Assembly (NCBI GenBank): GCA_927435855.1
Contig: CAKMJZ010000036.1
Span: 1-32,570, forward strand
Direction of reading: 5' to 3'
DNA length: 32,570 nucleotides
DNA from: an uncultured Erysipelotrichaceae bacterium
Lineage (GTDB): Bacteria; Bacillota_I; Bacilli_A; Erysipelotrichales; Erysipelotrichaceae
Shown: positions 1 to 32,570 of the stretch, piece by piece
Layout of the letters: the number at the start of each line of letters is the position of its first letter
How positions within the stretch are numbered: the first letter of the stretch is position 1
Program-made: the position numbers and the translations under genes
Notes under the pieces: generated by a model
The model's database searches: none
Told to the model about the DNA's origin: nothing
The model's input: the letters and a program-made list of their open reading frames with translations, nothing else

Positions 1-923
1 ACATATTTAGTATTAGCTGGATATACAATTTCCTTAACTAACCTTTCACGGGTAACTACAACGCTGATCGGAGAGTTGAAATAGGTAACATTCAACTTTA
101 ATCCTGGTTCCAATAATTGATCTGCCGTTTTGAGCTTCTCATTATTAATCGTAATTAACTGTTGTGCAGACAAACCCGTCTTATATCCGACACCTTCTAC
201 CGTATCGAAAGGTGCGACTGTATATGTCTTTATTTCTGTATCATACCCATAACTTAAAAAATAAATGATTTCATTTTGATTCTTCAAAATATTATCACGG
301 GATGCCAATCCCTTTGTTACAGTTGTCGTCTCAAGTACGTTGATTCCTGTATCGATTGAGCCATAGGTTGTAAGTTTCGGAATTTCTCGTTCATTCTTAA
401 TATCATCATAAGCAGATTTTGAGATAAAGTTAAGCAAGTACAATTCCTTTGCGACTTCAAACTCCTCTATGTCCTTGACATAAATTACTGCACCATTTGA
501 AAATTCAATCTTAAAAACCTCAACCGAAAACAAATCATTTGTTTGCAAATACTCTACAATCAAATCATCAACATTGCTGTATTCAAAATAACTCAATTCA
601 ATACTTGTATAAATATCTTCACCCAAACCAATTTTTGATCCAGGGAAATCTACGGTATACTGTTCTAGATATGTTTGAACCAAGGCACTATCAACAATTT
701 TCGGATCAGTTAAAACGCCTAACAAACGACTTCCTTCATAAATCTTCGTTATCATTTGAGGCTGACTATACACGTTAACGACTTCCTGCTTAAAAGCAGC
801 ACCATCCAATTCGGTTTGATTACTGATTAACTCGGGATTCTGATTCTGATTGGCACCGGAAGTTATCAATGTGATAATCAAACTTACCATAACCGCCAAT
901 ACAATAGGTATAAACTTTTTCAT
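1..923 (-). CDS. Exported LysM/G5-like protein, probably cell-wall endopeptidase (3' end off window)
   Basis: Open frame from ATG at 923 to the window edge without a stop, about 307 codons. The start is supported by AAAGGAG just upstream, inside the end of dnaB, 10 bp away. Residues 1-24 are a signal peptide or anchor (Lys-Lys, then a hydrophobic stretch). Residues ~25-230 are an unrecognised extracellular region. Residues ~233-281 (TYTVAPFDTVEGVGYKTG and following) read like a LysM module, and the next residues (VVVTRERLVKEIVYP) like the start of a G5 domain. LysM plus G5 followed by an M23 peptidase is a common Bacillota arrangement, so a murein hydrolase is likely, but the catalytic part is outside the window. 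It is probably the last gene of the dnaB transcript. Confidence 0.75.
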   Translation of the reverse strand, partial: MKKFIPIVLAVMVSLIITLITSGANQNQNPELISNQTELDGAAFKQEVVNVYSQPQMITKIYEGSRLLGVLTDPKIVDSALVQTYLEQYTVDFPGSKIGLGEDIYTSIELSYFEYSNVDDLIVEYLQTNDLFSVEVFKIEFSNGAVIYVKDIEEFEVAKELYLLNFISKSAYDDIKNEREIPKLTTYGSIDTGINVLETTTVTKGLASRDNILKNQNEIIYFLSYGYDTEIKTYTVAPFDTVEGVGYKTGLSAQQLITINNEKLKTADQLLEPGLKLNVTYFNSPISVVVTRERLVKEIVYPANTKY

Positions 924-933
924 TGAAACTCCT

Positions 934-2271
934 TTATTGACCGACATCTTCCTTTGCAATATTATAGAATGCATTGATCTTTAGGTCAAATGCTAACTCA
1001 AATTTGCCCGTCGGTCCATTACGGTGCTTAGCAATGTCGATTTCTGCCTTCACCTGCTTATCATCACTTTTCTCTTTTTGATAATATTCATCCCGATACA
1101 AAAACATGACAATATCCGCATCTTGTTCCAAAGCGCCTGATTCACGTAAATCCGATAACATCGGACGTTTGTCTTCGCGTCGCTCAACCAAACGTGACAA
1201 CTGTGACAACGCTATAACTGGGACTTGCATTTCACGAGCCAAAGCCTTTAAACTTCTAGAAATTTCAGATACTTCCTGTTGTCGGTTTTCATTATTCCTA
1301 CCGCTACCCATAATCAACTGAATATAGTCTATAACGACCAATCCCAAACCATGTTCAGCACGCAACTTACGACATTTTGAAAATACTTCTGAAACGCGTA
1401 CAGATGGAGTGTCATCTACAAATAACTGCATAAACTTCATCTCTGTTGCGGCTTCATTGAGCATATTCCACTCCGTTCCGGACAAAAATCCTGTCCGTAA
1501 CTGTCCGATAGGAATCATTGAAGCGGCTGAAAGCATCCGTGTAATCAACTGTTCAGCTGGCATTTCCAAAGAGAAAAGCGCTACCGGCTGTTGATTATGT
1601 CGTGATACTTGCATCGCCAAATTCAGAGCAAACGCAGTTTTACCCATCGATGGTCGGGCGGCCAATATAATCAAATCGCCTCGTTGTAAACCATTGGTCA
1701 GATTATCCAGTGCCCGAAATGATGTTTTAAGTCCGGTAATATTGCTTTTATTGGAACTCATTTTCGTAATGGTTTCCATTACGGTCGATACAACCTCTTT
1801 CGCATTACGGAAATCGGATGCCCGTCGATTACGTGTAACATTCAATATGCTCTTCTCAGCCTGATCCATGACATCATCCAAATCGCCTGAATGCACAAAT
1901 CCGTCTTCGGCGATTTTTTGAGCAGTCAAAATAAGATTACGCATGTAAGCCCTATCCTGAATCATTTCAACATAATTCTTAACATTTGCTGACGATACAG
2001 AGTGATCAGCTAACTGTAAAACATAGTCCGCACCACCAATCGATGGTAATTGACCACGCTCACTTAACCGAGTTATCAAACTGGTCCCATCTACCGGCTT
2101 GCCCATGTCACTAAGGTCAGTAATTGCCGTAAAAACTTTTTTGTGCGCTTCAAGAAAAAAGTCTTCCGGAATCAAGCCAGTTTCAATAGCAGTTTTAATT
2201 GTATTGGGATAAATAAGCATAGCTCCTAGCAACGCTTGTTCTGCTTCTAAACTATGGGGTAACTGCCGCAT
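934..2271 (-). CDS. dnaB: Replicative DNA helicase DnaB (DnaC in Bacillus naming)
   Basis: Hexameric 5'-3' helicase that unwinds DNA at the replication fork and binds primase through its N-terminal domain. The N-terminal domain begins with LPHSLEAEQALLGAML. The RecA-like domain has Walker A ARPSMGKTA at about residues 205-213, and the late motif SDLRESGALEQDADIV. About 445 residues, normal for the family. I chose ATG at 2271 because GAGGTG lies seven bases upstream. A GTG nine bases further up (2280) is in frame but has a poorer ribosome site and starts 1 bp after the rplI stop. It sits in the usual Bacillota order gdpP-rplI-dnaB and is probably co-transcribed with them. Confidence 0.97.
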   Translation of the reverse strand: MRQLPHSLEAEQALLGAMLIYPNTIKTAIETGLIPEDFFLEAHKKVFTAITDLSDMGKPVDGTSLITRLSERGQLPSIGGADYVLQLADHSVSSANVKNYVEMIQDRAYMRNLILTAQKIAEDGFVHSGDLDDVMDQAEKSILNVTRNRRASDFRNAKEVVSTVMETITKMSSNKSNITGLKTSFRALDNLTNGLQRGDLIILAARPSMGKTAFALNLAMQVSRHNQQPVALFSLEMPAEQLITRMLSAASMIPIGQLRTGFLSGTEWNMLNEAATEMKFMQLFVDDTPSVRVSEVFSKCRKLRAEHGLGLVVIDYIQLIMGSGRNNENRQQEVSEISRSLKALAREMQVPVIALSQLSRLVERREDKRPMLSDLRESGALEQDADIVMFLYRDEYYQKEKSDDKQVKAEIDIAKHRNGPTGKFELAFDLKINAFYNIAKEDVGQ

Positions 2272-2281
2272 GATTTTCACC

Positions 2282-2728
2282 TCAGCTCTTTGCTTTTAAA
2301 TGTACCGTAATAAACCCTTCAACATCACGATGCAAATCAATCATTACCTTACTTACGCCCAACTCTGATAACATCTCTGTTTTCATTTTGCGCTTGTCGA
2401 TGACGATTTTATGTTTCTTGTTTAACTCCTCAGCCACTTGCTTGGTCGATATTGAACCAAACACTTTTCCCTTTTCTCCGGTTTTGACTTCAAAGACCAA
2501 AGTAATCTTCTCAAGTTGCTCTTTCAATTTTAACGCATTGTCTTTATTTTTAGTTTCTTCATCCTTTGCATGTTGCTTTTGATCTTCCAAAACTTCCATA
2601 CTCTTACTGGATGCCGGCAAAGCAAATTTGTTTCTGAATAAGAAATTGCGGGCATACCCGTCGGAAACTTCTACGACTTCACCCTTCTTGCCAACATTTT
2701 TTACATCGGCTAACAATATGACTTTCAT
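2282..2728 (-). CDS. rplI: 50S ribosomal protein bL9
   Basis: Large-subunit protein bound near the L1 stalk by its N-terminal domain. The 148-residue product has the family signature at its start (MKVILLADVKNVGKKGEVVE, then SDGYARNFL), the long charged connecting helix at about residues 42-75, and a C-terminal domain ending in VHLKAKS. AGGAGG lies 8 bp before the ATG, inside the last codons of gdpP, which stops 3 bp upstream. The stop is TGA, evidence that TGA is not read as tryptophan in this organism. Confidence 0.97.
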   Translation of the reverse strand: MKVILLADVKNVGKKGEVVEVSDGYARNFLFRNKFALPASSKSMEVLEDQKQHAKDEETKNKDNALKLKEQLEKITLVFEVKTGEKGKVFGSISTKQVAEELNKKHKIVIDKRKMKTEMLSELGVSKVMIDLHRDVEGFITVHLKAKS

Positions 2729-2731
2729 GAA

Positions 2732-4690
2732 CTAATCCTCCTGTTCAAAATATTCTTCAATACTTTTATCTAGTAAAACCACCATTTGTTCTATGGTCGT
2801 GTTTTCACGTTGCAACGCCGCGGCCGAGAAATGACCTCCGCCACTCAATTTTTCCATAATGACCTGAACATTTATTTTCCCTTTGGAACGCGCAGATACA
2901 GCCACCTGATGATCATCAATGCGAGCGACCACAAATGATGCTTCTACATTTTTAACTGACAATAACATTTCAGCTACTTGAGACATAATGCTACGTGAAA
3001 CAATCGTTTTCTCTTCATATGGCGCAATTACGACACCTTTTGGTCGCTGTTGGGAACATTTTAACATGCTTGTCTTTAATTCGAACTCATCAAATTCATC
3101 TTTCAACAAATTATCAGCCTCAACCGAATCAGCTCCCATATTTTTAAGTACCGAGGCCGCTTCAAATGTTCGAGAACCGGTCCGATTACGGAATCGATTG
3201 GTATCAATCAACATACCGGTAAACATAATTGTTGCTTCTTCTGTAGATATATCAACATTCGACACTTGATATGGAAATAACTCCGCAACCAACTCACTCA
3301 CTGAAGAAGCTGAAGATTCAATATACACCAGTACGGGATTGAAGGTAAAATCAGTGCTACGACGATGATGATCGATTACAATAACTTTTTTCGCTTTTTC
3401 TATTACTGACGTCGCATTGCTATGCGCCGCATTGTTGTGATCTACCATGATAACCAAAGTATTGGCATCCAGCACTTCCAAAGCTTCCGACTCACTGACA
3501 AATCGATGTCGCTCATCCAATATTTCTTTATACTTCGACAACGCCCCGGTCAGTTTAATTTCAATGCCTCCGGATTTCGATACAATGTACACTTCCTTAT
3601 CGTAACTTAATGCGATCCGACTCATTCCGATGGCCGCACCCATACAGTCAAAATCCATTTCTTTGTGTCCGACGATGATAATCGTTTTAGACTGTTGGAT
3701 CAAATCTCGAATCGTTTGGGCAATCACACGAACACGCACTTTACTACGCTTTTCCTGAGCTTGACTGCTACCACCGAAATATTTGGTGTCTTCATTAAAC
3801 GATTTGATAGCTACTTGATCACCACCACGACTTTGTGCAAGCTCAAGTGCCATATTGACCATTTCCTCCAACTGTAAAAAATCTGAGGTCTTGCGTGAGA
3901 AAGCCATGGATAAGGTTATAGCGACATCCACATCTGCGGCAGCCTTACGAATATAAGGTAGAATATCAAAGCGATTACCCATAATATGTTTATAGATGCG
4001 TTCATTTAGCACGACCAAGAATCGGTCTGCTTTAATCCTACGCAAAAACATTCCGTGTTTTTTCGCCCAATCGACGACTGGTTGGCGGATTTTGGAGTCA
4101 ATAAGCGCGATTTTCTGCTCTTCTTCATATTGAGTGGTTTCTTCATAGTTATCAATATGAATAAGCCCCAGTACCACTTGCTCATCTTCATACGCAGATT
4201 CCAACTGACTGATTTCAGTGATATCACGGAAAAATAGTAACTGAGCACTTTCTTTACGAATAACTTCGTAGATAGTGTCATTAACTTCAATCATAAGACT
4301 TTCACTGTCCTCGGTGAATAGTTTGTTAATTTCCGGCGATAATGCCGTAATTTTAGAGCCAATCAGCGAAATACCGCGTTGATCGAAAATCTCACTCATC
4401 CATGTCACGTTATAATTTTCATCGTACGTAACAATTCCCACTCCACCGATTTCCAATGCATCTTTGGCATCTTTACCAAGAACTCGTGTGATCGAAAAAA
4501 TACGATCTCTCTGATCTTTTTCATATGTTTGAATAATAAGATAAATAAATGAGATGTTCATCAATAAATAGATAAACAACAACAGATAAACATAGTTAAA
4601 AAGAAATATGAAAAATATAAAAAGAATGATGATCTCAAACAGTAGTATAATAGCAATTTTTGATTTTAAGCGGTCAAAGCTTTCAAGCAT
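2732..4690 (-). CDS. gdpP: Cyclic-di-AMP phosphodiesterase GdpP (DHH/DHHA1 family)
   Basis: Membrane-bound enzyme that hydrolyses c-di-AMP to pApA and so tunes osmolyte transport and wall stress responses. The 652 residues follow the family plan: two membrane segments (~12-54), a degenerate PAS region (~75-160), a degenerate GGDEF domain ending in SRGGDQVAIK (~287-296), then the DHH domain with GHKEMDFDCMGAA (341-353), DHN (417-419) and DHH (440-442), and DHHA1 with SGGGHFSAAAL (616-626). All expected metal-binding motifs are present, so it should be active. Its ATG overlaps the end of the upstream DUF2232 gene by 8 bp, which suggests translational coupling. Confidence 0.96.
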   Translation of the reverse strand: MLESFDRLKSKIAIILLFEIIILFIFFIFLFNYVYLLLFIYLLMNISFIYLIIQTYEKDQRDRIFSITRVLGKDAKDALEIGGVGIVTYDENYNVTWMSEIFDQRGISLIGSKITALSPEINKLFTEDSESLMIEVNDTIYEVIRKESAQLLFFRDITEISQLESAYEDEQVVLGLIHIDNYEETTQYEEEQKIALIDSKIRQPVVDWAKKHGMFLRRIKADRFLVVLNERIYKHIMGNRFDILPYIRKAAADVDVAITLSMAFSRKTSDFLQLEEMVNMALELAQSRGGDQVAIKSFNEDTKYFGGSSQAQEKRSKVRVRVIAQTIRDLIQQSKTIIIVGHKEMDFDCMGAAIGMSRIALSYDKEVYIVSKSGGIEIKLTGALSKYKEILDERHRFVSESEALEVLDANTLVIMVDHNNAAHSNATSVIEKAKKVIVIDHHRRSTDFTFNPVLVYIESSASSVSELVAELFPYQVSNVDISTEEATIMFTGMLIDTNRFRNRTGSRTFEAASVLKNMGADSVEADNLLKDEFDEFELKTSMLKCSQQRPKGVVIAPYEEKTIVSRSIMSQVAEMLLSVKNVEASFVVARIDDHQVAVSARSKGKINVQVIMEKLSGGGHFSAAALQRENTTIEQMVVLLDKSIEEYFEQED

Positions 4691-5600
4691 TCTTTTTCAC
4701 TCCCAACAGTTTTTGGCGGATATCGGTTACTATGTCCAACAATCCGATAAGCATAAGCGGATACACGGCAATCGTCGGTATGAATAAAAGGCTGAGTATA
4801 GCCGTGAAAATCAAGGTGTGGATACGATACCGTTTTTGAATGACAGAAAGGAATATAAAGGTATGCACAATGATCGTGATCATTGAGAATATGAATAGTG
4901 AATAGCCAACATTCTGCCACATCGGATTCAATTTAAGCTGTGTGACTAGTGGCCACATAAACAGTAAGGCCATCAATATATAACCGATGTACGCCGGGAA
5001 TTTGAATTTTGATAATGGTGTCGATGGCGGTATAGTTATACGGACGATGCGGCTTAGTAATATGCGTGCGAATATGTGTAAAAGATAAGCTTCAATGATT
5101 GCTCCAAAGAAGATGGTCACGACGATAACCAGACGAATAACATTGTTTTCACTTGCAATCGGCTCGACATCCATCGATCGTAAAAATTGTGTTACGATTT
5201 TTATTTCATCACCCATATCATAACCGAAAAATGAAGCAAATAAAACCATGGATAGAAAATAGATGATGGTTGTAAAGAGAGAAGTAAATAAAAATTGTGT
5301 TCTATTGTCAAATTTCTTATTCACACCGAGTCCATAAAACAATCCAACCAAACCATACATGGCTGCGAATATTATAGAAGGCAGCGTAGCTAGCATCAAC
5401 GAAATGATAACAACGCTGATATACGGTATCCACCCTGCTTTAAATCCGTGGCGAGCTGTGTAAATAATAATGGGTAAAGGAATAATCCATGCAAAATATA
5501 CATTCAACTGACCGGCGAATTGTCGGTCGATGAGCAGAAAAACACTGATCAATGCGATCATTGCGGCTCCCTCGGTTATTTTACGGACATCTTTTCGCAT
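4683..5600 (-). CDS. DUF2232 (YybS-type) multi-pass membrane protein
   Basis: A 305-residue integral membrane protein with about eight hydrophobic segments and a basic C-terminus (QKLLGVKKNA). Position next to gdpP and composition match the YybS/DUF2232 family found beside gdpP in many Bacillota. Its biochemical role is not known. I place the start at ATG 5600, which has AAGGAG six bases upstream. An in-frame ATG at 5630 would lie inside the rpsR terminator hairpin and is unlikely. The only gap in front of it holds that terminator and leaves little room for a promoter, so expression may depend on readthrough from the rpsF operon or on a promoter inside rpsR. Confidence 0.88.
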   Translation of the reverse strand: MRKDVRKITEGAAMIALISVFLLIDRQFAGQLNVYFAWIIPLPIIIYTARHGFKAGWIPYISVVIISLMLATLPSIIFAAMYGLVGLFYGLGVNKKFDNRTQFLFTSLFTTIIYFLSMVLFASFFGYDMGDEIKIVTQFLRSMDVEPIASENNVIRLVIVVTIFFGAIIEAYLLHIFARILLSRIVRITIPPSTPLSKFKFPAYIGYILMALLFMWPLVTQLKLNPMWQNVGYSLFIFSMITIIVHTFIFLSVIQKRYRIHTLIFTAILSLLFIPTIAVYPLMLIGLLDIVTDIRQKLLGVKKNA

Positions 5601-5617
5601 GTGTTTCTCCTTATTAC

Positions 5618-5645
5618 AAAAAAACTCCACCGACTGGCGATGGAG
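5618..5645 (-). terminator. Intrinsic terminator after rpsR
   Basis: On the minus strand CTCCATCG pairs with CGGTGGAG (8 bp, one G-U) around the loop CCAGT, followed by seven T. It ends the rpsF-ssb-rpsR unit only 10 bp after the rpsR stop, and lies directly in front of the DUF2232-gdpP-rplI-dnaB genes, so it may attenuate rather than stop transcription. Confidence 0.8.
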
Positions 5646-5654
5646 GTAAGCGTT

Positions 5655-5885
5655 CTAGTCGGCTACGTACGGCAATAATGCCATTTGACGTGCGCGTTTG
5701 ATTGCGATGGCAAGCATCCGTTGATATTTTGCACGTGTGCCTGTTACGCGTCTGGGAATGATTTTCCCGTTTGCGGAAATAAATCTCTTCAGTAATTCAA
5801 TATCCTTATAGTCAATGGTTGTGACATTGTTTTTAGTGAAGTAACAGACTTTTTTCCGGCTTGTGCGTTGTTTTTTGAAAGCCAT
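5655..5885 (-). CDS. rpsR: 30S ribosomal protein bS18
   Basis: Small-subunit protein that pairs with bS6 on the platform of the 30S subunit. The 76 residues match the family over the full length, with KKVCYFTKN near the start, [14 protein letters not shown] in the middle and [18 protein letters not shown] near the end. Only one cysteine is present, so this is the form without a zinc site. AAAGGAG lies 8 bp before the ATG. It is the third gene of the standard rpsF-ssb-rpsR operon. Confidence 0.97.
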
Positions 5886-5900
5886 GGGCTGTCTCCTTTC

Positions 5901-6347
5901 TTAGAACGGCAAGTCGTCGCTTGAAATATCAAGAGTCGGACCTGTCGAAAAATCATCTTCGTTAAAGTTATTATTATCCGGTTGAAATCCGGATGTGCTA
6001 TCAAATGAATTTGAAGCGGGCCTTTGAGTTGAAGTTGAACGTGATTCGAGTAATTGAACACTTTCTGAAACAACTTCGGTAACATAAACTTTCTTACCTG
6101 TGCTGTCATCATAAGTTCTGGTCGAAATACGTCCCTCGACGGATACCATGGCTCCTTTTTTGGCATATTGGCCTAAAAACTCGGCGGTTTTTTCCCATGC
6201 TACACAATTAATGAAATCGGCTTGATCTTGTTGTCCGAAGCGACGATTTACAGCCACTGTGAAACTTACAACGGATTTACCGGTTTGTGTTCTTTTTAAT
6301 TCGGGATCTTTGGTCAGACGACCAACCAATACGACGCGATTTACCAT
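5901..6347 (-). CDS. ssb: Single-stranded DNA-binding protein
   Basis: Coats single-stranded DNA during replication and repair. The 148 residues contain an OB-fold (residues ~1-105, beginning MVNRVVLVGRLTKDPELK, with FINCVAWEKTAEF in the middle), a low-complexity Asn/Asp/Ser/Phe linker, and the acidic tip DDLPF that recruits partner proteins. AAGGAG precedes the ATG and overlaps the end of rpsF. The position between rpsF and rpsR is the classic one. Confidence 0.97.
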   Translation of the reverse strand: MVNRVVLVGRLTKDPELKRTQTGKSVVSFTVAVNRRFGQQDQADFINCVAWEKTAEFLGQYAKKGAMVSVEGRISTRTYDDSTGKKVYVTEVVSESVQLLESRSTSTQRPASNSFDSTSGFQPDNNNFNEDDFSTGPTLDISSDDLPF

Positions 6348-6357
6348 GTAATTCTCC

Positions 6358-6648
6358 TTACTCTTCTTCTTTGTTGATGATTAAGTAGCGAACGATGTTG
6401 CCGTTGATTCGATTGAGACGATCCAACTCCTTAACACCTGCTTGATCAGCTTCGAAATTTCCCACGACATAATAACCTTTAGTCATGTGGTTGATTTCGT
6501 ATGCAAACTCACGCATGCCCCACTCTGTTACTTCCCCGACGACTCCACCATTGTTAGTGATGATTTCATTCATGTTAGCAATAAGAGTTTGGCGTGCGGC
6601 ATCATCTAGTGATGCGTTTACAATGAACATGATCTCATACTTGCGCAT
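6358..6648 (-). CDS. rpsF: 30S ribosomal protein bS6
   Basis: Partner of bS18 on the 30S platform. The 96 residues start MRKYEIMFIVNASLDD and contain EVTEWGMREFAYEI and the terminal RYLIINKEEE, all typical. The frame is open to 6741, but the real start is ATG 6648 because a near-perfect AGGAGGTG lies 6 bp upstream and a strong promoter sits within the extension. In several bacteria the S6:S18 complex represses its own operon through the leader, and this leader can fold to hide the ribosome site (see 6657-6691). Confidence 0.96.
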   Translation of the reverse strand: MRKYEIMFIVNASLDDAARQTLIANMNEIITNNGGVVGEVTEWGMREFAYEINHMTKGYYVVGNFEADQAGVKELDRLNRINGNIVRYLIINKEEE

Positions 6649-6656
6649 TGTGACAC

Positions 6657-6691
6657 CTCCTTGTGGTCTATTGGCCTTTTCAGGCAAGGAG
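6657..6691 (-). promoter_or_regulatory. rpsF leader hairpin that can sequester the Shine-Dalgarno
   Basis: On the minus strand CTCCTTG (complement of 6685-6691) pairs perfectly with CAAGGAG (complement of 6657-6663), which is the core of the rpsF ribosome binding site. A small inner hairpin CCT-GAAA-AGG fits between the arms. The layout suits translational autoregulation by S6:S18. I do not see a clear match to the published CCG-containing S6:S18 motif, so the mechanism is inference. Confidence 0.5.
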
Positions 6692-6721
6692 CGAATATTT
6701 TCATATCCACCCGTATCGTAC

Positions 6722-6750
6722 ATTATAACAGAACAAATCAACCATGTAAA
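6722..6750 (-). promoter_or_regulatory. Sigma-70-type promoter of the rpsF-ssb-rpsR operon
   Basis: TTTACA, exactly 17 bases, then TATAAT on the minus strand, about 75 bp before the rpsF start codon. It is one of the strongest consensus matches in the window and fits a ribosomal protein operon. It lies just after the ispD terminator. Confidence 0.85.
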
Positions 6751-6754
6751 CCAG

Positions 6755-6773
6755 AAAAAAGCACCTGTGGTGC
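6755..6773 (-). terminator. Intrinsic terminator after ispD
   Basis: On the minus strand GCACC-ACA-GGTGC is followed by six T. It lies 10 bp after the ispD stop and insulates ispD from the rpsF promoter. Confidence 0.75.
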
Positions 6774-6783
6774 CCCTGCAGTG

Positions 6784-7425
6784 CTATTTTACATCGTCCG
6801 GAGTTGTTATCTTAATATTGGCATATGAACCTTCTATTACCCGAATCCGAGTGTCGGAACATAACTCAGCAATCTGTGCATCATCAGTAGCATTTAAACC
6901 TATATCGTACGCTTTGTTATAGCATTTTAGAATTAAAGAAGTCTTGAAGGCCTGAGGTGTTTGGGCCAACATGTGATCTTCGCGCTCAACAGTGGAAGAA
7001 ATGTAATCTCCGTCCATCTTCTTGATCGTATCTTTTGGTTTGACCGCCAATATCGCAGCATCTTCATGTTCCATCGCATTCAGCAAACGATTGACACAGT
7101 CCATCGGCAACCACGGGCGGGCTCCATCATGAATCAACACGACATCTTCCGTTACGGCCATCAGTCCATTGAAAACACTGTCCTGACGGGTATCACCACC
7201 ATTAACCGAGACGATTTTTCCGGATTCGTTTTGTCTGACGATCCGTGGCATATCCGTCCGATTGGTCACAATGACAACCTGCTTACATCGCGGATCATTC
7301 AAAAACAATTGAAGGGTTTGTTCTAAGACTGTTTTACCTTCTTTGAGCGGATAAAACATCTTGTTATACCCCAGTCCCATGCGCGTCCCTTTGCCGGCCG
7401 CGACAATCAATACTGAATAGTTCAT
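6784..7425 (-). CDS. ispD: 2-C-methyl-D-erythritol 4-phosphate cytidylyltransferase
   Basis: Third step of the MEP isoprenoid pathway: joins MEP to CTP giving CDP-methylerythritol. The nucleotide-binding motif AAGKGTRMG is at residues 9-17. HDGARPWLP and LAQTPQAF are the other family motifs. AGAGGTGG lies 5 bp before the ATG. The protein has 213 residues and ends directly after NIKITTPDDVK. Family members usually run some 10-15 residues further, so the last helix appears to be missing. This may be natural variation. No partner MEP genes are in view, and a terminator and the next promoter follow immediately, so it is probably transcribed alone. Confidence 0.93.
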   Translation of the reverse strand: MNYSVLIVAAGKGTRMGLGYNKMFYPLKEGKTVLEQTLQLFLNDPRCKQVVIVTNRTDMPRIVRQNESGKIVSVNGGDTRQDSVFNGLMAVTEDVVLIHDGARPWLPMDCVNRLLNAMEHEDAAILAVKPKDTIKKMDGDYISSTVEREDHMLAQTPQAFKTSLILKCYNKAYDIGLNATDDAQIAELCSDTRIRVIEGSYANIKITTPDDVK

Positions 7426-7500
7426 AGGCCACCTCTTAATCTTTTACCTATTTTAACACTTTTTCATTTAATTTTCATTGATTTTATTTTCGATATTCGG

Positions 7501-7529
7501 TTGTAATCATTTTCGAATGCTCTTATAAT
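7501..7529 (+). promoter_or_regulatory. Sigma-70-type promoter ahead of the cobalamin riboswitch
   Basis: TTGTAA, 17 bases, then TATAAT on the plus strand, with transcription expected to begin a few bases before the riboswitch. It should drive the B12 uptake genes at 7781-9205. Confidence 0.75.
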
Positions 7530-7535
7530 GAAAGT

Positions 7536-7684
7536 GTTGAATAGGTGTTTAACCAACTTAATAGGGAATCCGGTTAACCGGAGCTGCCCCAGCAACTGTC
7601 GATACCGACGACAAAAACAAACCACTGTGCAAACGGGAAGGGTTTTTGAAGGATGACGTATCAGCCAGTAGACCTGCCTAATTC
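7536..7684 (+). promoter_or_regulatory. Cobalamin riboswitch
   Basis: Conserved blocks appear in the right order: AGGGAATCCGGTTAACCGG, then GCTGCCCCAGCAACTGTC, then CCACTG, CGGGAAGG, GGATGACG, and the B12 box AGCCAGTAGACCTGCC at 7663-7678, which differs from the usual AGCCAGGAGACCTGCC at one base. Adenosylcobalamin (or a related corrinoid) is the expected ligand. It precedes genes for corrinoid capture, import and adenosylation, consistent with shut-off when B12 is plentiful. Confidence 0.95.
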
Positions 7685-7696
7685 AAAAAATTTCTG

Positions 7697-7768
7697 TTTT
7701 ATCTTCTGGGTGAAAGATAAAAAGGCAACAAACTTGTCTTTTTTCGCACATCTTGGGTGTGTTTTTTT
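7697..7768 (+). terminator. Riboswitch expression platform: competing antiterminator and terminators
   Basis: Hairpin one pairs TTTTATCTT (7697-7705) with AAGATAAAA (7714-7722). Hairpin two pairs AAAAAGGCAA (7719-7728) with TTGTCTTTTT (7734-7743) and runs into a T tract ending at 7744. The two share bases 7719-7722, so they exclude each other, as expected for an antiterminator and terminator. A third short hairpin, CACAT-CTTGG-GTGTG (7747-7761) followed by seven T, could be a backup terminator. It ends 12 bp before the first start codon. Confidence 0.7.
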
Positions 7769-7780
7769 ATGGGAGGAACA

Positions 7781-8230
7781 ATGAATAAGAATTTTACACG
7801 TATTTTAGTTGCCGTGGTAGCGGCAGCCCTGTTGTACGTAGGCGTTTCGTATCTGACGAAGCCACCGGTAGAACAAGGAAGTAAAGAAGTTACCATCATT
7901 ATGAGCACGAAGCTTGAGGGACAAGTAGAAGAGGTTTTTAAGAAGACCTTTAAAACTGATGTTGAGATGCTTGGGGATTTGTTGGAAGAAGGTGTGGTCC
8001 GGGCATACTTTACCATCGAACTCTCAGGTAACAAGTCCGATGCTTATGGACGTTTCATCGTAGCGATCAATGAATTCAAGACCGAAGACATGAACAAGGG
8101 ACCTTGGTGGACCTATGATTCCAAAACCAATGAAACCTGTGTATCCGCTGGTTACTGTTCTGGAATCGATGCAACACCTGTTTACGATAAAGACGTCTTC
8201 GAATTCACGTATACCGACAGTTTCGAATAA
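7781..8230 (+). CDS. Membrane-anchored DUF4430 (transcobalamin-like) protein
   Basis: 149 residues with an N-terminal signal anchor (~5-25, NFTRILVAVVAAALLYVGV) followed by one small extracellular domain. The pattern FIVAINEFKTEDMNKGPWWTY, a variable loop, then a terminal FEFTYTD resembles DUF4430, the fold related to the C-terminal domain of transcobalamin and intrinsic factor. ATG 7781 is preceded by GGGAGG. An in-frame GTG at 7757 lies inside the leader hairpin and is unlikely. It is the first gene under the cobalamin riboswitch and overlaps the ECF gene by one base (TAATG). I infer that it captures corrinoids at the surface and hands them to the transporter. Direct binding is not shown by sequence. 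Confidence 0.85.
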   Translation: MNKNFTRILVAVVAAALLYVGVSYLTKPPVEQGSKEVTIIMSTKLEGQVEEVFKKTFKTDVEMLGDLLEEGVVRAYFTIELSGNKSDAYGRFIVAINEFKTEDMNKGPWWTYDSKTNETCVSAGYCSGIDATPVYDKDVFEFTYTDSFE

Positions 8231-8763
8231 TGAAACCCGTCGTCCGCTTAGTCGTTATTTCACTGCTAAGCGCTTTATTGGTCGTGGTACAGGTGGCTTT
8301 GGCCGTGGTCCCCAATGTCGAACTGGTATCCTTGCTCATTCTCATCTATACCCTACTGTTACCCTTGCCTACGGCACTGGGTATTGTCGGTATTTTCGTG
8401 ACACTCGAATTCATCATATGGGGATTTGGGGATTGGGTCATTGGATATTATTGGATTTGGCCGATATGGGTTCTATTAGTCTACTTTACCAAGTGGTTCA
8501 ATAAGGATGACCCCCATCGCTGGGCTTTGCTTGGTGCATTTTGGGGTATACTGTTTGGAATTTTATTCTCAATACACCACGGAATCCTTTATGGCATGAC
8601 TTATAGTTATGCCTATTGGATTCGAGGCATTTCTTTTGACATTATACACGCAATATCGAATTATATTCTTATGTTGCTTAGTTATCGTGTTATATTTAAT
8701 ATACTAAAGAAAATGCTTGAAAGGCTAGGTGTATCGTATGAAAGTAACCACAAAAACCGGTGA
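8230..8763 (+). CDS. ECF transporter S component, probably for cobalamin or a precursor
   Basis: 177-residue membrane protein with five or six hydrophobic segments, beginning MKPVVRLVVISLLSALLVVV and containing a Trp-rich loop (FGDWVIGYYWIWPIW). Size and topology fit the substrate-binding S subunit of energy-coupling factor importers. The ATPases and the T subunit are not in the window, as usual for group II ECF systems with a shared module. Position between a DUF4430 protein and a cobalamin adenosyltransferase, under a B12 riboswitch, points to corrinoid uptake. The start codon overlaps the previous stop, so translation is likely coupled. Confidence 0.85.
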   Translation: MKPVVRLVVISLLSALLVVVQVALAVVPNVELVSLLILIYTLLLPLPTALGIVGIFVTLEFIIWGFGDWVIGYYWIWPIWVLLVYFTKWFNKDDPHRWALLGAFWGILFGILFSIHHGILYGMTYSYAYWIRGISFDIIHAISNYILMLLSYRVIFNILKKMLERLGVSYESNHKNR

Positions 8764-9205
8764 TCAAGGTCAAACCGGCGTTTTTAATCAACGAGTAGAG
8801 AAAGATAGTCTGATCATCGATTTATTGGGGAATTTGGATGAAGTCATGGCTCACATGATTGATGCTTACGCAGAATTCCCAGAGGCTAACCCCGAATTGA
8901 AAGATCGCGTGGATGAGCTGATTTTAATGGCATCGGTTGTTGCCGGGTTTAAGAAAGAAGAAGATTTTGGCGAAGAACGGGTCGCACATTTGGAAGAAAT
9001 GATCAAATTACATAATGAAAAGTGTTATGGATTCGTGTATCCTTTTGACAATCCGATGAAAGCACGATTGAATGTTTTGCGAACTGTTGTACGCCGATGT
9101 GAACGCGTTATGGTTCGAGCATTCAAAGAAAACAAGGATTTTCCACTTATTCGTGTATATATGAACCGCTTATCAGACTATGTTTTTATCTTAATCAATC
9201 GATAG
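8738..9205 (+). CDS. PduO-type ATP:corrinoid adenosyltransferase
   Basis: Transfers the 5'-deoxyadenosyl group of ATP to cob(I)alamin, making the coenzyme used by class II ribonucleotide reductase. The 155-residue protein has the N-terminal ATP motif TKTGDQGQTG, LLGNLDEVMAH, the C-terminal NVLRTVVRRCERVM and the terminal LSDYVFIL, all typical of Pfam Cob_adeno_trans. It is slightly short for the family. I start it at ATG 8738, overlapping the ECF-S gene by 26 bp in another frame. The ribosome site is weak (AGGTG), consistent with coupling to the upstream gene. Confidence 0.9.
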   Translation: MKVTTKTGDQGQTGVFNQRVEKDSLIIDLLGNLDEVMAHMIDAYAEFPEANPELKDRVDELILMASVVAGFKKEEDFGEERVAHLEEMIKLHNEKCYGFVYPFDNPMKARLNVLRTVVRRCERVMVRAFKENKDFPLIRVYMNRLSDYVFILINR

Positions 9206-9238
9206 TTCATCAAAGATTATTTTCATAAGTTTCATGAG

Positions 9239-9265
9239 TTGTGTGCAGTTAATTTATGTTAGAAT
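9239..9265 (+). promoter_or_regulatory. Possible promoter of nrdJ
   Basis: TAGAAT at 9260-9265 is a fair -10 element. The best -35 candidates (TTGTGT at 9239, spacer 15) are poor, so this is tentative. No terminator is visible between the adenosyltransferase and nrdJ (92 bp), so readthrough from the riboswitch transcript is also possible. Confidence 0.3.
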
Positions 9266-9297
9266 AAAGAGTATCTTAGGTAAGAGGAGGAATATGT

Positions 9298-11814
9298 ATG
9301 AAGTATCGTGAAGGAACCATCTCGAAAATCAACAACGATATCCGTAATCATTTTCCCCATCTTTTCCCTATCGAAGAAAGTTTTCATGTTACGCACTCCG
9401 GCGTTTCCAGGTTGGTTATGCTGGATCGCTACGCACAAAAGGACCGCAGTTTAAAGACTTTGGGTGTCGATGACATCGTTGTAACGATCGTTAAAGATGA
9501 TCCCAAATTCCCGGCTCGCGGAATCGGTTTGGTCAAGGAAATCGACGTACAACAGGAAACAGCCCTTATCGAGTTGGAAGAAGAATGGCGATCATCGTGT
9601 GAGAATGAACATGAAGCGGAAACCGGATTAATACGACGTCCTTTCAAGAAAATCGACAAACCGATGGAGATCTACTATGAGCAGATTGCCAGACGGGTTG
9701 GTAAAGCCTTAGCATCCACAGAAAACAATGAAGTAAATCGTGAACAATACGCACAGCTTTTTTATCATCAATTAAAAGACTTAAACGTCGTTCCGGCCGG
9801 CCGTGTTCTTTATGGAGCAGGAAGCGGAACTGAAGTAACGTATTTTAATTGTTTCGTTATGCCTTTTGTACGTGACTCCAGAGGCGGAATCGCTGATCAT
9901 CGCAAAGAGGTCATGGAAATCATGTCTCGTGGCGGTGGAGTAGGTAGCAATGGGTCGACTTTACGTCCAAAAGCTGCTCCGGCTAAAGGTGTTGGCGGTA
10001 AATCGTCTGGTGCTGTCAGCTGGTTAAATGATATTGCCAATCTTACACATTTGGTTGAGCAAGGCGGTTCACGTCGTGGTGCTCAGATGATTATGTTGGC
10101 CGACTGGCATCCTGATATCATTGAGTTTATTATTTCAAAAATGCAAAATCCAAGAGTGTTGAAGTGGCTGACCGAAAATTCCAATGATGAGGTCATTCGC
10201 GAAGAGGCTCATAAAAAGCTTAAATTTTATCCGCTTAGTCGTACGGAAAAGGAAATGTATGAGGCCTTAGTCGATAACAAGTCAACTCCTGCGCACATCA
10301 TCGATCATGCCCGTGAAAAACTGATTGATGGAGGTAAACTCGAAGTTCTCGCTTCCGAATTCTTATCCGGCGCAAACATCTCTGTGACATTGACCAGTGA
10401 GTTTATGCAGGCCGTCGCTGATGATGCGGATTATCAACTTCGTTTCCCTGATTTGGAAGTTTATACCAAAGAACAGAAGTACGATTATGACGAACAATGG
10501 CATGTCGTGGGCGATGTTCGTGAATGGGAAGCCCTGGGTTATCCTATTAAGGTTTACCGCACGGTTAAGGCACGTGATATTTGGGACTTGATCAGTTTTT
10601 GTTCCACTTATTCCGCTGAACCAGGTATTTTCTTTATTGATAATGCCAACGATAAAACCAATGCGAAAGCTTACGGGCAAAAAGTCGTCGCTACTAATCC
10701 GTGTGGCGAACAACCTCTAGCACCTTATTCTGTATGCAATCTGGCTGCTGTCAACTTGGCTAACTTTGTTGATCGCAATACAGGCGAAATATTATTTGAT
10801 AAACTTCGTGAGAGCGTCGCATTGACTGTTCGCATGCAGGACAATGTTATCGATGATACTCCTTACTTTTTAGAAGCTAACCGCGTTCAGGCGTTAGGCG
10901 AGCGTCGTGTCGGTTTAGGTGTCATGGGACTTCATGACTTGCTTATCTGGGCAAAAAAGCGATACGGTTCACCAGAAGCCATCGAAACCATTGACCTGCT
11001 GTTTAAAGAAATAGCTGTAACAGCTTATGGTACGTCTATATTGCTGGCTAAGGAAAAGGGTAGTTTCCCATTCTTATCAGATCGCAATCAATTTATAGAA
11101 ACTGGATATATGAAGGATATGCCTGAAGATATTCGACAAGGTGTATTGCAGTATGGTATTCGTAACTCTCACTTATTGACGATTGCTCCAACCGGCTCAA
11201 CCGGTACGATGGTCGGTGTTTCAACTGGCTTAGAGCCTTACTTCTCCTTCTCTTACTTCCGTTCCGGGCGTTTGGGTAAGTTTATCGAAGTCAATGCCTC
11301 GATCGTTGAAGAGTTTATCGCAATTCATCCTCAGTACACCCGCGCTAATCTGCCTGATTACTTTGTTAGTGCTATGGAATTGTCTCCGGAAGAACATGCG
11401 GATTCACAATGTGCTATTCAGCGTTGGATCGATTCCTCGATTTCCAAGACTGTCAATGCACCGCGTGGATATAGTGTTCGCCAGGTCCAACAGATTTATG
11501 AGCGCTTGTACAAACATGGAGCTAAAGGTGGTACCGTTTATGTTGATGGATCACGTGATAGTCAAGTATTGTCACTGACCAATGATGATGACAACTCCTG
11601 GGCACAAATGGATATCGTTCGTGACTTTGGTGTCAGCGTTAAGGAAAAGCAGGAAGAAAGTAAAAAGACGGATCTTCGTGCTGATCGTCAGGACCGTAAC
11701 ATCGGTAATGAAGTCGGTGATATATGTCCGATATGTTTAGAAGGTGTCGTCGAGGATATCGGCGGTTGCAATACCTGTACCAACTGTAATGCACAGTTGA
11801 AGTGCGGACTATAA
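9298..11814 (+). CDS. nrdJ: Adenosylcobalamin-dependent (class II) ribonucleoside reductase
   Basis: Reduces ribonucleotides to deoxyribonucleotides with a radical generated from coenzyme B12, needing no oxygen. 838 residues. Visible motifs: NCFVMPF with Cys185; GGGVGSNGS (~222-230); the active-site NPCGEQ with Asn467, Cys469 and Glu471; SVCNL with Cys480, the likely disulfide partner of Cys185; GVMGLHDL; APTGSTGTMVG; and a C-terminal cysteine cluster (CPIC, CNTCTNC, KCGL) that re-reduces the active site or binds metal. GAGGAGG lies 7 bp before the ATG. It follows genes that import and adenosylate its cofactor, and a strong terminator follows. Confidence 0.96.
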   Translation: MKYREGTISKINNDIRNHFPHLFPIEESFHVTHSGVSRLVMLDRYAQKDRSLKTLGVDDIVVTIVKDDPKFPARGIGLVKEIDVQQETALIELEEEWRSSCENEHEAETGLIRRPFKKIDKPMEIYYEQIARRVGKALASTENNEVNREQYAQLFYHQLKDLNVVPAGRVLYGAGSGTEVTYFNCFVMPFVRDSRGGIADHRKEVMEIMSRGGGVGSNGSTLRPKAAPAKGVGGKSSGAVSWLNDIANLTHLVEQGGSRRGAQMIMLADWHPDIIEFIISKMQNPRVLKWLTENSNDEVIREEAHKKLKFYPLSRTEKEMYEALVDNKSTPAHIIDHAREKLIDGGKLEVLASEFLSGANISVTLTSEFMQAVADDADYQLRFPDLEVYTKEQKYDYDEQWHVVGDVREWEALGYPIKVYRTVKARDIWDLISFCSTYSAEPGIFFIDNANDKTNAKAYGQKVVATNPCGEQPLAPYSVCNLAAVNLANFVDRNTGEILFDKLRESVALTVRMQDNVIDDTPYFLEANRVQALGERRVGLGVMGLHDLLIWAKKRYGSPEAIETIDLLFKEIAVTAYGTSILLAKEKGSFPFLSDRNQFIETGYMKDMPEDIRQGVLQYGIRNSHLLTIAPTGSTGTMVGVSTGLEPYFSFSYFRSGRLGKFIEVNASIVEEFIAIHPQYTRANLPDYFVSAMELSPEEHADSQCAIQRWIDSSISKTVNAPRGYSVRQVQQIYERLYKHGAKGGTVYVDGSRDSQVLSLTNDDDNSWAQMDIVRDFGVSVKEKQEESKKTDLRADRQDRNIGNEVGDICPICLEGVVEDIGGCNTCTNCNAQLKCGL

Positions 11815-11823
11815 GTATCCATA

Positions 11824-11848
11824 AACCTTCGCGAAAGCGGAGGTTTTT
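11824..11848 (+). terminator. Intrinsic terminator after nrdJ
   Basis: AACCTTCGC and GCGGAGGTT form a 9-bp stem (one G-U) around a GAAA tetraloop and run into TTTTT, 10 bp after the nrdJ stop. Confidence 0.88.
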
Positions 11849-11869
11849 ATTTACAAAAAGGTGTCTCAA

Positions 11870-11898
11870 TGGATATCTATTCCCTGAGTCGATATACT
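11870..11898 (+). promoter_or_regulatory. Probable promoter of the dehydrogenase-like lipoprotein gene
   Basis: TGGATA, 17 bases, TATACT on the plus strand, in the gap between the nrdJ terminator and the next start codon. Confidence 0.45.
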
Positions 11899-11941
11899 AT
11901 TATTATTCATACACTAATAAAAACTTAGGAAAGGAGCGATT

Positions 11942-13195
11942 ATGAAAATACAAAAAATACGAATACTTACGCTTTTCTTGTCATTATTTCTGATTTCTTG
12001 TGTACCAATAAATGTTGATCCGATCGATGATGATATCGAAGAGGTCCCTAAATATCCCAATATCATCTTTTATGTTCCGGTTGAGACAAACAAACCAAAT
12101 ACCGACTTCTCGCCGGCATTTGGAGGTCAGACGCGTATTAGTGGAATAAGAACTACCACTGCCTATACTACATCCGTTGTGACTAATCAACTCAGTGAAC
12201 CTTGGGGAATCGATGTCCTTCCAAATGGAGATTTTGTGATTACCGAGAAATCCGGTAATTTGAGAATAGTAAAATCGGACGGAACCGTCGGACCAGCCAT
12301 TAAGGGATTTCCAGACATTAACGCAGGAGGACAAGGCGGATTATTGGATATTGCTATCAGTCCAAACTTTGAGACTGATCGGATGCTATACTTCACACTA
12401 TCATTGCGCTCATCTTTGGGCTCTGTTACAGCCGTAGGCAAAGCTGGTCTATCTACTGATCAAACTTCTTTAAGCAATTTTACGATTATCTATGAAGCCA
12501 CCCCATATTTCAGTGGTGTTGGTCATTATGGTAGTAGAATTGTGTTTGACAAAGAAGGGCACCTGTTCGTATCTACCGGCGATCGACAAAGTCTTCAGAC
12601 CAGAGAGAATGCACAGTCTTTGGATAATGGTCATGGAAAAATTTTGAGAATTACTACAGATGGACAACCTGCCCCAGACAATCCGTTTATAGATCAAGCG
12701 GATAAGCATAAAGAAATCTACGCTTATGGCTTACGAAATACGCAAGGCTTGGCGATTCACCCGTTGACTGGTGATCTTTGGTCTAATGACATGGGTCCTC
12801 AAGGTGGAGACGAACTTAATCTTATCGAATCTTCTAAAAATTATGGTTGGCCTATCATTAGTTATGGTGAGGAATATACGGGTCTGCCTATCGGTGAAGG
12901 ATTATCGCAAAAAGACGGAATGGAACAACCAGATTACTATTGGGATCCTTCCATTGCTCCTAGCGGTATGACTTTCTACACATCTAAAGTAATTCCGGAA
13001 TGGGAGAACAATCTGTTTATCGGAGCCCTTCGAGGCAGTCATATCATTCGCTTGATGATCAAGGATAACATTGTTATCGGTGAAGAAAGACTGCTTTCAG
13101 ATAAAGGTGAGCGATTCAGAGATATAGCTATGGGATTAAACGGTGAGTTATATGCTATCACGGATGGTGGAATAATGTATCGAATAGGCAAATAA
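11942..13195 (+). CDS. Lipoprotein of the PQQ-dependent sugar dehydrogenase (GSDH) family
   Basis: 417 residues. The signal peptide ends in the lipobox LISC, so Cys20 should be lipid-modified and the protein held outside the membrane. A linker (21-80) leads into a six-bladed propeller with family motifs: PWGIDVLPNGDFVITEKSG (88-106), GGQGGLLDIAISPNF (129-143), HYGSRIVFDKEGHLFVSTGD (195-214), YAYGLRNTQGLAIHP (260-274) and MGPQGGDELN (284-293). Soluble glucose dehydrogenases of this fold oxidise aldoses with PQQ and calcium, and His195 and Arg265 may be the catalytic and PQQ-contacting residues. No PQQ synthesis gene is in view, so the true cofactor and substrate are open. AAAGGAG lies 5 bp before the ATG. 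Confidence 0.87.
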   Translation: MKIQKIRILTLFLSLFLISCVPINVDPIDDDIEEVPKYPNIIFYVPVETNKPNTDFSPAFGGQTRISGIRTTTAYTTSVVTNQLSEPWGIDVLPNGDFVITEKSGNLRIVKSDGTVGPAIKGFPDINAGGQGGLLDIAISPNFETDRMLYFTLSLRSSLGSVTAVGKAGLSTDQTSLSNFTIIYEATPYFSGVGHYGSRIVFDKEGHLFVSTGDRQSLQTRENAQSLDNGHGKILRITTDGQPAPDNPFIDQADKHKEIYAYGLRNTQGLAIHPLTGDLWSNDMGPQGGDELNLIESSKNYGWPIISYGEEYTGLPIGEGLSQKDGMEQPDYYWDPSIAPSGMTFYTSKVIPEWENNLFIGALRGSHIIRLMIKDNIVIGEERLLSDKGERFRDIAMGLNGELYAITDGGIMYRIGK

Positions 13196-13221
13196 ACTAC
13201 ACAATTACGTGTAGTTTTTTT
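13194..13221 (+). terminator. Intrinsic terminator after the lipoprotein gene
   Basis: AAACTACAC and GTGTAGTTT form a perfect 9-bp stem around AATTAC, followed by T residues. It overlaps the last bases of the TAA stop. A near copy lies at 22814-22840. Confidence 0.85.
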
Positions 13222-13299
13222 AGGCTCTACAATGAATGTTGGGGTAGAGAATAAAAAGGGACATAAGAAACAATTTCCGATACAATAAATCTGTCAAAG

Positions 13300-13684
13300 A
13301 GATCCTACCGGCTAATCGTCAACGAGCATACCAATAAGATTCAGCAGCGCGACCGCAAGATTAAGCTTTCCCCCGACTTAACACATGCTTACTGGCTAAA
13401 AGAAGAAATTTTACGGATTATCTGCGAAATACATGATCTTCCAAATGCTCTAATCGCTTTAGATTACTGGATTCAAAAAGTGATAGATTTTTGACATTTC
13501 CGAAATGAAAAATGCAATCCGTTCTTAAAAAAACATGCTTAACACCATTCTTATTTCCTTCGTCTGCTCTTACTCTAACGGTTTCACTGAAGGATGTTAT
13601 AACAATATCAAAGTTATTAAACGCAATGCATTTGGTCTTCGTAACTTCGACTGATTCAGAACTCGCATTCTCTTGTCCTTTCAA
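13300..13684 (+). pseudogene. ISL3-family transposase relic (C-terminal part only)
   Basis: Broken plus-strand frames translate to characteristic ISL3 pieces: RKIKLSPDLTHAYWLKEEIL (from about 13348), then after a stop and a frame change around an A-run near 13530, SYSNGFTEGCYNNIKVIKRN (from about 13568) and AFGLRNFD, an in-frame TGA, and FRTRILLSF. The first half of the transposase is absent. No complete inverted repeats were found. Family assignment rests on the SNGFTEG-NN-IKVIKR signature. It shows that an IS once inserted between the lipoprotein and the GntR regulator. Confidence 0.78.
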
Positions 13685-13686
13685 AT

Positions 13687-13716
13687 AAAAAAGGAACTCC
13701 TGGTATAGGAATTCCT
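13687..13716 (-). terminator. Intrinsic terminator after the GntR regulator gene
   Basis: On the minus strand AGGAATTCCT and AGGAGTTCCT form a 10-bp stem (one G-U) around ATACC, followed by six T. It lies 40 bp after the regulator stop. Confidence 0.85.
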
Positions 13717-13756
13717 ATCATCTCATGTTTATTGTGAGTTTACCCCAATATTTGAC

Positions 13757-14491
13757 TCAGAGCTCTTTTTCGTTATGATACTCCAATGTAATGACAATCT
13801 GATCGCCTCTGAAGAAAACCTCCGAATACTCAAAGATGACATTGTTGACATATCGTCTTTCTTTGAGATAGAGAAGAGGTTGAGAGACTTTCATGTTTAA
13901 TTTACGAGCTTGGTCTTCATTAGCGAATACAAGTTCAAGCGTTTCTTTCGTATCTGTTGGTTTTAAGGCGTAATCATCACGCAAGATATTGCATAATTGC
14001 TCATCGCATAATCGTTCGTTAGAGATTATTGGATTTACAATTCGTTTCAAATAGGTACGATGGATACTTAGAGGTTTCCCTTTGATATAGCGAATGCGTT
14101 CGATAAAATAGACTTCACTTTTGATATCAATCATTAGTTTACTTGCGACGCGTTCATCTGTCATGATTATTTTGTTTTGCAGAACCTCGGTTTTGATCTC
14201 AAGCCCTTGATTTTCCAATTGCTCGCGAATACCCATTTGAGCGAGCGGGCGGGTGGGGATTTTTGGTTCAGAAACAAATGTTCCTTTACCCGGTACGCGA
14301 TACAACAACCCTTCTTGGACAAGACGAGTTAGAACCGATCTCACGGTCATTCTACTGATTTGATGTTCCTTACTTAGTTCATTTTCAGACCCTATCATGT
14401 CCCCCGGATTCCAATCTCCACCATAAATTTTCTCGCGGAGGTTGAACTCGAGTTGTTCCCATAAAGGTTTCGAATTGTTTCTGTCCAGCAT
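13757..14491 (-). CDS. GntR-family regulator, HutC/UTRA subfamily
   Basis: 244-residue transcription factor. Residues ~9-75 form the winged helix-turn-helix (GSENELSKEHQISRMTVRSV, then GKGTFV). Residues ~95-240 are the UTRA ligand-binding domain, with FIERIRYIKGKPLSIHRTYL and EYSEVFFRGDQIVITLE. AAGGAG precedes ATG 14491. It lies just beyond the end of the catabolic operon at 15084-21204 and on the same strand, so it probably senses a phosphorylated intermediate of that pathway. A match to the HutC-type operator consensus lies on the operon start site (21428-21435), which supports this. The gene has its own terminator. Its promoter is not clear: only a short inverted repeat, GTAC-N7-GTAC, at about 14518-14532. 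Confidence 0.92.
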   Translation of the reverse strand: MLDRNNSKPLWEQLEFNLREKIYGGDWNPGDMIGSENELSKEHQISRMTVRSVLTRLVQEGLLYRVPGKGTFVSEPKIPTRPLAQMGIREQLENQGLEIKTEVLQNKIIMTDERVASKLMIDIKSEVYFIERIRYIKGKPLSIHRTYLKRIVNPIISNERLCDEQLCNILRDDYALKPTDTKETLELVFANEDQARKLNMKVSQPLLYLKERRYVNNVIFEYSEVFFRGDQIVITLEYHNEKEL

Positions 14492-15083
14492 ACTCGTCTC
14501 CTTTCGTAATAATTACAGTACCATACATGTACAATAAAAAACACTCACGTAACCAAAGTTTGCGAAGGGCAAATAAATACTTTGTTCTGCTACGAATGAA
14601 GCACAACTCTATTTGAAGCACATAGGAACGATACTGATTTCGTGGCACATTTCCAGAGCCGAAACGCGCTAATCAAATCCGCCCCTTCCATGATGAAACA
14701 CCAGGCGTTTTGCGGATGGGGAATTTTGATGACAAATACTTTCGATTCGACTTTTTCCCCTCACAAGGGCTTCTTCATAATGAGGCATTGTAATATGTGA
14801 GACCTTCTAACTGGTCGCTAGAAACCATATAGTAGTAGATGCCTGCTTCGACGACCACCTTTTAACGCTTAACGCGATTTCATCATGTGTAAGATATCAG
14901 ACTTCAAAGATGAGCTGTGTTATCAGTTTGTCGGCACAAGCTGTAACCTGAATGGGTTAATCAAACAATATTACTTATCATAGGCAATTTTAATATTGAA
15001 AAACGTTGTTTAGCCAAGTCTAGACCTTGAAAAAACACTGAAAATTAACGTTCAAGTCCTATCTGATTTCAGCAGAATCTTAC
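14492..15083. other. 592-bp gap without a recognisable gene
   Basis: All frames are broken by stops. Short minus-strand fragments look like former coding sequence (for example SHITMPHYEEALVRGKKS near 14730-14790), but I cannot name a family. The part nearest 14492 should contain the regulator promoter. No convincing terminator follows the aldehyde dehydrogenase stop. The palindrome GTCTAGAC at 15018 is listed separately. Confidence 0.5.
15018..15025. promoter_or_regulatory. Possible second HutC-type operator (GTCTAGAC)
   Basis: A perfect 8-bp palindrome that fits the HutC-subfamily pattern GT-N-TA-N-AC. It lies between the end of the operon and the regulator gene, about 525 bp upstream of the regulator start. 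An 8-mer of this type can occur by chance. Confidence 0.3.
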
Positions 15084-16526
15084 TTATAGATACTTTACGC
15101 GAATATGCTTTATATATAGATATTCGAACAACCCTTCGGTTCCATGTTCGTGACCAAACCCGCTATCTTTCCATCCACCATAAGGCGCATTAATAACGCC
15201 TGCATCAGGATTATTAATTGCTACGTTTCCTGCATGCAATTCTTTGCAGAGTAATTCCACTTCGCTAAGATTGTTCGAATAGACCATTGCGGCCAATCCG
15301 TAAACAGTATCGTTCGCTAGCGATATGGCTTCATCTAAAGTTTTATAGGACATTACCCCGACAAGCGGTCCAAACGTTTCTTCTTTCATAACAAGCATGT
15401 CATGAGTAACATCCGCTAGAATGCTTGGTTCGAAATAGTTGCCGTTGCTGGTGGCAAACTTATCCGGTTTTTTGCCGCCAGTTAACAGTTTGGCTCCTTT
15501 TTTCAACCCATCTTCGATTTGACTCTTAGTTTTCTCGATTCCTTTTTGTTGGCACATCGGACCAAGATCAACGTCTTCGATTAATCCGTTTCCGATAGTC
15601 AATTTTTCAGTCGCCATAACGAATTTTCGTAAAAATTCTTCATAAACGGTTTCGTCGACATAGATACGATTAATAGCGATGCATATCTGCCCCATATTTC
15701 GAAAGGAACGTCGCGTGGCACCAGCAACCGCAGCGTCCAGATCTGCATTCTTTGTGATAATCATTGGCAGACTTCCACCTAATTCTAACGAAACCTTTTT
15801 CAATGTATTCACCGAATTTGCAAGAATGATCTTTCCGGTCTCAGTTGATCCTGTAAATGCTACTTTCTTCACTTTCGGATTATCCATGATGATTTTTCCT
15901 ACTTCAGCACCAGAACCTGTCAACGCATTGATGACGCCATTCGGTACTCCAGAATCTTGGATGCAACGAATGAATTCCAAAGGTGACAATGGTGTCTCAG
16001 AGGGGAGTTTGCAAATACTTGTACAGCCTGCCGCCAAAGCTCCAGCTACTTTCCATGCGATTAGCTCGATCGGGTAGTTCCAAGGCGATATTGAAACTGC
16101 GACGCCCATGGGTTGATAGATGACTCTACTCTCAGTGTTTATCTCGGCATTAGGAATTATTCTTCCATAGACACGTTCTCCTTCTTCAGCATAATACCGA
16201 AGAATTTCTGCCCCTTTTTTTACTTCACCAAGCGCTTCCTTGAAGGGTTTTCCTTGTTCTTGGGTCATCAGTTTCGCGATCTCTTCCGCTCTCTCTAGAA
16301 CAATCGAACTTGACTTACGAAGGTATTCGCCACGTTGAAAAACTGTCAGTTTCGACCATTTCTTAAATGCGACATCTGCAGCATCTACGGCATCTGCGAT
16401 GTCCTGGTGAGTTGCTTTAGGTACTGTCGCGATAATCTCGTTGGTCGCGGGGTTGGAAACTTCGATAACGGCTGTGCCTTTTCCAGAAGTCCACTTCCCA
16501 CCGATGAACATTTGATACGTCAACAT
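15084..16526 (-). CDS. NAD(P)-dependent aldehyde dehydrogenase
   Basis: 480 residues, full length. Cofactor and catalytic motifs: SPWNYP (~147-152), FTGSTETG (~224-231), LELGGSLP with general base Glu248, and GQICIAIN with nucleophile Cys282. It oxidises an aldehyde to its acid. The overall look is of the succinate-semialdehyde or lactaldehyde dehydrogenase type, but the substrate cannot be read from sequence. As the last gene of the operon it probably takes an aldehyde released by one of the two aldolases. The cupin stop lies 6 bp upstream and the ribosome site is weak, so translation may be coupled. Confidence 0.92.
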   Translation of the reverse strand: MLTYQMFIGGKWTSGKGTAVIEVSNPATNEIIATVPKATHQDIADAVDAADVAFKKWSKLTVFQRGEYLRKSSSIVLERAEEIAKLMTQEQGKPFKEALGEVKKGAEILRYYAEEGERVYGRIIPNAEINTESRVIYQPMGVAVSISPWNYPIELIAWKVAGALAAGCTSICKLPSETPLSPLEFIRCIQDSGVPNGVINALTGSGAEVGKIIMDNPKVKKVAFTGSTETGKIILANSVNTLKKVSLELGGSLPMIITKNADLDAAVAGATRRSFRNMGQICIAINRIYVDETVYEEFLRKFVMATEKLTIGNGLIEDVDLGPMCQQKGIEKTKSQIEDGLKKGAKLLTGGKKPDKFATSNGNYFEPSILADVTHDMLVMKEETFGPLVGVMSYKTLDEAISLANDTVYGLAAMVYSNNLSEVELLCKELHAGNVAINNPDAGVINAPYGGWKDSGFGHEHGTEGLFEYLYIKHIRVKYL

Positions 16527-16532
16527 AATGAT

Positions 16533-16922
16533 TTATTCTTTCATCGGGATTTTTCCCGTTACCCATAACACCTGCAGGGGTTGATTGCCTTTTTGCTTGG
16601 TTGTATGGAATAGACCAGGAGGGACATAGAGTCCATCGCCAGGCTTAATATCAAATTCTTCATCGCCTACGACCATTGTTCCCTCACCTGAAATCACGAA
16701 GTATACTTCTTCCATATCATCATGAACGTGTCCGGTTGTGGTTCCTGTCGCATAAATTATGGTGTATCCCATTTTAAGGCCTTTCGAAGGGCCTCCTTTT
16801 TCAAAATCAACAAGAAAATACGTATCTCTTAGTACAGGCTTATCACGATTCAACACTCTTGCGCGAAGTGATCTGGGATCAAGGTCCGCTTCTTTATCTT
16901 CGATATTGGTGACATATTTCAT
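16533..16922 (-). CDS. Small cupin protein
   Basis: 129-residue single-domain cupin. Motif 1 is GHVHDDMEEVYFVISGEG, giving metal ligands His65, His67 and Glu71 or Glu72. Motif 2 is PGDGLYVPPGLFHTT with His106. All four ligands are present, so it should bind a metal. In sugar-acid operons such proteins act as isomerases or epimerases, and some are lyases. Here the role is not determined. AGGAAG lies 6 bp before the ATG, and the gap to the hydroxyacid dehydrogenase gene is 22 bp. Confidence 0.85.
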   Translation of the reverse strand: MKYVTNIEDKEADLDPRSLRARVLNRDKPVLRDTYFLVDFEKGGPSKGLKMGYTIIYATGTTTGHVHDDMEEVYFVISGEGTMVVGDEEFDIKPGDGLYVPPGLFHTTKQKGNQPLQVLWVTGKIPMKE

Positions 16923-16944
16923 TTTTCTTCCTACTTTCTTTTGT

Positions 16945-17907
16945 TTATTGATTCATTTTCAATTTGACTTTATTGACAGAATTTTCAGGCTGATGTCCAT
17001 TGAGGACATGGATGATTCCTTCGATAGCCTCGATTGCGACGCGTTGGTTGCACTCGTTGGTCAGTGCCGCACTATGCGGCGTTAGGATTACATTGTCTTT
17101 TTGTGCCAAAGGATTGCCTTCGAGCATCGGTTCCACTTCAAATACATCGAGTGCCGCACCAGCGATTTTACCTTGATTCAAGACATCGATCAGATCGTTT
17201 TCAACTATCAAACCGCCTCTGGAGGTATTGATAATGAAACTCGTAGGTTTCATTATTTCTAGTAATCTCTTATTTATTAAATTGCTTGTTTTTTCGTTTT
17301 TTGGAATATGAATTGACAGAAAGTCTGCTTTTTCAAATAGTTCTTCAATCGTGGGTACCAAGACGATTCCCTCAGGCGCTGTAGTAAGGTAAGGATCAAA
17401 TCCGATGATTTGCATATTCAGTGCAGATCGGCATTTTTGTGCGACCATCAACCCAATCTTTCCACAACCAAGCAGTCCTAGTACTTTTCCATCGATGTCA
17501 ACGGCTTTGTTTGTGCGACGAACAGCGAAATTTCCTGTACGCGTCTGATTATCGTAGAATACGATTTGTTTTGCCAAGGCTAATATGAAAGTCAAAGTGT
17601 GTTCAGCGACGGAGATGGAATTCGCATTCGGCGTGTTCAAAACAAGGATGTTTAGATTTGTTGCTTCTTCAACATCGACATTGTCGTAACCTACCCCTGT
17701 CCTACTTATAACCTTTAGCTTTGTACATTTTTTCAGTAACTCCGCATTGATTTTAAAGGAGGTGCTCAACAATACAGCATCGGCTGTCGCAAGTTCGGAT
17801 TCGAACATACCTTTGTTTCCTTCGGGTACTACGACGACTTCGGCTAATTCGCTTAATCTTTTGACAAGATTCTCGCTGACTTTTTTCGTTAAGATAACTT
17901 TTCTCAT
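16945..17907 (-). CDS. D-2-hydroxyacid dehydrogenase (phosphoglycerate dehydrogenase-like)
   Basis: 320 residues of the D-isomer-specific family, which interconverts 2-keto acids and D-2-hydroxy acids with NAD(P). The Rossmann motif GLLGCGKIG includes Gly147, Gly149 and Gly152. Catalytic residues are Arg230 (NTSRGG), Glu259 (FEVEP) and His278 (TPHSA). Substrate loop: SRTGVGYDNVD (~68-78). There is no regulatory ACT domain, so it is more likely catabolic than serine biosynthesis. The ATG overlaps the DHDPS-like stop by 4 bp (ATGA), so the two are translationally coupled. It may reduce or produce the keto acid used by that aldolase. Confidence 0.9.
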   Translation of the reverse strand: MRKVILTKKVSENLVKRLSELAEVVVVPEGNKGMFESELATADAVLLSTSFKINAELLKKCTKLKVISRTGVGYDNVDVEEATNLNILVLNTPNANSISVAEHTLTFILALAKQIVFYDNQTRTGNFAVRRTNKAVDIDGKVLGLLGCGKIGLMVAQKCRSALNMQIIGFDPYLTTAPEGIVLVPTIEELFEKADFLSIHIPKNEKTSNLINKRLLEIMKPTSFIINTSRGGLIVENDLIDVLNQGKIAGAALDVFEVEPMLEGNPLAQKDNVILTPHSAALTNECNQRVAIEAIEGIIHVLNGHQPENSVNKVKLKMNQ

Positions 17908-18791
17908 ATGAGCTTTTCCGCTTCCAACTTCTGCTTTATGGATTCTTTTGTCTCTACTGGCAGTTCGAAAAGCGGTTTTCTCGGCTTGCCTCCAACATAT
18001 CCGGCAAGATCCATGGCATACTTGACAGCCGCAACTCCACCAGATCCAGAAACCGACTTATTCAGCATCATTATGCGATTGTTTATTTGACTCGTCTTTT
18101 CAATATCGTTTTTTATAAATTGTGTATAAAGCTCGTTTGTTAATTCTGGGAATGGATTGGCCAAGGAGATAACGCCTCCTGTTGCACCGTTTTGCATGGC
18201 TTCTAGAAAGAAATTAGCCGATCCAGCCATTACACATATTTTGTCTTTCACTGCAGATAGAAAATCAAGGATATTTCCGCTTGACGAGTCTTTGATTCCG
18301 GCGATATTTCTATGTTCGGCAAGCCTGCTTACCAAAGCAACGGACAATGTTGTTCCACCACAAAATTGGGGAGCGTTGTAGACTAGACACGGAATATCTA
18401 CAGAATTTGCCACATCGGAAAAATATTGATATAAGACTTCATCCGTCATCTCTTTTTTGAAATAGGAAGGCGGGAGAAGCGTGATGTAATCGGCACCGAT
18501 TTTTTGCATTATTTTAGCATAATAGATCGTTTCGATTGTGGACTCGAAAATACATCCGGCCATCACTACTTGATCCTTGCCTTTGTTCTCTACGATGACT
18601 TTCAAAACTTCCAATTTTTCTTCATTGGTGAGACTTTTATTCTCTCCATTTGAGCCGAGCGCTAAGTATCCGGAAATACCGGATTTTGCATATTTACGCA
18701 TGTTTACTTTTAAACCTTCCAAATCAACGCTCTCATCACTTAAAAAGGGCGTTGTTATTGGAGCAAATACTCCTTTTAAATATTCATCCAT
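17904..18791 (-). CDS. DHDPS/N-acetylneuraminate lyase-family aldolase
   Basis: 295-residue class I pyruvate aldolase of the DapA/NanA/KDG aldolase superfamily. GSNGE (46-50) is the keto-acid carboxylate loop (GTTGE in most DapA). VYNAPQ carries catalytic Tyr138, and AGIKDSS carries the Schiff-base Lys167. The operon context (kinase, dehydrogenases, UTRA regulator) argues for cleavage of a 2-keto-3-deoxy sugar acid or 4-hydroxy-2-oxo acid to pyruvate plus an aldehyde, not lysine synthesis. AGGAGG lies 6 bp before the ATG, 14 bp after the DeoC-like gene. Confidence 0.9.
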   Translation of the reverse strand: MDEYLKGVFAPITTPFLSDESVDLEGLKVNMRKYAKSGISGYLALGSNGENKSLTNEEKLEVLKVIVENKGKDQVVMAGCIFESTIETIYYAKIMQKIGADYITLLPPSYFKKEMTDEVLYQYFSDVANSVDIPCLVYNAPQFCGGTTLSVALVSRLAEHRNIAGIKDSSSGNILDFLSAVKDKICVMAGSANFFLEAMQNGATGGVISLANPFPELTNELYTQFIKNDIEKTSQINNRIMMLNKSVSGSGGVAAVKYAMDLAGYVGGKPRKPLFELPVETKESIKQKLEAEKLI

Positions 18792-18805
18792 AGCTACCTC
18801 CTGTT

Positions 18806-19528
18806 TTATTCTTCACTGGTAATGTTTTGAATGATTTCGCTTAATTCATCTACAATCATCGGCGCGTTTCTTGTTCCGATACGTTCAGCACCGGCGAATA
18901 GGCACCCTAGCACAACCATCGGCGTAAAGAAACTACCTGTCCCGGCAACTTTCACTTTCATGGAGGGTGGCGTATTCTTCCGCATTATTTCAACTTGTTG
19001 GAGGGTCGGTCCGCCATGTCTTCCTGTTGATGTTTTTACCCAATCTGCGCCAGCTTCAACCGACAGTTGACACGCCTTGATGATTTCTTCATCACTAAGA
19101 AAAGCGACTTCTAATATTACCTTGCACTCAATATCCGCATCATGGGCAATTTTTACAATTGCTTCAATGTCTTTTTTATAGTATTCGTAATCACCACCCC
19201 GAAGTTTACCGACATTGCTTACCATATCTATAACTCCTGGACGATGGTTAAGCGCTGTAACCGCATTCTTGGCTTCTATTACTTTAACTTCGGTAGGGTT
19301 TGTGCCAAAGGGGAAGCTGATGACAATTCCTGTTTCGATTCCTGTACCTTCAAGATGATCGGCAACGGTCTTGATCCAGATCGGATTCACATGGAACCCT
19401 TTGAAATTGTATGCTATCGCAACATCGCAATCTTTAAGTATCTCGGCTTCTGTCGAGTTTGGATTCAAATTTGAAAAATCCATTAAGCTTGCTATTTTTT
19501 CTCTAGTCAACTGTTTGAAATCAAACAT
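18806..19528 (-). CDS. deoC: DeoC-type (deoxyribose-phosphate aldolase family) class I aldolase
   Basis: 240 residues with the TIM-barrel signature of DERA. Asp101 (VIDMVSNVGKLRGGDYE) and Lys193 (KVKVAGTGSF) match the proton-relay residues, and Lys165 in DWVKTSTG matches the Schiff-base lysine. DERA joins or splits deoxyribose 5-phosphate into acetaldehyde and glyceraldehyde 3-phosphate. The N-terminal LMDFSNLNPNS differs from the usual DHTLLKP. No nucleoside phosphorylase or phosphopentomutase is nearby, and the neighbours are sugar-acid genes, so the substrate may be a related phosphorylated sugar. I start at ATG 19528 (AGAGGA 8 bp upstream). An upstream frame extension has no ribosome site. 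Confidence 0.88.
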   Translation of the reverse strand: MFDFKQLTREKIASLMDFSNLNPNSTEAEILKDCDVAIAYNFKGFHVNPIWIKTVADHLEGTGIETGIVISFPFGTNPTEVKVIEAKNAVTALNHRPGVIDMVSNVGKLRGGDYEYYKKDIEAIVKIAHDADIECKVILEVAFLSDEEIIKACQLSVEAGADWVKTSTGRHGGPTLQQVEIMRKNTPPSMKVKVAGTGSFFTPMVVLGCLFAGAERIGTRNAPMIVDELSEIIQNITSEE

Positions 19529-19624
19529 GTGTTTATCCTCTTCCTTCTTTCCTATCTGTTTCAAGATTATTTTGAAAATGAAATCTTAAATAGAGATTTC
19601 GAAACTAAAGAGATTGAAAACTTT

Positions 19625-19653
19625 AAAAAGCAGGGGAAGTAATTCCCCTGCTT
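19625..19653 (-). terminator. Strong intrinsic terminator between kinase and aldolase genes
   Basis: On the minus strand AAGCAGGGGAA and TTCCCCTGCTT form a perfect 11-bp stem around TTAC, followed by TTTTT. It lies 12 bp after the kinase stop and about 97 bp before the DeoC-like start, splitting what otherwise looks like one operon. Confidence 0.92.
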
Positions 19654-19665
19654 GGTTCGAATTAC

Positions 19666-21204
19666 CTATTCGTGTGTCTTCTTGAAATAACCACCTTTAC
19701 TGAGTGAATCATAAGCTGATTGGAATAGTCCGAATGCTTTTTCGTATGCTTTTACATTTGCCGGATTCGGAGTATAAGTTTCTTTAACATGTACTACTTT
19801 TTCGACAGCTTCGTTGTAGGTTTTGAAAAGACCTGCGCCGATACCTGCATAGATAGCAGCTCCTAAACAACCTGTTTCGGAAGTTTGCAGAAGTTTAACG
19901 GGTACTCCGTAAATATCTGCCTGCATTTGATTCCACAGTTTCGACTTGGTAGCTCCTCCTGTCAAACGTACTTCTTTAATATTGACTCCAGCTTTCTTCT
20001 GAGCTTCAAAGTTGTCCTTCATTTCGAAGGTGATCCCTTCCATGACTGCTCTGGCGATATCTCGTTTCGAAGTGGATAGAGATAATCCCAAGAATGCTCC
20101 GCGTGCGTAACTGTCACCGCGTGCTCCGCCGTCTGCACCTGCTAAATATGGTAGGAACGTTACGCCGTTCGCCCCAGGAGGAACAAGCGCAATCTGGGCA
20201 TTGATCAATTCATAAGGATCTACATTCATGCCTGGAGCTAATGCTTTTTCAAGGCTGGAGAACGTGTCTCTGTACCATCGATAACTAGATGCCGCTGTCG
20301 AAGATGCTGCTTCCATAGTGAAGGTTTCAGGTCCGACATTGCTCTTAACCATTAGAATCTTATTTGGATCGCGTACAGCTTTATCAGACCCTACGAAGAT
20401 CGATCCGTATGTTCCCATAACCAAAACCGCATCACCATCATTGACTAGTCCTGCTCCGATTGTCGAACAATTCTGATCATGCGCTCCAAGACAGATAAGT
20501 GTGCCTTCAGCAAGTTTCGTGATTTCTGAAACAGCCTTCGACACTTTACCTACGACCTGTCCACCACGTCCGATTTTAGCGAATTTAGCTTCGTCCAAGC
20601 CGAATGCTTCGAATATTTCTTTACTCCATACACGATTATCAACATCAAATACACCAAGGCGTTGTGCGGATGCTGTATCGGTCCAATATTCAGTTGCGCC
20701 AAATGCGCGCGTGAAGAAGTCTTGGTTTGTGCTATACATAGCTGTTTTGGCTGCGATTTCCGGTTCTTCGTCTTTAAACCATAGAATTTTTGTGCCAGCC
20801 AATACGGTACCGATACTGTATCCGGAGATTTTGTAATACAGATCAGAATTGATGATCTCGTTTTTCCGAATTTTCTCAGCATACTTGATACCGCGAGCAT
20901 CTTGCCATCCCATGAAAGGTCTGAGTAACTTACCGTTTTTATCTAACGGACCCCAAACGCCACCTTGTGTGGAGATAGCCATTGAAACAATATCCTTTGG
21001 ATCAACTTTTGACTTCTCGATAGCTGATCGAACCGAAGCGTATAAACCCTCTGTTATTTCGTCATCTTTTTGTTCGACCCATCCTGGATTGGGGAAATAA
21101 CATGGATACTCACGATAATCTTCTCCAATTACATTTCCACTGAGGTCGAATACTACTGCCTTACATCCTGTCGTTCCTTCGTCAAGCCCTAGCAAATACT
21201 TCAT
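19666..21204 (-). CDS. FGGY-family carbohydrate kinase (xylulokinase/LsrK-like)
   Basis: 512-residue sugar kinase with an actin-like ATPase fold, acting in the cytoplasm. N-terminal phosphate loop LLGLDEGTTGCKAVVFD (4-20), STQGGVWGPLD in the sugar-binding lobe, second-domain motif FLPYLAGADGGARGDSYARG (~354-373), and LTGGATKSKLW near the adenosine site. Length is normal. The substrate is uncertain: xylulose, erythritol and autoinducer-2 kinases share these features. AAGGAGG lies 6 bp before ATG 21204. It is the first gene behind the regulated promoter at 21439-21467, after a leader of about 230 nt, and is followed by a strong terminator. Confidence 0.91.
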   Translation of the reverse strand: MKYLLGLDEGTTGCKAVVFDLSGNVIGEDYREYPCYFPNPGWVEQKDDEITEGLYASVRSAIEKSKVDPKDIVSMAISTQGGVWGPLDKNGKLLRPFMGWQDARGIKYAEKIRKNEIINSDLYYKISGYSIGTVLAGTKILWFKDEEPEIAAKTAMYSTNQDFFTRAFGATEYWTDTASAQRLGVFDVDNRVWSKEIFEAFGLDEAKFAKIGRGGQVVGKVSKAVSEITKLAEGTLICLGAHDQNCSTIGAGLVNDGDAVLVMGTYGSIFVGSDKAVRDPNKILMVKSNVGPETFTMEAASSTAASSYRWYRDTFSSLEKALAPGMNVDPYELINAQIALVPPGANGVTFLPYLAGADGGARGDSYARGAFLGLSLSTSKRDIARAVMEGITFEMKDNFEAQKKAGVNIKEVRLTGGATKSKLWNQMQADIYGVPVKLLQTSETGCLGAAIYAGIGAGLFKTYNEAVEKVVHVKETYTPNPANVKAYEKAFGLFQSAYDSLSKGGYFKKTHE

Positions 21205-21427
21205 TTTTACCTCCTTCGTTAACGTTTTTTCAACGTTTGAACCTATTTAAAACTGCATAATCGTATAAATCCATTCCGCTGCTGATCAAGTTTACTTGTC
21301 TCAATTTTCGTTTTGTTTGATAAAGTATTTTTACTGTCGTGTCTAATGATTTATATACCACCCAAACGTTCAATTTCAAGTAATTAAGTGCGCCTAAAGG
21401 TGATGTTATATGATAATGTTATACCCT

Positions 21428-21435
21428 GTATATAC
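21428..21435. promoter_or_regulatory. HutC/UTRA-type operator on the kinase operon start site
   Basis: GTATATAC matches the HutC-subfamily consensus GT-N-TA-N-AC and is embedded in a longer near-palindrome (TGTATATACTGTATA). It covers the expected +1, a few bases after the -10 box, where bound repressor would block initiation. The linked UTRA regulator at 13757-14491 is the natural candidate. Confidence 0.5.
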
Positions 21436-21438
21436 TGT

Positions 21439-21467
21439 ATAATATCGCACTAATAACACAAAGTCAA
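21439..21467 (-). promoter_or_regulatory. Sigma-70-type promoter of the catabolic operon
   Basis: TTGACT, 17 bases, TATTAT on the minus strand (complement of 21462-21467 and 21439-21444), about 235 bp before the kinase start codon. Confidence 0.78.
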
Positions 21468-21486
21468 CCCTATGAGGAAGGAAAGT

Positions 21487-21500
21487 TGATAACGCTTACA
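21487..21500 (-). promoter_or_regulatory. CcpA catabolite-responsive element (cre), perfect match
   Basis: TGTAAGCGTTATCA on the minus strand fits all 14 positions of the cre consensus TGWAARCGYTWNCW. It lies 20 bp upstream of the -35 box of the operon promoter. Sites in that position can activate or repress. It implies control by CcpA and HPr-Ser-P, and supports a Bacillota origin. Confidence 0.75.
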
Positions 21501-21509
21501 TCATGTAAA

Positions 21510-21547
21510 TTTTTGCAATATATGCAAAAAAATACCACAATTGTGGT
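21510..21547. repeat. Two adjacent palindromes upstream of the cre site
   Basis: TTTTTGCA-ATATA-TGCAAAAA at 21510-21530, and the perfect 14-bp palindrome ACCACAATTGTGGT at 21534-21547. Neither is followed by a T tract of the kind seen in terminators, so they are better read as possible protein-binding sites. From 21548 to about 21780 I see no gene or clear signal. Confidence 0.45.
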
Positions 21548-21779
21548 CACAGACTGATGACAAGTGCTCCTTTTTTTAATGATTCACTAAAGACTGTTCA
21601 AAAACGGAGTTAAAAATCCTGTTGAGTTTCTAACCTTGTTTTTCTTCGAGTAAATACGTGGTTGATAAAAGAAGTAAAGGATGAAAATATCGATTATAGG
21701 GTTTATTTTATTGCCATTAACCATCATTTTTATACTCATTGATGCGAAAAAAGTACTTGTAATCCGGCACTTATGGATA

Positions 21780-22740
21780 TCTCAATACTACATATAAGAC
21801 AATCCTTGTTTCTCCCTTCCGTTCCCAATCACCCGCTCAATCAGTTAACGTGCTATGGTGGAAACTTTATACCCCGCATCTAAACCCATGCTTTGAATCA
21901 TTGCCCTAAAATACTTGATGGATTTTTCTCCTCATCATAAAAAATCGGTCATCATGAAGATCCTCTTAATCAATCTTGACCCTCATCACTTATCCTTATT
22001 GATCACATAACAGCTTATGCTATGTAAACAAATTGATTTACGTACTCGCCTTCATTAAAAATTTCACTTTCCGGATCAGCGATGCTTTGTTTGATCCACT
22101 TCTCTTTGGTACCGCGGGGTTTGGAGGTGTGAGACCTTTCGATTCGCCGAGTACATCACATTCATGATTCAATGCATTTTATAAACCCTCTATTCTTCCA
22201 GAATTAACTTTTCCTCCCCCTTTGCGTTTATTCGCATTCGCTTTAATATGGGTTGAATCCATATATATGCTCCGGATGGAAAAAGCCTTTCGCATTCGCT
22301 TGACCCAAGATTCGATTAAATACCTCTGCGAATACGGATTTGGATTCAGGCACTCCGATAATGGACGAATCACTTAAATGTTCTGACTAAATTTCCGTGT
22401 ATAGTTTTTTGAGAAGTCAGAGAAAAATGAATAGATTCTTCGACACTTAGCTCAGTGAACAGTTGATACATTAGATATTTTTCCGTTTCCACTACGGTTT
22501 TACGCATACTGTTTTACACATAAAGATGTTTGATAAACAACCGTTTAAACAGGATGATGGCATCGAAAATTCGACGCCCGATTGTTGAATAGAGCTACTC
22601 AATCTAGTCAAAGATATACCGGAAGTCAATAACTTAATCGACTTTCCGTGATAGATGGTTTTCCGGGATAAACGTCCCTAAATAATCACACTCATCTCAA
22701 GAGATTTTTGGATCGTTTTCGCAATCACTTGCGTCACCCT
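21780..22740 (-). pseudogene. Heavily decayed IS1182-type transposase
   Basis: Minus-strand frames, broken by many stops and shifts, give pieces in the right order for IS1182-family transposases: RRIFDAIILFKRLFIKHLYV near 22510-22570, SMRKT near 22500, SIYMDSTHIKANANKRKGGG near 22210-22270, KWIKQSIADPESEIFNEGEY near 22040-22105 (family pattern DPES...KG), and GLDAGYKVSTIAR near 21850-21890 (family pattern DAGYK). No intact frame above 64 codons remains. Exact ends and inverted repeats are not visible. Confidence 0.75.
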
Positions 22741-22780
22741 TGATACAACATTTTTATCATTTATAGTTTATCCTTACATA

Positions 22781-22812
22781 AAAAAGACTGTCGGCTTTTA
22801 TTTCGACAGTCT
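22781..22812 (-). terminator. Intrinsic terminator of the ABC exporter operon
   Basis: On the minus strand AGACTGTCG and CGACAGTCT form a perfect 9-bp stem around a 10-base loop, followed by TTTTT, about 33 bp after the permease stop. Confidence 0.8.
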
Positions 22813-22813
22813 G

Positions 22814-22840
22814 AAACTACACAATTAAGTGTGGTTTTTT
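22814..22840 (+). terminator. Orphan plus-strand terminator, near copy of 13194-13221
   Basis: AAACTACAC, loop AATTAA, GTGTGGTTT (one G-U), then T residues. The first 14 bases are identical to the terminator of the lipoprotein gene. No plus-strand gene lies upstream here, only the decayed transposase, so it may be a duplicated or stranded element. Confidence 0.6.
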
Positions 22841-22845
22841 AATGT

Positions 22846-23727
22846 TTAGTTGTTCTTCATCTTCTGAAAGCGCCAATAGTTCAAAGCAATTAATACAAAC
22901 GTAGAGAGAATCAGATAAATCACCATCATGGTGGGTGTTAATAAGGTATCTCCAATGTACAAATCGATTCCCTGAAACTTCATGTAGTTCTGGATGACGG
23001 TTTGAGGAGCACCGACGAAAACTTGTTGAATAGATGATTCCATAAAAACCTGACGAAGCAATGATGCGCCTTGCGATACGGGCATAAGGTTAGACACGAT
23101 TTGAACGCTCTTCGGCAATACGCCCATGGGGATGTACGCTCCGGTCACAAAACCGATCAAGGTACCCACTACCGTAGCAAATGTGGATAGTACGGACGGA
23201 TTTTCTATAAAAGATAACACGAACAGAATCAGAAACGTGGAAGATAGTATGCACAATAGTAAATAGAAAGACAGTCTTAACCATTGATCAAACGTGAACC
23301 AATCACCACCAGAAAATACGATATATACTTGCGATATGATGACGATCGAAATCGATATCAGAAGTACGATTAAAAACGTGGATGTGATATACGATAGAAA
23401 TAATTGATACCGCTTGATAGGGGCAACCATAAAATCATAAAACACTTTACGCTCCTTATCTAATACCATCCTACCGAGCGCACCGATGGAAAGTGTAATT
23501 GTGGATACAGCTAGAAGACCGGCCATCACCCAAGCGTTGACCATTGGTTTGACACCTTCAACGGAACGTCCAATTGAGCTCTCTATATTGAGTACTTGCA
23601 TATCGGAAAGAAAGAGTAAATATAATCCCAGAATAATAAACACGGACAAAAATGAAAAGAATACTTCAGCTCGATTGCGGAAGAACTGTAATAAATTGCG
23701 CTTTGTCAATTGAATCATAGCAGTCAT
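22846..23727 (-). CDS. ABC-2 type transporter permease
   Basis: 293-residue membrane protein with about six membrane segments. A short cytoplasmic start (IQLTKRNLLQFFRNRAEVFF) is followed by segment one, a large external loop (~42-62), and five further segments, with the ABC-2 motif SVLSTFATVVGTLIGFVTGA and GAYIPMGVLP. This is the layout of exporters such as the daunorubicin DrrB type. It pairs with the ATPase gene 2 bp upstream, whose stop lies just before ATG 23727, and GGAGG lies 8 bp upstream. The cargo (drug, peptide or polysaccharide) cannot be inferred. Confidence 0.9.
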   Translation of the reverse strand: MTAMIQLTKRNLLQFFRNRAEVFFSFLSVFIILGLYLLFLSDMQVLNIESSIGRSVEGVKPMVNAWVMAGLLAVSTITLSIGALGRMVLDKERKVFYDFMVAPIKRYQLFLSYITSTFLIVLLISISIVIISQVYIVFSGGDWFTFDQWLRLSFYLLLCILSSTFLILFVLSFIENPSVLSTFATVVGTLIGFVTGAYIPMGVLPKSVQIVSNLMPVSQGASLLRQVFMESSIQQVFVGAPQTVIQNYMKFQGIDLYIGDTLLTPTMMVIYLILSTFVLIALNYWRFQKMKNN

Positions 23728-23729
23728 AG

Positions 23730-24641
23730 TCAGTCCTCCCGAATGTTCTTTCCGGTCAATGTAATGAAAACGGTATCCATATTACCTTCCAGTACTTCAA
23801 AAGAATCGATAAGCGGTCGAAGAACATCAAGTACCAATAGTGAGTCAGATGAGTTTTGGGTATAAACTTTTATGACATCATTATTTACCTTAAATGGAAA
23901 GTTTGTTTCAATGACTTTATTGGTTGCTTGTTCCAAATTTGTTGGTAGGATACGCACCACGTTGGAAGTATACTTCCTCTTCAATTGACTTGGTGTATCA
24001 CATACAACCAACTTCCCCTGATCGATGATGGCTACTCGATCAGCGCGTTCCGCTTCTTCCATATAGTGTGTCGTCAGAAAGATTGTGGTCTGATCGTTCT
24101 TACGGATGTTGTTGATAACATCCCACACGCGTTTTCGGGTTTGAGGGTCAAGACCAGTTGTCGGCTCATCAAGAAACAATAGCTTTGGAGAATGAATGAG
24201 TGCACGGGCAATATCTGCTCGCCGCCTTTGACCACCTGAACATTTCCCATAAGGTTTATCTGCGATTTCATTTAGTCCAATCAACACATCCAACTCTTCA
24301 TATTTCTTATTGAAATCTGCCGAACTTAAGCCATAGAATCCTGCTCGAATCCGCATATTTTCTTTGACAGTTAGAAGGTCATCGAGAAATGAGTATTGAA
24401 ATACGACTCCGATACTTTTACGTATTTCATCGTCCTGCTTCCCTATAATGAAACCATTGACAATGATTTCCCCTTCGGTAGGCTGTAATAGGGTCGTGCA
24501 CATGTTAATGGTAGTGGATTTCCCGGCACCGTTGGGTCCAAGGAAAGCAAAGAACTCTCCCTTTTCAACACTTAAACTCAACTGATCGACTGCTTTCAAA
24601 GTCCCGAAATGCTTGGATAAATTGTTTACTTCTAAAATCAT
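23730..24641 (-). CDS. ABC-2 exporter ATP-binding protein
   Basis: 303 residues. Walker A GPNGAGKST (35-43), Q-loop VFQYS, signature CSGGQRRRADIARAL (134-148), Walker B LLFLDEP (154-160) and the His switch in TTHYMEEAERAD. After about residue 220 comes the extra C-terminal domain common in DrrA/CcmA-type exporter ATPases. AGAGGTG lies 6 bp before the ATG. It is the first gene of a two-gene exporter operon with its own promoter. The truncated FtsX-like gene upstream has a separate terminator. Confidence 0.94.
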   Translation of the reverse strand: MILEVNNLSKHFGTLKAVDQLSLSVEKGEFFAFLGPNGAGKSTTINMCTTLLQPTEGEIIVNGFIIGKQDDEIRKSIGVVFQYSFLDDLLTVKENMRIRAGFYGLSSADFNKKYEELDVLIGLNEIADKPYGKCSGGQRRRADIARALIHSPKLLFLDEPTTGLDPQTRKRVWDVINNIRKNDQTTIFLTTHYMEEAERADRVAIIDQGKLVVCDTPSQLKRKYTSNVVRILPTNLEQATNKVIETNFPFKVNNDVIKVYTQNSSDSLLVLDVLRPLIDSFEVLEGNMDTVFITLTGKNIRED

Positions 24642-24661
24642 AAAATCACCTCTTTATTGAA

Positions 24662-24690
24662 AGTATACTCGTTCGTTTTTACTTTCACAA
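24662..24690 (-). promoter_or_regulatory. Promoter of the ABC exporter operon with overlapping inverted repeat
   Basis: TTGTGA, 17 bases, TATACT on the minus strand, about 20 bp before the ATPase start codon. An exact 8-bp inverted repeat, TGAAAGTA (24658-24665) and TACTTTCA (24680-24687), covers the promoter and could be an operator for a local regulator. Confidence 0.7.
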
Positions 24691-24691
24691 T

Positions 24692-24713
24692 ATAAAACTC
24701 CCTTTCGGGAGTT
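24692..24713 (-). terminator. Terminator after the FtsX-like permease
   Basis: AACTCCC and GGGAGTT form a 7-bp stem around a GAAA tetraloop (minus strand), followed by TTTTATATT. It separates the permease gene from the exporter promoter directly downstream. Confidence 0.78.
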
Positions 24714-24752
24714 GGTTTTTCTGAAAATACGAGCAACTGATCTTTGATTATG

Positions 24753-25558
24753 CTAAATATCCATCTTTAATGCATCCACAATATTATCGCTCCGTATTCT
24801 TGCTACCGAATATGACATGGTTATGAACACCAGAGTGAAAATAACCAGTGTCACAAACGCAAAGCTTCCATAGGGTATTTGTACATCAACAATAAATCCA
24901 TCAGACATCGTTTGATTGATCAACGCAATGATAAATAATGATATTGGAAATCCAAACATCAACGAGCTCAATCCGTAGAACACACTTTCAAAGCGAACCA
25001 TTTTGTCAAAGCTCTGTGGTGTCATCCCTACCGATCGCAACATAGCAAACTCTTTTCTGCGCAGCTGAACGTTTGTTGTTATCGTATTGATGATGTTCAT
25101 CACACTAATCAATGAGATAAGGATGATGAAACCATAGACAAATACTTCCATCACCAAAATGGTGTTTGAAGTATTTCGATACTCAGATTTCATGTTATAG
25201 ATAATGAAACGAACTTCATCAGATTCATTAAGATATTCTCGGATTTCAACTTCATGCATCAGATCGTTTTTAGATTCCATGAATATATCATAATAAAGGA
25301 GCTCATTGTCTATCAAAGATGCAACGGAATCTTGATTGGTTATAAGAATTACTCCATAAAACATGCTATTTGAATATCCTAGGGGTGCCTTGTCGGTGAA
25401 AGATACGATATTAAGTTGTGCATTCTTGGTGATTTCACCACTTTCTGAATGGGTAATCTCGACATTAGCCGTAAACGGTTTCTCTTCAAAGATTTTTCCT
25501 GTGTAGCGCTTGTTATTGAAACTGTCCTTGGCTATATTGAGAACTATCACATTATTAG
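24753..25558 (-). CDS. FtsX/MacB-like ABC permease, N-terminal part lost at the junction
   Basis: About 268 C-terminal codons of a permease that should be larger. An extracytoplasmic region (IVLNIAKDSFNN to about SEYRNTSNT) leads into three membrane segments with the FtsX core: VMNIINTITTNVQLRRKEFA, then LRSVGMTPQSFDKM, and a last segment ending in ARIRSDNIVDALKMDI. The frame stays open beyond 25558 to 25733, but that part is the antisense of a TraB gene, is not part of this protein, and the GC content changes. No reliable start exists. The partner ATPase is not in view. The family exports lipoproteins or peptides, or senses antibiotics. Confidence 0.85.
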
Positions 25559-25568
25559 AATCCCTTGT
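25548..25568. other. Junction between two genome types
   Basis: At about 25558 two minus-strand genes are cut at once. The TraB gene loses everything after KENKGF, and the FtsX-like gene loses its beginning. Base composition, gene families and codon choice change at the same place. There is no IS, tRNA or att-like repeat at the join. Confidence 0.8.
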
Positions 25569-25803
25569 TTTCCTTGAGTATCGTCTTGATATTGAGGTTT
25601 TCCCAGCCCTGGACCTCGGTCCTTGAACGATAGCGTCCTTCGTCGAGTTCCACGCAGATGCGGTCGGGACCAATCTCGTCGATTGTTCGGGCAACTTCAT
25701 CGACACTATCTTGGGATACGTGTGCCGTTCCAATTAAAGTAATCTCTTTGCCGTCGGCACAAACAAGCCGTTGCATGGTATCGCTGATCCGTTCGATTGT
25801 CAC
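25558..25803 (-). CDS. TraB/PrgY-family protein, 5' fragment
   Basis: 82 codons remain. The start is GTG 25803, with GGAGG 7 bp upstream, giving an N-terminus like VTIERISDTMQRLVCADGKE. ITLIGTAHVSQDSVDEV and IGPDRICVELDEGRY are the metal-binding-type motifs of the TraB/TIKI family, followed by WENLNIKTILKENKGF, where the family would continue for a further ~200-300 residues. Here it stops at TAA right at the junction. Members are membrane-associated, possibly peptidase-like, related to pheromone shutdown protein PrgY; the bacterial function is poorly known. Confidence 0.83.
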
Positions 25804-25805
25804 CC

Positions 25806-25834
25806 TTGATCCTCCACGTTTGTACAAATATACT
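25806..25834 (+). promoter_or_regulatory. Possible divergent promoter of lysO
   Basis: TTGATC, 17 bases, TATACT on the plus strand, about 65 bp before the lysO start. Its -10 box overlaps that of the TraB promoter, so the two would compete for polymerase. Confidence 0.45.
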
Positions 25835-25855
25835 TATGATGGACAAAAGGTACAA
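25827..25855 (-). promoter_or_regulatory. Promoter of the TraB gene
   Basis: TTGTAC, 17 bases, TATATT on the minus strand, about 20 bp upstream of the TraB start codon. Confidence 0.6.
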
Positions 25856-25898
25856 GGACTTGCTTGAGTAAGGCAGATGTTTCCGCTAGTGTGTCGGT

Positions 25899-26819
25899 AT
25901 GCAGACGCTATGGTATCTCCTCAAATTGTTCCTCAGCCTTGGTCTTGGCGCGCTGGTTGCCCATTTGGCGGGAAAACAGCGGTTCCATAAGGGAACCGGG
26001 AAAGCCTTGGATGGTATCCTCTACAGCTTGTTGTTCCTCATGGGGGTCAACACCGCGAGGATTCCCGATATCAAATCCCAAATCATGCAGATTGGGCTCG
26101 ATGCGATTGTGGCTACGGTTCTGGTGACTATCGGATGCATCGTCACCGCCGTTTTGTTGGGGTTGCTGCTGAATAGGAAGGTGAGCCCTTCGCAACGTGT
26201 CGTGCAACGGATTACATGGGACAGGCTGAAAACACCGGTGGTTATGATCTCGATTGTGATAGCCGGGATTGCCATGGCATTGGTAACCCCTTGGTTCGAC
26301 TGGTTTGAAAGCTCGATGATAACCATTATCCTTTATCTATTGCTGTTTCTTGTGGGTATGCAGATGGTCCAGCATGAAGTGGATCTGATTCCCCTGTTGA
26401 AATCCCCATTGATGTTCCTGTTGCCACTCTCAACCGTCCTGGGAACGTATTTGGGTGCTTTGGTATTCCCCTTGGTCTCCACCTACACTCTCCGGGACTC
26501 CCTGGCGCTTGTCTCGGGATTCGGCTGGTACTCATTATCGGGAGTCTTGATCAGCAGTCTCGGCGACCCCCAGTTGGGAGCAGTCTCCTTTTTAAGCAAT
26601 CTGTTCAGGGAGTCGCTGGCATTCATCCTCATTCCGGTTGTATCTGCACTATCCCATGCCTCCTTTTCCGCCATCAGCATAGCCGGGGCGACAAGTATGG
26701 ACGTCACACTGCCGTTGTTGAAAAAGAGTCTTGGCGATTCTGTGGTTCCCTTGGCGATCGCACACGGAGTGATCATGACGCTCCTTGCGCCGTTTCTCAT
26801 TCCGTTGTGGTTTGTATAG
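25899..26819 (+). CDS. lysO: LysO-family (DUF340) lysine exporter
   Basis: 306-residue membrane protein with about eight hydrophobic segments. Family motifs: ARIPDIKSQIMQIGLDA near residue 55, GFGWYSLSGVLISSLG near 208-223, NLFRESLAFILIP and AGATSMDVTLPL in the second repeat, and the terminal IAHGVIMTLLAPFLIP. LysO exports lysine or its toxic analogues in E. coli. No clear Shine-Dalgarno precedes ATG 25899, so the exact start is uncertain. It runs tail to tail into the gene at 26797-27225 with a 23-bp overlap. Confidence 0.9.
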   Translation: MQTLWYLLKLFLSLGLGALVAHLAGKQRFHKGTGKALDGILYSLLFLMGVNTARIPDIKSQIMQIGLDAIVATVLVTIGCIVTAVLLGLLLNRKVSPSQRVVQRITWDRLKTPVVMISIVIAGIAMALVTPWFDWFESSMITIILYLLLFLVGMQMVQHEVDLIPLLKSPLMFLLPLSTVLGTYLGALVFPLVSTYTLRDSLALVSGFGWYSLSGVLISSLGDPQLGAVSFLSNLFRESLAFILIPVVSALSHASFSAISIAGATSMDVTLPLLKKSLGDSVVPLAIAHGVIMTLLAPFLIPLWFV

Positions 26820-27225
26820 CGGCGATCAGTTGGATCGCAAAGTCGGATTCACGCTCCTTGTAAACGCGGACGAAGAATTGCATTTCATCTTCCTGTTGGG
26901 AATCCCCCGATAGGACGAACCGATTGAGTAGGGGGATGAGGGCTGTTCCGGTTTGGGGAGGAAAGGTAAGCTGGGAGAACAGGTAGGTTCCCATGGGAAT
27001 AGCGATAAGGCTTGGCTCTGTTTCCTCCGGCTCGCGGAAGGCAACCGAATGGCAGTTCAGGATACAGATTTCATCTGTCATCGTCGCAGAGCAAACCATG
27101 CATCCGTCGGATCCGATAGGGCTTTCCTCGAGTTTTCGCAGAAGCATGTCGAAGGATTGGTCGCACTGCTTGGGGTTTTCCAGAATATGTGTATAGGATA
27201 AGGGTTGTTGTAGATGCAGTTTCAT
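26797..27225 (-). CDS. Hypothetical protein, unrecognised
   Basis: 142 codons from ATG 27225 (MKLHLQQPLSYTHILENP) to TGA 26797, with balanced amino-acid content and a C-terminal VRVYKERESDFAIQLIAAI. It has four cysteines and no signal peptide or membrane segment. A longer minus-strand frame extends to 27654, but that extension is the shadow of the plus-strand metalloprotease gene. The ribosome site is poor. The start lies only 16 bp from the divergent neighbour start, leaving no separate promoter space. It may be a real small cytosolic protein, but I cannot assign a family. Confidence 0.55.
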   Translation of the reverse strand: MKLHLQQPLSYTHILENPKQCDQSFDMLLRKLEESPIGSDGCMVCSATMTDEICILNCHSVAFREPEETEPSLIAIPMGTYLFSQLTFPPQTGTALIPLLNRFVLSGDSQQEDEMQFFVRVYKERESDFAIQLIAAIQTTTE

Positions 27226-27241
27226 GGGAGATGCACTGTTC

Positions 27242-27973
27242 ATGGATAGGATTGTAGTAAAAACAGCTGGCAAAGTACAGTATGAACTCATCAGAAAATC
27301 GAATAGGCGCCGGATTGCCTTGCGAGTAACCGACGATGCACGTGTAGTGGTTTCAGCACCAAGCAGAACCCCAAGGACAACGATAGATCGGTTTGTCGCG
27401 GACCACGTCGATTGGATAGAACGGAAACTTGCGGCTGTCGGCTCATTGCCAAAGACTCTTCCCGAACATACGTACATGGACGGCGACCGCTTCCTGGTTT
27501 TTGGGGAGGAGAAGATCCTGAAGGTCCAGAGGGGTGGAGTAGCTACCACCACTTGCGAGCTTGTGGAGGATACCTTGGTGGTCCACGCCCGCAATGGGGC
27601 AAAAGGTGGAGCAATCGGAAAAGCGATCACGCTTTGGTACGTGGAACTTGGCAACCAGGTATATGGCGAGCTGGTGGAGAAGTGGATAAGCAGGATCGGG
27701 CAAGCCGAAGTGAGCCGACCTGTGGTGGTTTCAATGGCCTCCTACCCCAAGCGTATGGGCAGTTGCTCCCAGAAGGGAGACCTGCGGTTTGCGATCCGTT
27801 CATTGATGCTGCCGTTACCATTGGTGGATTATCTGGCGTTGCACGAGGTTGCCCATCTGGTTCACTTCAATCATGGAGATGCCTTCAAGCGAATGCTTGG
27901 GGAATGTATGCCGGACTGGAAACATCGACAACATGAGATGTCCTCCTTGCGAATCAGAACCGCGCATATTTGA
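27242..27973 (+). CDS. YgjP-like (DUF45) zinc metallopeptidase domain protein
   Basis: 243 residues. The N-terminal part has the family pattern (ELIRKSNRRRIALRV, then VVVSAPSRTP and HVDWIERKL). The C-terminal part has the zinc motif LHEVAHLVHFNHGDAF with HExxH, preceded by LPLVDYLAL. The usual third ligand, a histidine in FNHGDAF, is present. Proteins of this family occur alone or next to restriction systems. Their substrates are not established. I prefer ATG 27242 because conserved sequence starts there; an in-frame ATG at 27224 is also possible, and neither has a good ribosome site. Confidence 0.88.
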   Translation: MDRIVVKTAGKVQYELIRKSNRRRIALRVTDDARVVVSAPSRTPRTTIDRFVADHVDWIERKLAAVGSLPKTLPEHTYMDGDRFLVFGEEKILKVQRGGVATTTCELVEDTLVVHARNGAKGGAIGKAITLWYVELGNQVYGELVEKWISRIGQAEVSRPVVVSMASYPKRMGSCSQKGDLRFAIRSLMLPLPLVDYLALHEVAHLVHFNHGDAFKRMLGECMPDWKHRQHEMSSLRIRTAHI

Positions 27974-28215
27974 TTCCCCAACGAAACGAGGGTAGCGGAA
28001 CAATTACTATTGGTCCATTACCGAGTGAGTGCAGGAAACGTAGGGTGAGATACCCCGCCACTTGGGGCGGTAGCGGGGGCGAAGCCTCCCGGGTCCGGCT
28101 CCTGCCCTGGGGTTGCGATACCATTCATCCCTTGTCGCAGCAAAATTGGCACGAATCTACCAATCGGCCATGATTTGTGATATAACGGGAAGACGAAACC
28201 GATGTGGGAGGACGC
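27974..28215. other. Intergenic region with a GC-rich, hairpin-rich core
   Basis: No gene. Bases ~28050-28120 are far richer in GC than the flanks. They can form CCGCC/GGCGG and GGGGGC-GAA-GCCTCC (28075-28089) hairpins, and CCGGGTCCGG adds another. No T tract follows, so a simple terminator is unlikely. An extended -10 (TG-A-TATAAC at 28178-28186) near the right end may be the promoter of the flavoprotein gene. Confidence 0.45.
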
Positions 28216-29448
28216 ATGAAACCGGATACTTTGGCACCTGGCATCCACCGTGTATATGCACGTATTGGCGATAGGGATTTGTTCGAGGGCATTTGGCCGA
28301 TACCTCATGGGGTGTTGTTGAACTCGTATGTTGTGCAGGGAACCGAGAAGACTGCCTTCATCGATCTTGTGAAGGATTGGGAAGGAGCTGTTGGTGCTGT
28401 CGAGCAGCAGATGGCCGCCCTTGGCCTATCGTTCAAGGATATCGATTACCTTGTTTTGAACCACATGGAGCCGGACCACACCGGTTCGTTGGCCGAATTG
28501 TGCAAACAGAATCCCAACATCGAAATCCTCTGTACCAAAAAAGCGGTTCCGCTTGTCGAAGCCTTCTACGGAATAACGGAAAAGGTCAGATCTGTCGCGT
28601 CGAAAGAGACTGTCGATCTCGGGGGCAAGACTCTGGTTTTCGAAGAGACGCCGAATATCCATTGGCCTGAGACGATGATGACGTACGTGCCGGAGGACGG
28701 GGTGCTCTTCTCCTGTGATGCCTTCGGATCGTTCGGCCAATATGAACATTGTTTCGACGACGAATTGACCACAGCCGAATGGGAGCTGCTCATACCCGAA
28801 ACCGAACGCTACTATGCCAACATCGTCTCCTCGTTCAGCCAATTCGTACTGCGGGGTATCCAAAAATTGGCTGGACTCGATATCCGTATGGTTGCCCCGA
28901 GCCACGGAATCGTGTGGAGGAAAGATCCTGCGAGGATTATCGAACTGTACAAGACGTTGGCCGAAGATATGAACGGGCCAGCCGAAGCGGAAGTGACCTT
29001 CGTATGGAGCAGCATGTACGGCAATACGGCAGCACTTGTCCCCATAATCAAGAAGACACTTGAGGATGAAGGTTTGACGGTAAGGATGCATGAGGTCCCC
29101 AAGGAGCATGCCTCCTTCGTACTGGCATCCGCTTGGCGCACAAGCGGCCTGGTTATCGGCATGCCGACGTACGAATACCGCATGTTCCCTCCCATGTACC
29201 ATATCTTGGATATCCTCGAGAGAAGCCATGTGAACAATCGCAAGGTCATGCGTTTCGGTTCCTTCGGATGGTCCGGCGGTGCCCAAAAGCAATTCGACCC
29301 TTTCGTTGAATCCTTGAAGTGGGATTGTGTCGGAGTCATAGAATATCAAGGGGCTCCTACTGAAGACGATAAGGCAAGGGCAATCGGCACAGCAAAAGAA
29401 CTGGCTCGCAGTGTGAAGGACTGGAGCCGGAAGAAAACAGTGGAATAA
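28216..29448 (+). CDS. FprA-family A-type flavoprotein (flavo-diiron protein)
   Basis: 410 residues. The N-terminal metallo-beta-lactamase-like domain carries the diiron motif HMEPDH (~77-82) and downstream ligands in FSCDAFGSFG and APSHG. The C-terminal flavodoxin domain starts around residue 260 with the FMN loop SSMYGNT and GMPTYEY. Such proteins reduce oxygen to water or nitric oxide to nitrous oxide in anaerobes, protecting them from oxidative or nitrosative stress. GGGAGGA lies about 4 bp before ATG 28216. No rubredoxin partner is in view. Confidence 0.94.
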   Translation: MKPDTLAPGIHRVYARIGDRDLFEGIWPIPHGVLLNSYVVQGTEKTAFIDLVKDWEGAVGAVEQQMAALGLSFKDIDYLVLNHMEPDHTGSLAELCKQNPNIEILCTKKAVPLVEAFYGITEKVRSVASKETVDLGGKTLVFEETPNIHWPETMMTYVPEDGVLFSCDAFGSFGQYEHCFDDELTTAEWELLIPETERYYANIVSSFSQFVLRGIQKLAGLDIRMVAPSHGIVWRKDPARIIELYKTLAEDMNGPAEAEVTFVWSSMYGNTAALVPIIKKTLEDEGLTVRMHEVPKEHASFVLASAWRTSGLVIGMPTYEYRMFPPMYHILDILERSHVNNRKVMRFGSFGWSGGAQKQFDPFVESLKWDCVGVIEYQGAPTEDDKARAIGTAKELARSVKDWSRKKTVE

Positions 29449-29483
29449 TCGGTTTCACCTTGACGATCGTGTTTCCGGATTCC

Positions 29484-30959
29484 TCAAGAAATGATCGGAC
29501 AGAGATGCCGCAGGAATTCGGCGATTCTCGCAGTCGAAGAAATGGAAACCCGTTCCTTGGGCGAGTGGACATCCATGAGGTTCGGGCCGAGCGAAACGGA
29601 ATCCATACCTTCCACAAGCGAGTTGATGATACCGCATTCCAACCCTGCGTGGATTGCGGTTATCTGCGCTTTCTTGCCCATATGCTTCTTCCATGCCGTG
29701 GCACAGAATCCTGCAAGCGGTGAGGACGGGTCCGGAGTCCATGCCGGGTACGGATTCTCCAGCTTGCATGTGGCTCCAGCGGTCTCGAAAGCCAAAACGG
29801 CCCTTTTCGCAATCATGTCACGGGAAGAGAGTATCGACGATCGATGACTGGTGACCAAGGTATACGCCTTGTCAGTGGTTTTGATAACCGCCAGGTTGGA
29901 GGAGGTCTCCACCATCCCGTCAATGGTCTGGCTCATCCGTTCGACACCGTGTGGAGCAAGACACAGTGCATTGATCATAGCCTCGCTCTGTTGTGCCGTC
30001 GATGCTTCGGTCGCCTGCTTCCTTGACTTGGCGATAATCAGGTTGATTCCCGGATCTGCTTGTGCATATTCCTTCTTGAGGTCCTTCAATACTTGTGTGG
30101 CAATCGATTCTACAAGCTCAAGCCGTTCCGAGGGTATCGAAACGGTTGCACGGCAACTGCTGGGAATGACATTGCGTTTTGTGCCACCTGCCATGTGCAC
30201 CAACCGGACAGTACATTCGTCCGATATCGTTCGCAACAGACGGGCCATACAGGATATCGCATTTGCACGCTGTTTGTGGATTTCTCCACCCGAATGTCCC
30301 CCAAGCAATCCGTCGAGCGTCACATCCAACAAGAGTTCACGTTTGGTGACCGGGGATAGTTCAAGCGGCACGGATGCGTTGATTTCAACACCTCCGGCAC
30401 AACCGATGAAGAAGATTCCCTCTTCCTCACTATCCAGGTTGAGCATCTTCCTGCTATCTATCATGGATGCATCGAGTCCGAAGGCGCCTTCCAATCCGGT
30501 TTCTTCCGAAGTGGTGAAAATCGCTTCCAATGGACCATGTGAAGCTTCGGGATCGGTGAAAAGGTCGAGGGCCAGGGCAATAGCGATCCCATTGTCGGCT
30601 CCAAGAGTCGTTCCTCTGGCCTTGAGCCAATCCCCGTCGCGTTCAAGCACCAATGGATCGGTGGCAAAGTTGAATTCGACATCGTCCTCCTTTACACAGA
30701 CCATATCCATATGGCCTTGCAATGCCAGGGAGGGGACATGCTCCATTCCTTTCGTTGCCGGAACCTTGATAATCACATTTCCAGCATCATCGACTTGGAA
30801 AGCGAACCCATGTTTCTTGGCGAATTCGACCAGGTATGCGCGTACTTGACCTTCGTTCCCCGATTCCCGCGGAATCTGGGTAAGATCGAGAAAATAATTC
30901 CAAAGCCTTTGCGGCTGCAAGCCTTCGACCGCACGTTCAGATGCACCATGTTGAGCCAT
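29484..30959 (-). CDS. pepD: Aminoacyl-histidine dipeptidase (M20 family)
   Basis: 491-residue cytosolic dipeptidase with broad Xaa-His and related specificity. Two-zinc site: LQGHMDMVC, GADNGIAIAL, TSEETGLEGA, LNLDSEE, and the C-terminal HAGLECGII. The lid domain contains GLLGGHSGGEI. It starts at ATG 30959 with an AGGGGGA just before it; the spacing is short. It follows nagA by 22 bp on the same strand and probably shares its transcript. It converges on the flavoprotein gene with a 35-bp gap that holds no visible terminator. Confidence 0.94.
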   Translation of the reverse strand: MAQHGASERAVEGLQPQRLWNYFLDLTQIPRESGNEGQVRAYLVEFAKKHGFAFQVDDAGNVIIKVPATKGMEHVPSLALQGHMDMVCVKEDDVEFNFATDPLVLERDGDWLKARGTTLGADNGIAIALALDLFTDPEASHGPLEAIFTTSEETGLEGAFGLDASMIDSRKMLNLDSEEEGIFFIGCAGGVEINASVPLELSPVTKRELLLDVTLDGLLGGHSGGEIHKQRANAISCMARLLRTISDECTVRLVHMAGGTKRNVIPSSCRATVSIPSERLELVESIATQVLKDLKKEYAQADPGINLIIAKSRKQATEASTAQQSEAMINALCLAPHGVERMSQTIDGMVETSSNLAVIKTTDKAYTLVTSHRSSILSSRDMIAKRAVLAFETAGATCKLENPYPAWTPDPSSPLAGFCATAWKKHMGKKAQITAIHAGLECGIINSLVEGMDSVSLGPNLMDVHSPKERVSISSTARIAEFLRHLCPIIS

Positions 30960-30981
30960 GCATTCCCCCTAGAGCAAGTTG

Positions 30982-32163
30982 TTATGAAAAATTGTCACGT
31001 ATCATAGTACCACGGATAAACAGGCCCTTGACGACAAAATCCTCGTCGAAAACCACGATATTTGCCAGGTATCCCGGAGTCAACCGTCCCATGAGCGACA
31101 TATCGTAGATACGTGCCGGATTGGCGGTAGCCATCTGTATCGCCGACTCGATGGGAACTTCCCAATCCACGAGATTCTTCACACCTTGCAGCATGGTAAG
31201 CGAGGAGCCCAACATGACATCGGGATCATCCGCCCTGTGGAACGCCCCATCATCGGCCAGGATTGCGATTTCCTTGTTGGACAATAGCTCGCCACCCTTT
31301 TGCATGGTTGGCTTCAAGGAATCGGTAACCAATACGACGTTCCTGACTTGTTTGTCTTTTAAAAGCAACTTGACCAATTCCGGGTGCACGTGTACTCCGT
31401 CGGCAATCACTTCGCACTGCATATCCTGCTCGATCAGAATAGCTCCGACCGTACCCGGGTTCCTTTGGTGGAGTCGGCTCATCGCATTGAAGAAGTGGGT
31501 CGAGTGGAGTATTCCGACCTGCATGCCCTCAATAATGTTCTCATAGGTGGCATTCGTATGTCCTGCAAGCAAAACGACACCCCGTTTGATTGCAGTGAGT
31601 GCCAATTCTCGCATCCCCTTCAATTCTGGGGCTACCGTCATACAGACAATATGGCCTTTGCCCGCTTCAATAATCTTTTCGAACAAGGCCACGTCGACCG
31701 GTTTGACGCCGTCGGCATTTTGTGCCCCCAACCGGGCCGAGGAGATGAACGGACCCTCCACATTGATCCCAAGTATGGTGGCTCCGGTTTCCTCTCCTAT
31801 CGCCTCGACCGTGGCTTCGATCGATGCGAGCATCCTCTCGGTCGTATCTGTGTAGATGGTTGGAAAGAATCCGGTCACCCCAAAATCGGCCAACCGTTCG
31901 GACATGCCGAGGATCGATTCGGTCTTCGCGTCTTCGGTTCCGAATCCTCCGATTCCATGGATATGGGTGTCGATGAATCCGGGTGCGATGAAGGCGCCCT
32001 TGACGTCGATGGTTTCTGTGCCTGGGGGAAAGCGCTTCTGCTGGAAGCGTTTCATGTTGAAAATGTCTCCGATGTTTCCTTCGGAATCAATGAACAAACC
32101 GCAATTCTGCAATTTCGCCGAACCGGTGACTATGGTTCCATTGATCAGGACGGTGGTTCCCAT
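30982..32163 (-). CDS. nagA: N-acetylglucosamine-6-phosphate deacetylase
   Basis: 393 residues. Removes the acetyl group from GlcNAc-6-P, giving glucosamine-6-P in amino-sugar and wall recycling. Amidohydrolase motifs: HIHG (His67, His69), NVEGPFIS with Glu136, AGHTNAT with His202, THFFNAMS with His223, and the catalytic Asp281 in LVTDSL. AAGAGG lies about 7 bp before the ATG. It lies between a MATE transporter gene and pepD, all on the minus strand and closely spaced. nagB and a sugar transporter are not in view. Confidence 0.95.
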   Translation of the reverse strand: MGTTVLINGTIVTGSAKLQNCGLFIDSEGNIGDIFNMKRFQQKRFPPGTETIDVKGAFIAPGFIDTHIHGIGGFGTEDAKTESILGMSERLADFGVTGFFPTIYTDTTERMLASIEATVEAIGEETGATILGINVEGPFISSARLGAQNADGVKPVDVALFEKIIEAGKGHIVCMTVAPELKGMRELALTAIKRGVVLLAGHTNATYENIIEGMQVGILHSTHFFNAMSRLHQRNPGTVGAILIEQDMQCEVIADGVHVHPELVKLLLKDKQVRNVVLVTDSLKPTMQKGGELLSNKEIAILADDGAFHRADDPDVMLGSSLTMLQGVKNLVDWEVPIESAIQMATANPARIYDMSLMGRLTPGYLANIVVFDEDFVVKGLFIRGTMIRDNFS

Positions 32164-32206
32164 ATGGTGCCTCTTACCTAGAATATAAAGCCCGGCTATC
32201 GGACGG

Positions 32207-32570
32207 TCAAGCCAAGTCCCCGCCCGTGGCAGGCAGGTCCTCGGTGAGCCTGTTTACCCATTTGCCGCTCTTGATCCTGAACATCCCCACAATCCACTTG
32301 AATGCCTCTTCCAACCCGACAAACAGGTACAGGTAGTAGATCGGAATACCGAATACGAGAGCTCCGAGGAAGGCACAGGGAACTCCGATCAACCAGACCC
32401 CGGCCAGCTCGACGAACATGGAGAACCGGGTGTCTCCCCCCGAACGGAGCACACCGACGACCAGCACCATGTTGTAGGCCTTGATGGGAATCAACAGACC
32501 CAAGGAGATCAGGGACAAGGTAGTCATACGGGCGACCGGAGGACTCAGGTTGAATGGAAGGGGAAGCCAT
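32207..32570 (-). CDS. MATE-family efflux transporter, C-terminal part (5' end off window)
   Basis: The frame is open from the window edge through LPFNLSPPVARMTTLSL, GVLRSGGDTRFSMFVELAGVW and VPCAFLGALVFGIPIYYLYL to a basic tail ending in TGGDLA, about 121 codons. LRSGGDTRFSM in the loop before the last membrane segments is typical of MATE proteins, which expel drugs or metabolites in exchange for Na+ or H+. The stop lies 43 bp before nagA, so the genes may be co-transcribed. An overlapping frame reaching 32196 is a shadow. Confidence 0.83.
   Translation of the reverse strand, partial: WLPLPFNLSPPVARMTTLSLISLGLLIPIKAYNMVLVVGVLRSGGDTRFSMFVELAGVWLIGVPCAFLGALVFGIPIYYLYLFVGLEEAFKWIVGMFRIKSGKWVNRLTEDLPATGGDLA

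Follow-up and report, generated by a model that had tools for sequence, protein, structure and literature searches.

The window analysed here, a stretch of 32,570 nucleotides, is the entire contig C36 of the draft genome G000 (70 contigs, 1,565,446 bases, 69.7% complete), and with a probability of about 0.97, as judged from sequence comparisons, it is an inter-species chimera: an assembly artefact that joins native sequence to spirochaete sequence, and not a case of gene transfer. We consider the join an artefact because its left side is found uninterrupted in the same bin, its right side uninterrupted in another MAG, and the join itself in none of the other genomes probed. Each side thus has an intact and different continuation in its source genome, and both phylogenetic profile and composition differ on either side of one point. 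An assembly chimera had been put forward as the simplest account in a first-pass annotation; this account is supported, both sources having been found and the join only in C36. The features on which the argument is built are collected in Table 1.

Table 1. Features of the window on either side of the join, with the evidence for each.
Feature	Coordinates	Strand	Evidence
Native part, belonging to G000	1..25568	n/a	GC 0.404, tetranucleotide correlation 0.917, synteny blocks
FtsX-domain ABC permease, C-terminal 271 of 854 residues	24753..25568	-	Pfam FtsX, E 4.9e-20
Exact overlap of 92 bases with C43:61-152 of G000, the true continuation	25477..25568	n/a	Base-by-base comparison
Junction zone, sequence common to both sources	25558..25568	n/a	Three-way comparison
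TraB-family gene, first ~86 residues, cut at the join	25569..25827	-	TIGR00261 positions 3-64 of 380
Foreign part, spirochaete sequence	25569..32570	n/a	99.84% identity to PGXU01000005.1 over 25558-32570

Each side was searched separately, as the annotation had proposed; the left led to contig C43 of G000 and to four same-genus genomes, the right to a single spirochaete MAG. A 1-kb query around the join also hit C43:58-152 in G000, where the match to the window stops exactly at 25568. Followed via C43, the sequence gives a permease reading frame of 854 residues that starts with an ATG, and the N-terminal two thirds lacking in the window are located on C43; the next ORF upstream (238 codons) shows in its translation what we take to be ABC-ATPase motifs. 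The homologous frame runs unbroken past the join point in the four same-genus genomes, G001, G002, G004 and G005 (769, 769, 602 and 771 codons within the fetched stretches, respectively), whose permeases are 81-89% identical to the restored 854-residue protein. Of seven searched genomes in the genus, G000 counted, five have this part of the permease, with no match in G003 and G006, and a 2.76-kb left-side query gave no match in two spirochaete genomes. Synteny with same-genus genomes covers the window blocks 4101-13222 and 24741-25568. That the left side is Bacillota-like, as first described, is plausible from its dnaB, rplI and GdpP-like gene order, and is held at that strength.

The description of the right side as spirochaete-like is confirmed, with a close match to one MAG: positions 25558-32570 aligned without gaps to PGXU01000005.1 (locus L005 of 'Spirochaetae bacterium HGW-Spirochaetae-4') over 7013 bases, 11 of them mismatched. 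Whereas the truncated TraB ORF of the window (25555-25827) matched the 263-position Pfam profile at positions 6-67 only, the gene is whole in L005 (4401-5630, 410 codons from stop to stop), and the loci L006, L014 and L008 of related spirochaetes align to L005 across the point at which the window departs from it. The suggested Sphaerochaeta-like character was recovered in a protein search of named genomes, in which the flavodiiron-type protein (28204-29448) was 100% identical in HGW-Spirochaetae-4, 97% identical in HGW-Spirochaetae-2 (L006) and less so in other Sphaerochaeta-like genomes. A query from the start of the right side (25558-25900) matched 16 of 61 genomes (G041 plus 60 taken from the same family), the best matches among these being G041 (99%) and G042 (96%). 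With the PepD protein as query, all homologues found in relatives outside the window were distant, at 46% identity or less, which would agree with a foreign right side and is not decisive alone. G000 holds no second copy of the right side, which rules out a duplication of the spirochaete segment within that genome. The 173-base intergenic stretch at 27974-28146 is common to the window and L005, whereas L006 has about 19 bases in its place.

Base composition changes at the same point, as had been reported. The GC content is 0.404 for positions 1-25568 vs 0.525 for 25569-32570 (a sliding profile was also computed). Tetranucleotide usage, proposed as a check, was compared as the correlation of log observed/expected values, with 20 other contig starts of G000 and the spirochaete flank as references: the left segment correlated at 0.917 with the other G000 contigs and at 0.733 with the spirochaete flank, the right segment at 0.651 and 0.850, respectively.

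As identity with C43 extends through 25568 and the spirochaete alignment begins at 25558, the break must lie within 25558-25569, a zone overlapping the junction first placed at 25548-25568. The earlier observation of two same-strand genes cut at one point proved correct: the FtsX-like and TraB genes both lie on the minus strand and are both truncated. Their ORFs end at 25733 and 25827 and their frames differ, so the join is not an in-frame fusion. Seven bases (CCCTTGT, 25562-25568) are exactly common to both sources; counted from 25558, the common stretch may be as long as 11 bases, should the wobble difference at 25561 reflect strain variation. Four of the 11 mismatches to L005 (25561, 25570, 25573 and 25576) fall within the first 19 of the 7013 aligned bases and share one codon position in TraB, with the window agreeing with L008 and L014 at the latter three. 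We read these differences as probable strain variation in TraB beside the join; their crowding at 25561-25576 points to join-adjacent sequence of a strain that differs somewhat from the reference HGW-Spirochaetae-4, and a second spirochaete strain may be involved.

A probe of 321 bases (25400-25720) was compared with eight genomes, namely G000, the four same-genus genomes and three spirochaetes. The same-genus genomes matched 25400-25568 or 25400-25562 only (from 25405 in G004), the spirochaetes 25558-25720 only (to 25719 in one), and C36 alone spanned the join; its recurrence in an independent genome, which the first-pass annotation had named as evidence against a chimera, was found in none of the seven other genomes. 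Consistent with the annotated lack of a mobile-element boundary, the window holds no tRNA, the sole match of an Rfam scan of the window (7526-7695) lies away from the join, no recombinase was named by family scans of the junction genes and of the right-side genes scanned, no repeat was seen at the join, and the 1 kb surrounding it had no match in a search of plasmids.

Other contig ends of G000 are also unusual. Inverted copies of terminal sequence lie within 3 kb of 4 of the 40 ends of contigs C1-C20 (3 of 20 starts, 1 of 20 ends), the affected ends being those of C6 (L106), C16 (L116), C17 (L117) and the end of C8 (L128); to these is added C43 (L003), whose first 66 bases are an inverted copy of C43:332-397, joined over about 6 shared bases (C43:61-66). 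The copies measure 41-118 bases, with spacers of 133-2005 bases. None was found at 292 internal positions of G000, at the window's own two ends, or at 20 contig starts each in G005 and G001, where some contigs are short. These copies are likely artefact hairpins, and their presence at several contig ends suggests a chimera-prone library or assembly. Chimeras can also be produced by library PCR. In the account of MDA chimeras given in PMC1855051, most are inverted sequences and more than 70% of junctions carry 2-21 complementary bases.

For the inter-species chimera, the following course is proposed. The left 25,568 bases come from G000, where the permease really continues into C43, and the right 7,002 bases from a Sphaerochaeta-like spirochaete that is almost identical to HGW-Spirochaetae-4. 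The two sources were most likely bridged by one or a few chimeric molecules or reads, probably primed on the 7-11 common bases, where the assembly path may already have been weak or branching; the assembler would then have followed this bridge, so that the true continuation ended up in a contig of its own. A curation paper reports that assemblers, rarely, produce scaffolds chimeric between two organisms, and it describes no two-organism scaffolds other than such assembler chimeras (PMC7111523). C36 resembles these cases in that profile and composition change abruptly at one point, the flanking genes are both cut and the true continuation lies elsewhere in the bin; unlike them, where read pairs and coverage are the usual criteria (PMC7111523), it is judged from sequence. 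As in the MDA-type chimeras described in PMC1855051, the joins in G000 involve few shared bases and inverted companion chimeras occur at contig ends; those chimeras are inverted within one genome, whereas the main join of C36 lies between two organisms.

The bridge need not have been a molecule. In a purely computational misjoin, local assembly or gap closing would have linked the contigs without any chimeric molecule, and PMC7111523 voices the suspicion that IDBA-UD assemblies often contain local assembly errors. HGW-Spirochaetae-4 appears, by its name, to be among the MAGs of the Horonobe study; the scaffold name of HGW-Spirochaetae-2 begins with 08E140C01, a borehole sampled there, and the methods described for these MAGs comprise IDBA-UD assembly with k 40-100 and a TruSeq Nano library, with no mention there of MDA or whole-genome amplification (PMC5520028). 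That G000 belongs to this study is conjecture, prompted by its nearly identical right side. The common stretch of 7-11 bases is far below the smallest k (40), so a k-mer repeat cannot explain the join, and the inverted contig ends suggest real chimeric molecules. We therefore regard chimeric reads as the likelier origin of the bridge, and a purely computational join as possible, at rather less than even odds.

Real recombination, in which a fraction of G000 cells would carry spirochaete DNA in the permease gene and C43 would represent the uninterrupted cells, is very improbable. A mixture of both forms would likewise yield an overlapping intact contig, but 7 kb at 99.84% identity would require very recent transfer, GC content and tetranucleotides are unameliorated, neither a recombinase nor a tRNA or repeat was seen at the join, and support comes from one contig and one edge, with none of the four same-genus genomes that have the gene carrying the join. 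Nor does the segment look like a transferred island: one edge only was found, with no second edge in the recipient, no tRNA and no recombinase among the right-side genes scanned; C36 ends inside spirochaete sequence, without return to G000 sequence, and the segment was found neither in relatives nor elsewhere in G000. A very recent, microhomology-mediated uptake of spirochaete chromosomal DNA into the ABC permease gene in a subpopulation, with members of the two phyla sharing a sample, deserves equally little credence. That the spirochaete MAG is itself in error, its TraB region being contamination from the G000 lineage, can practically be dismissed: nothing was found in its favour, the L005 locus extends over 17 kb and aligns along its length to L006, L014 and L008, and the rest of this locus has no further match on the contigs of G000.

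Within the native part, some 9.6 kb (13223-22813) are absent at this locus in G001, G002 and G005, whose alignments jump from 13219-13222 to 22814, 22845 and 24741, and gave short matches only among 41 genomes searched. The genes of this stretch encode a GntR/UTRA regulator, an aldehyde dehydrogenase, a cupin, a 2-hydroxyacid dehydrogenase, a DHDPS-family protein, a DeoC/LacD-like aldolase and an FGGY kinase; by this content it is a predicted sugar or sugar-acid catabolic insertion. A pair of genes for an ABC-2-type permease and an ATPase (22814-24741) adjoins the FtsX permease in G001 and G002 and is absent there in G004 and G005. In the region 7526-11814, a cobalamin riboswitch (RF00174, 88.9 bits, 7526-7695) lies upstream of genes for a cobalamin adenosyltransferase and a B12-dependent ribonucleotide reductase.

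The significance of the chimera is confined to data hygiene. In practice, C36 should be split near 25568 and the final 7 kb excluded, and the inverted ends of other G000 contigs call for equal caution. The genes from 25569 on (LysO-like, YgjP-like, flavodiiron-type, PepD-like dipeptidase, NagA) are not to be credited to the G000 organism, and conclusions about gene transfer or gene neighbourhood should not be drawn across the join.
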